A stretch of DNA of 64,000 nucleotides, taken from assembly GCF_010119975.1 (NCBI RefSeq), contig NZ_CP048222.1, forward strand, positions 1,054,001 through 1,118,000, read 5' to 3'. This DNA is from Rhodocytophaga rosea. Lineage in GTDB: Bacteria; Bacteroidota; Bacteroidia; Cytophagales; 172606-1. The notes under the pieces are model-generated. The model had not been told where the DNA came from. It did not search any database and saw only the letters and a list, made by a program, of their open reading frames with translations. The position numbers were made by a program, and so were the translations under genes. Positions 1-64,000 of this stretch are shown one piece after another (the stretch's first letter is position 1; each line of letters starts with the position of its first letter).

Positions 1-6
1 TCAATA

Positions 7-1065
7 ATGATACACCAGGCCAACATCTTCCTGCTTTTATTTGGTGCCCTGCAAGGCGCTTTATTAAGTCTGTGGTTTTTCAGGAATCACCGGAAGGAGC
101 TTTCCAATGTGTATATGGGCGTTTTTCTGGTAATCGTTGGTTTGCAGCTGACTTTTAAAGTGATCACCAAAGTATGGCTGATGGAAAATGTATTGTATCT
201 GTATGGTTTATCTTATCAATTCCCATTATTAATCGGACCTATCCTTTATCTATATACTCAATCAAAAAACACCAACACTTTCCACCGCAAAGATCTGTTG
301 CATTTTGTTCCGTTTTTGATAGCAACTCTGCATGAGTGTGCTTCCTTGCTGCATCTTCCTGGTTTGCATATCCATCCGCATTCCTATATTCAGGGTGCCA
401 TTCAGTCAGCCATCCTGAGCGCCTATGCTTTTGCTGCCTACAAAATAAGTATTCCGCAGGTGAGAGGATTTATCCGGGTGGTTACAATAGTTGAATTGCT
501 GATTATTCTTACTCTGGCCATAATGGTGAGGTATTACGGACAATTACCAGATCTGCGCCTGCTGTTTCTTTCGCTTACTATCCTTATTTACTGGATCAGT
601 TACCGGGTGATTGCAGCTTCGGCTCCTTTTGCTGCGCCGGAAAAGCCAGTGGTCGCTTTAAAAGTACAAAACCAGCCTAAATATGCCCATTCCAGCCTTA
701 AACCAGAGGAAGGTGACCGTATTGAAGCTCAACTGCACCACCTAATAGGGCATGAAAAACTGTACCTGGAACCCGAACTGACCATAGATATACTGGCAGC
801 TAAACTCTCAACTTCCCGCCATCATTTGTCGCAGGTACTCAACGAACGTCTGAAAAAAACATACGCCGATTATGTAAATGAGTTCCGCCTGGAAGAAGCA
901 AGGCAGCGGCTGAGCAACCAGGCACACTTCCGGTTCACGATTGCAGCCATTGCCCTGGATTCTGGTTTTAATTCAGTATCCAGTTTTAATGAATTATTCC
1001 GCAAACGGTATGGCACTACTCCCTCCAAATACCGTGAACCTTTTCTGAAAAAAATGAGTGCTTAG
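7..1065 (+). CDS. AraC-family regulator with multi-pass membrane N-terminus
   Basis: The 352-residue protein has two parts. The first ~205 residues are strongly hydrophobic with about seven predicted membrane segments. Residues ~235-345 form an AraC-type double helix-turn-helix domain, including the characteristic stretch LDSGFNSVSSFNELFRKRYG and the ending TPSKYRE. This architecture is a known Bacteroidota family in which a membrane sensor is fused directly to a DNA-binding domain. It lies 90 bp upstream of the hydrolase/kelch array on the same strand, so it may control that array (inference). The frame is open for the two codons before the ATG up to the window edge, so an upstream start cannot be excluded. 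Confidence 0.85.
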   Translation: MIHQANIFLLLFGALQGALLSLWFFRNHRKELSNVYMGVFLVIVGLQLTFKVITKVWLMENVLYLYGLSYQFPLLIGPILYLYTQSKNTNTFHRKDLLHFVPFLIATLHECASLLHLPGLHIHPHSYIQGAIQSAILSAYAFAAYKISIPQVRGFIRVVTIVELLIILTLAIMVRYYGQLPDLRLLFLSLTILIYWISYRVIAASAPFAAPEKPVVALKVQNQPKYAHSSLKPEEGDRIEAQLHHLIGHEKLYLEPELTIDILAAKLSTSRHHLSQVLNERLKKTYADYVNEFRLEEARQRLSNQAHFRFTIAAIALDSGFNSVSSFNELFRKRYGTTPSKYREPFLKKMSA

Positions 1066-1155
1066 ATTTATTCTCCATTCTTATCGGAATGGAAGCCCTG
1101 TTGCCTGTTTTTACCGAAACTGTAATTCAGTTGAACTTATACGGTGAATCCGGTT

Positions 1156-2775
1156 ATGAAACAGGCACTGGTTATTATTTTGGTTACACATCTTCTGTGT
1201 ATGAAAGGATATGCCCAGTATCCGCAATGGGGAAAACTTCAACCTGGCCAGTATGAAGTTGGCTTCAAAACCATTATGACGGTTGATTATAGCCGGAATT
1301 ATTTTCCACAAATCGAAGAAGCAAAGCCTGTCAGAGGGCGGCCTTTACAACTATATGTCTGGTATCCGGCACAAAAAGGGAACGGGAAATATATGCGGTA
1401 TAAAATGTATTTTGATTATGCCGCAAAAGATGTAAACCAACCAGACAGTCTGGCGCTAAAAGCCGAGTTGATTCGTGAGTTTAGAAGCGGTCCGCTTAGC
1501 CCCTATTTCCCAAATGGCGTAATTGATAAAGACTGGCAAACAATCGCCAATACATCTACGGCCTGTTTATATAATGCCCTCCCGGTAGCCGGAAAGTTTC
1601 CGGTAGTGATACACATTGGTCCGGTAACGGCACAGAGTATTTTGCTTGAATATCTGGCAAGTTATGGGTATGTAGTCATCACTATTCCATTAATGGGCAG
1701 CAGTCCTGCCTTTTATGGCCGGGGTGAAAACAATCTTAGTCTCTTGTATTACCAGGCCGACGACATCGAGTTTGTCATTAATCAGCTAAGCAGACTTCCG
1801 GAAGCAGACGTGAATAAGCTAGCCATGGTCGGTATGTTCGCTCAAACCGGAATTCATTTGCAAAGCAAATCGGGAATATTCGATGCTGTGGCGCTTCTGG
1901 AATCCTTTTTACATATGGATCTTCATCAATTGCCCTATTTTAAACTGTCCTCTATCAGAATACCTGTACTGGAGATCATCAATTCAGATAGAGATAAAGA
2001 TACATCAATGGTAGATACCATGCATTATGCTGCCAGATATAGGGTAAAATTTAAAAATATGCCACATGCTGAGTTTTATCCCTTTGCAAAAATTGCCAAC
2101 CAGTCAGAGGGCAACCCACAAAAGCATTATGATCTGGCAGCCTTGTATACCCTGCAATTTTTAAATGCCGCCTTAAAAAAAGACCAGAAAGGAGAAAAGT
2201 TTATATCAGCACAGCCCAAGGAAAATGGACTAGATGAAGATGTTCTAAGTGTAGTAAAAACACCGGCCAGACCTGTATTGCCCACAGAAGGTGAATTTTT
2301 GTCCTGGGTACGGGCTGATAAGCTGGACTTGGTGCAAAAAGCCTGGCAGCAAGCCAGGTCATCTGGTGTTACAGTTCCTCTGTTCTCAAAGCAAGGCATG
2401 CAGACTGTCATTTTCTTTATGTTCCGGGAGCCTGAAAAACGGAGATTTGACTATATAAAAATCCATCTGGCCAATTATCCTGCCGACCCGCCCATGGAGC
2501 GTATTTTAAATTATGAGGGCTATAAGTTTATCAAAAGCGGAAATCTTACCAAAGCAAAGGAAATATTTGAGTATTATACCAGCCAGTTTCCAAAATCTCC
2601 TTATGCCTTCAGTGGACTTGCCGATTTATATAATGCTTTGCAGGATAAGCCCGGCAGCATACGCTCCAGCCAGATGTGTATTGCATTAGCCAACCAAAGC
2701 AATTCTCTGAACGAACAGCAAAAAAAAGAGCTGATTGATAGTGCAGAAGCCATTATTAAAAAGTATCAACAGTAA
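1156..2775 (+). CDS. Exported alpha/beta-hydrolase-like protein with C-terminal TPR; nucleophile apparently missing
   Basis: A signal peptide (MKQALVIILVTHLLC, ending at GYAQ) precedes a dienelactone-hydrolase-like alpha/beta fold and TPR-like helices over the last ~90 residues. I prefer the ATG at 1156 over the in-frame GTG at 1144 because it puts Lys at the start of the signal peptide. The protein is paralogous to the one at 5395: both share the GQYxVGFK opening after the signal peptide, the LWYP/VWYP segment and the domain order. Where the paralogue has GFSGSG this copy reads GMFAQTG, with no Ser. A late His (PHAEF) remains. It may be catalytically inactive, or the alignment may be off. 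Confidence 0.75.
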   Translation: MKQALVIILVTHLLCMKGYAQYPQWGKLQPGQYEVGFKTIMTVDYSRNYFPQIEEAKPVRGRPLQLYVWYPAQKGNGKYMRYKMYFDYAAKDVNQPDSLALKAELIREFRSGPLSPYFPNGVIDKDWQTIANTSTACLYNALPVAGKFPVVIHIGPVTAQSILLEYLASYGYVVITIPLMGSSPAFYGRGENNLSLLYYQADDIEFVINQLSRLPEADVNKLAMVGMFAQTGIHLQSKSGIFDAVALLESFLHMDLHQLPYFKLSSIRIPVLEIINSDRDKDTSMVDTMHYAARYRVKFKNMPHAEFYPFAKIANQSEGNPQKHYDLAALYTLQFLNAALKKDQKGEKFISAQPKENGLDEDVLSVVKTPARPVLPTEGEFLSWVRADKLDLVQKAWQQARSSGVTVPLFSKQGMQTVIFFMFREPEKRRFDYIKIHLANYPADPPMERILNYEGYKFIKSGNLTKAKEIFEYYTSQFPKSPYAFSGLADLYNALQDKPGSIRSSQMCIALANQSNSLNEQQKKELIDSAEAIIKKYQQ

Positions 2776-2823
2776 TCTCATATCTGTACTTTCTCCTCCA
2801 CTCCTATCGGATAGGAAGATGGG

Positions 2824-2853
2824 TTGCGAATTTTTTGCTTACTCGGATTATAA
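2824..2853 (+). promoter_or_regulatory. Putative promoter box shared within the hydrolase/kelch array
   Basis: TTGC at 2824, a T-run, then GCTTACTCGGATTATAA ending 12 bp before the ATG at 2865. Almost the same string precedes the next kelch gene (4361-4390), and a weaker version with TTG-N19-TAATTC lies at 1101-1128. Spacing resembles the Bacteroidota TTG...TA-type promoter. Conservation could also simply reflect duplication. Confidence 0.35.
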
Positions 2854-2864
2854 TTTACATTCAC

Positions 2865-4262
2865 ATGTTTCAGACCATTCTAAAAAGCCTCATTTTTATA
2901 ATTGGCTTGATTGGTTTTCCGGTGCTGGAAATAGTAGTGCAGGAAAAAGCCACACTTGACCAAGCGAATACAGCTATGCCAGATGCCAGAGCCAGGGCAC
3001 ACTTTATTTATCATCCTGCCAGCAAAGCATTGTTACTATTTGATGGATATGCCATCCACCTGGATTCAACGCAAAATGATGTATGGAAATGGGCACAGAT
3101 TAAAGCTTTCGGACCAGGATCAAGAAGCGGCAATGCGGCTGCCCTACATACCAAAACCGGACAGATATACCTGTTTGGTGGCTGGGGAGAGAATTTCCTA
3201 AAAGATAATAAAGATGATACCTGGATATTCAACGGTTCAACCTGGGAGAAGGTCAATACCGGTCCAATAGATGCCCATGATCACCACAAAATGGTTTTCG
3301 CAGATCATCTGGGTGCCTTTGTCATATATAGTGGACGCAATGCCATAAGCGGCCAGCCTGACAGTCTTACCTGGTTGCTGAAAGAAAATGTATTTACGCC
3401 ACTTTCTATCCCCGGCCCGGGACCAAGAGGTAATGTTGGCTTTGCATATGATCCTGGCCGGAAAAAACTAGTACTATTTGGCGGAAAACGCTACGATCAG
3501 CCAGCGGATTTGTGGGAATTTGATGGAAAGATCTGGAAGCAAATCGAAGTGCCTGATATAGGCGTTACTACCGGCCATGCCATGACCTACAGCGAAGAGC
3601 TACACATGATCATTATACATGGCACCAATGGAGAAACCTGGAACTGGAATGGGAAATCACTTTCTAAAATAGCTTCTGGTGGTCCTTTGGGATCTGGCCT
3701 TGCCCTGGGATATGACCCAGCAAGAAAAGTAATAGCAGCTTATGGCGGATTTGGAGAACACAATACTATAAAATCAGCTTTATGGGAATTGAAAGGCGGA
3801 GAATGGAAGAAAATTTCCGATAACGGAACCTGGATACAGACAAGCCTCAATTCTTATGAACGAATGGGTGACGCAGAAGCGGAAGCTTTTAATCAGGCTA
3901 ATACATTGCTTGCAGAGAAAAAAATAACCCAAGCAGAAACTGTACTGTTGAAAGTCCTGAAGACAGGGATTAAAAGCCGGGCTTTGTATGCGCAGTTAGG
4001 ACAAGTACAATACCAGCTGGGCAAGTATGAAGCAGGCGTACATGCCTACGAAAAACTGGTGGAGATTAAACCGATAGGCCATGATTTCTATGACCTCGCC
4101 AGGGGATATGCCAGAATCAATGAAACAGATAAAGCATTTATTGCCCTTTACAAAGCCATTGAGAATGGATATGGCAGCAAAGAACATTTTCAAAAGGAAA
4201 ACGACCTGGCTTCCCTAAGGACTGACAACCGGTTTAAAGGTTTACTGGAAAAAGTAAAGTGA
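2865..4262 (+). CDS. Exported kelch-repeat protein with C-terminal TPR
   Basis: After an N-terminal hydrophobic signal (FQTILKSLIFIIGLIGFPVL), residues ~30-340 contain kelch-type beta-propeller repeats: recurring LYLFGGW / LVLFGGKR / DDTWIF / DLWEFDG / WKQI segments. The last ~110 residues carry TPR helices. An ORF start 30 bp upstream exists (2835), but the 5' region is homologous to that of the kelch gene at 4403 and the homology reaches the ATG at 2865, which fixes the start. A role in binding ligands or partners outside the inner membrane is likely; no enzymatic residues are evident. It lies between the two hydrolase paralogues. Confidence 0.78.
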   Translation: MFQTILKSLIFIIGLIGFPVLEIVVQEKATLDQANTAMPDARARAHFIYHPASKALLLFDGYAIHLDSTQNDVWKWAQIKAFGPGSRSGNAAALHTKTGQIYLFGGWGENFLKDNKDDTWIFNGSTWEKVNTGPIDAHDHHKMVFADHLGAFVIYSGRNAISGQPDSLTWLLKENVFTPLSIPGPGPRGNVGFAYDPGRKKLVLFGGKRYDQPADLWEFDGKIWKQIEVPDIGVTTGHAMTYSEELHMIIIHGTNGETWNWNGKSLSKIASGGPLGSGLALGYDPARKVIAAYGGFGEHNTIKSALWELKGGEWKKISDNGTWIQTSLNSYERMGDAEAEAFNQANTLLAEKKITQAETVLLKVLKTGIKSRALYAQLGQVQYQLGKYEAGVHAYEKLVEIKPIGHDFYDLARGYARINETDKAFIALYKAIENGYGSKEHFQKENDLASLRTDNRFKGLLEKVK

Positions 4263-4360
4263 TATATAATTTTCCGGAAGACAGAAGCACAACTCCCTTA
4301 CGCTAATTATTACCCTTATTTTCCAGGTTCTCTTCCTACCCAGCCAGAAACAAAGAAGGA

Positions 4361-4390
4361 TTGCAGCTTTTTCGCTTACTCAGATTATAA
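4361..4390 (+). promoter_or_regulatory. Putative promoter box, second copy
   Basis: TTGCAGC, T-run, then GCTTACTCAGATTATAA, closely matching 2824-2853. It ends 12 bp before the ATG at 4403. TTG-to-TATAA spacing is 22 bp in both copies. Confidence 0.35.
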
Positions 4391-4402
4391 AGTCAAACAG
4401 AT

Positions 4403-5377
4403 ATGTATCAGTTTACCTTAAGCATTCTCTTTTTAGTAGTTGGGCTCATGGATAATCCGCTTCCACAGGCCAGGCACCTGGAAGAAGTCACTTTTGACAC
4501 CCACCGCAACAAACTGATTTTATATGGTGGAGCGGTGGCGGAAGATGGCAAATTGAAAGAGTTTATCCAGGTGCATGAATGGGATGGCGCAGGCTGGAAA
4601 GATGTGAACACACCTGGCCCTGGCGGAAGAAGCGGACATGCCCTGGTCTATCATGCAGAGGAGAAAGTAACGTATCTGATAGGCGGTGCTTCTGAAGCAA
4701 AAAACCCATATGTTATCTACATGGATGTATGGCAATGGAATGGCAAGGACTGGAAACAGGTAAATTCAGAATGCCCGGTTAAAACACCCAAGGCCGTATA
4801 TGATCCGGTAAATAAACGAATATTAGCCTACGGCGATGCCAGCGATAAAACCAAATTTATGTATGGCAAAGATCAGAAATTTGAATTGTGGGAATATACT
4901 TCAAATAGCTGGAAAAAATTATCCTCCGATGGGCCGCATACTGACGGGCCTACTGGTATTGCCTACGATACAAACAGGCAAACGCTGGTAATTCCAGACT
5001 GGGAAGAAGGCAAAGCAGTAGTATGGGAATGGAAAAATAATGCCTGGAAAAAGATTTCCTGTGACCAAAACTGTCCTTCGGCCCGTAACCGCTTTCCGGT
5101 AGTTTATTATCCTGAAGAAAAGGCAACTTATCTGTTTGGCGGCTTTACCGAAGATAGAAAACAGCTGGGTGATTTCTGGAAATGGGACGGCCGCCAATGG
5201 ACACAAATCAATTTCTCAATTGGCCCTTCCGTCCGGAATTCCACCCATTTTGCTTATGGCCAGAATAGCCTGCTATTGTTTGGCGGTTCTGTTCCTAAAC
5301 CAGGTTCCCCCGGACAAATCACGTTATGCAATGAACTCTGGCAGTGGAAAGCAGGGGCCTGGAAACAAATCCAATAA
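4403..5377 (+). CDS. Exported kelch-repeat beta-propeller protein
   Basis: A 324-residue protein with a short N-terminal hydrophobic segment (YQFTLSILFLVVGLM) followed by kelch repeats throughout: KLILYGGAV, VTYLIGGAS, ATYLFGGF and LLLFGGS, each followed by a Trp-rich strand such as VWQWNGKDW or FWKWDGRQW. It is a paralogue of the gene at 2865 but lacks the TPR tail. It stops 17 bp before the next hydrolase gene, so the two are probably co-transcribed. No galactose-oxidase active-site residues are evident, so it is more likely a binding scaffold than an enzyme. Confidence 0.78.
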   Translation: MYQFTLSILFLVVGLMDNPLPQARHLEEVTFDTHRNKLILYGGAVAEDGKLKEFIQVHEWDGAGWKDVNTPGPGGRSGHALVYHAEEKVTYLIGGASEAKNPYVIYMDVWQWNGKDWKQVNSECPVKTPKAVYDPVNKRILAYGDASDKTKFMYGKDQKFELWEYTSNSWKKLSSDGPHTDGPTGIAYDTNRQTLVIPDWEEGKAVVWEWKNNAWKKISCDQNCPSARNRFPVVYYPEEKATYLFGGFTEDRKQLGDFWKWDGRQWTQINFSIGPSVRNSTHFAYGQNSLLLFGGSVPKPGSPGQITLCNELWQWKAGAWKQIQ

Positions 5378-5394
5378 CTTAGCGCTATACTGTT

Positions 5395-6963
5395 ATGAAA
5401 ACATCTTTGCTTTTTCTACTGCTATCCTTGGGATTTCCTCTGTTACGAGCACAGCCGGCATTCGAAAAACTGCCAATTGGACAATACCAGGTTGGGTTTA
5501 AAATTATCCCGATTACGGATAAATCACGGGTAAGCAAGCCTTTGTATAATTACCTGGGTGAGAAAGAAACTGGCAGCAGATACCGTACTTTTAACATTCA
5601 TCTCTGGTATCCGGTCAAACCCAACACTGGCAAAGGCAAGATTACCTATGAGGAGTATTGTTATACAGAAAATCTGACTAGTACCAGTGGCTCTTTTGAC
5701 GCAGAGAAAAAACATGGCTTAATAAATTCCTACCGGACGTATTTTCAAGGATACTTCGGCAATATCTCTGATGCAGACTGGAAAAAACTGTCAGAAACAG
5801 CCTTACTTTCTCAAAAAGAAGCTTCGCCTCTGAAAGAAAAATTTCCGCTGCTCATTGGAGTGTTGCGGCCTTTGTCTACCTCTATTACCAATGAATTGAC
5901 GGCCAGTAATGGCTATGTGGTAGCTATGATCATTGGAGACAATGCCTCTGCCAGTAGTCCACAAATCAGGTTTATTGATGAAGTAACAGATATGCGACTA
6001 GCCATTGCACACCTCAATCAGGCAGGATTGATCGATGAAGAACGCATCGGAACCTATGGATTCAGCGGATCTGGATTTTCGCAGGTTTTACTGGCGATGC
6101 AAGATAAGCGTATTGGGGCATTGGCTGACATAGAAAGTGCTATTTATGGCGAATCTTCCTGGGATCAGCTGGCTTCTACCAACTATTATGATGTCAAAAA
6201 ATTGCAGGTTCCTTTTCTGCACATCTATGGAAAAAGATTAGCGCAAGGCGACACACATTTTGAGGACTTTCACAAGAAAATCTACTCTGACCGATATCAT
6301 CTGCAATTAAATTACCAGGGTTTGCATCACTGGGATATGGCTACGGAAGGCAGAGCCTCTACAACTATTCTGCACAACCGGGGAGAAAAAGAGCCTTCCC
6401 TGCGAGCAAGTTATGAACTGGTCAACCAGTATTTGCTGCATTTTTTTAATGCGGTACTAAAAAAAGATAAAACCTCCCAGCAAAAGCTAAGCGCTGCTAC
6501 AGCTTTCTCTCAATATCCTGATTCCCTCTGGACATTTAAGCAGTATCCAGCATTGCCACCCCCACCAGATGTGCAACAATTTACAGAGGTAATTCAGAAA
6601 AAGGGAATAGATACAGCTTTAGTCATTGCCAGAAAATATATTACCCTGGATTCTACGGCTCCTTTTCTCCATGAAAATGCCATTAATCAACTGGCACATA
6701 CCTTCAGGCGGCAGAATAAGCCCACAGAAGCCTTAACACTCATGGAATTTGCTACGGAAGTACATCCCAGAGAGGCCTGGTTATGGAATAATCTGGGCAG
6801 TATGCAGGAAGATCTTGGAAATAAGGCTGAAGCTATCCGCCATTCAGAGAAAGTACTCCAGATGCTGCCACCTACACAAACTACAGATATGTCATTTGAT
6901 GCCCGTATCCGCCGGAATTCTGCCGCCCGGCTGGAGCGGTTGAAGACTATTAATTCTAATTGA
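5395..6963 (+). CDS. Exported alpha/beta-hydrolase (dienelactone-hydrolase-like) with C-terminal TPR
   Basis: Signal peptide MKTSLLFLLLSLGFPLLRAQ, then an alpha/beta hydrolase domain with the nucleophile elbow YGFSGSG (~residues 222-228) and a later His in GLHHWDM (~residue 310). The C-terminal ~90 residues are TPR-like (NKPTEALTLMEF, AWLWNNLGSMQEDLGNKAEA). It belongs to the same family as the gene at 1156 but keeps the catalytic Ser. Likely an exported or periplasmic esterase/hydrolase; the substrate is unknown. It ends the + strand array and is convergent with the cytochrome gene that ends at 7014. Confidence 0.78.
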   Translation: MKTSLLFLLLSLGFPLLRAQPAFEKLPIGQYQVGFKIIPITDKSRVSKPLYNYLGEKETGSRYRTFNIHLWYPVKPNTGKGKITYEEYCYTENLTSTSGSFDAEKKHGLINSYRTYFQGYFGNISDADWKKLSETALLSQKEASPLKEKFPLLIGVLRPLSTSITNELTASNGYVVAMIIGDNASASSPQIRFIDEVTDMRLAIAHLNQAGLIDEERIGTYGFSGSGFSQVLLAMQDKRIGALADIESAIYGESSWDQLASTNYYDVKKLQVPFLHIYGKRLAQGDTHFEDFHKKIYSDRYHLQLNYQGLHHWDMATEGRASTTILHNRGEKEPSLRASYELVNQYLLHFFNAVLKKDKTSQQKLSAATAFSQYPDSLWTFKQYPALPPPPDVQQFTEVIQKKGIDTALVIARKYITLDSTAPFLHENAINQLAHTFRRQNKPTEALTLMEFATEVHPREAWLWNNLGSMQEDLGNKAEAIRHSEKVLQMLPPTQTTDMSFDARIRRNSAARLERLKTINSN

Positions 6964-7013
6964 TAAGAGTTTCTTTCGTTAGAATAGCTTTAATAAAAAT
7001 CCTAAAAGAATGC

Positions 7014-8570
7014 CTACTTTTTCTGACTCACCACTTTTACCTGAGAGTTTTTTTGTGCAGTTGAAATGGTATCTTTTTCCACCCAGCCAGTATTGGCAAC
7101 AAGTCCAGGAATTTGTTTTTGCAAATTCTGAACGCCTTCCGGGCTTACCTGGGTTTGCCAGAGATAGAGGGTTTTTAGGTTTTTTAAAGAAGCGAGTTGC
7201 GCCAAGCCTTTATCACTAACCTGGGTATTATACAAATTGAGGTATTCCAGGTTGGGCAATCCTTTCAGATGTGCCAGGTATTCGTCGGTAATATTGGTTT
7301 TATCCATCCGCAACCTGGTCAGATTAGGCAGTTTAGATAAATCTTTTAATCCTTCCGGGGTAAGTTTTGCGTCGCTTAAATCCAGCCATGCGACTTGCTG
7401 TGCTACTGTGAGCAGATTTTTGATCTGTTCAGCGCCAAATGTATTTTCAGCAGCTGTAAATTTTACCTGCAAATAATGATTATCCTGGGAAATAGACATT
7501 ACCATAAATCCTGCTTTTTTAAGGGTGGCAATCGAAGCTGCATTGGCTGGTGCTACTTGTTTAGCAAAAATACCGGTAGGCTTGCCTTCATCTTCTGAGG
7601 ATACACCCATTTTAGCTAACGCCTCTTTTACGGGTTCATCTATTTTCGCCTGGGCTACTTTTTTATCTGGCGAGGCACCCTCATCTATCCACCAGCGGAT
7701 GAGTTCGATCTGGGCTTTCGTGAGTTGCTTTTTGCCTTTAGGTGGCATGTGGTCATCGTGTTCCAGCGGAAGCGTAATGTGCTTGTATAAGGAACTTTCC
7801 GCCGATTTACCGGCGACCAGTACTTTTCCATCTTCTCCGCCTTTCATCAGGTCGGCAAAATTGTGCATCAATAAGTCGCCTTTCTTTTTCTCGGGGTTGT
7901 GACAACTGATACAGCGTTCTTCAAAAATGGGATGCACAATATCTGTATACAAAACGGCTTCCTGAATATTGGTAATAGGCTTGGCAACCGTTTTCGTTTG
8001 TACAGGCAATCCAGCCAGGGTACGCAATGGTCCAGGCATGTATTGGGTAAGATATTCAGAACCATGCGTGAGATTGCCCCCCAGATGTCCAGCTGCCATC
8101 AGAGAAACCATGCTTACCGAAAGAGCAGGAATGTAGGCTTTCCTGGCCATATTGACTTTTCCCTCCGAACGGATTTTAAGATAATAGGCTATTGCTGCCG
8201 TAACAGCAACTCCAATCCCAAACCACTGATGCCAGAAAAGCGCATCCTCATCATAACCTCCTTCAAAAGACAGAAAATAACCTAACAAGGCGGCGGCCAC
8301 CGCACTAATTGTTCCTAAGAGCAATACCAGTGAAGTAGCATGTCTTACTTCGTGAAAGCGCTGCAGGCGTGAAAAGCATTCCAGTAAAAAGGCAATAATT
8401 AAAAAACCAATGGGCAGGTGCACAAACAGCGGATGAAAACGCCCTAGAAATAACAAAAATGCTGATGGTTCTTCTGATGCGGCTTCTGCAGCAAAAGCTG
8501 TGTTAGATACCACAAACATGAATAAGGGCATAATAAATACTAACCTTAATAATTTATTGAATATTAACAT
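7014..8570 (-). CDS. DUF2231 membrane protein with planctomycete-type cytochrome c domain and C-terminal LRR
   Basis: Domains in order: signal peptide (cleavage near AFAA, ~residue 28); a DUF2231-like four-helix membrane region with HPLFVHLPIGFL (~46-170); a single haem-binding CISCH (220-224) with a candidate axial Met in DDHMPPKGKKQL; then leucine-rich repeats (~395-490: LTRLRMDKTNITDEYLAHL, LEYLNLYNTQVSDKGLAQL). The haem motif context (HPIFEERCISCHNPEKKKG) is typical of the PSCyt1/PSD1-associated class. It is probably an inner-membrane electron-transfer partner of the PSD1 and DUF1501 proteins upstream. The gap to the SUKH gene is 108 bp. Confidence 0.82.
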   Translation of the reverse strand: MLIFNKLLRLVFIMPLFMFVVSNTAFAAEAASEEPSAFLLFLGRFHPLFVHLPIGFLIIAFLLECFSRLQRFHEVRHATSLVLLLGTISAVAAALLGYFLSFEGGYDEDALFWHQWFGIGVAVTAAIAYYLKIRSEGKVNMARKAYIPALSVSMVSLMAAGHLGGNLTHGSEYLTQYMPGPLRTLAGLPVQTKTVAKPITNIQEAVLYTDIVHPIFEERCISCHNPEKKKGDLLMHNFADLMKGGEDGKVLVAGKSAESSLYKHITLPLEHDDHMPPKGKKQLTKAQIELIRWWIDEGASPDKKVAQAKIDEPVKEALAKMGVSSEDEGKPTGIFAKQVAPANAASIATLKKAGFMVMSISQDNHYLQVKFTAAENTFGAEQIKNLLTVAQQVAWLDLSDAKLTPEGLKDLSKLPNLTRLRMDKTNITDEYLAHLKGLPNLEYLNLYNTQVSDKGLAQLASLKNLKTLYLWQTQVSPEGVQNLQKQIPGLVANTGWVEKDTISTAQKNSQVKVVSQKK

Positions 8571-8678
8571 GTTTTATCCTCTTTTCGAATCTTCTCTGTT
8601 CACTAATAGCAATTCCAGTTCTTGTTTCCAGAAACCATCTTCAGATAATATTGCTGCATCCATTTCCTTAAAAAAACG

Positions 8679-9185
8679 TTATAATTCATCAAAATGGACA
8701 TCATCAAAATTTGAATCTAATATTGCGCTTTCTCCATTTTCTAGTATCACACTTTCAACAAACTTTTTATAAACAACTATACATTCTCCCATTTGCTGAA
8801 TTGAAGAATTCATAAATTGGGCTGAAAATAAATCTTCGTGATCTAACCATTCTATTATACAATCTTTCTTGGTATTTATAGCAATTGGATTACCACTTAC
8901 ATCAGACCCAATAATAATATACTGGTCAAAACTGTAATTACTATTTTCTTCTTGTATATCTTTTAGAAAACCATAAACATCTGATAACTTAAAGATTCCT
9001 TTGTAGATCTCATCGCTGTCTTCAAAAAAACTTAGGAATGGTGCACATTCATTTGGCAAACCTATGTTAACTAAAAAATCAAAGGTTAATTTATTTAATT
9101 GAAAGCTCCTGACTCTATCTACTGAGAAAGTTGATAATGGCGTATGATCTTTCAACCAAGTCTGTTTATATTCCTCTATTATCAC
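8679..9185 (-). CDS. SUKH/SMI1-KNR4-like protein, probable immunity or orphan cargo gene
   Basis: 168 residues, soluble and acidic, without signal peptide. FLVNIGLPNECAPFLSFF near residues 38-55, the following DVYGFLKDI and the FDQYIIIGSDVSGNPIAINTK strand pair fit the SUKH (SMI1/KNR4) fold, whose bacterial members often neutralise contact-dependent toxins. The gene starts 8 bp after the DUF1501 gene and sits inside an otherwise functionally uniform operon. Its DNA is far more AT-rich: 16 of 60 bases are G/C at 8821-8880 against 30 of 60 at 10141-10200. This suggests recent acquisition. No cognate toxin gene is visible next to it. Fold assignment is by pattern only. Confidence 0.6.
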   Translation of the reverse strand: MIIEEYKQTWLKDHTPLSTFSVDRVRSFQLNKLTFDFLVNIGLPNECAPFLSFFEDSDEIYKGIFKLSDVYGFLKDIQEENSNYSFDQYIIIGSDVSGNPIAINTKKDCIIEWLDHEDLFSAQFMNSSIQQMGECIVVYKKFVESVILENGESAILDSNFDDVHFDEL

Positions 9186-9193
9186 TACCGTTA

Positions 9194-10690
9194 TTACGCT
9201 AAAATATCCCGCACTACTCTTCCATGGACATCTGTGAGGCGGAAGTTACGGCCCTGGAAATGATAAGTAAGTTTCTCATGATTCATCCCCAGCTGGTTCA
9301 AAATAGTAGCTTGTAAGTCGTGCACATGCACTTTATTTTTTACGCCATAGTACCCAATTTCATCGGTTTCCCCATAAGAAACGCCTCCTTTAACTCCTCC
9401 GCCAGCCATCCACATGGTAAACGCTTCGGTATGATGATCGCGGCCTGTATATGGATTTTGTTTGCCTTCGCGGTTTTCCAACATAGGCGTACGTCCGAAT
9501 TCGCCACCCCATACGATTAGGGTTTCTTCCAGCAATCCTCTTTGCTTTAAGTCTTGTATCAAGGCTGCCATGGGCTGATCTACTTCTTTACAACGGTCCA
9601 TAAAGCCAAAATTTAATGCTTCCTCTTTCCCTGCTCCATGTGCATCCCATCCCCAGTGGAAAAGCTGTACAAAACGAACATCCCGTTCAATTAACCGGCG
9701 GGCAAGCAAGCAATTATTGGCAAAAGCAGCCTGGCCAGGTTTGGTGCCATACATCTGGTGAATGTATTCCGGCTCTTTGGAAATATCCATGGCTTCGGGT
9801 ACTGACACCTGCATTTTAAAAGCCATTTCGTACTGGGAAATCCGCGATAATATTTCAGGATCGCCCACTTCCTGGTATTGCTGCTCATTGATCTGGTTAA
9901 TGGCATCCAGGGAATGGCGGCGCAGATCACGGTTCATGCCTTTCGGATCAGACACATACAACACCGGATCGCCTTTGGAACGGCATTCTACCCCCTGATA
10001 AACAGTTGGCAAGAATCCACTGCCATATGCGCTTTTTCCGGCATCTGGCTGCTTGCCGCCAGAAACCAGTACAATAAATCCTGGCAAGTTCTGGTTTTCA
10101 GAACCTAAGCCATAAGTTACCCAGGCACCCATACTCGGCCTTCCCAAACGTCCGTTACCAGTTTGCATGAGCAACTGCGCAGGGGCATGGTTGAATTCAT
10201 CGGTATGCATGGCTTTCAGAAAAGCCACATCGTCGGCCACCTGCGAGAAATAAGGTAAGTGTTCAGAAATCCAGGCACCGGATTGTCCATGCTGTTTGAA
10301 TTGCGCCTGTGGACCCAGCATTTTAGGAACTCCTTTAATAAACGCAAACCGTTTTCCTTCCAGCAAGGATTGCGGACAATCCTGGGCATGTAACTTCTGT
10401 AATTCTGGTTTATAATCGAATAGTTCCAGTTGGGAGGGTGCACCAGCCATATGCAGGAAAATCACCCGTTTGGCTTTGGGTGCAAAATGAGAAGCCCTGG
10501 CGAGTAAAGGATTATTCCGGTCGGGTTCAGAGAGTGCTGCTATATCTTCATTTTTTCCGGTTCCAGATGAATTACACCCCATCAAAGAACCTAAAGCCAT
10601 CGCACCCAGACCAGTCGTGCATTTGAGAAGGAAATGCCGCCTGGTGACGTGTTGCAAACGCTCGAATTCCGCTTGTTCTAAAATATTCAT
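9194..10690 (-). CDS. DUF1501 family protein (sulfatase-like fold), Tat-exported
   Basis: The N-terminus carries a twin-arginine signal ([19 protein letters not shown]) followed by a Cys in SLMGCNSS that could be lipidated. The body has DUF1501 hallmarks: [44 protein letters not shown], and the C-terminal [10 protein letters not shown] and [24 protein letters not shown]1501 proteins belong to the alkaline-phosphatase/sulfatase superfamily and are almost always paired with PSD1 cytochromes, as here (59 bp downstream of it). The exact reaction is unknown. The 498-residue length is normal for the family. Confidence 0.9.
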
Positions 10691-10749
10691 GCTGATTTTC
10701 TTTTAAAGTCTACAGCTCATTTTCAGCCGGACATACATATTCTATTTAT

Positions 10750-13500
10750 CTATTCCTTAGTTATCACCTCATCCAGATTCAAAATGGCGTTGGCAACTAC
10801 AGTAAGAGAAGCCAGGTGTTTGTCTGCTTGTTCCGTTTTACCTGTCATCTGAAAAACTTCATCTGGTTTAGCCTGGTAATACGCTTCTGATTTGGCATAT
10901 AGGTCTTTCAGAATATTCAGTTTTGCAGCACTGGGCTCCCGTAAGGTAGCTAGTTTATAGCCGGTTTTTAATTGGTTTTCCAGCTTTTCATCCGACTCTT
11001 TAATCATTCGCTCAGCTAGTCCCCGGGCGGCCAGAATGTATACTGTATCATTGAGTGTCACCAGTGCCTGAAGCGGTGTATTGGTGCGAATTCGCCTGGA
11101 CACACAGATTTCTCGCACCGGGCTATCAAAACTAACCATAGATGGATACGGCGTAGAGCGGCGCCAGAAAGTATATATACCTCTCCGGAAAGCATCTTCT
11201 CCTTCAGACGTTTTCCATTGCCTGCCGCTATACACAATCTGCCATACGCCTTCTGGCTGGGGCGGCATTACACTTTGCCCTCCTATTTTCTGGCTTAATA
11301 AACCACTTACCGTAAGCGCCTGGTCACGTACCTGCTCGGCAGACAAACGGACTCTCGGCCCTCTGGCTAATAAGCGGTTGTACAGATCTTTTTCTTGTAG
11401 CTCAGGTGTTACTTTGGAAGATTGCCTGTAAGTAGCTGACATCACCATTTGTTTTAGTAATTTTTTAACACTCCATTTATGCTCCTGCATTAGCTGAAGC
11501 GCCAGCCAGTCTAATAATTCCGGATGAGAAGGTTTCATTCCCTGAGAACCAAAATCCTCCAGGGTTTCTACAATTCCTACTCCAAACAACTGCTCCCAGA
11601 AACGGTTTACAGCCACTCTTGCGGTAAGCGGATTCTGGGGACTCACCATCCATTTAGCCATAGCCAGCCTGTTTTTGGGGGAATCTTTTGGCAAGGAAGG
11701 CATGGAAGCAGGCACATCACTTTGTACCTCTTTGCCATGCACCAGCCAGTTTCCTCTGGTAAATACAAAGGTCTTTCTCCGGAAATCCTGGTTATTTTCG
11801 ATCAGAATAGGCGTTTTTTCAATGTCTGGCAGGTTAAATAAATCTATAAACTGCTTTTGAATCTCTGCATAGCCTTTTTCCCCGGCTCCAGGCAAAGGGT
11901 CATCTACAACCAGCCATTCAATGGTGCAAATTACACCAGTTGCTTTAGAATCTTTGAAGACAAAATACAGATCATGCACCCCTTGCAGCGAACCAATAGT
12001 ATAGCTTTTCACTGTAAATTTCCACCGGCTACCGGTTCCTTCCAGTTTCAATGTACCAATTGATTCTCCTTCCAACCCGTCTTTCCGGATGTCTACTGTA
12101 ACATCGTTGGTTTGGGTGCCATAACTCATTAACAGCTGTGTTTTCCCATGCAGGTTAACGTTGCGGAGCCTGGCAAAACCACCATTGTCTGCTGCCAGGT
12201 ACTTTCCATCGCTTAGGGCACTTTTCACCAGCGAATCAAAATCATGCGAATGGATTTTAGGCTCTCCGATTTTTATCAGGTTTACAAACTTCTTCGCCTG
12301 TGCCTCTTTTTCCTTATCCGGCGCATGGGTTTGAATCCATTCTTTTACCTGTTGAATTTTAGGCTCATCTTCTGTCTTAAAAGTCGTTAGAGTGGGTGCT
12401 TCGTTGGGTGTATCTTCGTCACGGGTATTATTGAAAAAAGAAAAGAATTTGTAATACTCTTCCTGCCGAAACGGATCATAGGGATGGCTATGACATTGCA
12501 CACAACCCATGGTCGTTGCCTGCCATACTTCCCAGGTGGTATTCACTCTATCGATCACAGCTGAGTTACGAAATTCTTCATCGTCGGTACCGCCTTCGTC
12601 GTTGTTAGTCGTATTGCGGTGAAAGCCAGTAGCGATCAATTGTTTTTCTGTAGGTTCTGGCAGTAGGTCTCCAGCCAGTTGCTCTACGGTAAACTGGTCG
12701 AAAGGCAAATCTTTGTTGAAAGATTCAATGACATAATCTCTATACCGCCAGATGTTTCTAAAATCATCTTTTTCATATCCTTTAGAATCAGCATAACGGG
12801 CCAGATCGAGCCACATTGCTGCCCAGCGCTCGCCATAATGCGGAGAAGCCAGCAGCCGGTCTACCGCTTTTTCGTAGGCATTCGGTGAATCATCTTTGAG
12901 GAAAGAATCTACTTGCGCTGAAGTGGGTGGCAAACCAGTGAGGTCAAGGCTTACTCTGCGTAATAAAGTGGTTTTTTCGGCTTCCGGTGAAGGTTGTAAG
13001 CCTTCGTGTTCCAGCTTTTTCAGGATAAAATTGTCAATGCCATTTTTAGGCCAGTTGGTAGTTTCTACTTCCGGAATTGGTCTTTCCTGAGGTTTGATAT
13101 ACGCCCAGTGATCTTCCCATTCTGCCCCCTGTTTGATCCAGGTTTTAAGCTTATCTATTTCTTCTTTACTTAGCGGAGGGGCATCCAGAGGCATCCGGTA
13201 TTCCGGATCATGATGTGTGAGGCGTTTGATCATCTCGCTTTCACCAGGCTTTCCAGGAACAATCGCATATTCGCCGGACTCTCCTTTATCCAATGCTTCT
13301 TCCCGGAATAGTAAACTAAAGCCTCCGTTTTTCTTTACCCCTCCATGACAGGTGATGCATTTACTATTGAGGATCGGACGGATTTCTGCATTAAAATCAA
13401 TTTTTTCCTCTTGTGTACACGAAAGGGCAGCCATTACCAGGGTACTCAAGTATACTCCGGAAAGCAAACGCAGTTTTATATTTTTCAGCAGAAACCTCAT
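10750..13500 (-). CDS. PSD1 / planctomycete cytochrome c domain protein (DUF1549-DUF1553), lipoprotein
   Basis: A lipobox (VMAALSC) follows the N-terminal hydrophobic segment. Next comes a cytochrome c domain with KCITCHGG, then DUF1549 (ENWPKNG-like start, ERWAAMWLDLARYADSKGYE, CVQCHSHPYDP) and, near the C-terminus, DUF1553 (NPLTARVAVNRFWEQLFGVGIVETLEDFG, TNTPLQALVTLND). I use the ATG at 13500 (MRFLLKNIK); an in-frame start six codons earlier exists (13518). These large exported proteins are predicted to work with DUF1501 partners in oxidative breakdown of complex organic substrates, but no activity is proven for this type. Second gene of the operon, 35 bp from the NHL gene. Confidence 0.9.
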   Translation of the reverse strand: MRFLLKNIKLRLLSGVYLSTLVMAALSCTQEEKIDFNAEIRPILNSKCITCHGGVKKNGGFSLLFREEALDKGESGEYAIVPGKPGESEMIKRLTHHDPEYRMPLDAPPLSKEEIDKLKTWIKQGAEWEDHWAYIKPQERPIPEVETTNWPKNGIDNFILKKLEHEGLQPSPEAEKTTLLRRVSLDLTGLPPTSAQVDSFLKDDSPNAYEKAVDRLLASPHYGERWAAMWLDLARYADSKGYEKDDFRNIWRYRDYVIESFNKDLPFDQFTVEQLAGDLLPEPTEKQLIATGFHRNTTNNDEGGTDDEEFRNSAVIDRVNTTWEVWQATTMGCVQCHSHPYDPFRQEEYYKFFSFFNNTRDEDTPNEAPTLTTFKTEDEPKIQQVKEWIQTHAPDKEKEAQAKKFVNLIKIGEPKIHSHDFDSLVKSALSDGKYLAADNGGFARLRNVNLHGKTQLLMSYGTQTNDVTVDIRKDGLEGESIGTLKLEGTGSRWKFTVKSYTIGSLQGVHDLYFVFKDSKATGVICTIEWLVVDDPLPGAGEKGYAEIQKQFIDLFNLPDIEKTPILIENNQDFRRKTFVFTRGNWLVHGKEVQSDVPASMPSLPKDSPKNRLAMAKWMVSPQNPLTARVAVNRFWEQLFGVGIVETLEDFGSQGMKPSHPELLDWLALQLMQEHKWSVKKLLKQMVMSATYRQSSKVTPELQEKDLYNRLLARGPRVRLSAEQVRDQALTVSGLLSQKIGGQSVMPPQPEGVWQIVYSGRQWKTSEGEDAFRRGIYTFWRRSTPYPSMVSFDSPVREICVSRRIRTNTPLQALVTLNDTVYILAARGLAERMIKESDEKLENQLKTGYKLATLREPSAAKLNILKDLYAKSEAYYQAKPDEVFQMTGKTEQADKHLASLTVVANAILNLDEVITKE

Positions 13501-13535
13501 ATTATTTTCCTTCAACAACTGGTTATGAACTTAAA

Positions 13536-14594
13536 CTATACGCGTTCCAGCTTAATCGGATAGGTTTTACCGGAATTCCACTGGGCCACATATAAATTCT
13601 TATCATCATCGATACACACATCATGGGCATTTTTAAAGGTATTTCCAACCTGAGACAATTGTTGCAAACTTCCGCCATTATAAGCAGGCTGGCTTCCTCC
13701 AGGATTAGATACTACCTTATCATTTTTATCCAGAATAGTTACAAATCCGGTTCCTGAATTCCAGGGCATTTTAGATACAAGCACTGCTGCATAAATATTA
13801 TTTCCATTCACTACCGGACGGCATACATAGGCCCCAGGCAATGGAATAGTAGCCATATATTTTCCGTCCATGCTAAAGCGTTTGAGCGCATTCTGTTCCC
13901 TGGAACTTACCACTATACTAGGTTTATTTTTATTTCTGTTGTCAATACATACGCCATGTGCCTGTTGAATATTGGCATCTGCCTCTCCTTTTCCGCCAAA
14001 ATGCCGGATATATTCACCTTTGGCATTGTACTGAATAATATAGCTTTTACCATATCCATCGGCTACGTAAATATCTCCATTAGTAGCGATAGCCGTTTCA
14101 GTAGGCTTGTATTCATCCGCAGAAGCATATACACCAGTTTCTTTAGGATAGGATAAAGTCATGATTACTTTTCCGTCAGTAGTAGTTTTATACACCTGAT
14201 GGCGGTCATGATCGGTAATAAACAGGAAATCTTCACCTCCTTCTTTCCACAGGGTTAATCCATGTGCACCAGGATATTCTGAGCCCCAGGATTTGATCAG
14301 TTTACCTGATTTATCGTAGATAATGACGTTATTCTTGGTTTCATTGGTAAGCAAAATGATCCGTCCTTTGGAATCCTGTACCATTTCGTGGCAATCTTTT
14401 ACCGGAGTCTGACTGGCATCCAGTATGCCCCAGCCTTCTACTACTTTATATTGGTAGGAACCATGCCCTATCGTTTCTTTAGCTAATTTCTGTTTTTTAT
14501 GAATAAAGAAATGCTGCGGAACAAAAAGAGCAGCACCTGCGCCAACGGCAGCCTGTGCAATAAAATCTCTTCTGGTGAGGGTTGAGGGTTTCAT
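13536..14594 (-). CDS. NHL-repeat six-bladed beta-propeller protein, Tat-exported
   Basis: I choose the start at 14594 because it directly yields a twin-arginine signal (LTRRDFIAQAAVGAGAALFV); the open frame runs 54 codons further upstream but gives an unconvincing N-terminus. The mature protein has repeated propeller blades (DSKGRIILLTNE, GEDFLFITDHDRHQVYK, NGDIYVADGYGKSYIIQYN, NNIYAAVL, DDKNLYVAQW), as in the peptidylamidoglycolate-lyase/NHL group. It is the first gene of the cytochrome/DUF1501 operon and is probably an exported lyase or lactonase-like partner. No catalytic residues can be assigned. Confidence 0.83.
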   Translation of the reverse strand: MKPSTLTRRDFIAQAAVGAGAALFVPQHFFIHKKQKLAKETIGHGSYQYKVVEGWGILDASQTPVKDCHEMVQDSKGRIILLTNETKNNVIIYDKSGKLIKSWGSEYPGAHGLTLWKEGGEDFLFITDHDRHQVYKTTTDGKVIMTLSYPKETGVYASADEYKPTETAIATNGDIYVADGYGKSYIIQYNAKGEYIRHFGGKGEADANIQQAHGVCIDNRNKNKPSIVVSSREQNALKRFSMDGKYMATIPLPGAYVCRPVVNGNNIYAAVLVSKMPWNSGTGFVTILDKNDKVVSNPGGSQPAYNGGSLQQLSQVGNTFKNAHDVCIDDDKNLYVAQWNSGKTYPIKLERV

Positions 14595-15076
14595 AAATGA
14601 GTGTAGAATGAGATCGAAAAAATTTACAATCACGAATATACAAAACTTTTTATTGCCAAAGTCATAATATATCCATTTTGTTGTCAGTGATGAAATAACA
14701 GGAGTATTCAATAAACGGGATATTTTATTAGGAAAAAAAGGCATTCTATGAATCATATGCCTATTTGACCCATTACATACTTAAGAAATAAAGGTTCGTA
14801 TTCCATTGCATGGCAAAATATACCCTGAAAACTATCCTGAAATCTGCAGCACGAGTCTCTGGCTTAGGCAGCGATAGCTAAAGAGATAAAATAATGTATA
14901 ACAGAAACAGGGTGCATTGAACTATTTTTGTTTAAAATAGTTTGAAACAGAAGGGCTAGTCTGGCAGAAAGAATGTACTTCTTTACCGCCAGTTTACTGG
15001 CAGCAGAAGTCCTATTTACATCTTCCTTTACATCGATATTTATCAGGCTATTTATACTTACAGGTAATTTTTTACA
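14595..15076. other. Intergenic region between divergent NHL operon and cysE
   Basis: 482 bp with no convincing gene. It must hold the promoters for both divergent units. I see no strong inverted repeat or leader RNA, and no clear TANNTTTG element. Confidence 0.4.
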
Positions 15077-15910
15077 ATGGATGCTGCTTTTATCTCTGCC
15101 TTGTATGCATCGCATCAGGCAACCGAGGGAATACCCCGGAGAACCATGGTTTTTTCGTTTGCGGAAGAACTGTTATACACCCTTTTTCCTCATTTTTCAG
15201 AAAGAGCCTATCTGTCTGAAAAACAGATAGAAGACCAGTTACGAAAGTTAAGCCAGGATTTTATCCAGATCCTTAAAACGACAAATTTTCAAACTATTCT
15301 TTCTGACCAGGTACTGGCAGAAAAATTCTTATCGCATCTGCCTGTTATTTATACCTCTTTGCGAAAAGATGCAGAAGCTATTGTTCGGGAAGATCCTGCT
15401 GCTAAAAATACGGATGAAGTGATTCTGACCTACCCGGGATTTTTTGCCATTGCTATTTACCGCATGGCTAACATATTATATAAGCTGGAAGTGCCCTATA
15501 TTCCCCGGATGCTTACCGAGTATGCCCATCAGAAAACAGGCATTGATATACATCCTGGTGCCCAGATCGGCGCTTATTTCTGTATAGATCATGGAACTGG
15601 TATTGTGATCGGGCAAACAACGGTGATTGGCAATCATGTAAAATTGTATCAAGGCGTTACCCTGGGTGCGGTGAGTGTAGAGAAAGCATTATCAAATGTC
15701 AAACGCCACCCTACCATTGAAGATCATGTGGTAATTTATGCCAATGCCACCATTCTGGGCGGACATGTAACCGTAGGAGCACATAGTGTGATCGGTGGTA
15801 ACGTTTGGCTCACCGAAAGTGTACAACCCTATTCCAAAGTGTACCATAAAAGCCAGATCAAGGTAAGCGGCCAAAAAGAAGTAGAGCAATTTCTGGAATT
15901 TTACATATAA
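15077..15910 (+). CDS. cysE: Serine O-acetyltransferase
   Basis: 277 residues. An alpha-helical N-terminal part is followed by the left-handed beta-helix typical of CysE. The diagnostic region is present: DIHPGAQIGAYFCIDHGTG, then IVIGQTTVIGNHVKLYQGVTLG, and a later KRHPTIEDHVVIYANATILGG. The enzyme acetylates L-serine with acetyl-CoA to make O-acetylserine. The gene immediately downstream (98 bp) is the O-acetylserine-using cysteine synthase, so the two steps of cysteine synthesis are paired. The length fits the longer Bacteroidota/EpsC-like forms. Confidence 0.93.
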   Translation: MDAAFISALYASHQATEGIPRRTMVFSFAEELLYTLFPHFSERAYLSEKQIEDQLRKLSQDFIQILKTTNFQTILSDQVLAEKFLSHLPVIYTSLRKDAEAIVREDPAAKNTDEVILTYPGFFAIAIYRMANILYKLEVPYIPRMLTEYAHQKTGIDIHPGAQIGAYFCIDHGTGIVIGQTTVIGNHVKLYQGVTLGAVSVEKALSNVKRHPTIEDHVVIYANATILGGHVTVGAHSVIGGNVWLTESVQPYSKVYHKSQIKVSGQKEVEQFLEFYI

Positions 15911-16008
15911 TTTCGTAGCATGCCGGCAACACGGCAAATGCCATTCACTGTAATTTTCTACAGTTGAGATTTTGCTAAGCCATATTCATTTAAAACATTA
16001 AACTATTC

Positions 16009-16923
16009 ATGAGAGCCAATTCAATTCTTGAAACTATTGGAAATACACCATTAGTCAGAATCAATCGCCTGTTTGATAAACGTGTGCAAGTATGGATGAA
16101 AATGGAACGTGCTAATCCTGGTGGAAGCATTAAAGACCGGATTGCCCTGTCTATGATCGAAGATGCGGAAAAACGAGGAATTCTTAAACCGGGCAGTGTG
16201 ATTATTGAACCAACATCCGGGAATACTGGGGTTGGCCTGGCAATGGTTGCTGCTGTAAAAGGATACAAACTGATACTGGTAATGCCAGAATCCATGTCTA
16301 TTGAAAGGCGCAGATTAATGTCGGCGTATGGGGCTACCTTTGAACTAACGCCGCGTGAAAAAGGTATGAAAGGAGCGATTGAACGTGCCCATCAGATGGT
16401 AAATGCTGACCCAAAAGCCTGGATGCCCATGCAATTTGACAATCCAGCTAATATCCGGGTACACCAGGAATTTACCGCCCAGGAAATTATCCGTGATTTT
16501 CCGGAAGGCTTTGATTATATGATCACCGGCGTAGGCACCGGCGGACATATTACCGGATGTGATATTGTGCTGAAAGAAAAATTTCCGAACATGAAATCTT
16601 TTGCTGTAGAACCTGCTTTATCTGCGGTAATTAGCGGCGGTACGCCTAATCCGCATCCGATCCAGGGTATAGGAGCCGGATTTATTCCCCGTAACCTGCA
16701 CACCGACCTTCTGGATGGGGTGATTACTGTTTCCAAGGAAGAAGCCTTTGATTATTCGGTACGTGTGGCCAGAGAAGAAGGCATTTTTGTAGGTATTTCT
16801 TCCGGTGCTTCTCTGGCAGCAGTAGCAAAAAAACTGCCTGAAGTGCAAGATGGAGCCAAAATTCTCACTTTTTGCTACGATACTGGGGAACGTTATTTAT
16901 CCATTGAAGGATTGTTTGTGTGA
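16009..16923 (+). CDS. cysM: Cysteine synthase (O-acetylserine sulfhydrylase)
   Basis: 304 residues of the PLP fold-type II family. The PLP-binding Lys lies in [11 protein letters not shown] (~residue 45), the substrate loop in [13 protein letters not shown] (~64-76), and the phosphate-binding loop in [10 protein letters not shown] (~174-183). It converts O-acetylserine plus sulfide to cysteine and forms an operon with the serine acetyltransferase. The length and the [12 protein letters not shown] context suggest CysM rather than the slightly longer CysK, but the sequence alone does not settle B versus A type. Confidence 0.92.
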
Positions 16924-16946
16924 GATTAGTTGTTAGTTGATCGTTT

Positions 16947-17450
16947 TTGGCTATTAATTTAGTGATAAGAACTATTTTAAAATTCAAAAGTTTGAAGTTG
17001 TACTCATCCATAATGTTGAGCTTTTTGTGTGTTCATATTTCTTATGGGCAATTAATAAAAACGCACAGAAATGTTGAACAATCGAAGGATTTAGCTTTTT
17101 CAGTAATGTTTAACTCCTTGTGGGCTGAATTATCATTAGCTGCTAAATCAAAAGATACAACCATCATTCTAACAGATGCGGATAAGGCTTTTTATTACAC
17201 GTTTGATATAATCATTGATACTTCCCTTTCTGATACAATGGTTATTCCAGTATCAAAATATGCAGAATTATCCGCTAGATATTTTGAAATGAAGACCAAT
17301 TTAAAACGTCCTACTTTCGAAAGCTATTTCCCAACTCCATATTTAACTTATAATTTGATAAAAAAATGGGAGAAATGGTATAGAAGGAACAAACACAAAA
17401 TTGACTATTACTTATTAGTTCAAGAAATAAATAAACTGAAGGATAATTAA
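16947..17450 (+). CDS. Hypothetical exported protein
   Basis: Unrecognised protein of up to 167 residues. A signal peptide is visible (LKLYSSIMLSFLCVHISYG, cleavage before Q). The coordinate given is a TTG; other starts are GTG at 16962, TTG at 16992 (MKLYSSIMLSF, good signal peptide) and ATG at 17013. The mature part is basic toward its end (KKWEKWYRRNKHK). DNA is more AT-rich than cysM (20 of 60 G/C at 17101-17160). It is followed by a strong terminator. No function can be assigned. Confidence 0.55.
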   Translation: MAINLVIRTILKFKSLKLYSSIMLSFLCVHISYGQLIKTHRNVEQSKDLAFSVMFNSLWAELSLAAKSKDTTIILTDADKAFYYTFDIIIDTSLSDTMVIPVSKYAELSARYFEMKTNLKRPTFESYFPTPYLTYNLIKKWEKWYRRNKHKIDYYLLVQEINKLKDN

Positions 17451-17529
17451 TTCTTATGCTTAATATCTAATCATACATCAATCAGACTGCCTCAACAAAT
17501 AGTCACGTTTGTGAGAGTTTTATATTACC

Positions 17530-17580
17530 TTTTAAAGCAAAAGCCTTGATTCACAACAAATCAAGGCTTTTGCTTTAAAA
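17530..17580. terminator. Bidirectional terminator between hypothetical gene and purA
   Basis: A perfect 21-bp inverted repeat (TTTTAAAGCAAAAGCCTTGA plus T) at 17530-17550 and 17560-17580, with a 9-nt loop. T/A tracts on both sides suit termination of the convergent + and - transcripts. Confidence 0.85.
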
Positions 17581-17591
17581 GTTTTCAGGTT

Positions 17592-18875
17592 TTACTTCAC
17601 CATACTTTCCCTTTGCAAAGTAGCTACTCTATCCGGTCCTACGGAAAGGAAAGTAACTGGTAAACCAAGATATTCTTCGATGAAAGAAATATAATTACTC
17701 AGTTCAAACGGAAGATGGTCAAAACTGGAGATGTGGTCGAGGGAAGAATTCCAGCCAGCAAATTCTTTATATACCGGCTCAACGCCTTCTTCAATCAGAT
17801 CATACGGAAACTGGTCAGTAACAGAGCCGTTTTTGAGTTTATAATGTGTGCATATCTTAATTTTTTCAAAGGTACTCAACACATCGGCTTTCATCATAAT
17901 CAGTTGCGTAACGCCATTGAGCATAATGGCATATTTGAGTGCAGGCAGATCCAGCCAGCCACACCGCCGGGGACGGCCAGTCGTAGAACCGAATTCACGT
18001 CCTATTTTACGCAGGGTTTCGCCTTCTTCGTTCAGTAGTTCTGTTGGGAATGGCCCTCCTCCTACCCGGGTGCAATAGGCTTTAAAAATGCCGAATACTT
18101 CACCAATATGCCTGGGAGCTACACCTAATCCGGTACAAGCACCGGCAGTCATGGTATTGGAACTGGTTACAAAAGGATAGGAACCAAAATCGATGTCGAG
18201 TAATGAACCCTGGGCTCCTTCCGCCAGAATGGTTTCCTGCATTTGCAGCGACTCATTGATCATATATTCACTATCAACCAGTGTAAACTGCTTCATGAAG
18301 TCAATAGCTTCGAAGAATTCTTTTTCCACAGAAGCCAGGTCATACTGGTATTGATAGGAGTCGAGAATAGCCGTATGTTTGGAACGAAGGCTTTTATATT
18401 TCTCCGGAAAATTGTCTGATAAAATATCACCCACCCGTAAACCTTGCCGGGCAATTTTATCAGCATAGGTTGGTCCGATTCCTTTCAGGGTTGAACCAAT
18501 TTTTTGTTCACCCTTAGAATTTTCATAGGCAGCATCCAGCAGGCGGTGTGTAGGAACAATCAACTGGGCTTTTTTGGAAACATACAGGTTCTTTCGCAGG
18601 TCTACTTTTAGCTTACTGAGGGCTTCTACTTCTTTTCTGAAAATAACAGGGTCCAGTACCACCCCATTGCCAATAATATTTTTGATATCCTGCCTGAAAA
18701 TGCCGGACGGAATCTGGTGCAATACATGTTTTATACCATCGAATTCCAGGGTATGCCCTGCATTGGGGCCACCCTGAAAACGCGCCACTACCTGGTATTT
18801 GGGAGCTATAAAATCAACTATTTTACCTTTTCCTTCGTCGCCCCACTGCAAGCCTAATAATACGTCTACACTCAT
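17592..18875 (-). CDS. purA: Adenylosuccinate synthase
   Basis: 427 residues matching PurA throughout. The GTP-binding/catalytic N-terminus LLGLQWGDEGKGKIVD and GGPNAGHTL (including the catalytic His), the IGSTLKGIGPTYADK loop, and the STTGRPRRCGWLD motif are all present. It joins IMP and aspartate using GTP, the first committed step to AMP. It lies downstream of the fur and STAS genes on the same strand with a 94-bp gap, and ends at the 17530-17580 terminator. Confidence 0.97.
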   Translation of the reverse strand: MSVDVLLGLQWGDEGKGKIVDFIAPKYQVVARFQGGPNAGHTLEFDGIKHVLHQIPSGIFRQDIKNIIGNGVVLDPVIFRKEVEALSKLKVDLRKNLYVSKKAQLIVPTHRLLDAAYENSKGEQKIGSTLKGIGPTYADKIARQGLRVGDILSDNFPEKYKSLRSKHTAILDSYQYQYDLASVEKEFFEAIDFMKQFTLVDSEYMINESLQMQETILAEGAQGSLLDIDFGSYPFVTSSNTMTAGACTGLGVAPRHIGEVFGIFKAYCTRVGGGPFPTELLNEEGETLRKIGREFGSTTGRPRRCGWLDLPALKYAIMLNGVTQLIMMKADVLSTFEKIKICTHYKLKNGSVTDQFPYDLIEEGVEPVYKEFAGWNSSLDHISSFDHLPFELSNYISFIEEYLGLPVTFLSVGPDRVATLQRESMVK

Positions 18876-18969
18876 GATCTCTTAACTATTTCTTATGATG
18901 GTTTTAATTGAACAGATGCTCCACTGAGCTTATTTAATACTATTTATATGTATAGAAAATTCAGTTTTG

Positions 18970-19314
18970 TTACTCGCTTTTTAACTTGACTACAGCTGCT
19001 GCATGGTCTTCTACAATCGTAAAAATGGCGTTGAGCTTTGTGATGATAAGTAGTTTTTGCACCTGCTCAGAAGGTTTAGTGAGCACCATTTCTCCGCCTC
19101 GTGTACGGAATTTGGTCAGTAATGTAGTAAGCGTATTAATACCGCTGCTATTCATGTATCTGATCTGGGAAATATCTGCTACGCATAATAATATGCCTTG
19201 CTTTATAATGGAATCTACTGCCTTCAATAAACTCTGGCTATCTTCAAAGCCGGTCATATCACCTGTTAAGGTAATTCTTACAATCTGATCGCTAATCTGG
19301 GTGGTATATGTCAT
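18970..19314 (-). CDS. STAS-domain anti-sigma-factor-antagonist-like protein
   Basis: 114 residues, a single STAS domain: an N-terminal beta-strand ([14 protein letters not shown]), then [26 protein letters not shown], where the DxSxxxYMxSSG motif contains the usually phosphorylated Ser. Such proteins act in partner-switching with anti-sigma factors or kinases. Its start overlaps the fur stop by 4 bp, which implies translational coupling. No anti-sigma kinase gene is nearby, so the partner is unknown. Confidence 0.82.
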
Positions 19315-19781
19315 TTTACGAGGCTTTTATTTTCGCAAGTGACATTGGTGCAGGTTCCGTAAAATATTAAAGAATGGTGCAATACTTTAAAGTTCAACAG
19401 ATTACCTACCATATTCTGGATATTCTGCACCCTGGGATCGCAAAACTCTAATACCTTATGGCACTCGGTACAAATCAGGTGGTCGTGCTGGCGGTATCCA
19501 AAAGATTTTTCATACTGCGCCAGATTTTTGCCAAACTGATGTTTCGTTACCAGGTCACAATCTACCAGAATATCGAGTGTATTATATACGGTAGCACGGC
19601 TCACCCGGTAGTTTTTGTTTTTCATGCTGATATATAAAGACTCTACATCAAAATGACCATCGCGGGTATATATTTCCTCCAGAATCGCAAAGCGTTCGGG
19701 TGTTTTTCTTAACTCTTTGTTTTCAAGATATGCAGTAAATATTTTCTTTACTTCTGCAAAATTGGCTTGGTTAAGGGGCAT
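19311..19781 (-). CDS. Fur-family metal/peroxide-responsive repressor
   Basis: 156 residues. The winged-helix DNA-binding domain includes [14 protein letters not shown] and [17 protein letters not shown]. The dimerisation domain has [15 protein letters not shown] (metal-binding His99/His101 and structural Cys104/Cys107) and a C-terminal second Cys pair (C144 in GTC and C149 in NVTC). This is consistent with the structural zinc site of Fur/PerR proteins. Fur versus PerR cannot be decided from sequence alone. It is the first gene of the fur-STAS-purA set. Confidence 0.9.
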
Positions 19782-19966
19782 ATATTTAATTACGAATTAC
19801 AAATTAATAATTATGAATAAAACCGGTATACAGACCCGGTGGTTTGCCAAGCTGATTTCAATTCCTTCGCTTATTGCAAAGGTAGGCAAAATCCCGGTGA
19901 ACTGGTTGATAAACGGGTGAGAAGATGAGCTATTTTTATAGAAACAAGTTCGGCGCGAAAAGTAAA

Positions 19967-20851
19967 TTATGACCGGCTTTCAGGAAAAATAGTCCGCATG
20001 AACTGAATATTTTGCTGGTAACTTTCCAGAATTTCCTTCTTTTCAGGTATGGCTCCTTCCATTTGCAGCCATCCGGTATATCCTATATCATTGATACATT
20101 GCCGTACCCGGGCAAAATCGATTTTTCCCTGGCCCAGTAAAAAGCCATTTTCCTTGGCATGAAACTCACAAATCTGGTCTTTGCCCAGCCACCGGATTTC
20201 CTCGTAAATGTCGTAGCCCATGTGATTAGAATTGGCTACATCGTAATATACTTTTACATTCGGCGAACCAACCGCTTCAATGATCACCATATGTTCTCTG
20301 GCACTTAACCATGACTCTATGCCTAGTACAACGCCTGCCCTTTCAGCTTTCGGAGCTACTTTTTTCAATCGTTCGATTACCACTTTCTGTCCTGGCTCAT
20401 CATTTTTTAAATCACCATGATGGAAAAAGGCAAGCAATATATTTTTAACGCCTAAAGCCTTCGCCACATCAATACTATCGCTGACCCAGGCTTCTGTACG
20501 GGGATCTGATTTATAGGGCACGTTATTTAATTCACCAATGGCTAGTCCACCAATACGAACCCCATGTTGTTTAGCCGCTTTTTTGTAAGCTTCCTGTATA
20601 TCTTTACGCCGCAGGTGCATGTCGTTTGCCACGCTACCCAGGCTAAGTTGAACACCATCCAGGCCAATTCTTGCCCCCATCTCCATAGCTTCTACATTGC
20701 TCGTTTTCCCAATCGACCAATCACAGGCACCAATATTAAATAGACTTTTTTTAAATGGAGTTGTGGCAGCGCCAGCCAATATATTACCGCCAAAACTACT
20801 GATTCCAGTAAGGGCAGCGGCACTCCGGATGATATCTCGTCTGGTAGGCAT
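19967..20851 (-). CDS. Exported sugar phosphate isomerase/epimerase-like TIM-barrel protein
   Basis: 294 residues. A twin-arginine signal (TRRDIIRSAAALTGISS) precedes an AP-endonuclease-2/xylose-isomerase-like TIM barrel. Candidate metal ligands lie in VVLGIESW (Glu), VYYDVANSNHMGY (Asp/His), CEFHAKENG (His) and LQMEGAI (Glu), so the active site looks intact. Members of this exported group are common in Bacteroidota sugar catabolism. The substrate is unknown and the gene appears monocistronic. Confidence 0.85.
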   Translation of the reverse strand: MPTRRDIIRSAAALTGISSFGGNILAGAATTPFKKSLFNIGACDWSIGKTSNVEAMEMGARIGLDGVQLSLGSVANDMHLRRKDIQEAYKKAAKQHGVRIGGLAIGELNNVPYKSDPRTEAWVSDSIDVAKALGVKNILLAFFHHGDLKNDEPGQKVVIERLKKVAPKAERAGVVLGIESWLSAREHMVIIEAVGSPNVKVYYDVANSNHMGYDIYEEIRWLGKDQICEFHAKENGFLLGQGKIDFARVRQCINDIGYTGWLQMEGAIPEKKEILESYQQNIQFMRTIFPESRS

Positions 20852-21161
20852 AGGATATTATTTAAAGAATAAATTAATAAAATTATTGGTTACATACATA
20901 TCTATAGTCAAAAAATAGTTGACCATTACTGAAATTCAGCTTGGGAATCAGAATTTTTATTTCGACACAAAAGATTTTCTGCTTTACAATCAGGATTTGT
21001 AATTTGCACGATCAATAGGGTATAAAGTTGAAATGTAGAAAACCAGTAGCCAGCGTCAGAATACACGCTATGTTTCAAATCCATTCTCAACTTTAGCAGG
21101 TTCCAGTTAACAAGTGTACAATTATCCTTCAATTTTATATTTCAAATCCATTATCGCACCT
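20852..21161. other. Intergenic region between divergent isomerase and DMT genes
   Basis: 310 bp, AT-rich. It must contain divergent promoters. I see no gene, strong hairpin or riboswitch-like structure. Confidence 0.35.
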
Positions 21162-21611
21162 ATGCCTAAAGAAATGTATTATGTATTGGCATTGCTGGCA
21201 GGTACAGCTGTAGCCGTTCAAACTGGTGCCAATGCCCAGCTCAGGCTTATTGTTCATAGCCCCATTATTACGGCCTGTATATCTTTTCTGGTAGGCACCA
21301 CGGTTCTGTTACTCTATGTACTTATTGCCAACCGGCAATATATCCCAGAATTCAGTGTGGTTTCGCAAATTAGCTGGTGGAAATGGATAGGAGGAATTAT
21401 GGGGGTAATTTACATCACTACGGTTGTGGTGGTAGCTCCAAAAATCGGAGCAGCGAATACGCTGGGATTTATTGTGGCAGGCCAGTTAATTTCGGCAGTA
21501 TTATTCGATCATTTTGGCTGGATTGGATTTGATGTACGGCCAATTAGTTTATGGCGTATATTAGGTGTTATTTTTTTGATCTTAGGTGTATTTCTGCTCA
21601 GGAAGCAATAG
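21162..21611 (+). CDS. DMT-superfamily (DUF606/EamA-like) transporter
   Basis: A 149-residue integral membrane protein with four or five hydrophobic helices. The start at 21162 (MPKEMYYVLALLAGTAVAVQTGANAQL) is preferred over an upstream in-frame ATG because the intervening residues are not conserved-looking. The AVQTGANAQLR opening and the repeated VGTTVLL and LGVIFLILGVFLL segments are typical of the small DUF606 half-size DMT permeases. Substrate unknown; half-size forms work as dimers. Confidence 0.8.
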   Translation: MPKEMYYVLALLAGTAVAVQTGANAQLRLIVHSPIITACISFLVGTTVLLLYVLIANRQYIPEFSVVSQISWWKWIGGIMGVIYITTVVVVAPKIGAANTLGFIVAGQLISAVLFDHFGWIGFDVRPISLWRILGVIFLILGVFLLRKQ

Positions 21612-21735
21612 TATTCAATGTTGCAACCCCCTGAAAAAGAAGCTTGTTAATTGAAATGTTTGTAAGGTAAATGAGGGTTACTTATACCCGTCACCTACAT
21701 TAAATCTGTATTTCATCTAACAATTATACTTAATC

Positions 21736-22200
21736 ATGCAAACCAATCATTCTGCTCAACCTGATGCCTCAAAAGTAGTTTTTGAACAACAAATCGAAGG
21801 TTACTTCTTAGATAAAGCACCCTTCCAGATTCCTGCCCACATTAAAGAAGCCATTGTAAAATATGCTCCGTGGATTAATCTGGTATTGATGTTTTTTTTA
21901 TTACCAGCGCTATTGGTTGTATTAGGTATTGGTACGTTGCTTGCGCCTGCCGGATTTCTGGGTGGCATTGGTAGTGGCTTTACCTATATGCTTACGATTG
22001 GCCTTTCGGTAGTAGCATTAGCCTTGAGAATACTGGCTTTACCAGGCTTGTTCAGCAGAAAACGCAGTGGCTGGGTATTTACCTATTATGGTGATTTAAT
22101 TAATATAGTACTGAACATTATTTCATTCAGCCTGTTCGGCTTATTGTTTGATCTGATCTTCTTATTTGTATTATTCCAGGTGAGAAGTTACTATAAGTAA
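21736..22200 (+). CDS. Small multi-pass membrane protein, function unknown
   Basis: 154 residues with a soluble N-terminus (~45 residues) and four hydrophobic segments: WINLVLMFFLLPALLVVLGI, a Gly-rich FLGGIGSGFTYMLTIGL, ALALRILALPGLF, and LINIVLNIISFSLFGLLFDL. The last runs into a positively charged tail (RSYYK). Similar proteins occur in Bacteroidota genomes as uncharacterised membrane proteins. A strong terminator follows, so it is probably transcribed alone. Confidence 0.7.
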   Translation: MQTNHSAQPDASKVVFEQQIEGYFLDKAPFQIPAHIKEAIVKYAPWINLVLMFFLLPALLVVLGIGTLLAPAGFLGGIGSGFTYMLTIGLSVVALALRILALPGLFSRKRSGWVFTYYGDLINIVLNIISFSLFGLLFDLIFLFVLFQVRSYYK

Positions 22201-22513
22201 ACACGAACTAAACAGCATATAACTTATGGGTGTCAGATTATTTAATCTGGCACCCGTTTATTTTTTCATAAGATTATTATCCATTATCAATCAGTTATTT
22301 ACATTTGTTCAGCTAATGCTCAAATAAAATAAGTTCTTTAAGTTGTATCCTTAACTGGCCTTTTTAGTCTTATACCAAGGTAATTCTACCTCCATTCCTT
22401 ACACCACATCACAAACAGATTTGTTTACTTCTCTATGTGTTGATTAATCTATCGCTGCAAATGCAATTGTGCCTTTGTATAATCAAAACAAATTATTTTC
22501 AATCAAATTAATC
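22201..22513. other. Intergenic region with terminator and upstream region of the barrel array
   Basis: 313 bp. It starts with the terminator at 22228-22255; the rest is AT-rich with no gene. No clear promoter element was found. Confidence 0.4.
22228..22255 (+). terminator. Rho-independent terminator
   Basis: GGGTGTCAGATTA / TAATCTGGCACCC, 13-bp stem with one G:U pair and a TT loop, followed by GTTTATTTTTT. Confidence 0.85.
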
Positions 22514-23206
22514 ATGAAAAAAGTATTACTTTCAGTAGCAGCGATGGTTGCATTTGGTTTTGCCGGCCATGCACAAGTTTCTTTTATTCCTAAAGCCGGT
22601 ATTACCTTTTCCAATGTGGCTGTAAAAGAAAAAGAAGACAACCAGAAATCTAATCTTGCCATGGTTGCTGGTTTTGGAATCAATCTTCCTATATCTGAAG
22701 ACGGCTTCTTTTCTGTTCAGCCTGAATTATTGTATATTCAGAAAGGCGTAAAATATGAAGAGGATGGAAATTATATTAAAACTTCTTTCAATCACATTGA
22801 ATTACCAGTATTAGCCAAAGTGTCTTTCGGAAGTGATGCTTTCAAAGCCTATGTAAATGCGGGTCCTTCATTTGCTTACAATATGGGTGGTAAAACCACA
22901 TTAAAATTTAATGATGAAAAAGAAAGCATGAAACTCCGGTTTGCTGATAAAGAAGATACTGATGAAATCTCTTATATCGATCCGGAATATAGTAATAGAA
23001 CAGACTTCGGTGTACAATTTGGAGGTGGTTTAGGTTTCCAGGCAGGCCCAGGCATGCTGTTATTGGATGTACGTTATGGACTGGGGTTAACTAATTTTGA
23101 AAAAACACCTGAAAAATTGCCTGTAGGTGTAACAAAAGAAGATTATAAATCACAAAACCGGGTAGTAGCCATTAGTATAGGTTATGCTATTCCATTAGGA
23201 AACTAA
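22514..23206 (+). CDS. Porin-family outer-membrane beta-barrel protein (paralogue 1 of 3)
   Basis: Signal peptide MKKVLLSVAAMVAFGFAGHAQ then an eight-stranded-type barrel: alternating hydrophobic strands, FSVQPELLYIQKGVKY, HIELPVLAKVSFG, VNAGPSFAYNMGG, FGVQFGGGLGFQAGP, LLDVRYGLGL and a final aromatic-poor GYAIPLGN. I use the ATG at 22514 because it begins the signal peptide. It is one of three consecutive paralogues. Such proteins (PorT/OprF-like small barrels) are structural or binding proteins of the outer membrane; no specific function is assignable. Confidence 0.87.
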   Translation: MKKVLLSVAAMVAFGFAGHAQVSFIPKAGITFSNVAVKEKEDNQKSNLAMVAGFGINLPISEDGFFSVQPELLYIQKGVKYEEDGNYIKTSFNHIELPVLAKVSFGSDAFKAYVNAGPSFAYNMGGKTTLKFNDEKESMKLRFADKEDTDEISYIDPEYSNRTDFGVQFGGGLGFQAGPGMLLLDVRYGLGLTNFEKTPEKLPVGVTKEDYKSQNRVVAISIGYAIPLGN

Positions 23207-23228
23207 TTGATAGAATAGTTATTTTTCT

Positions 23229-23258
23229 AAACCGCTTCTGTTCAATCGGAAGCGGTTT
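23229..23258 (+). terminator. Rho-independent terminator
   Basis: AAACCGCTTC / GAAGCGGTTT 10-bp stem, 10-nt loop, then TTT and further T residues. It separates barrel paralogues 1 and 2. Confidence 0.85.
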
Positions 23259-23433
23259 TTTGTTTGTAATTTTTTTAGTAAAACAATCTGTTCAATCATT
23301 AGTGAAACACTATAATAACTACTGTATAGCAAACCTAGCAATTTATTCTCCGTATGATATAAGTAGTTGATTACGCTACAGATAAAATAGTGAAATCAAA
23401 ACAAACCAATTAACCATAATTTTTTAAATAGCT

Positions 23434-24066
23434 ATGAAAAAAATAGTATTATTAACAGCCCTGGTATTCACACTGGGCTTTGCAGCAAATGCACAATCAT
23501 ATATTATTCCCAAAGGAGGGGTAGTATTTTCTAATTACAAAAACACCGGATCTGGCATAGAGGGCCGTACTGGTTTTGTAGGAGGTTTAGGGTTAAGCAT
23601 ACCTGTTACATCTGATAATTTCTTTACCATTCAGCCCGAGTTACTCTATATTCAGAAGGGCGCCAAGTTTGCTACCAATCTGGCTACAACCAGAGTAGGC
23701 GATACATATATCAATTACTTTGAACTACCTGTGCTCGCTAAAATTAACTTTGGCGGAGAATCCTTTAAATTATATGTGAACGGAGGTCCGTCTGTATCTT
23801 ATGCGCTGTTTGGAAAAACCAATAACACAGATATTGAATTCGGCGATGGTGCAGATGTTTCCTTTAATAACCGAATTGACCTGGGGTTACAGTTTGGTGG
23901 AGGAATAGGAATCAAAGCCGGCCCAGGTGATATTTTACTGGATGCCCGGTATGGACTTGGCCTTTCTAATCTATTGGATGATCCTATTGCCGGAACAGAT
24001 AATGAACTTCAAAACCGGGTATTTGCCTTCACAGTTGGATATGCTATTCCACTTGGCGGAAGATAA
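23434..24066 (+). CDS. Porin-family outer-membrane beta-barrel protein (paralogue 2 of 3)
   Basis: 210 residues; signal peptide MKKIVLLTALVFTLGFAANAQ. It shares the FTIQPELLYIQKGAKF, YFELPVLAKINFG, YVNGGPSVSYALFGK, LGLQFGGGIGIKAGP and LLDARYGLGLSNL strands with its neighbours, and ends GYAIPLGGR. Its long acidic loop is shorter than in paralogues 1 and 3. It has its own upstream space and downstream terminator, so the three genes are probably transcribed separately. Confidence 0.87.
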   Translation: MKKIVLLTALVFTLGFAANAQSYIIPKGGVVFSNYKNTGSGIEGRTGFVGGLGLSIPVTSDNFFTIQPELLYIQKGAKFATNLATTRVGDTYINYFELPVLAKINFGGESFKLYVNGGPSVSYALFGKTNNTDIEFGDGADVSFNNRIDLGLQFGGGIGIKAGPGDILLDARYGLGLSNLLDDPIAGTDNELQNRVFAFTVGYAIPLGGR

Positions 24067-24090
24067 TAAGCTGATTTACTACAAATTTCA

Positions 24091-24112
24091 AGAGCTGTGA
24101 AAACACAGCTCT
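24091..24112 (+). terminator. Rho-independent terminator
   Basis: AGAGCTGTG / CACAGCTCT 9-bp perfect stem, AAAA loop, followed by TTTT. Confidence 0.88.
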
Positions 24113-24221
24113 TTTTGTATATGGCTGACAGGTAATAAATACCTAAAAATGGTTATTTTCTCAGGTAAAAAAATAGATAGATTTAGCGCAAAATATTCAA
24201 CAAAGCTTATTTCTATCTATC

Positions 24222-24914
24222 GTGAAAAAATCCATATCCTCCCTTGTCATTAGCCTCTTTTTTTGTTTTACTTCCTACGCACAGATATCCTTTATCACAA
24301 AGGCTGGTGTAACATTTTCCGACATTAACTTTGATAAAAAGCAGCCGGAACAGCAATATAAAATGGGTCTGGTAGCTGGAGCCGGCTTTAATTTGCCAGT
24401 TATTAAAGATTTCTTTTCAATACAGCCAGAGTTGTTGTACATACAAAAAGGATATATATCTGAGTTGAATCTTCAGGCCATAGACAACGATGATCCTATT
24501 TTAATTTCAGGTAAATACCAGGACCGTATTCATTTAAACTATCTGGAACTACCTGTGCTTGCTAAAATATCCTTTGGCGGCGAAATTATCAGAGCATATG
24601 TTAATGCAGGTCCTTCCCTGGGATATTGTATTAAGGGCGTAAGAAAGATTGAGGGAGAAGAAAGAAAAACGGAGTCAGATATTAAGTTTGGCCATGATCA
24701 GTATTTTGACAACCGGTTTGACTTTGGTGCCCAGTTTGGCGGAGGAATAGGTTTGCAGGCAGGGCCAGGAGTTTTGTTGCTGGATGTGCGTTATGGCCTG
24801 GGGTTTTCAAACTTATATAAAACCGGAAATACTGTAAGCCAAGAAGAAGCTCAATCCAAGCACCAGGTATTTGCTCTTACTATGGGATATGCTATTCCAC
24901 TGGGCAAAAAATAA
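24222..24914 (+). CDS. Porin-family outer-membrane beta-barrel protein (paralogue 3 of 3)
   Basis: 230 residues. The start is a GTG; MKKSISSLVISLFFCFTSYAQ is a clear signal peptide aligned with those of the two upstream paralogues. The barrel strands FSIQPELLYIQKGY, LNYLELPVLAKISFG, VNAGPSLGYCIKG, FGAQFGGGIGLQAGP and LLDVRYGLGFSNL are conserved. The loops between them diverge (residues ~85-100 and 145-165), which is where surface exposure is expected. Confidence 0.86.
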   Translation: MKKSISSLVISLFFCFTSYAQISFITKAGVTFSDINFDKKQPEQQYKMGLVAGAGFNLPVIKDFFSIQPELLYIQKGYISELNLQAIDNDDPILISGKYQDRIHLNYLELPVLAKISFGGEIIRAYVNAGPSLGYCIKGVRKIEGEERKTESDIKFGHDQYFDNRFDFGAQFGGGIGLQAGPGVLLLDVRYGLGFSNLYKTGNTVSQEEAQSKHQVFALTMGYAIPLGKK

Positions 24915-25000
24915 ACAAGCATAATTACGCTCAAAAACCCAGATTTTATAAGTCCTGATTTTAAACTTTCCTGCTGATTCCCACATTGTAAAAAAAAACG

Positions 25001-25008
25001 TAAATTTG
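25001..25008 (+). promoter_or_regulatory. Putative -7 element upstream of secA
   Basis: TAAATTTG matches the Bacteroidota -7 consensus TANNTTTG, 73 bp before the secA ATG. A TTG lies at 24986-24988, closer than the usual spacing, so support is only partial. Confidence 0.35.
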
Positions 25009-25081
25009 TAAGCTCAATACCCTGCTATCCGTTAATAGGAAAGCAGCCGTTTTATTCAACTTACGCTAGATTAGGAATATC

Positions 25082-28000
25082 ATGTTAGATATACTCACCA
25101 AGGGAATTACCAAAATCTTCGGTACCAAGTCAGAACGAGATCTGAAAGAACTTACACCATATGTAGGCAAGGTAAACGAAGAATACAATAAACTACAAAA
25201 CCTTTCGGATGACGAGTTGCGGGAAAAAACCACAGAAGTCAAGCTACAAATCCAGCAGAAGCTTCAAACTATTGATGAACAGCTAAGCGCTCTTCACAAG
25301 AAAATTGAGGAAAATCCGGAGCTCGACATTAATGAGAAAGAAGCTATTTTTACCCAGACCGACAAACTGGAAGAAGAACGGGACAAACAGCTGGAAGTAG
25401 TATTACTGGAAGTGTTGCCGAAAGCCTTTGCCATTATAAAAGAAACAGCCAGGCGTTTTAAAGAAGCAGGGAAACTCGAAGTTACAGCTACTATGCATGA
25501 TAAAAAGCTGGCGGCTACCAAAAAGAATGTTGAAATCATAGAAAACAAAGCAATCTGGCATAACCGCTGGATGGCTGCAGGCAACGAAATCGTGTGGGAC
25601 ATGCTCCATTACGATGTGCAGCTCATTGGTGGGGTAGTACTTCATCAGGGGAAAATCGCTGAAATGGCTACCGGTGAAGGTAAAACCCTGGTAGCTACTT
25701 TACCGGCGTTTCTGAATGCACTTGCTGGCAGAGGTGTACATATTGTTACGGTAAACGACTATCTGGCCAAACGGGATTCTGAGTGGATGGGGCCATTGTT
25801 TGAGTTTCATGGCATGAACGTGGATTGTATCGACAAACATCAGCCTAATTCTGCAGAGCGGAAAAATGCATATCTGGCTGACATTACCTACGGAACCAAC
25901 AACGAATTCGGCTTCGATTACCTGCGGGATAATATGTCCAGGAGTCCGGAGGAACTGGTGCAGCGCAAACATCATTATGCTATGGTCGATGAGGTAGATT
26001 CTGTGTTGATTGATGATGCCCGTACGCCTCTTATCATTTCCGGACCTATACCCAGAGGTGATGAACATGAATTTTATGATCTTAAACCACGTATTTCCAG
26101 GCTGGTAGATGGACAGAAGAAAATAGTGATGGACTTTCTGAATGAAGCAAAGAAAAAAATTGCTGCCGGGGATGAAAAAGAAGGTGGACTGGCTTTATTC
26201 AGGGCGCACAGAGGTTTGCCTAAATATAAACCGCTCATTAAATACCTGGGCGAAATCGGAATGAAAACCCTTATGCAGAAAACAGAAAATTACTATCTGC
26301 AAGAAAATGCGAAACTAATGCCGGAAGCGGATGCACCTTTGTTGTTCACTATTGATGAAAAACAAAATCAGATCGAACTCACTGAAAAAGGCATTGACTA
26401 TATTACCGGCTCTGGCGAAGACCCTACTTTCTTCATTCTGCCAGATATTGGTACAGAAATCGCCCAGCTGGAGAATGATAAATCATTATCTGACCAGGAT
26501 CGTTTATCAAAGAAAGATGCCATCATTTCAGATTATTCTGTAAAAACCCAGCGTATCCACTCTATCAATCAGTTGCTAAAAGCATATACACTATTTGAAA
26601 AAGATGTGGAATACATCATTGTAGAAGGCAAAGTAAAAATTGTAGACGAACAAACCGGCCGTGTGATGGAGGGCCGCCGGTATTCCGATGGCTTACATCA
26701 GGCCATAGAAGCCAAGGAAAATGTAAAAGTAGAAGATGCTACCCAGACGTATGCGACGGTAACCCTTCAAAATTACTTCCGGATGTATCATAAACTAGCC
26801 GGCATGACTGGTACTGCCGAAACAGAAGCAGGCGAATTCTGGCAGATATATAAGCTAGATGTGGTAGTAATTCCTACCAATAAAAATATCGTCCGGGCAG
26901 ACAGGGAAGATAAAGTGTTCCGCAGCATCCGGGAAAAATATAATGCGGTAGTAGAAGAAATCGTAGAACTTACCCAGAAAGGCCGCCCCGTACTGGTAGG
27001 TACTACTTCTGTAGAGATTTCAGAACTGTTGAGTCGCATGCTTACCCTGCGGAAAATAAAGCACCAGGTCTTAAATGCTAAATTCCACCAGAAAGAAGCA
27101 GAAGTAGTAGCAGAAGCCGGTAAACCATCCACCGTAACCATTGCTACTAACATGGCAGGCCGGGGTACAGATATTAAACTTACCCCTGAATCCCGTTCGG
27201 CAGGTGGTCTGGCTATTGTGGGTACAGAACGGCATGAATCCCGCCGGGTTGACCGTCAGTTAAGAGGCCGTTCAGGTCGTCAGGGAGATCCTGGTTCTTC
27301 TCAGTTCTTTGTTTCCCTGGAGGACAATCTGATGCGCCTTTTCGGCTCCGACCGTATTGCTAAACTCATGGACCGGATGGGCCTGGAAGAAGGCGAAGTC
27401 ATTCAGCATTCCATGATTACCAAATCTATTGAACGGGCACAGAAAAAAGTAGAGGAAAATAACTTTGGTATCCGTAAACGCCTGCTTGAATATGATGATG
27501 TGATGAACTATCAGCGGGAAGCCATTTACAAACGACGGAGGAATGCCTTGTTTGGTGAAAGATTGCAGCTTGATATCTTAAATACACTCTATGATACCTG
27601 CGAAGACATTGTAAACAATACCCAGGGTAACCTGGATGGCTTTAAACTGACCGTGATTGGTACCCTTGGATTTCAGCCCAGTATTCCAGATGAAGAGTTT
27701 GGTAAGCTAAATATAAGTCAGCTTACCAGTAAGCTATACAATGAAGCGGAAAAGCATTATTATGCTAAAAGCAAACGCATTGCCGAAAAAGCTTTCCCAG
27801 TATTACAGGATGTATTCCAAACACGTCCGGGTATTGAAGAAGTAGTAGTTCCGTTTACAGATGGTTCACGGCAGATTGCTATAACAGCTAATTTGAAGAA
27901 AGTAGTAGATTCACAAGCCAGGGAATTGGTAAGGGCGATGGAAAAAATCTCTACACTTGCTTTTATTGACCAGGAATGGAAAGAGCACCTGCGTGAAATG

Positions 28001-28453
28001 GATGACTTAAAACAATCCGTACAGAATGCAGTATTCGAACAAAAAGATCCATTGCTGATTTATAAGTTTGAATCGGTAGAATTATTTAAGCGTTTTGTAG
28101 CCAAAGTAAATGGCGATACCATATCCTTCTTACTCAAAGCAGATATTCCGGTACAAGACAGTGATGAGGTAAGAGAGGCTCGCAGACAACGTCAAGTGCA
28201 GCAAAAGTTAAAAACAAGCAAAGAGGAAGCTCATTCAGCCCTGGAAAACAATAGACCTTCACAACCTATTCCTGCTAATGATGTGCCACTCCCTCCTCCA
28301 GCCGAAAAAGTAGCTCCTATTAAATCGGCAAAGGTAGCTAACCGGAATGATATCGTAACAGTACAATATATGGATGGTAGTGTAAAAAAGGATGTAAAAT
28401 ACAAAAAGGTAGAAGAAGACCTGAAAAATAATAAGTGTATTTTAATCGATTAA
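25082..28453 (+). CDS. secA: Preprotein translocase ATPase SecA
   Basis: 1123 residues, the long Bacteroidota form. The Walker A loop MATGEGKT is at ~195-202, followed by TVNDYLAKRDSEWMGP, the Walker B-type VDEVDSVLIDDARTPLIISGP, a preprotein-binding region, and the second motor domain with TNMAGRGTDIKL and GRSGRQGDPGSSQF. The helical scaffold/wing domains follow (LLEYDDVMNYQREAIYKRR). The C-terminus lacks the CxCxSGxx(C/H)C zinc motif of Proteobacteria and ends in a short lysine-rich tail (NNKCILID). It drives Sec-dependent export across the inner membrane. Confidence 0.97.
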   Translation: MLDILTKGITKIFGTKSERDLKELTPYVGKVNEEYNKLQNLSDDELREKTTEVKLQIQQKLQTIDEQLSALHKKIEENPELDINEKEAIFTQTDKLEEERDKQLEVVLLEVLPKAFAIIKETARRFKEAGKLEVTATMHDKKLAATKKNVEIIENKAIWHNRWMAAGNEIVWDMLHYDVQLIGGVVLHQGKIAEMATGEGKTLVATLPAFLNALAGRGVHIVTVNDYLAKRDSEWMGPLFEFHGMNVDCIDKHQPNSAERKNAYLADITYGTNNEFGFDYLRDNMSRSPEELVQRKHHYAMVDEVDSVLIDDARTPLIISGPIPRGDEHEFYDLKPRISRLVDGQKKIVMDFLNEAKKKIAAGDEKEGGLALFRAHRGLPKYKPLIKYLGEIGMKTLMQKTENYYLQENAKLMPEADAPLLFTIDEKQNQIELTEKGIDYITGSGEDPTFFILPDIGTEIAQLENDKSLSDQDRLSKKDAIISDYSVKTQRIHSINQLLKAYTLFEKDVEYIIVEGKVKIVDEQTGRVMEGRRYSDGLHQAIEAKENVKVEDATQTYATVTLQNYFRMYHKLAGMTGTAETEAGEFWQIYKLDVVVIPTNKNIVRADREDKVFRSIREKYNAVVEEIVELTQKGRPVLVGTTSVEISELLSRMLTLRKIKHQVLNAKFHQKEAEVVAEAGKPSTVTIATNMAGRGTDIKLTPESRSAGGLAIVGTERHESRRVDRQLRGRSGRQGDPGSSQFFVSLEDNLMRLFGSDRIAKLMDRMGLEEGEVIQHSMITKSIERAQKKVEENNFGIRKRLLEYDDVMNYQREAIYKRRRNALFGERLQLDILNTLYDTCEDIVNNTQGNLDGFKLTVIGTLGFQPSIPDEEFGKLNISQLTSKLYNEAEKHYYAKSKRIAEKAFPVLQDVFQTRPGIEEVVVPFTDGSRQIAITANLKKVVDSQARELVRAMEKISTLAFIDQEWKEHLREMDDLKQSVQNAVFEQKDPLLIYKFESVELFKRFVAKVNGDTISFLLKADIPVQDSDEVREARRQRQVQQKLKTSKEEAHSALENNRPSQPIPANDVPLPPPAEKVAPIKSAKVANRNDIVTVQYMDGSVKKDVKYKKVEEDLKNNKCILID

Positions 28454-28459
28454 ATATAT

Positions 28460-28493
28460 AAAGCCCTCGTAGCATTTCACCTATGAGGGCTTT
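28460..28493 (+). terminator. secA terminator
   Basis: AAAGCCCTC-G-TAG / CTA-T-GAGGGCTTT, a 13-bp stem with one G:U pair, an 8-nt loop, then TTTT. It lies 6 bp after the secA stop. Confidence 0.88.
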
Positions 28494-28510
28494 TCAAATT
28501 TCGACCTGTT

Positions 28511-29029
28511 ATGACACAAAAAAATATACTTCAAATAGTAACATTGATCATTTTTGCTACCTTTCTAAGTAATTGTACTAAAAAAACAGTTTCTCAAAAA
28601 GGGGATAGTTCGTTCAAAGATGATCTTTCTGCATATAGGCCACAATACAAAACAGCAGAGAAAACGGATAATTCTTCACCTAAATCTTCAACCGGACAAC
28701 AAAATAGTACAAAACCTACGCATGATATTACAGCCCGCCTGGATACGGCTTTACAGGCAATTGCTGTACAAAATAAAAATTTACGCTATGCCCAGGGCTA
28801 CCGGATTCAGATATACTCTGGCAATAACCGGGATGAGGCAAACAAGGCCAGAGACCGTTCTTATGCCCTTTTTCCTGATATAACCCCACATTTTGTCTAT
28901 AATCAGCCAACTTTCCGGGTAAAAGTAGGTGATTTTATCGACCGCCTCGAAGCCCAGCGGGTATATGCTGGTCTCATTACAGAATTTCCTAATGCCATGG
29001 TTGTTCAAGACAGAATCGAGATTAAGTAG
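28511..29029 (+). CDS. SPOR-domain lipoprotein
   Basis: 172 residues. A lipobox signal ([10 protein letters not shown]) with a Ser/Lys/Thr-rich linker leads to a C-terminal SPOR-like domain of ~75 residues: [30 protein letters not shown], then [25 protein letters not shown] domains bind denuded peptidoglycan at division sites or anchor cell-wall enzymes. It is between secA and gmd and probably has its own promoter, because the secA terminator precedes it. Confidence 0.87.
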
Positions 29030-29100
29030 TTTACTTTTTTTTATTTTCTGGAATAAATCATACATTAGTAGTCAAAATATTTACAAACAAAAAAGGTTAC

Positions 29101-30213
29101 ATGAAAAAAGCACTAATTACAGGTATTACTGGGCAAGATGGAGCCTACTTAGCTGAATTATTACTAGACAAGGGATATGAGGTACATGGGATCAAAAGAA
29201 GAAGTTCTTTATTCAACACCGAAAGAATTGATCACTTGTACAAAGACCTCCATGAAGATAATGTACGCTTCAAATTACATTACGGAGATCTGAGTGATTC
29301 CACTAATATTATACGCATCATACAGGAAGTACAACCGGATGAAATTTATAACCTGGGTGCTATGTCTCATGTAAAAGTGAGTTTTGATTCTCCTGAATAT
29401 ACCGCCAATGTAGATGGAATTGGCACATTACGTATCCTGGAAGCAGTTCGCTTGCTAGGTTTGACAGAAAAAACCCGTATCTATCAGGCTTCTACTTCAG
29501 AGTTATACGGACTAGTGCAGGCAGTTCCGCAATCGGAAACTACGCCTTTCTATCCCCGTTCTCCGTATGCGGTTGCTAAATTATATGGATACTGGATCAC
29601 AGTAAATTACCGGGAAGCCTATAATATGTATGCCGTAAATGGAATCCTGTTTAATCATGAATCTCCTTTACGTGGTGAAACTTTCGTAACCAGAAAAATC
29701 ACGAGAGCTACTGCCAGAATCGCATTAGGTTTACAGGAAAAATTATTTTTAGGTAATCTGGATGCACAACGCGACTGGGGTCATGCCAAAGATTATGTAA
29801 AAGCTATGTGGCTGATTTTGCAACAGGAAAAACCTGAAGATTATGTAATTGCTACTGGTATCACTACCTATGTTCGTGATTTTGTCAGAATGTCCTTCCA
29901 GGAAGTAGGTATTGAACTGGAATTTAAAGGAACCGGAGAAGATGAAAAAGGATATGTAACTGCCTGTACCAATCCGGAATATCAGTTGCCAATCGGAAAA
30001 GAAGTAGTAGCAGTTGACAAAAATTATTTCCGTCCTACAGAAGTAGAATTGCTCTTAGGTGATCCAACTAAAGCAAAAACTAAATTAGGATGGGAACTTG
30101 AATATGATCTGCCTGCCCTGGTAAATGATATGATGGCAGCCGACCTGAAATTGTTTAAAAAAGATCAATTGCTGAAAGAGAGTGGTCACCGGGTATTCAA
30201 TTTCCACGAGTAA
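29101..30213 (+). CDS. gmd: GDP-mannose 4,6-dehydratase
   Basis: 370 residues of the extended SDR family. The NAD(P)-binding motif [19 protein letters not shown] is at the N-terminus; the catalytic [15 protein letters not shown] gives Tyr and Lys, with Thr/Glu in STSELYG. GDP-mannose-specific motifs [14 protein letters not shown] and [17 protein letters not shown] are clear. It makes GDP-4-keto-6-deoxymannose for GDP-fucose or rhamnose. No fucose synthase or glycosyltransferase gene adjoins it here, so that part of the pathway must be elsewhere. Confidence 0.96.
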
Positions 30214-30229
30214 TATATTAAACTCTTAT

Positions 30230-30271
30230 AAAACAAAAAGGCTGTTTCATAAAGAACAGCCTTTTTGTTTT
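30230..30271. terminator. Bidirectional terminator between gmd and the AIM24-like gene
   Basis: Perfect 17-bp inverted repeat, AAAACAAAAAGGCTGTT / AACAGCCTTTTTGTTTT, with an 8-nt loop. It follows the gmd stop by 16 bp and precedes (in - direction follows) the convergent AIM24-like gene. Confidence 0.9.
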
Positions 30272-30355
30272 ATGGATAAATCTACAAGATTTTTAAAGCT
30301 TTGCCCATTACATCACATTGAAAACCTCAATATAGAACAGCAATCTGCTTTTACA

Positions 30356-31126
30356 CTAATCATTCAGCAATCCACCCAATAAAGAACCTCCTTCTTTCGC
30401 GGAATTTTTACCATATGGAGCTAAAGCCTGTACCAGTTTAGAGACTGGCATAGATTGTATCAATACCCTGCCGGTTCCTTGTAAGGTAGCTAAAAATAGC
30501 CCTTCTCCTCCAAATACCATAGAACGTAGCCCTCCAGCACGTTGCACATCAAATGAAATACTTGTTTCAAAAGCTACTACACAACCAGTATCTACACGTA
30601 TGGTGTCATTGTTTAACCGCTTTTCTATTACTGTACCACCGGCATGAATAAAGGCAAGTCCATCCCCTTGTAGTTTTTGTAGAATAAATCCTTCACCTCC
30701 AAATAAACCTGAACCTATATTGCGGTTAAAATGCATAGAGATGTTAGTACCTAATGCCGCACATAAAAATGCATCTCGCTGTACAATCAGCTGATTTCCC
30801 TGTGCCTCCGCCAGGTTCACTGGTATTACTGTACCAGGATAAGGTGCAGCAAAAGCTACTTTGCTTCGGGTATAACTGCGGTTGGTAAAATGAGTCATGA
30901 AGAGAGATTCGCCAGTAATCAATCTGGAACCTGCCTGCATCAGTTTACCCAGAAACCCCTGAGTTGGCCTGGAGCCATCGCCCATTTTAGTTTCAAACTC
31001 AATGCCTTGTTCCATATAAAGCATTACACCAGCTTCTGCAATTACTGTTTCATTCGGGTCCAGTTCTATTTCTACAATCTGGATGTCATCACCTATAATC
31101 TTGTAATCTATTTCGTGAGATCTCAT
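30356..31126 (-). CDS. TIGR00266/AIM24 family protein
   Basis: 256 residues with the repeated beta-rich pattern of AIM24 proteins: [26 protein letters not shown] near the start, [35 protein letters not shown], and [22 protein letters not shown]. The Gly-rich C-terminus (GGSLLGGLL) is typical. Members are widespread and conserved, with proposed roles in membrane or stress biology but no proven reaction. It is convergent with gmd and divergent from the NADAR gene. Confidence 0.88.
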
Positions 31127-31252
31127 AATAATATGTGGTTTGATGTTGTGAAGATAAAAACTTCTTGTTAAAATTATTTTACGCTTAAATTATTCTAATA
31201 AATAATATATAACCCAAAGGAAATTTATTTCTTTCTTATTATAGTACTTTAT

Positions 31253-31804
31253 ATGAAATATGATATTAACTGGCTTCTCACAAAGCATATTACTAATGAT
31301 AATGAAAAATTAAAATATATCTTCTTCTGGGGACATCAGCCTAAGAAAGATGGCAGAATCAGTGAAAGCTGTTTCAGCCAGTGGTGGCCTGCTCCTTTTA
31401 TAGTAGATAATATCACTTACAAAACTGCCGAACACTACATGATGGCCGAAAAAGCCAGGCTTTTTGGGAATGAACAGCTGGTAACTCAAATTATAGACAG
31501 CCAGTCTCCGGCTGAAGCAAAAAAATTAGGGAGAATGATATCTAACTTTGATGAAGCCAGTTGGAATTCAAATAAATACCAGATTGTATGTGAGGCAAAT
31601 TATTATAAGTTTTCCCAGCATCCGGACCTAAAAACATTTCTCCTCAATACCGGCAACAGAATATTAGTAGAAGCCAGCCCAGTAGATACTATCTGGGGGA
31701 TTGGTATGGCTAAAACAGATGAAAATATCTATAATCCTGTCTGCTGGAAAGGAGAAAATCTCCTAGGCTTTGCTTTAATGGAAGTACGTGACAGATTCCA
31801 ATAA
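31253..31804 (+). CDS. NADAR family protein (YbiA/DUF1768)
   Basis: 183 residues. Family signatures: FFWGHQPKKDG, FSQWWPAPFIVDNITYKTAEHYMMAEKARLFG, AKKLGRMISNFDEASWN, and the terminal SPVDTIWGIGMAKTD with GENLLGFALMEVRD. NADAR proteins hydrolyse N-glycosidic bonds of ADP-ribosylated or riboflavin-pathway intermediates; some family members remove ADP-ribose from DNA or act in conflict systems. No toxin partner adjoins it. It converges on the aldehyde dehydrogenase with a 15-bp gap. Confidence 0.88.
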   Translation: MKYDINWLLTKHITNDNEKLKYIFFWGHQPKKDGRISESCFSQWWPAPFIVDNITYKTAEHYMMAEKARLFGNEQLVTQIIDSQSPAEAKKLGRMISNFDEASWNSNKYQIVCEANYYKFSQHPDLKTFLLNTGNRILVEASPVDTIWGIGMAKTDENIYNPVCWKGENLLGFALMEVRDRFQ

Positions 31805-31819
31805 ATAACTTATTAAACA

Positions 31820-33418
31820 TTAAATTTCATTCTTGGTCCATTCTCCATTGAGTAGCCGCCATATTCCCTGAGGGTTCTGGTTTTGTAAGGCTTCCGGTAA
31901 TAAGGAATCCGGAAAATCCTGATAACAAACCGGACGGGCAAAACGCTTAATGGCTGCTGTACCAACAGAGGTACTTCTGGCATCTGTAGTAGCCGGATAA
32001 GGACCACCATGTACCATTGCATATCCCACCTCTACGCCTGTCGGATATCCATTTATTAATAAGCGGCCTACCTTAGTTGTTAAAATCTCAATCAGCTCAC
32101 GATTTTCCTCCAGATCATTTTGTGTTCCATGAATGGTAGCTGTTAAATGCCCTTTCAAATTACGGGCAATCTCCAGCATTTCCTCCTTAGAATCGCAGGT
32201 AATAGCAACCGTAGAGGGCCCAAATACTTCCTCTGCCAGTGCCGGATTGTCCGTTAATACTTTAGAACTGGATTGTAATAATACCGCCGCTGCCTGGTTT
32301 GATCCTGAGACAACTTCTGTTTCAGCTAATACTTGTACATCGGAAATGGATTTTAAATGCTGTATTCCTTTATGGAATGCTTGCTGTATGCCAGGCGTGA
32401 GCATAGTAGCTGCTGGCGTCTGCTGTAAATGTGAAGCTGTCTGCTTTAGAAACTGCTGTGTTAGTTCAGATGTTTGTGTGATAACTAGACCAGGATTAGT
32501 ACAAAACTGCCCTACCCCCATGGTAACTGATTTTGACAAACCATCAGCGATCTTCTCCCCTCTTTCCTGCAAAGCACCCGGCAAAATAAATACAGGATTC
32601 GTACTGCCCATTTCAGCATACACTGGTATAGGTTCTTCCCGTTTGGCAGCGGCGTCGAATAAAGCTTTTCCACCTCTGAACGAACCGGTAAATCCAACTG
32701 CTTTTATTAACGGATGGGTTACAATGGCCATTCCAACCTCGTGAGAAGTACCCTGAACCATAGAAAATACGCCTTCAGGCATTCCGGTTTCCTGGGCAGC
32801 TTTACGGATAGCTGAAGCTACCATTTCTGAAGTTCCGGGATGAGCTGGATGTCCTTTTACAACTACCGGACAACCAGCGGCCAGTGCCGAAGCAGTGTCG
32901 CCACCCGCCACAGAAAATGCAAACGGAAAGTTACTGGCACCAAAAATACCAACAACCCCTAAAGGAATATGCATCTGCCGTATATCTGGGCGGGGTAATG
33001 GCTGTCTGTCTGGCAAGGCGGTATCTATACGGGCATCTATCCAGGAACCTTCTCTCACCACCTGCGCAAATAATTTTAACTGACCAGTTGTTCGTCCTCT
33101 TTCACCTAATAATCTGGCTTCCGGCAAAGCGGTTTCTGCCATACACCGTTTGATCAAAGCATCTCCCAAGGCCAATATTTCATCGGCGATCCGTTCCAGA
33201 AAAGCAGCTTTTTCCTGTGGTGTTTTTTTCCGGTAAATGGATAAAGAATGGTTTGCCAGTTCTACCGCTTGTCCTACTTCCTGAGGAGTGGCTTCAAAAA
33301 ATTCCGTTTCCAGTTTCTGTCCGGTTGCCGGATTGATGCCTGCAAATGTCTGGCTTCCCTGTTCGGAAAGTGTGTTGCCAATATATTGTTTTCCGCTTAA
33401 TGTCATAGGATGGTACAA
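31820..33418 (-). CDS. NADP-dependent aldehyde dehydrogenase (2-oxoglutarate semialdehyde dehydrogenase type)
   Basis: 532 residues. The catalytic Cys is in MGVGQFCTNPGLVI (~residue 304) and the general base Glu in PVYAEMGSTNPVFI. The nucleotide loop is GFTGSFRGGKALFDAA. The context EKIADGLSKSVTMGVGQFCTNPG and the C-terminal GYPTGVEVGYAMVHGGPYPATTDARSTSVG are characteristic of the KGSADH/AldH family that finishes pentose, hydroxyproline or glucarate degradation. No dedicated sugar-catabolic genes adjoin it, so the physiological substrate is inferred from family only. Confidence 0.9.
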   Translation of the reverse strand: MYHPMTLSGKQYIGNTLSEQGSQTFAGINPATGQKLETEFFEATPQEVGQAVELANHSLSIYRKKTPQEKAAFLERIADEILALGDALIKRCMAETALPEARLLGERGRTTGQLKLFAQVVREGSWIDARIDTALPDRQPLPRPDIRQMHIPLGVVGIFGASNFPFAFSVAGGDTASALAAGCPVVVKGHPAHPGTSEMVASAIRKAAQETGMPEGVFSMVQGTSHEVGMAIVTHPLIKAVGFTGSFRGGKALFDAAAKREEPIPVYAEMGSTNPVFILPGALQERGEKIADGLSKSVTMGVGQFCTNPGLVITQTSELTQQFLKQTASHLQQTPAATMLTPGIQQAFHKGIQHLKSISDVQVLAETEVVSGSNQAAAVLLQSSSKVLTDNPALAEEVFGPSTVAITCDSKEEMLEIARNLKGHLTATIHGTQNDLEENRELIEILTTKVGRLLINGYPTGVEVGYAMVHGGPYPATTDARSTSVGTAAIKRFARPVCYQDFPDSLLPEALQNQNPQGIWRLLNGEWTKNEI

Positions 33419-33504
33419 TTTGGAAATTATAAGATGGAAAGATGAGAGAAATAAACATATTTCCCTGGTAAATTATAATTAAATATCTGATTCAATTTTT
33501 TAAA

Positions 33505-33927
33505 TTAAACACCATATGCAGTAACAACCAGTTTCCGTCCGGATGCCTCGTTGCGGTGTTCACACAAATAAATGCCCTGCCATATACCTAAGTTAAGCTT
33601 ACCATCAGTTACTGGTATTGATACTGAACTGCCCAGTAAGGAAGCTTTGATGTGCGCTGGCATGTCATCCGGGCCTTCCTGGTTGTGCTGGTAATATCTG
33701 GTATTTTCAGGAACCATGTGATTAAAATGACTTTCGAAATCCGTTCTTACCGTAGCATCCGCATTTTCATTAATGGTCAGGCTGGCAGAAGTATGTTTAA
33801 TAAACACATGAAGTAAGCCTGTACGGATATTTTTCACTTCAGGTATTTCTTTTAATATCGCCGAAGTGATCAGGTGAAATCCCCGCCGGTAAGCTGGCAG
33901 GGTGATATTTTTCTGGAAGAAATTCAT
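33505..33927 (-). CDS. YjbQ-family (UPF0047) protein, secondary thiamine-phosphate synthase-like
   Basis: 140 residues. The family signature is complete: GLLHVFIKHTSASLTINENAD, HNQEGPDDMPAHIKASLLGSS, GKLNLGIWQGIYLCEHR. Some members show weak thiamine-phosphate synthase activity and the metal-binding His residues (HTSAS, the D-H near MPAH and CEHR) are kept. The true cellular role is uncertain. It is 87 bp upstream of the aldehyde dehydrogenase on the same strand. Confidence 0.92.
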   Translation of the reverse strand: MNFFQKNITLPAYRRGFHLITSAILKEIPEVKNIRTGLLHVFIKHTSASLTINENADATVRTDFESHFNHMVPENTRYYQHNQEGPDDMPAHIKASLLGSSVSIPVTDGKLNLGIWQGIYLCEHRNEASGRKLVVTAYGV

Positions 33928-34086
33928 AAAGAGTCTGGCTGTTTGCTACAATAGCTATTGACCTTGTAATACTAATAAAAAATCCTATGAAAGTGCGCAA
34001 AGCGTTTCAACTTTGCTACACTGCACATGGAATTGATTGTTAATAATATAGAGTGGCAAATATAAATAGCAGAATATCAGGCAAAT

Positions 34087-34111
34087 AAAAAAGGCAAGCG
34101 AAGCGCCTGCC
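34087..34111 (-). terminator. Second minus-strand terminator after the eCIS locus
   Basis: 8-bp stem (GGCAAGCG / CGCCTGCC, one A-C mismatch) with an AAG loop; on the minus strand it is followed by six T residues. Confidence 0.6.
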
Positions 34112-34229
34112 CATTTACCTTTTAAACCTAAACCTTTTGATTGAAAGAGAATTTACTTATGCAATGTTAACAAGGAAATGCGCTGTGGCCAATATATTCT
34201 TGATAAACGGTTGCTATGCTATATAAATG

Positions 34230-34257
34230 AAAAAAGCGCCTGTTGGAAACAGACGCT
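34230..34257 (-). terminator. First minus-strand terminator after the eCIS locus
   Basis: AGCGCCTGTT / AACAGACGCT, 10-bp stem with one mismatch and a GGA loop, followed on the minus strand by T residues. It lies ~200 bp after the stop of the last eCIS gene. Confidence 0.65.
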
Positions 34258-34463
34258 ATTGGTTAAGGTTAGGTCAAAAGGCAAATGGAATATTATTGCT
34301 AAACTATCAAATTCTTTTTTGAAATAAAAATATATTAACAAATACTTATCAACATTATTGTATTTCTCCCCCAATAAATTATGATTTTTTCACAACCTGC
34401 CGTTATAATTAATAAGTGTATAGAGTAAACAAATGATAACGGGTTGTATAATAACTAATTTGG

Positions 34464-37349
34464 CTACTGTTTATTTATCAGGTTCAGCAGTAATTGCGTA
34501 AGATCATTATTCAATTTATCCAGCTGGGTTTTGTTAGCTGTAGACCTGATCCCGGCACTGTTCCATCGGTAATAATATTTTTCAAAGGTTTTCATATCTT
34601 CCGTATTCAGCCAGAAACACCTGGAGGATACATTGGCCGGCTGGTTGTTAAAAATAGTCTCTTCAGCAATGGCTTTAAATTCAGGATTATGAAAACGGGC
34701 TGTCCAGTCGGGGAGTAATATGCTGATACGGTAGGAGTAAAAATCTTCAGGCACTTGTGGCGTATCTTTGGTATATTGTACATACAGAGAAAGTTTGTCT
34801 TCAAATGGGATAATATCATCCTTATCTGACAGGAAATTATACAAACGTTCCATTTTTTCGTGAATTTCCTGCACCGATTCATAAGCTTTCATACTTACCA
34901 TGGTGAGAGGTTCGTTCCAGGCAGGTACAGGAAATTTCATATGTATTTCAAAATCACCGTCCGAACGGCCTTCTACTGAGTAATTGGCATAGGTGGTAAT
35001 ATGTTCCCGGAAAGCCTCAACCATCATCTTCCGCTGCGAAAAAGTATAAGTACTTACTGTGCTCAAAAAAGGGGTTCCCAATTCATCCAGTACATAAAAT
35101 CCAAATTTCTTTTCTTGCGCCTCCGGACGTAATAAAATATGTTCAACCAGATGCAAGCCTTCGCTGCTAATATTAAGCTCTTTTAAGAAATCAATCAACG
35201 AAAGTACGCCTGTTGTAGCTTCATCCTGCGTCTCAAACTGCCCGATATACATCCATTCCTGCTCTTCACCGGAATTGAATACTACCTGAAAGGAGGAACC
35301 ATCTTTAGCAGCTCCGATTCTGTAATGGTGCAGAATAATTCCTTTTCTGAGAAAGTCAGTAGTGAGCATTTTGCTCTGGAAAGGCAATGTTTTCTGCAGT
35401 AAATCCTGCTTTTGTTCAGACGTAAAAGTATCCGATGACACATCTGCTAAATCTATGTAATCGAAGGACTTATCAATTTGATCCGGATCAATGGTTGACT
35501 GATGCAGGCTATATGCTTTTTCCCAGAGCTGGCTATCTGTTTGAGAAGCATATTCATCCAGAAGTTTTAAACCATACCCTTTAAAATGGCCGATCAGGGA
35601 ATGTTCTTCATAAATCATTTGCTCCGTATATTTCCCGTTCACCATACCCAGGCCTAATAGCACACAGAGCTTTGCTTCCATACCAGCCACATTTTCTGTA
35701 CTCAAGCTATCGTTGAAATAGTCGGAAGCTTTGGCGCGGTTGTGATTAATGTAAGGCAGAAATTGCAGTAATCTGGTTTTGTCCCGGACCAGGTGCCGCT
35801 CAAATTCCTCTTCGTTGAAATAATAATTAAACTGCGAAAGAGAATACTGTACAAATGTTTCCCCATGAATAGCCAGCAGGTAATCTAAAAATCTACTGCG
35901 CCGGTTGATGAAATTATCCTGGGCCTGCACCAGTCTGGACAGTCCCTGCCGATATTCCAGCGGAATATGGAACGCCCCAAACAAAGCATCCCTGATAAAC
36001 TCATAAGGTCTGTTGGCAAGCAGTGGAGACACATCGGGCACGGCATACAAGTTCTGGTGAAAGTAAGTTTGCTCTACATCACTTTTAATTGAAAGTATAT
36101 CTTTTACATGGGCCAGTTGTGAGAGATAATTCGCCAGGATTTGTTCAAACAACAGCAAAAATCCTTTCAATTGCTTTGCTTGTGCCCTGCGCTGCGGGGA
36201 AGGAGACTGTGGTAAACCATAACTGCCAATACCATAAGTTACCGGAAAATGATTCTGTATAGAATAATATTCATCAATTTTCAGGTCCTTGCCCTTGCTT
36301 ACTTCAATTGCCTCTTCTGTGAGCCTGTAAATTCTTCGGTTGGCCGATTGCAATTCATTCAATTTGCGGCGTACAATCTGACGATCGACCAGGGTATAGT
36401 TTACAGAACCTTTGGAAAACTGGATGGTGTAATTCCTGCTTTTTCCTTCAAATTCTGTAAGTAATTTTGGAAGTTTGTTTTCGTCAATGTCTACCTGATT
36501 ATGATAAGTATCTTCGCCAATTTTAAGATACAGATTTTTTACACTGGTTACTCCTCTGACCTGCATCATGATCTTAGTGATTTCCGAAATCAGAATCTTG
36601 TTCTGTTTGGGCAACAGGTCTTCAGTTTTAATAAATCCATTTTTAAGCAAGGGACCATTAAAAATTTCATTCAGACTATAATCTTGTTCCAGCAATTCTT
36701 CCAGCGAATAAATCCTGATCTGCGGACATAAATACTCATCTACCCGGAAAAATATTTCTGCCAGAATAGATTCCAGGTCACGGGTGCCATCAATTTCCAC
36801 ATCGGCATGAATGGATATATATATGTATTCCAGCAATTTGATCTCAGCTACATCTTCGCAAATATTCCGGTTGCGGGCGTATACTTCCAGCACATTATGT
36901 AATACTTGTTGCCTGCGGTCTTCTTCTTTAATCTGATCATCTACATTCACTACAATTTTATATAATCCCCTGAGTGAACTTTCCTCTGACTCTACCGGAA
37001 TAAACCATACATTTTTTACATCCAGTATCGAATCGAATACGAGCCGCCGGTAATCGTTGATGGTAAGTGCATTGCTTGGCAGAATCTGAGATGGTCTAAG
37101 GAAAGACTGATCAGCTTTGGAGCTATTATACAGATGATCCTGAATATCAAAATCTACCCGGTACGAAAGGTCGGTGAGCGCATAACAAAGCACTTCCAGT
37201 ATAGTAACGCCAGGATCATGCTCGTTGTAATCCGTCCAGAAGGCACCGCATAACTGCTGAATGTATTTGACTCCTTCAGAACGCAGGTATTCAAAGTTTA
37301 GTCCCTGATTTTCGGGTGGCTTATTATCAATAAATAATGGCTTTTCCAT
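34464..37349 (-). CDS. eCIS baseplate-wedge protein (J-like N-terminus; Afp12-like)
   Basis: 961 residues without signal peptide. The N-terminal FWTDYNEHDPGVTILEVLCYALTDLSYRVDF is the wedge signature shared by baseplate J-like proteins. A long, mostly alpha/beta middle (GYGLKLLDEY, SLIGHFKG) is followed by LHLVEHILLRP near residue 720, a recurring motif of large contractile-injection-system baseplate proteins. The last gene of the locus, it lies downstream of the J-like protein, fibre and 72-residue genes, as Afp12 follows Afp11 in classic loci. Assignment to Afp12 rests on position and size as well as motif. Confidence 0.75.
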   Translation of the reverse strand: MEKPLFIDNKPPENQGLNFEYLRSEGVKYIQQLCGAFWTDYNEHDPGVTILEVLCYALTDLSYRVDFDIQDHLYNSSKADQSFLRPSQILPSNALTINDYRRLVFDSILDVKNVWFIPVESEESSLRGLYKIVVNVDDQIKEEDRRQQVLHNVLEVYARNRNICEDVAEIKLLEYIYISIHADVEIDGTRDLESILAEIFFRVDEYLCPQIRIYSLEELLEQDYSLNEIFNGPLLKNGFIKTEDLLPKQNKILISEITKIMMQVRGVTSVKNLYLKIGEDTYHNQVDIDENKLPKLLTEFEGKSRNYTIQFSKGSVNYTLVDRQIVRRKLNELQSANRRIYRLTEEAIEVSKGKDLKIDEYYSIQNHFPVTYGIGSYGLPQSPSPQRRAQAKQLKGFLLLFEQILANYLSQLAHVKDILSIKSDVEQTYFHQNLYAVPDVSPLLANRPYEFIRDALFGAFHIPLEYRQGLSRLVQAQDNFINRRSRFLDYLLAIHGETFVQYSLSQFNYYFNEEEFERHLVRDKTRLLQFLPYINHNRAKASDYFNDSLSTENVAGMEAKLCVLLGLGMVNGKYTEQMIYEEHSLIGHFKGYGLKLLDEYASQTDSQLWEKAYSLHQSTIDPDQIDKSFDYIDLADVSSDTFTSEQKQDLLQKTLPFQSKMLTTDFLRKGIILHHYRIGAAKDGSSFQVVFNSGEEQEWMYIGQFETQDEATTGVLSLIDFLKELNISSEGLHLVEHILLRPEAQEKKFGFYVLDELGTPFLSTVSTYTFSQRKMMVEAFREHITTYANYSVEGRSDGDFEIHMKFPVPAWNEPLTMVSMKAYESVQEIHEKMERLYNFLSDKDDIIPFEDKLSLYVQYTKDTPQVPEDFYSYRISILLPDWTARFHNPEFKAIAEETIFNNQPANVSSRCFWLNTEDMKTFEKYYYRWNSAGIRSTANKTQLDKLNNDLTQLLLNLINKQ

Positions 37350-37446
37350 AAATCAGACTTAACTTATAAGGATGAGGATTGAGCGAATGCGTGAGTGAGT
37401 GAAATTATAGAATTATAGAATTAATGAAGGTCTGGATAAAGCAATA

Positions 37447-37494
37447 TAATTCGTAATTCGTAATTCGTAATTCGTAATTCGTAATTCGTAATTA
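37447..37494. repeat. Tandem 7-bp repeat (TAATTCG)n
   Basis: About six to seven uninterrupted copies of TAATTCG immediately downstream of the stop of the 72-residue gene, in the spacer before the 961-residue baseplate gene. Confidence 0.9.
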
Positions 37495-37495
37495 T

Positions 37496-37714
37496 TTAAT
37501 CCTCTTCTCCCAGAATTCCATTCAAATCCATTCTGGTTTTCTTGATTGTTCCATTCGGTGTTTTTGGGGAGGCAGGCGGCTGGCTGAGCTGTTCATTGGC
37601 CTGTTCATTGAGTTTCCCAATCAGTTCATATACTTCTGCAAATGGCAGTTTTCCCAATGCCTTAAAAATAGTACTCGCTTCTTCTATGCTGACCGTAAAA
37701 GTTACTTTTTTCAT
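37496..37714 (-). CDS. Small conserved-looking protein of the eCIS locus
   Basis: 72 residues, unrecognised. The first ~40 residues form an amphipathic alpha/beta pattern (KKVTFTVSIEEASTIFKALGKLPFAEVYELIGKLNEQA). A proline-rich linker (SQPPASPKTP) leads to a basic-then-acidic tail (KKTRMDLNGILGEED). It lies between the fibre-like and 961-residue baseplate genes and is on the same strand. It could be a chaperone, a baseplate accessory or a targeting peptide; nothing in the sequence decides. Confidence 0.55.
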   Translation of the reverse strand: MKKVTFTVSIEEASTIFKALGKLPFAEVYELIGKLNEQANEQLSQPPASPKTPNGTIKKTRMDLNGILGEED

Positions 37715-37803
37715 GATAGTTAGTTTGTCTGGAACCTGGGTTTATCGGATTAATATGATTGATTGGATTTTAAATAAAAATCTGTGTAATCTGTGGTCCA
37801 GGC

Positions 37804-38541
37804 TTACTCACTTTCCATACTTTGGTCCATAAATTTATCGAACCAGAGGCTGGTAATGTGGTATTTGACATAGTAAGGTCCATTGTAAGTGCTTCTGGTA
37901 CGCATTTCCAGGCTATAATTATAAGTTGAACCTGTCCAGCGTAGGTCAATTTTATGGCCACGGCCGCCATAATAGGCATGTTTAATGTCAATACAATCGT
38001 TAGAATCGCCAAATGTACTCAGGGCTATGGCATGAATAAGCGCATATTTTCCGGTTTTTTTCTTGCCTACCCCGGCCACTATTTCCAGTACATGACAACC
38101 ATTAAGTTCTGTCAGCACCGGATGCCAGTTGCCATCTGCGAGCACTTTGCCAGTATGAAAAGTACCCATCCTCCCACTCATGGCTACTGTCCCATTCACA
38201 TCGAGTTCATATTCCGGATTGCTGCGGTTCACGCCAATTTTGCCATCATTTTGGAGGGATAGAATATTATCGCCCAGGTGATTATTGATGTGCAGGTTAG
38301 AATCGCCACTGTCAATTTCCAGGCTCCAGGCCGCATTCTTATCTTCAATATTCCGGTAAAAACTGATCAGTTTTTTAGAAGTGCCAATTGGCGAAAGCAT
38401 CAGGCCATCATCTATGGTCTTCGACATGCCATCGTCGACCTTATTGATCATAGACTCGATCAGGTCGTAAAAATGCCCTTCTGCCGGCAGTTGCCCTTTC
38501 CGGAAAAAATTTTTAAGGGTGCTTCTGTTTTGTAATGGCAT
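37804..38541 (-). CDS. Tail-fibre/adhesin-like protein of the eCIS
   Basis: 245 residues. The N-terminal ~60 residues (LKNFFRKGQLPAEGHFYDLIESMINKVDDG) look like a helical attachment stub. A middle beta-rich shaft follows, with HINNHLGDNILSLQNDGKIGVN and YELDVNGTVAMSGRMGTF, the kind of short repeats seen in phage tail-fibre shafts. The C-terminal ~115 residues (HVLEIVAGVGKKKTGKYALIHA, KIDLRWTG, YSLEMRTRS, VKYHITSLWFDKFM) form a discrete, possibly receptor-binding domain. It sits where Afp13-type fibre genes occur. Function is inferred from architecture and position. Confidence 0.65.
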   Translation of the reverse strand: MPLQNRSTLKNFFRKGQLPAEGHFYDLIESMINKVDDGMSKTIDDGLMLSPIGTSKKLISFYRNIEDKNAAWSLEIDSGDSNLHINNHLGDNILSLQNDGKIGVNRSNPEYELDVNGTVAMSGRMGTFHTGKVLADGNWHPVLTELNGCHVLEIVAGVGKKKTGKYALIHAIALSTFGDSNDCIDIKHAYYGGRGHKIDLRWTGSTYNYSLEMRTRSTYNGPYYVKYHITSLWFDKFMDQSMESE

Positions 38542-38721
38542 TGTATGTGATGATGGTTTATCAAGTGAATTAAGGTACTGTATAATTCAAAAAAGTCCTA
38601 ATATTAAAGAGAAAATCAGTCTGAAACCACAGATTACGCTGATTTTGATGATGTACATATGGTTAGATAGCTGATTAGTTGTATAGTTATATTGTTAAAT
38701 ATTTAAGCTACTAAAGCACAC

Positions 38722-38766
38722 CACTCACTCACTCACTCATTCACTCATTCACTCATTCACTTACTC
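38722..38766. repeat. Tandem tetranucleotide repeat (ACTC/ATTC)n
   Basis: ACTCACTCACTCACTCATTC and further ACTCATTC units directly after the end of the J-like gene. It is degenerate at a single position. Confidence 0.88.
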
Positions 38767-41700
38767 TATAATAAAATCTTCGCCCAGTTCTAAGTATTCC
38801 ACACCGGCCTGCATCGATTGTTCTTCCTGTTTTTCTACCAGCACAGTGATCTGGTGTTCATGGGCAGGCACTAGTACAGACCAGGGTTTAGTTGCTTGTA
38901 AAGAAGCTCTTGCCACACCTTCTCTGGCTGTATCAATTAATACATATTTTCCTGTAAAATCCCTGGCCGATTGTACCATCGAAAATTTGGTAATAAAATC
39001 CACATACGGCAGTGTACGCATAAAACTGAGAATATCCGAACTGTATATTTTGCCGCCTAGCTCAATCCCTTTCTGATTGGCAAATATATTCCTCGACAAA
39101 TGCCTGTTAATTTGTTCATTTAGTTTCTGAATATAAAAGCCATAGCTGTATCCGCTGGTGAATTTTACATTACAAATGATACGGATGCGTTCGTACTGAG
39201 GATTACGCACTTCTACTTTCACAAACGGAGAGGTAAACTGCTGTATATAAGATTTCACCTGGTATAGTACCTCACTACTCACTGTAGGTTCACTGGGATT
39301 AGCTGCAAATTGATAATACGGTGTTACTACAATCAACACACTGCCAGGGGAATCCAGATTTTTACTGGTCATGTTGGGCAGGCAGGTCGCTTTGAAAATA
39401 GAAGGAAATTTCTCCAGTACCAGTCTTTCATAATCCCAGGTCATGATGGCTCTGTCTTTATGCCGCAGGCGCTCAGCTACTCTGGTATAAAACTTAGGCA
39501 TACTTTCTCTGGGCATGCCTCCAAAAGAATCCAAAGGCTGCACTACCGATTGTATTCCTTCAATGGTATCTATGGAACGCTGAATGGTAAAAGCCGGCAA
39601 TACTTTCTCCAGATACTTTCCTTCCCAGTTACTTTTTTCGGATAAGGTAGCCGTTAACACTTGTGTAAATACACTCACGGTTTTGGAAGCAACCCGTATG
39701 TTTTTCAATACAGCTACTCTTAACCAGTATAGGTCTGGATCAACAATGGTATTGCCCTTTTTGAGCTGGTAAGGTAATTCTACCATAATAATTCCGGTTT
39801 TGAGAAAACCATTGGTATCATCACGAAGTATTTTGGAAGGTGCCAGTAAATACCACTCATTATCCATCAAATAACTCCACTCTACTACCGGCGGATCATC
39901 TTCGGAAGAAACCGTAGAATCGTCCATCATTTCGAACAGAAACGAAACCGTTTGGGCTGGCTGAACGCCCATGAGTCCGATTAACAAACAGCCTTCAAAG
40001 TCGTACGATGGCAATACATAGGTAAGTTGCCTGGAATTATCCGGGTAGACCATATTTTCGCCAAAGGGATGAATATGAAAAATCTGGCCTTTGGAGGCTG
40101 ATTTTTCGGTTTTGCGGGAACGGTCTTTCAAAGAAATAATGGAGGAAGAAGCATAATCCAGGGTAATAGATTTCACCAGTGGCGTATAAGGTGGATTAGG
40201 CATTTTCCTGAGGTCTTTGGCAGATTTGGTTTTGCTATTGAAAAAGCCGGATTTTGAATTGGCAATGGCTACTTCCGATAATACTGAAGGATACACACTA
40301 TGCGCAAAGGCAAAGTCCGGTTTATTTAATTCAAGTTTAATAAATCCCCGCCTGGTGGTGTGTGTATACACCAGCTTATCTTCTATAGCGGCATAATTAG
40401 AAGGCAGCCGGATGTTTTTAATATCAATTGTATTGATAGAGGTTTTATTATGCAAGGCAGCATCAGGCTGTAGCTTTCCATTCAGTCCATTTTTATCCAC
40501 GGTTCTGAATAACTTCACATGTTGCTGTTCCGATAGAGTGTCAGGTTTCCAGCGGCCTTCATCCAGCACGGATAAAGTAGCTTCATATACAGTATTGTCT
40601 ATTTTGAGGCCGTAGCCATCATAATATCCCAGAAATCCATTGCTATGTCTGGGCAGATCAAACCATTCGATATGTATATTTAATTTTTCCAGCGGCTTTT
40701 GAAATACTTCATTGCTGCCAATCAACAAATAATTTCCTACACTGGGTAAAGGGCCAAAAGGATAATACGGTGTATCAAGGTTGAGCTGGCCAATCTGATT
40801 ATAAAGCTGCAGGTTTTTTACGCCTTTTACCTGTGTATTCACCGTTACCTGCTCCAGCACCATATTACTTAGCAAAGAATACAGGTACACATAAGACTCG
40901 CTATTGAGCAGCAGCCTGACAATGGGTAATTCTGTAGCAAAACGTCCGGAATGTACTTCATCATCAAAGCCGATAATAGCAGGTTCAGTATAGCCCAGGT
41001 CAAAACGTATGTTCAGCAGGAAATTTTTCTCATCTTGTGTCACTACGTATTTATGTACCTGGTACCATCCCTGGTCGCTTGTAACAGATATGAGAAAAGC
41101 ATCCAGAAATATTTTGATGAACGTTTCTTTCTCAGAAGTTCTGGAAGTAAAGGCAATATCTTCAATATATTGTTTGAATCTGGGAAAACTTTGTTCTGAA
41201 AATGTAAAGCCCAGGCTTATTTCCCGGTTCCCTTCACGCATCAGTAAAGTTGGAGAGGCTACGGCAAAACCCATGGTCGCATTGGTCATGGTTTTTTCTT
41301 TTATTCCTTTTCCAGTCTGGTCTTCGCCAAAGGTGGCATAGGTTTTTTTACGGATGTTTCCCGTAATATCAGCTACAGGTGCTTTTAATGGTATACCAGC
41401 CACCAGCATATTTCCGATAAGTGTCTTGCTGATCCCTCTGACATTTAAGGCCTTATTATACATAAAAATGGTATCCATGCGGTTGATCTTCACCCGGTTA
41501 ACCTGCAACTCACTGTCTGCCTGGTAAACAATATCATTGCCATTTTCGTCTTCGCCAGCCAGAAAACCGGTGCCTTGTTTCACCTGAGCTACCTGGGCTG
41601 CATCGTCAATAAGAAATTTCAGGTATACGGTATCCGGAACCGGTGGCTTAGGTTTCTGTTTAAGAATAGACAGGTAGTAAAAATCCAGATGCCGTCTGGT

Positions 41701-42519
41701 AAGATTATTTATATTTCCCTGGGCAATCGTAAACAATTTCAGAAAAGAGATAAATAAGGCAACTTCCGGATAATGAATATCTGTTTGTAAGGACTGCGCC
41801 AGATATTCCGGAGATTTTAATTTAAGATACAGAAGCGTTTCGTAGAATGCCTGAAACAATTGTTGTAAACTTTCAGTGGCCAGATCTATTTTTTCTTTCA
41901 GTGTATCGCCTTCATATATTGCTGAAGAAGGCTCAAATTCGGATAGTCCCCAGAAGAGTCCAAAAGATGTATAATCCAGGCCGATTTTTTCTCCCAATGC
42001 CTCCGCTTGTTCAGCTCCTTCATCATAAGATTTCAGTTTACCTAAGGCTACGCTCAGTTTGCCATAAATGGCATTCGTAATTTCATTCCTGACACTTACC
42101 TGGGCGCTGGTAAAATCTTCTACGGCCTTTAGTTTAGTATGCCAGAATTCAAACAACTGGGCTATATCGTAAATCTCCTTAAAGCACAAACGCAGGTAAT
42201 GCAGTTTTTTTGCCGGATTGAGAAAAAGGCGGGCTTTATATATATATTGTTTAAAACGGGCTTCTGTTTTTACCGGCTCTGTCTGGGCCATGGCTGCCAG
42301 AATCACCGTTTCGTCATTCAGAAACTCCGACCAGTCGCCATCTATTTGTCCATTAAGGTCATAAAAGTTAATAAGTTTAGCAAAACCAGTGGCAAATACC
42401 AGTAAATCTTCCAGAGAACGCTCGTCTATCTTTACGTAGTTAAAATCAAGCGCCTCCAGGAAACGATTGTCCTGGGCAGTACCACTGCTTATCACTTTTG
42501 AAAAATCTTCTGCCTTCAT
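38761..42519 (-). CDS. eCIS baseplate J-like protein (Afp11/gp6-like)
   Basis: 1252 residues. The most diagnostic part is near residue ~1045: SFGGMPRESMPKFYTRVAERLRHKDRAIMT, followed by WDYERLVLEKFPSIFKATC, typical of J/gp47-like baseplate wedge proteins of contractile injection systems. An immunoglobulin-like/beta-rich middle (VYLKFLIDDAAQVAQVKQGTGF, ADSELQVNRVKINRMDTIFMY) precedes it. The C-terminal part contains FVKVEVRNPQYERIRIICNVKFTSG, as in gp6-type proteins. It forms the wedge ring around the spike and triggers sheath contraction. It lies 98 bp downstream of the gp25 gene. Confidence 0.86.
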   Translation of the reverse strand: MKAEDFSKVISSGTAQDNRFLEALDFNYVKIDERSLEDLLVFATGFAKLINFYDLNGQIDGDWSEFLNDETVILAAMAQTEPVKTEARFKQYIYKARLFLNPAKKLHYLRLCFKEIYDIAQLFEFWHTKLKAVEDFTSAQVSVRNEITNAIYGKLSVALGKLKSYDEGAEQAEALGEKIGLDYTSFGLFWGLSEFEPSSAIYEGDTLKEKIDLATESLQQLFQAFYETLLYLKLKSPEYLAQSLQTDIHYPEVALFISFLKLFTIAQGNINNLTRRHLDFYYLSILKQKPKPPVPDTVYLKFLIDDAAQVAQVKQGTGFLAGEDENGNDIVYQADSELQVNRVKINRMDTIFMYNKALNVRGISKTLIGNMLVAGIPLKAPVADITGNIRKKTYATFGEDQTGKGIKEKTMTNATMGFAVASPTLLMREGNREISLGFTFSEQSFPRFKQYIEDIAFTSRTSEKETFIKIFLDAFLISVTSDQGWYQVHKYVVTQDEKNFLLNIRFDLGYTEPAIIGFDDEVHSGRFATELPIVRLLLNSESYVYLYSLLSNMVLEQVTVNTQVKGVKNLQLYNQIGQLNLDTPYYPFGPLPSVGNYLLIGSNEVFQKPLEKLNIHIEWFDLPRHSNGFLGYYDGYGLKIDNTVYEATLSVLDEGRWKPDTLSEQQHVKLFRTVDKNGLNGKLQPDAALHNKTSINTIDIKNIRLPSNYAAIEDKLVYTHTTRRGFIKLELNKPDFAFAHSVYPSVLSEVAIANSKSGFFNSKTKSAKDLRKMPNPPYTPLVKSITLDYASSSIISLKDRSRKTEKSASKGQIFHIHPFGENMVYPDNSRQLTYVLPSYDFEGCLLIGLMGVQPAQTVSFLFEMMDDSTVSSEDDPPVVEWSYLMDNEWYLLAPSKILRDDTNGFLKTGIIMVELPYQLKKGNTIVDPDLYWLRVAVLKNIRVASKTVSVFTQVLTATLSEKSNWEGKYLEKVLPAFTIQRSIDTIEGIQSVVQPLDSFGGMPRESMPKFYTRVAERLRHKDRAIMTWDYERLVLEKFPSIFKATCLPNMTSKNLDSPGSVLIVVTPYYQFAANPSEPTVSSEVLYQVKSYIQQFTSPFVKVEVRNPQYERIRIICNVKFTSGYSYGFYIQKLNEQINRHLSRNIFANQKGIELGGKIYSSDILSFMRTLPYVDFITKFSMVQSARDFTGKYVLIDTAREGVARASLQATKPWSVLVPAHEHQITVLVEKQEEQSMQAGVEYLELGEDFIIE

Positions 42520-42617
42520 GGTCAGCGCTTACTTAATTCAACATTAAAAGATTGGAAGATTTGGCAGATTTGAAGCTTACTAAATTAGCCTTGCAAGCCT
42601 ACAATCTTACAATTCAT

Positions 42618-43049
42618 TTACAGACTAGCCGGCTTATAGCGGACTTCATTGCCCTCAATAATATAGAATGGATATACCATATTACTTCGGGTATTTGTTT
42701 TTCTGATGATATATATTAATTCTATCAGTAACAACCCATCTATATGTTCATCTAATTTTATATCTACCTGATTGAGAGTGATTCTGGGTTCAAAATAGAG
42801 CACAGCAAATTCAATTTTGCTTTTCATTTCATTGATAAGCGTACTGTTCACCGATTGAAACACAAAAGAATCCAGATCGCATCCATATTGAGGTAACATG
42901 ATTCTTTCGCCAGGTCTGGTAGACATAAGAATTTGCAGGCTTTCCCGGATGTCCTCTTCTTCTGAAACCAGCATCACACTGCCAGACCGTTTATCGAAAG
43001 TAGGTGGAAACTGCCAGCCAATTCCCAGAAAAGTTTTACGGTGTTTCAT
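42618..43049 (-). CDS. GPW/gp25 family baseplate protein (Afp9-like)
   Basis: 143 residues. The gp25 signature is clear: GIGWQFPPTFDKRSGSVMLV, then EEDIRESLQILMSTRPGERIMLPQYGCDL, where the EED...ILxTxxGERxMxPxYGC pattern includes the conserved Arg-Pro-Gly-Glu-Arg. gp25 contacts the sheath-like start of the tail and links baseplate wedges to the first sheath ring. It is 34 bp downstream of the PAAR gene and starts the baseplate-wedge block. Confidence 0.93.
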   Translation of the reverse strand: MKHRKTFLGIGWQFPPTFDKRSGSVMLVSEEEDIRESLQILMSTRPGERIMLPQYGCDLDSFVFQSVNSTLINEMKSKIEFAVLYFEPRITLNQVDIKLDEHIDGLLLIELIYIIRKTNTRSNMVYPFYIIEGNEVRYKPASL

Positions 43050-43083
43050 GATAATTTAGTCATTGGTCATTCGTAATTAATAA

Positions 43084-43374
43084 TTATCCTCCAATCATTA
43101 CTGTCATACAGCCCAAAATAATAGTTCCGCCATGTGCGGTAGAATCACCTAGTCTGGCAGCAGGCATCCCTCCTATTAACACAGTAGCTGAGCCTTTAAT
43201 AATGGTATCTGGTGGGCCAGTGCAAACGACTATATCTCCTACTATGGCAGCAGGCATCCCCCCAATCAATACAGTAGGGCATCCTGGCCCTATAATGGGG
43301 CCACCTACATGTGGTACTAATGCAGTTAGCATCGGGCAAACATGCATATCGGTAGATCTGGCAGCTGGAGGCAT
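43084..43374 (-). CDS. PAAR-domain spike-tip protein (Afp10-like)
   Basis: 96 residues of almost pure PAAR repeats: PPAARSTDMHVCPM, TVLIGGMPAAIVGDIVVCTGPPD, ATVLIGGMPAARLGDSTAHGG and TVMIGG. Ligands for the tip metal (His, Cys) are visible in DMHVC, VVCTG and AHGG. PAAR proteins sharpen the VgrG spike. No C-terminal effector domain is fused. It follows the VgrG-like gene by 47 bp. Confidence 0.95.
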   Translation of the reverse strand: MPPAARSTDMHVCPMLTALVPHVGGPIIGPGCPTVLIGGMPAAIVGDIVVCTGPPDTIIKGSATVLIGGMPAARLGDSTAHGGTIILGCMTVMIGG

Positions 43375-43421
43375 AGACTTATGAATTATAAATGACTAAG
43401 TAATTTTTCAATTTTCCATTC

Positions 43422-45209
43422 TCAATTAATCATTACAATGCCGCCTTTGATGGTCGTCTGGCCGGAACCTTTTACTTCTGTCATGGCACCTTCCGCAGCA
43501 AACTTCATACTGCCTTTCATAGCTACATTCATTCCTTCTACTTTGGCATCCCCTGTTGCTTTCGCCTCTATATTACCCTGTGCTTCCATCACTATTTTTC
43601 CTTGTGCCTTCATGATAATATCTTTCTGACTGGTAATAGCGATCCCCTCCTTATTCATCTCTATTTTATTTTTGTTCTGATCCTCAATAATGATATTCCT
43701 TTCGTCATCATTCAGGGTAATAGAGTTTCCGCCGGGCGTCTCAATTTTTGTAATTTTTTTCTCGTCATCAAAGGTGATCTTAAGCTTGCTTCTGGTAACA
43801 AATCCTTTGGTCTTATTGGTATTTTCCGGTATGAAAGGCGGTTTAGAACTTTTACTGTGTACAGAACCCATAATAATGGGATACTGTGGATCTTCATTCA
43901 GAAAACCAACAATCACTTCGTCGCCCACCTCCGGATAAAAAAATGTACCCGACTCATTGGTAGCATACATGGTAGATAGCCTGGCCCACCAGCCCTGGTT
44001 ATCTCCCAGGATTGGAATTTTTATTTGTATGCGGTATTCTCCAGCTTCGTCTTCGTCAATTTTGACCACTTTTGCTATGAACAAGCCCTTCATCGGAGCC
44101 ACCATTCCCGATGCCGGAGGCGCATCAATTAAAGGGGTTTCTTCGGAAAACCAATCAAAGGAAAGCCCCATTTCAGCCGTAGTAGTCCAGTTTCCTTCTT
44201 CCACAATGTGGGTCACCCCACTTACAAAAGCCTTTCCATTAAACTGGCTGCTCAATCCGGATAATTCTATCAGGGTACCGGGCTTTATAGCGGCTGTGCC
44301 TATGCAGGTTACTGTACCTTTAATTTTCGATAAATACGACCGGGTATGCTTGGCATTGGCCCAGGCTTCCAGCACACTTACATCTTTAATGCCGGCAGTT
44401 GTCTGCAATAAATACTCATCTAATCCGATGGTTTGAGCCAGCTTAGAAGATGGGGTACTGCCCTGACTAAGCTCATCGGGCGTTTTTGAAGAAGATTCTA
44501 CCAGTGCCTGTTTATCTGAATCCCAGGCATGGGCAACCACTTTTGTGAGCTGCGTACGGGCATCCATATCCGCCTGAAAATCATACATATTAACGCCATA
44601 GGTTATCGAAACGACCGGTTCGCTGCTTAGGTCAGGTTTTTTTACAAGCAGTTTTCCATCATCAGTGATGGCAACTAGTCCATTGATTTCAGCACGCATC
44701 ATCACAAAATCCCAGTCGGTACAATAGTGCTGTATTACTTCTTTGTGCTGAAAAGTAGTGGCATCTATTTGTTTTTCTATGCCATACGCATTTATTATTT
44801 CCGTCAGAATATCACTATCTTTTTTCTTAACAAACAATTTATTTTTTCTACCCACGGTGAGTTTAACCGCTTTGTCTTTGCATTCAATGCTTAAATAAGA
44901 ATCACCGGATTTAGTAATTTTTAATCCATGCTTAATAATAATGCCTTTAAATATGGTTTTATTATTGTTTTCATACCCCGCCTGAATTTCTATTTCCACA
45001 CCCGGAGCGAAATCCTTGGAGTCACTCTGGTTCCAGGGTTGATTTTCAGATACACCACCATCTACTATTTTCAATTTAGCGGTAGAAATCTTATTAATTC
45101 CTTTTGTAACCTGAATAGACATCAGGTCATACCCGGCTGTATTCACCTTGCCATTGGTAAGGATGTTATAAGATACAACTCCTCCTTCCTGTTCTTGATT
45201 ACCAGCCAT
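43422..45209 (-). CDS. VgrG-like spike protein (Afp8; gpD-gp5 fusion)
   Basis: 595 residues. An N-terminal gpD/gp27-like region (VTKGINKISTAKLKIVDGG, LFVKKKDSDILTEIINAYGIE, VIQHYCTDWDFVMMRAEING) is followed by an OB-fold gp5 domain (GLFIAKVVKIDEDEAGEYRIQIKIP, FYPEVGDEVIVGFLNEDPQYPIIMGSV) at ~370-460. The C-terminus is a triple-stranded beta-helix needle (KIVMEAQGNIEAKATGDAKVEG, GQTTIKGGIVMIN). No lysozyme or effector domain is inserted. It starts 4 bp after the end of the LysM gene, so the two are tightly coupled. Confidence 0.95.
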   Translation of the reverse strand: MAGNQEQEGGVVSYNILTNGKVNTAGYDLMSIQVTKGINKISTAKLKIVDGGVSENQPWNQSDSKDFAPGVEIEIQAGYENNNKTIFKGIIIKHGLKITKSGDSYLSIECKDKAVKLTVGRKNKLFVKKKDSDILTEIINAYGIEKQIDATTFQHKEVIQHYCTDWDFVMMRAEINGLVAITDDGKLLVKKPDLSSEPVVSITYGVNMYDFQADMDARTQLTKVVAHAWDSDKQALVESSSKTPDELSQGSTPSSKLAQTIGLDEYLLQTTAGIKDVSVLEAWANAKHTRSYLSKIKGTVTCIGTAAIKPGTLIELSGLSSQFNGKAFVSGVTHIVEEGNWTTTAEMGLSFDWFSEETPLIDAPPASGMVAPMKGLFIAKVVKIDEDEAGEYRIQIKIPILGDNQGWWARLSTMYATNESGTFFYPEVGDEVIVGFLNEDPQYPIIMGSVHSKSSKPPFIPENTNKTKGFVTRSKLKITFDDEKKITKIETPGGNSITLNDDERNIIIEDQNKNKIEMNKEGIAITSQKDIIMKAQGKIVMEAQGNIEAKATGDAKVEGMNVAMKGSMKFAAEGAMTEVKGSGQTTIKGGIVMIN

Positions 45210-45213
45210 ATGT

Positions 45214-45885
45214 TTATTTAATAGGAGGAAATAGTAGAGTAGTACCGGGAATTAGGTTTCTGAAATTAACCAATCCGTTTATTCTGGCCACTTGCACATA
45301 TAGGGTGCTGTCTTTATAAATTTTATTACACATCAGTGGAAGGGTATCTCCTTCATTTACGACCAGCGTATGAGATAAATCCGGTGAATTCCGGTTTTCC
45401 CGCTTATTTTGTTCATCAGGCGTGCTTGCTCCATTGAAACTCAAACCCAATTTTGCCCGGAGAGGGTCGCCATCAGAATCAAAAAGGGTGTAACTAATGT
45501 CGCAGGTTGTAATACGGCCTTTAAATTCGAGTGTTCCCCAGTTTATCTTGGTATAGGGCGGTTCATGAATCTTGCCATCAAAAGCAAGGGCTACTTTCAG
45601 AAATTTGTTTACCAGATCTGTTACCGTTTTTTTAGGTGTTTGCCCGTCATCATCAATAGCACCAGTACCATCTAAATACAAATCGAAAGATATTGTTTCC
45701 GGTTCTGTATTTTTGTATTTGGATTCAGAACCTGCCCTTCCAGGTGGCTGGCTTTGATTGCTAAGGGATACGCTCAGCTTGCGGCTGATGGTAGCCGGAT
45801 TAATAAGGGCAATAAATGTCTCTTTGGGTTGTCCCTCACAAGTAGCATTCTGATATGACCCAATTTTCAATTTGGTTAAGCTCAT
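45214..45885 (-). CDS. LysM-containing hub protein of the eCIS (Afp7-like)
   Basis: 223 residues. The N-terminal ~160 residues (KETFIALINPATISRKLSVSLS, PETISFDLYLDGTGAI, WGTLEFKGRITTCDISYTLFD) are the CIS_spike_tip/tube-initiator fold found in Afp7-type proteins. A C-terminal LysM domain follows (HTLVVNEGDTLPLMCNKIY...LIPGTTLLFPP). The Afp7 homologue links the inner tube to the VgrG spike, and its LysM may contact peptidoglycan. The spacing of 4 bp to the spike gene and 6 bp from the preceding DUF5908 gene shows a tightly packed operon. Confidence 0.88.
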   Translation of the reverse strand: MSLTKLKIGSYQNATCEGQPKETFIALINPATISRKLSVSLSNQSQPPGRAGSESKYKNTEPETISFDLYLDGTGAIDDDGQTPKKTVTDLVNKFLKVALAFDGKIHEPPYTKINWGTLEFKGRITTCDISYTLFDSDGDPLRAKLGLSFNGASTPDEQNKRENRNSPDLSHTLVVNEGDTLPLMCNKIYKDSTLYVQVARINGLVNFRNLIPGTTLLFPPIK

Positions 45886-45891
45886 TAGCTG

Positions 45892-46056
45892 CTATCTTTC
45901 CAGTTTGGCTTCTAACTTTTCCATTACTTTCTCTACACATTCCTCCACAATTTCCCTAACAGATATAGCTGGCATTCGGTTGGGGTCGTGTATTTGTGGA
46001 TGAGATTTATCCTGGACAATAATCCGGACTACCAGCTCTTTAATTTCAATGGGCAT
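45892..46056 (-). CDS. DUF5908 family small protein of the eCIS (Afp6-like position)
   Basis: 54 residues from the ATG at 46056 (MPIEIKELVVRIIVQDK); an in-frame ATG 30 bp upstream exists but adds residues not typical of the family. The C-terminal half is a charged amphipathic helix (VREIVEECVEKVMEKLEAKLER). The MPIEIKELVV(R/K) opening is the hallmark of DUF5908, found next to the tube gene in eCIS loci. Its structural role is uncertain. Confidence 0.82.
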   Translation of the reverse strand: MPIEIKELVVRIIVQDKSHPQIHDPNRMPAISVREIVEECVEKVMEKLEAKLER

Positions 46057-46096
46057 AAATGTAAGTGTAGAGAAATTTGTATTCAATTTGAATCAA

Positions 46097-46564
46097 TTAT
46101 TCACTTGGGTGTACCAGCTCGAATTTTGTGTAAGTAAACTGTAGGGTAGCCACTACGATTTCATTATTGCTTGCATTAAAATTTGAAATCTCAAATTTAG
46201 TAGGGTAAGCTTTTTTAAAGCTCCATGACATAATGGGCTGATGCTTCTCCACCGAAAGCAAACTCACTAAAATATCTTTCCGCTGAATGTTCATAAAGTT
46301 TGATTGTATGGTATCGCGGCACCATTTATCCAGTTTGGAACCTTGTACCACCAGTCCTCTTTTTAAAACCAAAGGGGAATACTGAACAGATTGGGGGAGA
46401 CGGTGAACAAATCCGTTTTCCCCTCCTTCTGTTACATCTTCTGTTTTGATCTCCATGGAAATTCCGGAAGCTTCCTGAAAACCGGCATCGATTTCACCGA
46501 AAGTATTATCACTTACTTTTACTTTAAAATGAAAACCTACCGGTGGATAATAATAAGTTGCCAT
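46097..46564 (-). CDS. eCIS tail tube protein, second copy (Afp5-like)
   Basis: 155 residues. The gp19-type tube fold is visible: PPVGFHFKVKVSDNTFGEIDAGFQEASGIS, MEIKTEDVTEGGENGFVHRLP, VLKRGLVVQGSKLDKWC, and ISWSFKKAYPTKFEISNFNASNNEIVVATLQFTYT in two pieces. It resembles the next-upstream tube protein but is longer and lacks its KVPGLKKTSNITLKKG loop. By position it corresponds to Afp5, a hub-proximal tube ring. It begins 1 bp after the end of the tube gene. Confidence 0.92.
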   Translation of the reverse strand: MATYYYPPVGFHFKVKVSDNTFGEIDAGFQEASGISMEIKTEDVTEGGENGFVHRLPQSVQYSPLVLKRGLVVQGSKLDKWCRDTIQSNFMNIQRKDILVSLLSVEKHQPIMSWSFKKAYPTKFEISNFNASNNEIVVATLQFTYTKFELVHPSE

Positions 46565-46565
46565 T

Positions 46566-47006
46566 CTAACTTTCTGCTGTAAGTTCTATGCCTTCGTGTG
46601 CCAGTTCAAAAGTTTCAATGGCAATTTCATTAGCATCCGACTTAAGGTCTGGCGAAGATATTTTAACTGGAAAGGCATGCCGGATGAGCCAGGTGAATAC
46701 GGCATGATGTTCTTCATCCAGCAATTTAATGGTGATATCCTTACGTCTGGCAGGATCAGTCTGGGAAAGATTATACCAGTCCCAAAGGGCATCATCGCCT
46801 TTAAACATACCTTTTTTGAGGGTAATGTTGCTGGTTTTTTTCAATCCAGGAACTTTCTGCACCAGAAAGCGCTCATCGTCGCCAGCACGGTAGTCAATGG
46901 TCTGGCTTTCCATTACCAGGCCTGTTACTTCTGTAAAAGATAATTCGCCGCCGTCCCATGTTACATCGAAGTGGAACTTCGGAATCGGCCATACTGCATC
47001 TGCCAT
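46566..47006 (-). CDS. eCIS tail tube protein (Afp1-like)
   Basis: 146 residues, a T4-like gp19 family tube protein: PIPKFHFDVTWDGGELSFTEVTGLVMESQ, IDYRAGDDERFLVQKVPGLKKTSNITLKKG, LLDEEHHAVFTWLIRHAFPVKI and a C-terminal NEIAIETFELAHEGIEL. It forms the hexameric inner tube that is expelled when the sheath contracts. It follows the sheath gene by 77 bp and should be expressed in large amounts. Confidence 0.94.
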   Translation of the reverse strand: MADAVWPIPKFHFDVTWDGGELSFTEVTGLVMESQTIDYRAGDDERFLVQKVPGLKKTSNITLKKGMFKGDDALWDWYNLSQTDPARRKDITIKLLDEEHHAVFTWLIRHAFPVKISSPDLKSDANEIAIETFELAHEGIELTAES

Positions 47007-47083
47007 AATTTTATGTTTTTAGGGTTTATGTTTATAATCAATTTCAAGTTGAAATTATTTATTAGATGTTAATTTTCTAATTC

Positions 47084-48712
47084 TTAGCTCTCCTGCATCT
47101 TTTGCTGGAAAGTAATTACAATGAATTCAGCCGGACGGGAAATAGCTACTTTCACACTAATGCGCATAATGCCATCCAGAATATCATTGGGAGTCATCGT
47201 GGTGCCTAGTCCAACCAGTACTTCATAAGCCTGATCTGGTGTAGTACCCACCAGACCACCCTGCCGCCATAGATCATCCAGGAAAGATGCAATCATGCTG
47301 CGGATCAGAATCCAGGTAGCTGCCGTATTGGGTTCGTACACATAGGCTTTGGCAGCGAGTTTAATAGACTGCTCCATGTAAATCAATGTCCGTCGAACGT
47401 TAATATAACGGTAATCCTGGCTGTTGCCATCCAAAGTTCTGGCACCCCAGATCACGGTACCCTGGCCGATAAAGGAACGGATCGCATTTACTGATTTACC
47501 GGTAACGGTTACATTAAGGTCTTCCTGATCGTCGTTGGTGAGTTTTACCACCGGGGCAATTACAGAATTGAAACCCACATTGGCTGGCGCTTTCCATACG
47601 CCTCTGGTATTATCTACTGCAGCATATACCCCTGCCATCCCTGCACTAGGTGGAATCACATTCATTTGCGCCCGTACCTTCTGCATAATGGTTTTAAATG
47701 TAGGACTGATTGCCAGTAAAGTCTGGTTGAGGGTGTCGGCATCTGTATCTGCCTGCGATAACTTCCGGACCTCTGTTTTAATTTCGTCTACTTTCTTTGG
47801 ATTATCGGTAGTCAGTTCAGCTTCTCTGGACAATAAAGTTTCAAGTTGATCGATATTGGAGACACTTTTATAGCTTACTTCTTCATTCTGCACAATGGAT
47901 GAATATACCCAGGGATAATAGGCAGCCCCATAACTTAAATTATTGGAACCTACTCCTTCCCGGAATCTGGTGATCACATCGTTTTCATCATAGGTTCTGG
48001 GCAAAAAGCCATTGTATACATCCAAAATAGCAAATCGGTTTCTCATCTTAAAGCCACAATGCAATAACATGGCCTGCTGCAAGGCATAACAATCGGCTTC
48101 TTCCAGCATTACTGCTTCCGGAATAATAAGCAAGGTAGGCTCTTCCTCACTGATGAGTACGCCTATCGCATCTTCCAGGGCTTTTTTATTAATTGAATTG
48201 ATTCTTCGTTTACCAGCATCAGCTGCTTTTCCGGCTTTTTCCACAATCTTCACGCCTGCGTCTTCTTTTGGAACTTCGTCTTTAGGTTCTTTAGTTGTTT
48301 TTTCAGGTTTGGCAGGCAAAGCAGGTGCATAATAAGAACCTACAGAAATCACATAGCAGTTTTTTCCGCCATTGGCAAAAAACATACGGATGCTGTTATA
48401 AAGCAAAAATTTGGAGGTCATATCCGACAGCAGGCTATATCCTTTTCCATCCAGTTCAAAATCAAATTCCTGCAAGGCATTGGGTGCTGCTTTAATCGTA
48501 AATGTGCCCGGAAATCCGCCACCAAAAATACTCTGATAGTCGGCCAGAGAAGTAACACGAATAGGGCGGTTGATGAGGGATTGTCCGCCTCGGCCTGCTT
48601 TTTCGGTATATCCGATAAAAGTAGGAACTGCCGTTGGGATACTGACCAGCGAGTTGGGGAAGGCTTTTTTCTCTTCCACATAAACCCCGGGGGTTGCTAA
48701 CGTTTGTGCCAT
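47084..48712 (-). CDS. eCIS contractile tail sheath protein
   Basis: 542 residues. The N-terminus MAQTLATPGVYVEEKKAFPNS with FIGYTEKAGRGGQSL is typical of eCIS sheaths. The C-terminal half is highly diagnostic: GVWKAPANVGFNSV, then VNAIRSFIGQGTVIWGARTLD, NVRRTLIYMEQSIK, FLDDLWRQGGLVGTTPDQAYEV and FIVITFQQKM. This is the conserved sheath core that assembles around the tube. Only one sheath gene is present, where Afp/PVC have two or three. The middle (AGKAADAGKRRINSI) is a Lys/Asp-rich variable insert likely on the outside of the sheath. Confidence 0.95.
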   Translation of the reverse strand: MAQTLATPGVYVEEKKAFPNSLVSIPTAVPTFIGYTEKAGRGGQSLINRPIRVTSLADYQSIFGGGFPGTFTIKAAPNALQEFDFELDGKGYSLLSDMTSKFLLYNSIRMFFANGGKNCYVISVGSYYAPALPAKPEKTTKEPKDEVPKEDAGVKIVEKAGKAADAGKRRINSINKKALEDAIGVLISEEEPTLLIIPEAVMLEEADCYALQQAMLLHCGFKMRNRFAILDVYNGFLPRTYDENDVITRFREGVGSNNLSYGAAYYPWVYSSIVQNEEVSYKSVSNIDQLETLLSREAELTTDNPKKVDEIKTEVRKLSQADTDADTLNQTLLAISPTFKTIMQKVRAQMNVIPPSAGMAGVYAAVDNTRGVWKAPANVGFNSVIAPVVKLTNDDQEDLNVTVTGKSVNAIRSFIGQGTVIWGARTLDGNSQDYRYINVRRTLIYMEQSIKLAAKAYVYEPNTAATWILIRSMIASFLDDLWRQGGLVGTTPDQAYEVLVGLGTTMTPNDILDGIMRISVKVAISRPAEFIVITFQQKMQES

Positions 48713-48741
48713 GATGAATAATTTGATTTGGGTGAGGAATG

Positions 48742-49812
48742 TTAAATATAGACTAGGATTTCTGAAAATACTTTGGAGTCGTCGCTCCGGGACTGGGGTT
48801 TTACTAAGCCCAGAGACGGATGGGGTAAGCGGTTGATGATGATGCGGCCATTATTTTCATCGGCATTTTTATTTTTCTTCAATTGAAATAGGTAGGGTGC
48901 AGATTCGCTCAGCGGCAATACTTCTTCAGACTGGAACATGAAAGCGGAATCTCCATTGGCCAAGGTTATCTTTTCAGGACCTTTAAAAGCTATATTCTTA
49001 TCGTTGGTAGCAATGCTCGCATGCTGTAAGCCATTGCTGTATTTAGGTACAATCAAATATTTCCAGTAGGTAGACCTGGCCTGAAAAGCGATCTTATATG
49101 CTCTAGTACCTGGCGTATCTCTTTCTTTAATGATTTGAATCAATTCATCCTTTAAAGCACCAGTCAGAAATATTTCTACCAGACCAATGGCTTTCAGATC
49201 CGGCCTGATACCAGTATGTACAAATGTTTCAAGTTCTTTCTTTCCAACAATAACTTTATATTTTCCTTCCGGAAGTCCATTTAGGTCAAATCTAAAGGGA
49301 AGATTAGCCAGAGCTATTCCTGTTTTCAGCGTTCTGCCCCTGTCATCCTGTAATTCCAGATTTGTTTCTTTTGACTGTGCCGGAATTTCGTACTCACCTG
49401 ATTTTACAGGATATCTATCGGCGGCACTCACGAAAGAAGCCTGATGTAATAAGGATTCCTCCGTTCCCTTTTTATGTGCAGTACTATTGCTGAAATACAA
49501 CAAAGTATGTAGATTTTCGGTAGGCAGACGGGTAATGCTGATAAAATAGGGCTGTGAGCAATGCAGCCAGAATGTAAATTTTAGCCCTTCCATCTGTTCC
49601 AGGTAATATAGAAGCGTTTCCGGCCTGGATACATCTCCAATCACAATAATACCACTTTCATCTGCTTTTAGGATCACACCCATCTTCTCCGCCAGCTTCA
49701 GGCTGGCTGCCGTAGGTTTAATCTTGAAATCCGGACTTGTCTGCTGCGCATAATAGGTATGCGTTACTTTTAAGGTAAACAGCGTCTGGTAGGCAAACTG
49801 AACTTCAAACAT
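48742..49812 (-). CDS. Unknown protein of the eCIS locus, candidate cap adaptor
   Basis: 356 residues, unrecognised. No signal peptide or membrane segment. The first ~115 residues (FEVQFAYQTLFTLKVTHTYY...FTFWLHCSQPYFISITRL) and the middle LPFRFDLNGLPEGKYKVIVGKKELETF look like beta-rich, immunoglobulin-type domains, and the tail NNGRIIINRLPHPSLGLVKPQ resembles a peripheral docking segment. It starts the sheath-tube operon, 30 bp upstream of the sheath gene, and is separated from the DUF4255 cap gene by the IS element. Cap-adaptor function, as described for AlgoCIS, is inference from position only. Confidence 0.55.
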   Translation of the reverse strand: MFEVQFAYQTLFTLKVTHTYYAQQTSPDFKIKPTAASLKLAEKMGVILKADESGIIVIGDVSRPETLLYYLEQMEGLKFTFWLHCSQPYFISITRLPTENLHTLLYFSNSTAHKKGTEESLLHQASFVSAADRYPVKSGEYEIPAQSKETNLELQDDRGRTLKTGIALANLPFRFDLNGLPEGKYKVIVGKKELETFVHTGIRPDLKAIGLVEIFLTGALKDELIQIIKERDTPGTRAYKIAFQARSTYWKYLIVPKYSNGLQHASIATNDKNIAFKGPEKITLANGDSAFMFQSEEVLPLSESAPYLFQLKKNKNADENNGRIIINRLPHPSLGLVKPQSRSDDSKVFSEILVYI

Positions 49813-49846
49813 AAGGCGGTTACCTATTTATTTATGAATTAAGCAT

Positions 49847-49859
49847 ATCAACAGAATTA
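49847..49859 (+). repeat. IS630 left terminal inverted repeat
   Basis: ATCAACAGAATTA, identical to the reverse complement of 50908-50920. Confidence 0.8.
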
Positions 49860-49861
49860 GC

Positions 49862-50883
49862 TTATAAATTGAATTGTTCTTTAAAACGGATGTTATATTG
49901 AGTGCCGATGCCTGCTAAGACAGTATTGAGTTTAGCTTGAAAGCACTCGAAGTTGAGATAATCATCTGCTTTTAGCCACTCATACTTGAGCTTTCGCCAA
50001 TAGATCTCGGCCTTGTTCAGATGGGGACAATACCGGGGCAAAAAGAAAATATACAAATCTTTTTGCTGCCATTGTTCCACTTCTGCTAAAAAGGCTTCAC
50101 TTGTGTGGGTAGGGGCATTATCTATCACCAACACGGTAGGTTTAATGAGTTGCTCACAAAAGTGGTGGATGGAGTCAATGATAAATTTACTTGTCACATT
50201 GGCTTGGGTTTGGTAAGTAGTGGCACTATTATCTGTTTGGAAAAAGCCTAGCAGGTTGATCTTCTTGTCTTTGCGAGGCAGAATGCCGATGGTTTCTCCC
50301 TTCAATTGCCAGCCATAGGGTAGGCAGGGATCCATCGACAGACAAGTCTCATCACCAAAGAATAAGTCAATGGCTTTTAGTTTGTATAGCTGCCATAGTT
50401 TGGCTAACTGTGCTTCTTTGGCTTGTCTTTCAAGCGGGTCTTGTTTGCTTTTGAGGCTCTTACGCAGGCGACGGAAAGTGTAGAGACGCTTTTTAAAAAA
50501 CGCCTTAGCGTCTCCGGATGCACCTTTACGGCTAGTTCTTTCTCAAGTTGAGCAGTGGCTTTACGGGCACTTTGCCGGTACTCACTGATGATGGCTTTTA
50601 GTTGCCCCTCATCCACTTGGGACAGTGTCGCTTTTCGACCCTGCCCCCTTGATCGCATCAGGCCTACTAAGCCTTTCTGCTGCCAGTTGGTAAAGCAATT
50701 GAGCACACTCTGGTAATTGCTGTCAAGTAGTAAGGCAATTTCCTTAGCCGTTTTACCTTTGGCACTAAACAAGAGCATCTGGCAATGCTTGCGGAATTCT
50801 GTTTTGGGATGATTCTGCAAACCTTCTTCTAAGGTGAGTTTCTCTAAAGCATCTAGCTCTACATAACGTTCTTGACGGCTCAT
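49862..50883 (-). CDS. IS630-family transposase made by -1 frameshift
   Basis: The first frame (50883 to 50404) carries the N-terminal helix-turn-helix (AKEIALLLDSNYQSVLNCFTNWQQKGL). The second frame, open from upstream of 50491 down to 49862, carries the DDE catalytic domain: FFGDET, VLVIDNAPTHTSEAF and PHLNKAEIYWRKLKYEW, so all three acidic residues are present. Joining them by a -1 shift at the TTT TTA AAA stretch (50491-50499) gives one 340-residue protein that reads across the junction as LRRFLKKRLYTFRRLRKSL, matching normal IS630 transposase length. The second frame also has an ATG at 50335, but starting there would lose the first catalytic Asp. Confidence 0.85.
50491..50497 (-). other. 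-1 frameshift slippery heptamer T TTA AAA
   Basis: In the transposase reading frame the minus strand reads TTT TTA AAA AGC, so the heptamer T TTA AAA fits the X XXY YYZ slippery pattern exactly at the frame junction. Shifting back one base there joins the two transposase frames. Confidence 0.72.
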
Positions 50884-50902
50884 CCCGTAAAAATACTTAT
50901 TC

Positions 50903-50950
50903 TAATTTAATTCTGTTGATTTACTTAAGTGAGTCAACAGAATTAAATTA
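50903..50950. repeat. Perfect 17-bp palindrome spanning the IS right end
   Basis: TAATTTAATTCTGTTGA at 50903-50919 and its exact reverse complement TCAACAGAATTAAATTA at 50934-50950, with a 14-bp loop containing CTTAAG. One arm is inside the IS and the other outside. Confidence 0.85.
50908..50920 (-). repeat. IS630 right terminal inverted repeat
   Basis: TAATTCTGTTGAT, the reverse complement of 49847-49859; it forms the inner part of the palindrome at 50903-50950. Confidence 0.8.
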
Positions 50951-51088
50951 TAGATAGATTTTCAGTAATGTATTGAATATCAATTATTAATTTCAGATTT
51001 TTTAATCTTTAAATGTGTGTATTCACTTACTAAATAATAGAATTACAGGATTACTGAATGAATTATCAACTATCCATTTTCAATTCAC

Positions 51089-51628
51089 TTACAGGTTATT
51101 TCCCAGGCCTTTGAACAGCGAAAGATCGCCCGTAATATTACCTTCCTGAAAGGTGATCATCCGTACTTTGTAGAGCACCGATGGCAGGTATTTGCCCCCC
51201 AGTACCCCCCACAGATAACTCAGGTTCTGAAAATCCTGGTTTACCATCTCAAATACCAGTTTGTCGATATTTTCGTCCAGATCTGGTGTATTCTGGTGGT
51301 TCAACACATTATTGGCCTGAAAAAAACTAATGACAGCCGACAAAAATTTGAGCCCTTCTGCATAGTTATTTTCATTAAAATACACCGAAAACAGCACAAA
51401 CAAATTGATATGAATCGATGGATTATTATTCGGTATATTGATTCTGCCTACAGTTTCCTGTTGCAGATTCACCAGCGTCAGCACCACTTTATCCGGATCA
51501 GTAATAGCGATACTCCCATCCTGGTTGACAATGCCTGAAATAATTACCTTATCCTGACCCAATGCAAACCTGTTCCTGAAATAGGCATTCAGTTTTTCAG
51601 CCACCGCCGTAAGTGCATAATAGATCAT
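51089..51628 (-). CDS. DUF4255 family cap protein (Afp16/Pvc16-like)
   Basis: 179 residues. The DUF4255/Pvc16 N-terminal fold is recognised from MIYYALTAVAEKLNAYF, then PSIHINLFVLFSVYFNENNYAEGLKFLSAVISFFQ, LVFEMVNQDFQNLSYLWGVLGGKYLPSVLYKVRMI. In eCIS this protein caps the sheath-tube at the distal end and controls its length and stability. It is the first structural gene, 140 bp after the GH18 gene, but the IS630 element now separates it from the rest of the operon. Confidence 0.9.
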   Translation of the reverse strand: MIYYALTAVAEKLNAYFRNRFALGQDKVIISGIVNQDGSIAITDPDKVVLTLVNLQQETVGRINIPNNNPSIHINLFVLFSVYFNENNYAEGLKFLSAVISFFQANNVLNHQNTPDLDENIDKLVFEMVNQDFQNLSYLWGVLGGKYLPSVLYKVRMITFQEGNITGDLSLFKGLGNNL

Positions 51629-51768
51629 GGAAACAATGGTTAATCAACTATCCTCAGTCAGAATTCATTGGTTTGCAATTGTGAAACAGTATTGGTGTAG
51701 GTCAATAGTCATAAAGAAAATCAAACTTGTCCTAACAACTATTGACCAGTAACTGCTGACTGATCCGT

Positions 51769-53610
51769 TTATGGTAAATCTTTTTCTGATAGGAAAGGCC
51801 GGCTGAACAGATAGAAAATAATAGCTCCGATCAGAAAGCCCAGCAACAGAAAAGTGATTTCATTTACGTCGGTAAATTTGAATGCAAAAAACACCAGCGC
51901 AATCAACACAAGCACCGAAAGTGCCACCCCTCCTTTAATCATCAGGCCTGTAAGCCTCTTAATCCGGTATCCATAGCGGAATAATACGAGTACGCCGGTT
52001 ACGCTTACCCCGAAAATAAGCCCGAATATAGAAACCAAAGAACGCGGATTGGTCAGTAGTGATTTGGGATTGGTAAGTACACGGGTTGCCAGGTTCAGAA
52101 AGCGGTTAAAGGCACCAGTATTAAGCTTTGAGGCATTTTTAGCCGCTACAGGTTTTTCCTTTGCTGTAAATTTTGCTGCAATCACTTTCCATAACTCATC
52201 ATAACCGTTGTCATAGCCCAAAGCCCATATGCCAATACCCCCCAGTTTTTTCCCGTTCACCCAGTCGTACTTCATGCTCAGCGATAGACTATCTTCATAC
52301 CAGATCTGCCGGTAATTGTTATTATTATCCCGGTACACATACACTTTACTCATACTCGGCTGATCCACACAACAAGGCATACTGCCATGTGTTTTCCGGA
52401 TCGAGCGGTACATCGGATATTGAATAAACCGTTTGGCGGGAGAAGGAAATTTCAGATCATTGGTTTGCCATTCTGCGCCGTAATAAGGCACAGCGAGCAA
52501 AAATTTAGCCGGCGGTATGCCAGATATTAAATACTCGTCCACAACTCTTTCCAGATTATAGAGCCACCAGAACTGGCCACTGGTTACTGGCGCCAGCGGA
52601 CCGGCTACCGAGCTGCCAGTGCCATAAAATTCATAGCCCAGGGCCACATACAGATCAATATAATTATTCAGTTGTTTTACTTCGTATACATTCTCAAAAT
52701 CTATGGGAGGAATTGCCAGCGTAATCATATAATCCTTCCTCACAGCCCGGAGGCTATTAGACAGATCTATAATAAAATTGGTAAATGCCTGCCGTTTGTT
52801 TGCAGGAATCTGTTCAAAATCGATATGTACGCCATCGCCATTCCGTTCACTCAGCAAAGGAATGAGTGTGTTGATAAAATTGCGCTGCGCATTCAGGTTA
52901 GAAAGAAACGTTGAATTATTCTTATATCCTGTATTGCTCACACTCAGCAGAACTTTACAATTATGCTGATGGGCAGAATCTATCAGTGCCGTTGTTTTCC
53001 AGTCGTGAATACTGGTATAATTGCCGCTTGCCGGATTTAATTCATAGGAAAAATAGGCCACAGCTGATAATAAGGAGAAATTATAACTTTTATAAGCCGT
53101 ACCCATCCAGTAAGGATGCCATCCGAATACTTTTTTAGCAGGATCCAGTATATGCTGTTTTTTATAGGCATTTTCTTCCGTGATCAGAAATTTTTTCTGC
53201 CATCCTTCTTCCGATAAATTATCAGTAATTGCCGTTTTGCGTACATTAACCAGTCTTTTTTTGAAAGCTGCTGAATCTATTTCCTCATTAATCAGCATAC
53301 CCTCTTCAGGCAATTGCTGGGCAGTAAACTGAATAGGGTTACCAGCTTCCGGATTTACAACAGGTGTAAGTGCATTCTGTTCATTTACAGGCGTATCGGC
53401 TATAGGTAGTTTATTTTTCTCAGTTGCTTCTTTGATAAGCGCTTCCTGTTTAGCTTTCGCTTCAGCCTCTTTTGTCTCTGCATTTTTCTTATTGGTGTCT
53501 ACATAGGAATCCAGCTTACCCTTCAGGCTTTCCTGGGCATACGTCTGCTGACAACCTACACAGCAGGCAAAAGCCAGGACACAGGCAAGCAAGACTGTTT
53601 GAGTAGACAT
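51769..53610 (-). CDS. Membrane-anchored GH18 (chitinase-like) glycosidase
   Basis: 613 residues. A signal/lipoprotein-like N-terminus (LACVLAFACCVGCQQTYAQ) leads to an acidic/Lys-rich coiled linker, then a GH18 domain (VFGWHPYWMGTAYKSYNFSLLSAVAYFSYE, and the active-site DGVHIDFE at ~259-266 with Glu266 as likely acid). The C-terminus has three membrane helices (~515-535, 560-580, 585-605). GH18 enzymes cleave beta-1,4-linked N-acetylglucosamine, in chitin or peptidoglycan-related glycans. It is directly upstream of the DUF4255 gene on the same strand and likely first in the transcript. A link to eCIS is inferred from position. Confidence 0.85.
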   Translation of the reverse strand: MSTQTVLLACVLAFACCVGCQQTYAQESLKGKLDSYVDTNKKNAETKEAEAKAKQEALIKEATEKNKLPIADTPVNEQNALTPVVNPEAGNPIQFTAQQLPEEGMLINEEIDSAAFKKRLVNVRKTAITDNLSEEGWQKKFLITEENAYKKQHILDPAKKVFGWHPYWMGTAYKSYNFSLLSAVAYFSYELNPASGNYTSIHDWKTTALIDSAHQHNCKVLLSVSNTGYKNNSTFLSNLNAQRNFINTLIPLLSERNGDGVHIDFEQIPANKRQAFTNFIIDLSNSLRAVRKDYMITLAIPPIDFENVYEVKQLNNYIDLYVALGYEFYGTGSSVAGPLAPVTSGQFWWLYNLERVVDEYLISGIPPAKFLLAVPYYGAEWQTNDLKFPSPAKRFIQYPMYRSIRKTHGSMPCCVDQPSMSKVYVYRDNNNNYRQIWYEDSLSLSMKYDWVNGKKLGGIGIWALGYDNGYDELWKVIAAKFTAKEKPVAAKNASKLNTGAFNRFLNLATRVLTNPKSLLTNPRSLVSIFGLIFGVSVTGVLVLFRYGYRIKRLTGLMIKGGVALSVLVLIALVFFAFKFTDVNEITFLLLGFLIGAIIFYLFSRPFLSEKDLP

Positions 53611-54338
53611 ATGATAAATAAACTTGTTTAGCTGGGAAAGTACTAATGTATAGATTAGTGTTTGCCTGATGATTCAAGCATACTTTTTAAAAAGTATAGG
53701 GAACTACAACTCAGACCGGCAGATTTAATTTTATTAATTAAGTATAATTATATATTAAATTATTTATAGCTTAATATAAAAACTGGAAAGAAGTAAACCA
53801 CCATTGACTATTTTTTTTGTCCTTATTCTGGCATTGAGTTTTGGACTTAAAAAATTATTGCCTTTCGCTGAAACATGTGATTTTATTTGCAAAATATAAA
53901 ATATTTTAAATAATAAAACATTATGCATAATTTTTATTACTCAAATAAATTTTTGTAATTAAGTGGATAGTATTGATGTATGGAAAGGTTTCTTTTAACA
54001 GTTTCCAGCATTAAGAAACAATCAGTATCTTGAATTCTGACAATCATTTACTTATCGTCAATAAACGAGCTGTTTATAAGGATTCACAGAAATTTTCCTT
54101 ACAATAGTGTAGCGTATTTTCATATATATGATTACATTACTGACACTTACAACATATCATATATTTTTTACCCAATTCTGCTTTAAACAGGTATTTTGTA
54201 CGACCGGTCAACTATTGCATAACAACGGAGAGTAGTTTGTTTGGCGTACAGGTTTCGCTTCGGATTTAGTATCATTCACATATAAATACTTATTGGCTTT
54301 CCGGTCAATCAACACGATAAACTACAAATCATTTCATT
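53611..54338. other. AT-rich intergenic region between divergent eCIS/GH18 and secreted-protein genes
   Basis: 728 bp with no gene, very AT-rich (53720-53960). It holds an 18-bp palindrome near the GH18 start (53680-53697) and must contain divergent promoters. I see no clear TANNTTTG element or tRNA. Confidence 0.4.
53680..53697. promoter_or_regulatory. 18-bp perfect palindrome, candidate operator of the GH18-eCIS unit
   Basis: ATACTTTTTAAAAAGTAT lies 70 bp upstream of the GH18 start. It is perfectly symmetric, as expected for a dimeric regulator. A nearby imperfect repeat CTAATGTATAGATTAG (53643-53658) is closer to the gene. Confidence 0.4.
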
Positions 54339-54860
54339 ATGTTAAAATCCTGTTTCATTGGATTAACATTTTTACTTTGTTTGGGTAATAGTAGTACTCT
54401 TGCCACTCATAATCAATTTTCAGAAATACCACAGGATAATTGTGTAGAAAACCAGTTAAAAACACTGGAAGCAAGCTATGGAGGATTGTCTACGGCAGGT
54501 AATAAGTATAATCTCTATGCAATCAAAGATAAAAAAGACTGGATTTTTATCGTGCTGGATACTACCGGTTATTATTCCTTAAAATATCCGCATAAGTCTG
54601 CTACTCTGGTCAATCAATCGGCTTTGTTTACAGATGGTTTTTGTAAAATTATTGAATCAGGGTTACTGAAGAAGGTAGAAAAACGTGAAAATGTAGCCGA
54701 CCTTACGCTGTTTTGCTATTATGAACTAAAAAAGGAAGGTAAAAAGATTAGTGATTCTCTCAATTACCTGGAAGCAGAAAAGAAAGAAACAGAAGGGTTC
54801 ATGAAAAAAGTGATGGGTAATTTTAAACCTATAACTGGCTTATTCAAAAAGAAAAAGTGA
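54339..54860 (+). CDS. Small secreted protein of unknown function
   Basis: 173 residues, unrecognised. A signal peptide (LKSCFIGLTFLLCLGNSSTLA) leads to a mature part of ~150 residues (YNLYAIKDKKDWIFIVLDTTGYYS, then a lysine-rich C-terminus ending GLFKKKK). No membrane anchor or T9SS domain was seen. It is transcribed divergently from the GH18-eCIS unit. Confidence 0.65.
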   Translation: MLKSCFIGLTFLLCLGNSSTLATHNQFSEIPQDNCVENQLKTLEASYGGLSTAGNKYNLYAIKDKKDWIFIVLDTTGYYSLKYPHKSATLVNQSALFTDGFCKIIESGLLKKVEKRENVADLTLFCYYELKKEGKKISDSLNYLEAEKKETEGFMKKVMGNFKPITGLFKKKK

Positions 54861-55160
54861 GTTTGCTTTCTTCTTACTTATCATCTATAGAGAGCATTAC
54901 CTGTGCCATTATGCTTATCAGAATAGTCTTATTTAACCAGCTTACACCTGTTGAAAAGTGATTACAAGAATACTGCAAAAAATAATTATTTTATACAGTT
55001 TACTTTAGTAAGATTAATAAATTAAGCCTGGAGGCAACATCAAATCAGGTTACGTAGATTCGCTATCTGTTTTATTATAATACACGCCTTTACAGCTCCA
55101 AAAACATCATCCGGGCACAGTTTCATTCATCCTTTACAGATACGTTAAATGTACCAATTC
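54861..55160. other. Intergenic region before the beta-propeller lipoprotein
   Basis: 300 bp, AT-rich. It must hold the promoter for the lipoprotein; no gene or strong hairpin seen. Confidence 0.3.
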
Positions 55161-56363
55161 ATGAGATCCAAGTCATATCTGGCTTTGTTTATCTGCCTGC
55201 TCATGCTGAGTTGCGATGATGCCATCGATCCGGATACTTCCGGAGAATTTATTAAGTTTTATGGGGGTGCCTTTGACGAAAAAGCATATGCCGTGGAAGA
55301 AATTCCTGGACAGGGGTTTATTATTGTGGGTTCTACTGAATCGTTTGGCCAGGGAGGAAAAGATGTGTTTATTATTGGCACAGATAACAACGGAAACAGA
55401 AAATGGCAAAAGTCATATGGCAGTTTATCAGATGATGAAGGTAAATCTATAGCATCCACTACAGATGGTTTATTTATTTTAGGATATACCACCCAAGATA
55501 ACAGTAAAAAGTTCTATTTATTAAAAATTAACCAGCAAGGCGATACAACATTTACCAAAGCTTTTGGCAGGAATGGGATGAATACGGAAGGCCGGTATTT
55601 ACAAGCCACCACAAGCGGAGGGCTGGCCCTCATCGGGAATGCGTATTCTTCTGATAATAAAGAAACCTCAGATATATATCTGGTCAAAACAAACCCGGAT
55701 GGTAAGCAAACCATCTTTGATCGCTTATATGGTTTACCCGAAAGAATAGATACGGTAGGAACAATTGTAGAAGCAGATAACGGTGACCTAGTCTGGTGCG
55801 GCACTTTTAAAAGAGAAGACGCTACAAATGCTAAAACGAGTATGCGCATTGTAAAATCAGACGCCTTCGGTAATTTAAAATGGGATTTTCCTTTTAATTC
55901 AGTTACACCTCAAAATGCCTCTGGTATTACCATTCAAAAGATAAACGGCAATGGATATATTGCTGTAGGTACCATAGAAACCGACCAAAGTACAGATGTT
56001 TTCCTGGTGAAAATTACAGAAAACGGACAACAATCGTGGGCAATAGCACTTAACGATCCTGCACATCCCGATGCTGATGAAACAGGAACCTATGTATACC
56101 CTACCAGTGATGGAGGCTATATTGTAACGGGGTCAACTACTGCTGCTGGTAATTCAGATATTTTTTTGATGAAGGTAGACAACCAAGGGAATCCTCAATG
56201 GGCACAGCCGCAAACGTTTGGCGGCGCTAATAATGACTCTGGAAGTTTTGTTAAAGAAACATCAGATGGGGGATATATAATTTTGGGTACGGCGCAAATT
56301 AATAATAACACAGCTATCAGCCTGATTAAAACTGATGCCAATGGTAAAATATCAGGAAAATAA
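55161..56363 (+). CDS. Beta-propeller-like surface lipoprotein
   Basis: 400 residues from the ATG at 55161 (MRSKSYLALFICLLMLSC); an ATG four codons earlier also exists. A lipobox is clear. The mature part has about six repeats of the type IGTDNNGNRKWQKSYG, LLKINQQGDTTFTKAFG, TSDGGYIVTGSTTAAGNSDIFLMKVDNQG and TSDGGYIILG, typical of exported Bacteroidota lipoproteins with a six- or seven-bladed propeller. It precedes the giant T9SS protein by 51 bp and is probably co-transcribed with it. Confidence 0.8.
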   Translation: MRSKSYLALFICLLMLSCDDAIDPDTSGEFIKFYGGAFDEKAYAVEEIPGQGFIIVGSTESFGQGGKDVFIIGTDNNGNRKWQKSYGSLSDDEGKSIASTTDGLFILGYTTQDNSKKFYLLKINQQGDTTFTKAFGRNGMNTEGRYLQATTSGGLALIGNAYSSDNKETSDIYLVKTNPDGKQTIFDRLYGLPERIDTVGTIVEADNGDLVWCGTFKREDATNAKTSMRIVKSDAFGNLKWDFPFNSVTPQNASGITIQKINGNGYIAVGTIETDQSTDVFLVKITENGQQSWAIALNDPAHPDADETGTYVYPTSDGGYIVTGSTTAAGNSDIFLMKVDNQGNPQWAQPQTFGGANNDSGSFVKETSDGGYIILGTAQINNNTAISLIKTDANGKISGK

Positions 56364-56414
56364 TATCCTTAATCTCTGGATATAATAAAATATGCAGTTC
56401 AAAGACAAATTCCT

Positions 56415-59400
56415 ATGAAACTTTATGCACACTTGCTATTATACAAAATAATACTTTTTATTAGTTACCTATGGTTGTCGTTAAGTTATGCAGCCGCACA
56501 GGCTCCAGTTCCGGTTCTGGTAAGTGCAGATGATGATAATAAAATTTGCCAGGGAGAATCTGTTACTATTATAGCTACTCCCTTACCCCGTACTACAGAT
56601 CCAAAATACACATATAAATTTTATAGAGATGGAACAGAAATTACAGCCCCTAGTAAAACAGATTCTATAAGTGGAAATAAGTATTTTTTTACGGCTACTA
56701 AAAATATTACTGCGAATCAAATTAAAGTAAAAGCCAAAATTGTAGCCTCTACCGGTACTCCTACTGAATCAGGTTTTAGCAATGAAATTACAGTTTCAAT
56801 CAGGCCTCTTACAATACCTACGATACGAAAGAAAGCAACTGGTGGGTGGACTCAACTTCCGAAGGATGTTTTCTCTACAGATGACCCAATTATACTGGAT
56901 GCCAGGTATGTGCCTGACCCCAATAATGATGCAGAGGGAGAACCCCTGCCAGGTACAGGTACAGGCATTTTTACTGGTGAAGCCGTAAAAAGAACTGGCT
57001 CAAACGAGTATAAGTTTTTTCCATCGTTTGCCACACCTGGCGATAATATTATATTTTATACCTATACTCAGGATGAGAATCCCAACTCTCCTCCTTCAGG
57101 ATGTACTATAACGGTTCAGGCCACTATTACTATAAAAGCCGATATTGGTGTTATTAAAGGATTAACTCCTTCTGTAGATGTAAATTGTGTAAAAAACAAG
57201 GAGAATCCTGTTACACTCAATTTAGCAAATTCAAGTATTCCTTTTAATTGTTATTTTGATGGCACTATTTATACATGCTATTCCCAAACAATTACCTATA
57301 ATTTAATCTCCATAACTGGAAAAGGTATCTCCGGAGATTTAAATGCTGGTTTCAAATTCAATCCGCTGAAAGCCAGAACAGCCGGTGACATTGACTCTAC
57401 TAAAGTTAGTCTCACTTATTCGATAACTTATGAAAATTTCGATTTTTGGGGTAACTCGCTTGCTAAATCTACAACCGCTGCCAATACTGTTACTGAAAAG
57501 GTAGATTTGTACACTATCGATGAATTGCAGATTACAAACAGTGGGCAAGAATTTGAACCCTCTTCTTCCTTTTGCAGAACTGAGTCTGTAATCTTGACTG
57601 GTATTCCATCCAGTATTGCCGGGCAGTTCCGGATAAAAAAACCTGCCAGACCTGATGGAAGCATTCCACCGGTAGAAGTTCGGGGAACACCCTATGAAAT
57701 TCCCTGGAAAAATGATGCAACAAATTATCCTGCCGGTGAGTATGAGATCACCTATAAATATACGAATCCAAATGGGTGCGAGTCTATAGATAAGATAGTC
57801 AAATTCACCCTGAAAGAGGTTCCGCCGGCTGCATCTATTACGTCTCTTATATATAATTATTGTGTCGGCGAGCCTATTCCTACTTTGTCATCTCCGGCAA
57901 GTCCAGGTTTTACAACCTTATGGCGGAAAGGCGATCCTAAGGCAACAACAATCTCAGGTGACAGCTATGATCCGGAAGTAAATAATACATTTGCCAATTC
58001 AGTAAATATCTATGTTACCCAATATAATGGTACTTGCGAAAGCACCATTAAGACCATAACTATTAGTGTGAGTCCTAAACCAATCGCAAATTTTGTTTTT
58101 AGAAATGTCCGTTTAGGGGGCGAAGATGAATTTACGGAATTTGAGGATAGAACCCAGTCTAATGGCAATACCATAGAAAAGAAAAAATGGGATTTTGGAG
58201 ATGGAGATATTTTACAGGAAGGCACCGGACCTATTCTGCCCGGTACGCATGAAGGCAGAACTACCGGCACTTATAATAACCCGAAACATAAGTTTCTAAC
58301 TCCAAAAACATATCAGGTAACCCTGACACTAGTCACCAGTGCATGTCCGGATGCAAAAACAATACCTGTCTATATTTTTCCCTTACGAAGCGGTTTTCCT
58401 TATATAGAAACCTTTGAAAATGGGGAAGGCGGGTGGCTTCAAAAAAGTGACACATTAACCAGCTGGAAATTAACTCAGCCCACCGGCCTGGTAATTACGC
58501 CTGATGCTGCTTCTCCACACGCCTGGGTTACCAGCAATACTGAAAACACCTACAATTCACTGGAAAACTCCTTTGTAGAAAGTCCCTTCTTCCAGTTAAA
58601 TACATCTTCCAAACTTTATTTATCCATAAACATAAAATCTGATACAGAGGAAGGGCTGGATGGAGCAGTATTACAATATGTTATTGATAATGGCAAAACA
58701 TTTAATGATCAACTGTTGTGGAAAGTGTTGGGAAAAAGAAATGAGGGCATTAACTGGTATAATACCACTGGTATTGTGAGTAATCCTGGTGGCCAAAATA
58801 CCACCGCCCCAGCTATTGGATGGTCAGGACACATCTATAATTCAACCGATACAAGTAAATGGGTAACAGCAAAATTTGATTTAAGCCAGGTACAACAGGA
58901 AGCAGGAGATTCCCCTGTACGCTTCCGTATCTCTTTTAGCAGTAATGCTGATAATCCACCAAATAAAACATTTGATGGTTTTGCCTTCGATAATTTTAGG
59001 ATAGGTGAAATTAACCGGGTTGTATTACTGGAACATTTTACCAATACTTCTCAGCCTGATTTTATTCAGGAAAACAAAAAAATTTATGAAACTGTAAAAA
59101 ATAATGCTGTAGCAGCGATACAATATCATACCGGTTTCCCTGATGCTAATGATCCCTTTAACAAGAGTAATCCTGCTGATCCCAGTGCCAGAGCATTGTT
59201 ATATGGGATTGCAGAATCAAACAGAACGGTACTGGATGGAATTAGCTTTGAAAATAAAGCCTTCTCAGTAGATGTATGGGGAAAAAATGAATACAGTAAA
59301 AGAATCCTTTTTGAAGCTCCATTTAAGATAGATATTCAATTAACCGGGGGAGAAAATGATCCGCTGAACATTAAGACCAGCATCTTTAAAAACGATAATT

Positions 59401-60008
59401 TAGAAGATTTTAATAATCCTTTGGTTGTACAAGTAGCTATTGTTGAAAAAGAAGTAATTATAGGAGCAGACACCTTTCAAAATGTATTAAGAAAAATATT
59501 GCCTGATGCTGCCGGAAAACATATTCCCGGACCTTGGATAGCCACAGATAAAGCAAGAATAGAAGTAGTTGAACGAACTTGGCTGCCTGCTGATGTAGCA
59601 GCAGCACCCAATAAATTTGCAGTGATTGTTTTTGTTCAAGATGAGAATACCAAAGAAGTATATCAGGCAAAACAGGAATTAATTACAGTTCCTTTGCCTA
59701 AAGATCCATCAGGAGGCAGAAATGGAATTCCTACCGGTTGGGATTCAATGCAAGATCATACTATACTAATATCACCAAACCCTGCCTCAAATAAGGTACA
59801 TATATCATTCACCAGCATTCCGGAAGAGGATTTTATATTGACCGTCTTTGATGCTTTAGGAAAAGTAATTACTTCAAATAAAATTGCAAAAGGCTCAAGT
59901 ACATACGTTTTGCATACTGGTCGTTATTCAAATGGTTTGTATCTTGTCCAGATGATGAAGGCAGGAACAACTCAAGTAATCAGGAAAAAATTATTTATTG
60001 CTCACTAG
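56415..60008 (+). CDS. Giant T9SS-exported PKD/Omp28-like protein
   Basis: 1197 residues. Signal peptide (KIILFISYLWLSLSYAAAQ); beta-sandwich Ig-like repeats (~30-530); a PKD domain with KKWDFGDGDIL (~590); a concanavalin/MAM-like segment starting PYIETFENGEGGWLQ; then an Omp28-like thioredoxin-fold domain (VVLLEHFTNTSQPDFI, AIQYHTGFPDANDPF, RTVLDGISF). The final ~75 residues (ISPNPASNKVHISFTSI, YVLHTGRYSNGLYLVQMM) are a type IX secretion sorting domain. It is thus sent across the outer membrane by T9SS. Its partner is unknown. Confidence 0.85.
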   Translation: MKLYAHLLLYKIILFISYLWLSLSYAAAQAPVPVLVSADDDNKICQGESVTIIATPLPRTTDPKYTYKFYRDGTEITAPSKTDSISGNKYFFTATKNITANQIKVKAKIVASTGTPTESGFSNEITVSIRPLTIPTIRKKATGGWTQLPKDVFSTDDPIILDARYVPDPNNDAEGEPLPGTGTGIFTGEAVKRTGSNEYKFFPSFATPGDNIIFYTYTQDENPNSPPSGCTITVQATITIKADIGVIKGLTPSVDVNCVKNKENPVTLNLANSSIPFNCYFDGTIYTCYSQTITYNLISITGKGISGDLNAGFKFNPLKARTAGDIDSTKVSLTYSITYENFDFWGNSLAKSTTAANTVTEKVDLYTIDELQITNSGQEFEPSSSFCRTESVILTGIPSSIAGQFRIKKPARPDGSIPPVEVRGTPYEIPWKNDATNYPAGEYEITYKYTNPNGCESIDKIVKFTLKEVPPAASITSLIYNYCVGEPIPTLSSPASPGFTTLWRKGDPKATTISGDSYDPEVNNTFANSVNIYVTQYNGTCESTIKTITISVSPKPIANFVFRNVRLGGEDEFTEFEDRTQSNGNTIEKKKWDFGDGDILQEGTGPILPGTHEGRTTGTYNNPKHKFLTPKTYQVTLTLVTSACPDAKTIPVYIFPLRSGFPYIETFENGEGGWLQKSDTLTSWKLTQPTGLVITPDAASPHAWVTSNTENTYNSLENSFVESPFFQLNTSSKLYLSINIKSDTEEGLDGAVLQYVIDNGKTFNDQLLWKVLGKRNEGINWYNTTGIVSNPGGQNTTAPAIGWSGHIYNSTDTSKWVTAKFDLSQVQQEAGDSPVRFRISFSSNADNPPNKTFDGFAFDNFRIGEINRVVLLEHFTNTSQPDFIQENKKIYETVKNNAVAAIQYHTGFPDANDPFNKSNPADPSARALLYGIAESNRTVLDGISFENKAFSVDVWGKNEYSKRILFEAPFKIDIQLTGGENDPLNIKTSIFKNDNLEDFNNPLVVQVAIVEKEVIIGADTFQNVLRKILPDAAGKHIPGPWIATDKARIEVVERTWLPADVAAAPNKFAVIVFVQDENTKEVYQAKQELITVPLPKDPSGGRNGIPTGWDSMQDHTILISPNPASNKVHISFTSIPEEDFILTVFDALGKVITSNKIAKGSSTYVLHTGRYSNGLYLVQMMKAGTTQVIRKKLFIAH

Positions 60009-60029
60009 GTATTACCAGCAAGCAGGTGG

Positions 60030-61148
60030 TTATCTCTTTCTCAGCACTTTTGGCTTATATTGAGGCATAATATATCCTAAAGACACAGAGAAAGTATTCA
60101 TAGTGAAGTTATTATCAATATGCAAAAAGTCATAAACAAGGTCAGAATTATATAAACCAGCCGCTCTCTTCTCCGGATTTACTATATTTCTTAATCCATG
60201 TGTATACCTGCCTTCTATGGTAATAAGCCCTTTGCCAATTACATTTTTAAGTTTAATACCTGCACCAATAATGGCATTGTAATTTAATCTGTTTCTCATA
60301 TTTGTAACATTTACCGGCTTAGGATCTAAAGCACGGGCGATACTACCAGTCATAACGTCTATGTCTTTCCTATCCAGATCAGCATTTGAGTGGATGAGAT
60401 ATTGCACAGAACTTCCGATACTAATAAAAGGCACTCTATTTCTATTCTTAGTGAGCACATTATATTTTAATGTAAGGGGTAAGTCTGCCCAGTATTGCGT
60501 TTCAGTAAAACTGATTTTTGCAAAATCCATTATTGTGCTTGTTTCTTTATAACCTTTTACAAGCAGATAGAACTCAGGATTAATTGCAAATTGTTTCCAA
60601 ACCGGAATCTCTGCACTTATACCTGCCTGGTAACCTAACCGGCCATTATATTCTTGCTCAGTAAATGCCTCATTATCCAGGCTAAAGCCTTTAGTTCCAT
60701 TAATAAAGCTCCAGTTTCCTCCTGCCTTTGCGCCAATCAGAAAAATAGGACGGGTGCGGAAAGTATTGTATAAGTTGATAAATTCAGGGGTATCCCGGTT
60801 TTCTGAAGTAGAATCTGCATCAATTGCATATTCAGAATTTAGTTTCAGGAAGTTAAGCATGGCATTTTCTGCCTGTGCCCGCTCATTAAAATAGAGGTAA
60901 GTATTGGTAAGTAACTTGTGTGCATCAGCCTCCCGTTCACCTTGCCAGTTTTCCAGGCAATCTTTAAGGATAGTTGGAACATCGTTGATTCTTCCCTCCC
61001 GGTAAGCAGTGAGTGCTTTTTCGTACACCGGATCACAATTATTGAGTGTACTCTGGGAAAATACTACAATAGGTAGAAATAAAATCACAAAAACTGCCAA
61101 AAAACGGACAGTGTGTAAAACAGAGAAGCCTGGCAGTGTTATTTCCAT
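60030..61148 (-). CDS. Outer-membrane beta-barrel protein with N-terminal TPR-like region (PorT-like fold)
   Basis: 372 residues from the ATG at 61148 (MEITLPGF); an ATG three codons earlier is possible. A signal peptide precedes a TPR-like helical part (ALTAYREGRINDVPTILKDC, KLLTNTYLYFNERAQAENAMLNF), then a beta-barrel whose strands include FLIGAKAGGNWSF, NPEFYLLVKGYKE, YWADLPLTLKYNV, NYNAIIGAGIKL and VSLGYIMPQYKP. It is 83 bp downstream of the nSTAND gene on the same strand and convergent with the giant T9SS gene. A role in surface assembly is plausible but unproven. Confidence 0.75.
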   Translation of the reverse strand: MEITLPGFSVLHTVRFLAVFVILFLPIVVFSQSTLNNCDPVYEKALTAYREGRINDVPTILKDCLENWQGEREADAHKLLTNTYLYFNERAQAENAMLNFLKLNSEYAIDADSTSENRDTPEFINLYNTFRTRPIFLIGAKAGGNWSFINGTKGFSLDNEAFTEQEYNGRLGYQAGISAEIPVWKQFAINPEFYLLVKGYKETSTIMDFAKISFTETQYWADLPLTLKYNVLTKNRNRVPFISIGSSVQYLIHSNADLDRKDIDVMTGSIARALDPKPVNVTNMRNRLNYNAIIGAGIKLKNVIGKGLITIEGRYTHGLRNIVNPEKRAAGLYNSDLVYDFLHIDNNFTMNTFSVSLGYIMPQYKPKVLRKR

Positions 61149-61240
61149 AATCAACAAAGTAGAATTGTGTATGCAAGGTTAGCCCTGGCTTTCTAGATAG
61201 CCAGAGCTATTGTTTGAATATTATTTTCTATAGCTTCCTG

Positions 61241-64000
61241 CTAACGGCAAGTAGTTTCATAGGGTACTTCTTTTACAGGCGCTACAAACCTTTCCCATTC
61301 TGGCGTTGTCATGCTGCGGTTAAGCTTTTTACAAATAATATCAGCCATTGAGCTTACATTGGTAGGCCATATCCTGATTTTATAATCCCGGCAGCCAGCC
61401 AGTAATTTTTCTCCATCCGGACTGAATTCGATAGACCATACCCAGTCGGCATGATCCCGGAGAATAATAGGCGGATCATCTGTGTTATTCATACTCCAGA
61501 TACGTACCGTTTTATCAAAACTACCCGTAGCCAGTCGTTTGCTGTCTTTGCTGAAACGGATCGTATTTACCCTCGCTTTGTGTCCGGTTAACGATTGCGG
61601 CACAAGATTAAAATCATCCACTTTTACTTCAAACAGGCGAACTACCCCTTTCTCATTGCCGGCTGCCAGCCATTTACCATCCGGACTGAAAGCCACGGAA
61701 ATCATATCTATTCCCTGAGGGTCCTGATAAATAATTTGTTCTGCATTACTTTTGTCCCGGTCTAGTAGTACCACAAGGCCATTCTCTTTGGCGATAGCTA
61801 CCTGGTTTGTACGGGGATGAAGTGACAGCGAATTTATTTTCAGATCGCTTTTCGCTATTTCTACCGGATTTTTAGATTCAATATCCCAGTATATAAGCCG
61901 CTTATCAGAGTCAGAAGAGATCAATCCTTTGCTATCGGGGGTAAAGGCCAGATACCAGATCTCATGTATATTTCCTTTCAGTTGAATAGAAAGATCTCCT
62001 GCCGGTTTAGTCAGATCGTAAAGCTGAATGTGCCCATAATCGCCTCCGGAAGCCAGCCACCGGCCATCCGGACTGAGCGCTAAGGCTTTATGAATGTATC
62101 CTTTGGCTGCATCAGCACCATTCATTAACATTTTATTTCCGGAAGGGTCATTTACATTCAAGCGGTAGATCATGCCATCGCTGGCCGCTGAATACATGGT
62201 ATTTCCGGAAGTAGTGGCTACTAAAGCCCGTACGTTGGCTGAATGGACCTTTAACTGGTTATATGATTCATCATGCAGGGCTTTTACGGCATAGTACATT
62301 CCATCGTAAATATCCGGATCATTGAGCTCGCCGCCATTATTCTTGTTAAACAAATATGCCTGCTGAGCTACCAGACCCTTCTGGGTAGTGTCGCTCAACT
62401 GAACCGATTTAATGGCCATAGATCTGGCAATCGAAAGTAACCGCAGGTTGTATGCCCGGTTACTGGCTTCTATGGCTTTCTGCTCTGAATTCTTGGCGTT
62501 TTCTTTTTCTATTTCGGCAAGAACTGTTTTTTCAGAAGCAATTACTGCTTGTCGTTCGGCTTCTTTCGCACTAATTTCTGCTTCTTTTTTAGCTTTATCG
62601 GCTGCTTCTCTTTCCAGTACAGCCTTACTCTCTGCATTTCTAGCTAGTTTTTCCTGTACTTTAGCAACTTCCCGTTCCTTTTCAGCTATTTGAGCCGACT
62701 GATTAGCCTTTGCTTCTGCTATGGTTGCCGCCCTGGCTTTTTCATCAGCAATCTTGCGCTGATCTTCTGCCTCCTGCTGATTAAAATAAGCGAAGATGAA
62801 TAAGATACCAACAATAATTCCGATGATACCAAAGATAATAGCCAGGATACGAGAAAATACAAGCTTACGCCGTTGCTGCTTCTCCCGGATGATCTGTTCT
62901 TTTTCATACTCTTTTTTACTGAAATCCAGAAAAAGCATGGTACGCTCGTAGGCTGGATGATAGCGTAAACCCCAGGTTAAGGAAGGCTGGTGTTCTTCTG
63001 CCCAATGCAAGGCTATCTGTAAATCAGGCGGACGCCATAAACCGGCTTTCCCTTGCTGGTGGCGTTCGGCAGCCTCTGCCAGACGCAGATATAATTTAGA
63101 GGATTCTGCTTCTTCATCTACCCATTTATTCAGCGTTATCCAGATACGCATCAAACTTTCATGAGAAATATCTATAATACTTTCCCCATCAAGCGGCACC
63201 GTATGTGGTGGCATTAATAAAGTTCGTCCCGGGCTTCGGAAACGGTCTATTACTTCGGCTACTTCTGCTATAGGTGACTGGGCAATAGTGGCGATCTCCT
63301 GTAATTTGGTAGGCCGCCTGATTCCCCGGCCTTCATCTCCTTTTTCAGTAATGGTTTTGAATACCCGTTCGCATATTTTCTTTTGAGGGTCAGTGAGTTC
63401 ATTATAGGTTTCATTTGCATGAATAGATAAGGCCCTACCCATCCCGCCAATAGCTTCATAATGCGGCAGATTCATAGGTTCGCCAGCCAGCGCATTACGC
63501 TGCCAGTAATCCCAGGTACGCATCAGGGCATGTTGCATAATGGGAAGCTGGTCTGGATTATCCCCTACATCATTGAGCAGTTGCTGCACCAGGCGTTCAT
63601 TAATTTCTCCTCCCATCACGCTAATTGGCCCGGTAATCGCCCTGCGTTTTTCTTTACGGGTCATCTGGGGAATCAGGAACTGGCTATCGTTGATGAGCTT
63701 GGTGAGCTGCGGATACTGTGAACAATCGCCCACAAAATCGGAGCGAAGAGTAATAATTACATAAACCGGTACTTCACTCTGGCGAACGGCTGTTACAAGT
63801 AATTTCACAAAAGCGGCCGCTTCTTCTACAGAAGTACTATCTATATTTTTGAACCGGAATAATTCTTCAAACTGATCTATGTACATCAGGTAGTTTTTCG
63901 GTTCTCTGGCAAATTTACTCCGTACACTTTCTACCAGGCCCAAAGAACTCTCACACAACAGGCTATATTCCATATTGCGGATTACCATTTTTTTTTCTTC
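61241..64000 (-). CDS. nSTAND NTPase-WD40 protein, 5' end beyond the window
   Basis: The frame is open to the right edge, so the N-terminus (with Walker A) lies outside. Visible: Walker B YLMYIDQFEELF, then RSDFVGDCSQYPQL and DNPDQLPIMQHALMRTW of the nSTAND1/ORC-like ATPase, a winged helix, one membrane helix (LAIIFGIIGIIVGILFIFAYF), a long coiled coil rich in Ala/Glu/Lys, and a C-terminal beta-propeller of ~7 WD40 repeats (DGRWLASGGDYGHIQLYDL, SKRLATGSFDKTVRIWSM). Such proteins act as sensor-switch ATPases in bacterial conflict or signalling; the missing N-terminus may hold an effector such as caspase, CHAT or TIR. Confidence 0.85.
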   Translation of the reverse strand, partial: EEKKMVIRNMEYSLLCESSLGLVESVRSKFAREPKNYLMYIDQFEELFRFKNIDSTSVEEAAAFVKLLVTAVRQSEVPVYVIITLRSDFVGDCSQYPQLTKLINDSQFLIPQMTRKEKRRAITGPISVMGGEINERLVQQLLNDVGDNPDQLPIMQHALMRTWDYWQRNALAGEPMNLPHYEAIGGMGRALSIHANETYNELTDPQKKICERVFKTITEKGDEGRGIRRPTKLQEIATIAQSPIAEVAEVIDRFRSPGRTLLMPPHTVPLDGESIIDISHESLMRIWITLNKWVDEEAESSKLYLRLAEAAERHQQGKAGLWRPPDLQIALHWAEEHQPSLTWGLRYHPAYERTMLFLDFSKKEYEKEQIIREKQQRRKLVFSRILAIIFGIIGIIVGILFIFAYFNQQEAEDQRKIADEKARAATIAEAKANQSAQIAEKEREVAKVQEKLARNAESKAVLEREAADKAKKEAEISAKEAERQAVIASEKTVLAEIEKENAKNSEQKAIEASNRAYNLRLLSIARSMAIKSVQLSDTTQKGLVAQQAYLFNKNNGGELNDPDIYDGMYYAVKALHDESYNQLKVHSANVRALVATTSGNTMYSAASDGMIYRLNVNDPSGNKMLMNGADAAKGYIHKALALSPDGRWLASGGDYGHIQLYDLTKPAGDLSIQLKGNIHEIWYLAFTPDSKGLISSDSDKRLIYWDIESKNPVEIAKSDLKINSLSLHPRTNQVAIAKENGLVVLLDRDKSNAEQIIYQDPQGIDMISVAFSPDGKWLAAGNEKGVVRLFEVKVDDFNLVPQSLTGHKARVNTIRFSKDSKRLATGSFDKTVRIWSMNNTDDPPIILRDHADWVWSIEFSPDGEKLLAGCRDYKIRIWPTNVSSMADIICKKLNRSMTTPEWERFVAPVKEVPYETTCR

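What the first reader, a model, noticed from the sequence alone, without database searches (positions are those of the whole stretch)
37804..38541. Fibre-like protein with a C-terminal domain that may determine target range
The first half is fibre-shaft-like and the last ~115 residues form a separate domain (AGVGKKKTGKYALIHA, LRWTG, EMRTRS). If it is the receptor-binding tip, it decides which cells the eCIS hits. The protein is short for a fibre.
Basis: inference. Interest (0 to 1): 0.5.

Follow-up and report, generated by a model that had tools for sequence, protein, structure and literature searches.

The report
Conserved short fibre of injection machine
This gene encodes the short, probably three-stranded fibre that clips onto the base of a phage-tail-like injection machine, and because its end knob is well conserved across many bacteria, it probably holds on to something common rather than choosing a particular target cell.

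Summary
It lies between the baseplate genes cis11 and cis12. The anchor is homologous to Cis13 (All3316) of the Anabaena thylakoid CIS (profile E 2.3e-5), which sits in the same slot. The shaft matches Bdellovibrio MAT fibres. The C-terminal domain is predicted as an eight-stranded beta-sandwich (pLDDT 94), closest in fold to T4 gp9 and Acinetobacter phage tailspike tips. This fits the 'eBAP2 mini-fibre' class published in January 2026: a new member of a known kind. The target-range claim is not supported: the knob is about as conserved as the anchor, under purifying selection, and found once per genome, only in this protein, in the genomes sampled. Most likely it is a general attachment or docking fibre with a conserved partner. 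In four other CIS loci the slot holds longer fibres with a related anchor and a Peptidase_S74 end.

The parts
37804..38541 (-). mini-fibre gene (Cis13 slot), 245 aa
   Evidence: ORF and translation; relatives; synteny
38422..38541 (-). residues 1-40: baseplate anchor, two helices
   Evidence: profile match to All3316/Cis13, PDB 7b5h, E 2.3e-5 over residues 1-40; helices 6-14 and 21-30 in the model
38323..38421 (-). residues 41-73: conserved beta stretch between anchor and shaft
   Evidence: mean pairwise identity 0.50 in 71 sequences
38167..38322 (-). residues 74-125: short fibre-type shaft with a DGKIGVN..P..ELDVNG motif
   Evidence: profile match to Bdellovibrio MAT fibres, 8ond E 4.7e-10 for the whole chain over three stretches, best single stretch 6e-4; VIA Z 8.8, 75 residues, rmsd 2.0, to 8onb
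37807..38166 (-). residues 126-245: C-terminal knob, predicted eight-stranded beta-sandwich
   Evidence: model pLDDT 94; VIA Z 10.7 to T4 gp9 172-288 and 7.8 to 6e1r; Foldseek best 6e1r E 8e-4
37496..37714 (-). small 72-aa ORF between fibre and cis12, conserved in part of the family
   Evidence: tblastn hits in related loci
34464..37349 (-). cis12-like baseplate wedge gene, 961 aa
   Evidence: position; weak phrog_6 baseplate wedge match E 7.9e-4; TIGR02243 E 3.4e-6, below cut-off; no Pfam match
38761..42519 (-). cis11 baseplate gene, 1252 aa, the expected docking partner
   Evidence: Baseplate_J; 7aeb Alg11 E 1.1e-113 and 7b5h All3317 E 6.7e-107
42618..43049 (-). gp25 sheath initiator (cis9)
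   Evidence: GPW_gp25 E 8e-24
43084..43374 (-). PAAR tip
   Evidence: PAAR_motif
43422..45209 (-). VgrG-type spike
   Evidence: TIGR01646 E 9.5e-64
45214..45885 (-). CIS_tube protein (cis7 position)
   Evidence: CIS_tube E 1.5e-46
46097..47006 (-). two tube proteins (46097-46564 and 46566-47006)
   Evidence: Phage_T4_gp19
47084..48712 (-). sheath
   Evidence: Phage_sheath domains
51089..51628 (-). Pvc16-type cap protein
   Evidence: Pvc16_N E 1.5e-30

Best explanation
It is the Cis13-slot mini-fibre (published class: eBAP2 mini-fibre) of a contractile injection system. Three copies probably wind into one short fibre. The N-terminal 40 residues clip it to the baseplate wedge formed by Cis11 and Cis12. 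A short beta shaft carries three copies of a beta-sandwich knob. The knob holds a partner that is the same, or nearly the same, across many bacteria: a common surface glycan or membrane feature, or a component of the producer's own envelope or machine. So it works as a general attachment, docking and perhaps trigger-coupling element, not as the variable part that picks the target. Shown here by computation: gene, domain layout, anchor homology, synteny, fold, conservation, lack of a transmembrane-like segment. Inferred: trimer, docking to Cis11/Cis12, nature of the knob's partner.
For: Anchor homologous to Cis13/All3316, whose trimer contacts the Cis11 C-terminal extension (PMC8894136, passages); PMC12923769 says that eBAP2 might bind Pvc11. 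Same gene slot: the paper gives All3315 as Cis12 and All3316 as Cis13, and 7b5h names All3317, which matches window cis11 over nearly its whole length. cis11 lies directly upstream in 73 of 80 named loci; cis12 or the small ORF lies within 1.7 kb downstream in 60 of 80, 7 of the 80 contigs being too short on that side. Anchor distances follow cis11 and cis12 distances (Mantel rho 0.70 and 0.77). Shaft of MAT type. Knob folds like phage tailspike tips and gp9. The fibre is more conserved than cis11 in 73 of 73 loci and than cis12 in 53 of 53, and about level with sheath, tube and gp25. Knob: mean identity plateau 0.49-0.50, dN/dS median 0.10, maximum 0.32, one strong copy per genome. 39 of the 40 order genomes with the closest cis11 (E below 1e-100) carry the knob.
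Against: PMC12923769 reads such tips as putative saccharide-binding domains and describes eCIS fibre domains as rapidly evolving. Knob distances follow cis11 and cis12 less closely than the anchor does (rho 0.33 and 0.42), no better than they follow the tube (0.42) and the CIS_tube gene (0.38), so the knob answers to something other than the baseplate, which could be a target receptor. The 80 loci were picked by similarity to this fibre, which favours it in the conservation comparison; PAAR is better conserved still, in 40 of 41 loci. Thirteen of 55 order genomes with a cis11-like gene have no knob. In some genomes fibre and cis11 lie apart (about 51 kb in G056, about 6 kb in G077), and three MAG loci show no CIS gene within 10 kb. 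One protein (L152, 291 aa) matches residues 1-36 where no CIS gene was detected. No trimer was modelled and no ligand is known.
Confidence: 0.68

Rival explanations
1. Receptor-binding tip that sets target range: the knob binds a specific surface glycan or protein of chosen prey or host cells.
For: Fibre fold with a tip like 6e1r and 6c72, and more weakly LecA and EclA; PMC12923769 classes such tips as putative saccharide-binding; knob evolution partly uncoupled from the baseplate.
Against: The expected variability was not seen: knob core as conserved as the anchor, purifying selection, identity plateau, one knob type across the 80 named loci from Bacteroidota and a few other phyla.
Confidence: 0.15
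2. Connector or trigger like T4 gp9: the knob docks a further component (a longer fibre or a membrane complex) and passes its movement to the baseplate.
For: Best structural match of the knob is the T4 gp9 C-terminal domain, Z 10.7, 109 residues, rmsd 2.9, then its Klebsiella phage KP1 counterpart, Z 9.1; similar size (245 against 288 aa); baseplate slot; conservation of a structural part.
Against: No sequence homology to nine gp9 proteins (hhalign probability 0.1 percent or less); similar sandwiches end many viral fibre-like models and Foldseek ranks tailspikes above gp9; no candidate distal partner was sought or found.
Confidence: 0.15
3. Anchor to the producer's own membrane, making the machine T6SSiv- or tCIS-like rather than released.
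For: Cis13 of Anabaena anchors the machine in the thylakoid membrane (PMC8894136); full-length relatives sit beside cis11 in Cardinium (L097, L099, L105) and in the genome whose length equals that of Amoebophilus; PMC12210884 suggests inner-membrane anchoring for Aasi_0556.
Against: No transmembrane-like segment in the window protein or in 80 of 80 named relatives (best 19-residue hydropathy 1.25); in the quick cis11 tree the window groups with Cyclobacteriaceae, Fulvivirga, Cytophagaceae and Microscillaceae systems, not with Cardinium and Amoebophilus.
Confidence: 0.12

Closest known systems
eBAP2 mini-fibres of eCIS (PMC12923769)
   Same: short length, helical N-terminal anchor of about 50 aa, beta shaft, C-terminal domain similar to 6E1R, gene downstream of Baseplate_J, Bacteroidota among the hosts
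   Different: their models were not at hand for a direct match; this report finds the knob slowly evolving and also present in symbionts that bear a T6SSiv
Cis13/All3316 of the Anabaena tCIS (PMC8894136, PDB 7b5h)
   Same: homologous residues 1-40, same slot between cis11 and cis12
   Different: All3316 is 154 aa and has a predicted transmembrane helix at its C-terminal end; here a beta-sandwich knob and no transmembrane-like segment
Aasi_0556 of the Amoebophilus T6SSiv (PMC12210884)
   Same: very probably the 38 percent identical full-length relative found in G181, whose contig length equals that genome
   Different: the identification rests on genome length and a single match, not on a locus tag
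Bdellovibrio MAT fibres (PMC10769870)
   Same: shaft motif and fold; S74 and non-S74 ends, as in the two kinds of occupant of this slot
   Different: fibres of a predator's surface, with other tips
T4 gp9
   Same: fold of the C-terminal domain, size, baseplate role
   Different: no detectable sequence homology
Alg19 of AlgoCIS (PMC13314943)
   Same: homotrimeric tail fibre at the baseplate
   Different: 1443 residues with a shoulder domain bound to Alg12; not the same kind of protein

Membership tests
eBAP2 mini-fibre | short N-terminal helical baseplate anchor | tested here: met
   residues 1-40 conserved with helices 6-14 and 21-30 in the model, where block pLDDT is only 58-81
eBAP2 mini-fibre | phage-fibre-like beta shaft | tested here: met
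   MAT fibre match by profile and by fold
eBAP2 mini-fibre | C-terminal domain similar to 6E1R | tested here: met
   Foldseek best match 6e1r E 8e-4; VIA Z 7.8, 98 residues, rmsd 3.3
eBAP2 mini-fibre | gene downstream of a Baseplate_J gene in a CIS operon | tested here: met
   window; 73 of 80 named loci
eBAP2 mini-fibre | match to the published eBAP2 model | not testable with these tools
   the model is in supplementary data, which could not be read
eBAP2 mini-fibre | homotrimer | not testable with these tools
   only single-chain prediction was available
Cis13 of the tCIS | homologous N-terminal baseplate anchor | tested here: met
   profile E 2.3e-5 over residues 1-40; single sequence only E 0.14-0.65
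Cis13 of the tCIS | gene between cis11 and cis12 | tested here: met
   PMC8894136 passages
Cis13 of the tCIS | C-terminal transmembrane helix | tested here: not met
   hydropathy maximum 1.04 in the window protein, at most 1.25 in 80 relatives
T4 gp9 | C-terminal beta-sandwich fold | tested here: met
   VIA Z 10.7, 109 residues, rmsd 2.9
T4 gp9 | sequence homology to gp9 | tested here: not met
   hhalign probability 0.1 percent or less against nine gp9 proteins
Alg19-type fibre | long fibre with an N-terminal shoulder domain | tested here: not met
   245 aa against 1443 residues (PMC13314943)
Bdellovibrio MAT fibre | shaft of the MAT type | tested here: met
   8ond E 4.7e-10 for the whole chain, best single stretch 6e-4

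The most novel reading that the evidence does not exclude
The mini-fibre knob is not a target-choosing domain at all but a conserved docking module shared by released eCIS and cell-bound T6SSiv: it binds one universal partner, for instance an own-envelope component or a common glycan, and couples that contact to baseplate firing as gp9 does in T4. An abundant published class of 'receptor-binding' CIS fibres would then have been misread as specificity determinants.
Probability: 0.3. Interest if true: 0.6.

Novelty: new member of a known kind. Interest (0 to 1): 0.36.

Why it matters
eCIS fibres are generally described as fast-evolving target selectors. In this short class the end domain is instead well conserved. 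If that holds, target predictions from mini-fibres would be unreliable, and the conserved partner of the knob becomes a concrete thing to look for. It could help explain how closely related machines are either released or kept on a membrane.

Tried and rejected
Alg19: from gene order in other Algoriphagus species I first took this protein to be the counterpart of the AlgoCIS tail fibre Alg19. PMC13314943 gives Alg19 as 1443 residues, so this was dropped.

T4 gp9 family: strong fold match, but profile comparison with nine gp9 proteins gave nothing; kept only as a likeness.

Phage or plasmid origin: tblastn against 50,697 phage records gave 4 records (two of them one phage) at E 0.5-1, covering 20-29 percent. 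The viral-contig scan gave 139 pattern hits, none confirmed. Plasmids: 3 records of Persicobacteraceae; the two that I opened hold CIS operons, the third was not opened.

Known families: no Pfam match above cut-off, no NCBIfam match at E 0.1, PHROGs only weak (E 0.0026 and 0.079); the PDB profile search with the knob alone found nothing better than E 1.1. Fold families not listed are not excluded.

Released or membrane-bound: the cis11 tree (quick method; 44 of 75 rows kept, near-duplicates and short rows dropped) did not settle the mode.

Limits of the counts: A1 used 20 of the 29 other loci then fetched plus the window; A2 used 70 of 80 named loci plus the window; A3 used 38 of 80 plus the window. 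Six A2 rows start at the first matched residue because no ATG lay near. The 111 sequences include genomes held in both collections, and its 111 pairs (identity 60-99.5 percent, dS below 2) are not independent; 40 were printed. One search compares only matches covering 60 percent or more of the gene. In the phylum sample the profile A1 matched 37 of 395 genomes, most of them in the shaft or anchor only; of those loci I refetched the ones of G205, G346, G365, G437 and G544 and did not study the rest. Two further long fibres in L149, at a contig end, were not scanned for S74.

Full report
Observation. The ORF at 37804-38541, minus strand, is 245 aa long and contains the quoted motifs. It is a conserved gene. 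In 194 sampled genomes of the order, 48 match at E 0.001 or better: 44 over the whole or nearly the whole length (two as split matches) and 4 in the shaft only. The scan of genome contigs found 118 relatives, of which the best 80 were kept; most are from Bacteroidota, with four Pseudomonadota loci (L079, L096, L102, L108) and one Desulfatitalea locus (L100). The search of its own genome gave one match, itself.

Setting. The gene lies in a contractile injection system cluster: sheath, two tubes, CIS_tube, VgrG spike, PAAR, gp25, Baseplate_J (cis11), this gene, a 72-aa ORF, a cis12-like gene, and a Pvc16-type cap gene. cis11 lies directly upstream in 73 of 80 named loci; cis12 or the small ORF lies within 1.7 kb downstream in 60 of 80, 7 of the 80 contigs being too short on that side. 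Exceptions: in three MAG loci (L057, L058, L063) no CIS gene was detected within 10 kb, and in some order genomes fibre and cis11 lie apart (about 51 kb in G056, about 6 kb in G077). Window cis11 is closest among solved structures to Alg11 of AlgoCIS (7aeb, E 1.1e-113) and All3317 of the Anabaena tCIS (7b5h, E 6.7e-107).

Anchor. A profile of 71 relatives matches All3316 (Cis13, 7b5h) over residues 1-40 with E 2.3e-5; single sequences gave only E 0.65 and 0.14. PMC8894136 (passages) reports that Cis13 is a tail fibre-like trimer that binds the baseplate through its N-terminal domains, contacts the Cis11 C-terminal extension, and holds the machine in the thylakoid membrane by a C-terminal transmembrane helix. 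It gives All3315 as Cis12 and All3316 as Cis13; with All3317 matching cis11, the slot is the same. The window protein has no transmembrane-like segment, and neither have 80 of 80 relatives (a simple hydropathy test). One caution: a 291-aa protein in L152 matches residues 1-36 at 42 percent in a stretch where no CIS gene was detected.

Shaft. Residues 67-137 match Bdellovibrio MAT fibres (8ond E 4.7e-10 for the whole chain over three stretches, best single stretch 6e-4; three further MAT chains below E 0.001), and the model agrees (VIA Z 8.8, 75 residues, rmsd 2.0, 8onb). PMC10769870 (passages) describes MAT fibres as trimers with and without an S74 chaperone end.

Knob. The full model has mean pLDDT 86.8, the knob alone 94.0 with pTM 0.86. 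Foldseek's best PDB matches for the knob are the tailspike 6e1r (E 8e-4), then 6c72 and T4 gp9. VIA ranks gp9 first (Z 10.7, 109 residues, rmsd 2.9), then its phage KP1 counterpart (9.1), 6c72 (7.9) and 6e1r (7.8), with the lectins EclA and LecA at 5.4 and 5.3. Among viral models 67 match at E 0.001 or better; of the 50 listed most are uncharacterised or unnamed, several are called tail fibre, and some belong to giant viruses. Profiles show no sequence homology to gp9.

Is it variable? It does not look so. Mean pairwise identity is 0.55 for the anchor, 0.26 for residues 74-102 and 0.52 for the knob core. Against the window, the fibre is more conserved than cis11 in 73 of 73 loci and than cis12 in 53 of 53; sheath, tube and gp25 are about level (ahead of the fibre in 24 of 53, 28 of 62 and 31 of 66), and PAAR is ahead in 40 of 41. 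These loci were chosen by fibre similarity, so the comparison favours the fibre. Mean knob identity stays at 0.49-0.50 over the range of cis11 identity from 0.20 to 0.35, out of 2,701 pairs in all. Pairwise dN/dS of the knob has median 0.10 and maximum 0.32, that of residues 1-73 median 0.06 (pairs not independent). Against my reading, knob distances follow cis11 and cis12 more loosely (rho 0.33 and 0.42) than anchor distances do (0.70 and 0.77), and about as well as they follow the tube (0.42) and CIS_tube (0.38) genes. So the knob is tied to something besides the baseplate.

Where else is the knob? Its own profile gave 44 strong matches in 44 of 194 order genomes, one each, all in frames of 238-357 aa, and three weak matches at E 0.005-0.01 (at most 22 candidates scored per genome). 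In the phylum sample it matched 6 of 395 genomes, own genome included, all the same protein (at most 11 scored). Of 55 order genomes with a cis11-like gene, 42 have the knob; of the 40 with the closest cis11 (E below 1e-100), 39 have it. Seven of seven other sampled genomes of the same genus and family lack both.

Other occupants of the slot. In L150, L153, L154 and L155 the place between cis11 and cis12 holds longer proteins whose similarity to this one is confined to residues 1-37 or about 3-125 (three in a row in L150). These six all carry Peptidase_S74 above Pfam's cut-off, two of them narrowly. So a related anchor in one slot carries either a short fibre with a fixed knob or long S74 fibres.

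Symbionts. Cardinium loci L097, L099 and L105 hold cis11 and this gene side by side; PMC8831229 (passages) states that Cardinium hertigii also has a T6SSiv. G181 holds a 38 percent identical full-length relative beside cis11; its contig length, 1,884,364, equals the Amoebophilus asiaticus genome length in PMC2613243 (passages). PMC12210884 (passages) treats Aasi_0556 as Cis13 of T6SSiv and suggests a part in inner-membrane anchoring; that the G181 gene is Aasi_0556 is my inference.

Literature. PMC12923769 (abstract, outline, Results parts 1 and 2 of 4, passages) describes five anchor classes; its eBAP2 group includes short mini-fibres, the most abundant group in its database, with putative saccharide-binding ends similar to 6E1R, and also S74 and C1q ends; it says that eBAP2 might bind Pvc11. 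The window protein fits this class. I did not see the conservation result above in print in the searches, but none of these was worded for it, and the supplements and most of parts 3-4 of those Results were not read.

Conclusion. A real, ordinary mini-fibre of a CIS, a new member of a known kind. The target-range reading is weakened by the conservation of its knob; a general docking or attachment role with a conserved partner fits better. Which partner, and whether this machine is released or kept on a membrane, remains open.

Noticed in passing
window 38722-38766: A CACT tetranucleotide repeat (11.2 copies, 80 percent matches) lies at the end of cis11 and before the fibre gene; meaning unknown.
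   Followed up: partly
window 49862-50883: Two transposase ORFs (DDE_3 and HTH domains) sit inside the CIS cluster between the Pvc16-type gene and the 356-aa gene.
   Followed up: partly
own genome C1:6881475-6884627 (L179, L180): The CIS tape measure gene (PF19268) lies about 5.8 Mb along the contig from the window's CIS cluster, so the system is split.
   Followed up: partly
window 37496-37714: A 72-aa ORF between fibre and cis12 is conserved in part of the family and lies next to the Amoebophilus relative; it could be an assembly helper, which is a guess.
   Followed up: partly
L150 9415-15042: Three long fibre genes in a row with a related anchor and S74 ends between cis11 and cis12; this genome (G102) also has a mini-fibre gene beside another cis11.
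   Followed up: partly
L057, L058, L063: The mini-fibre gene stands alone, with no CIS gene detected within 10 kb.
   Followed up: partly
L152 9561-10436: A 291-aa protein shares residues 1-36 of the anchor but no CIS gene was detected in the 19.5 kb around it, and Pfam gives no domain.
   Followed up: partly
L141, L142: CIS operons with this fibre lie on large Persicobacter and Aureibacter plasmids.
   Followed up: no
window 51769-53610: A glycosyl hydrolase 18 protein with a hydrophobic C-terminal segment next to the CIS cluster; GH18 genes also lie near related CIS loci.
   Followed up: no
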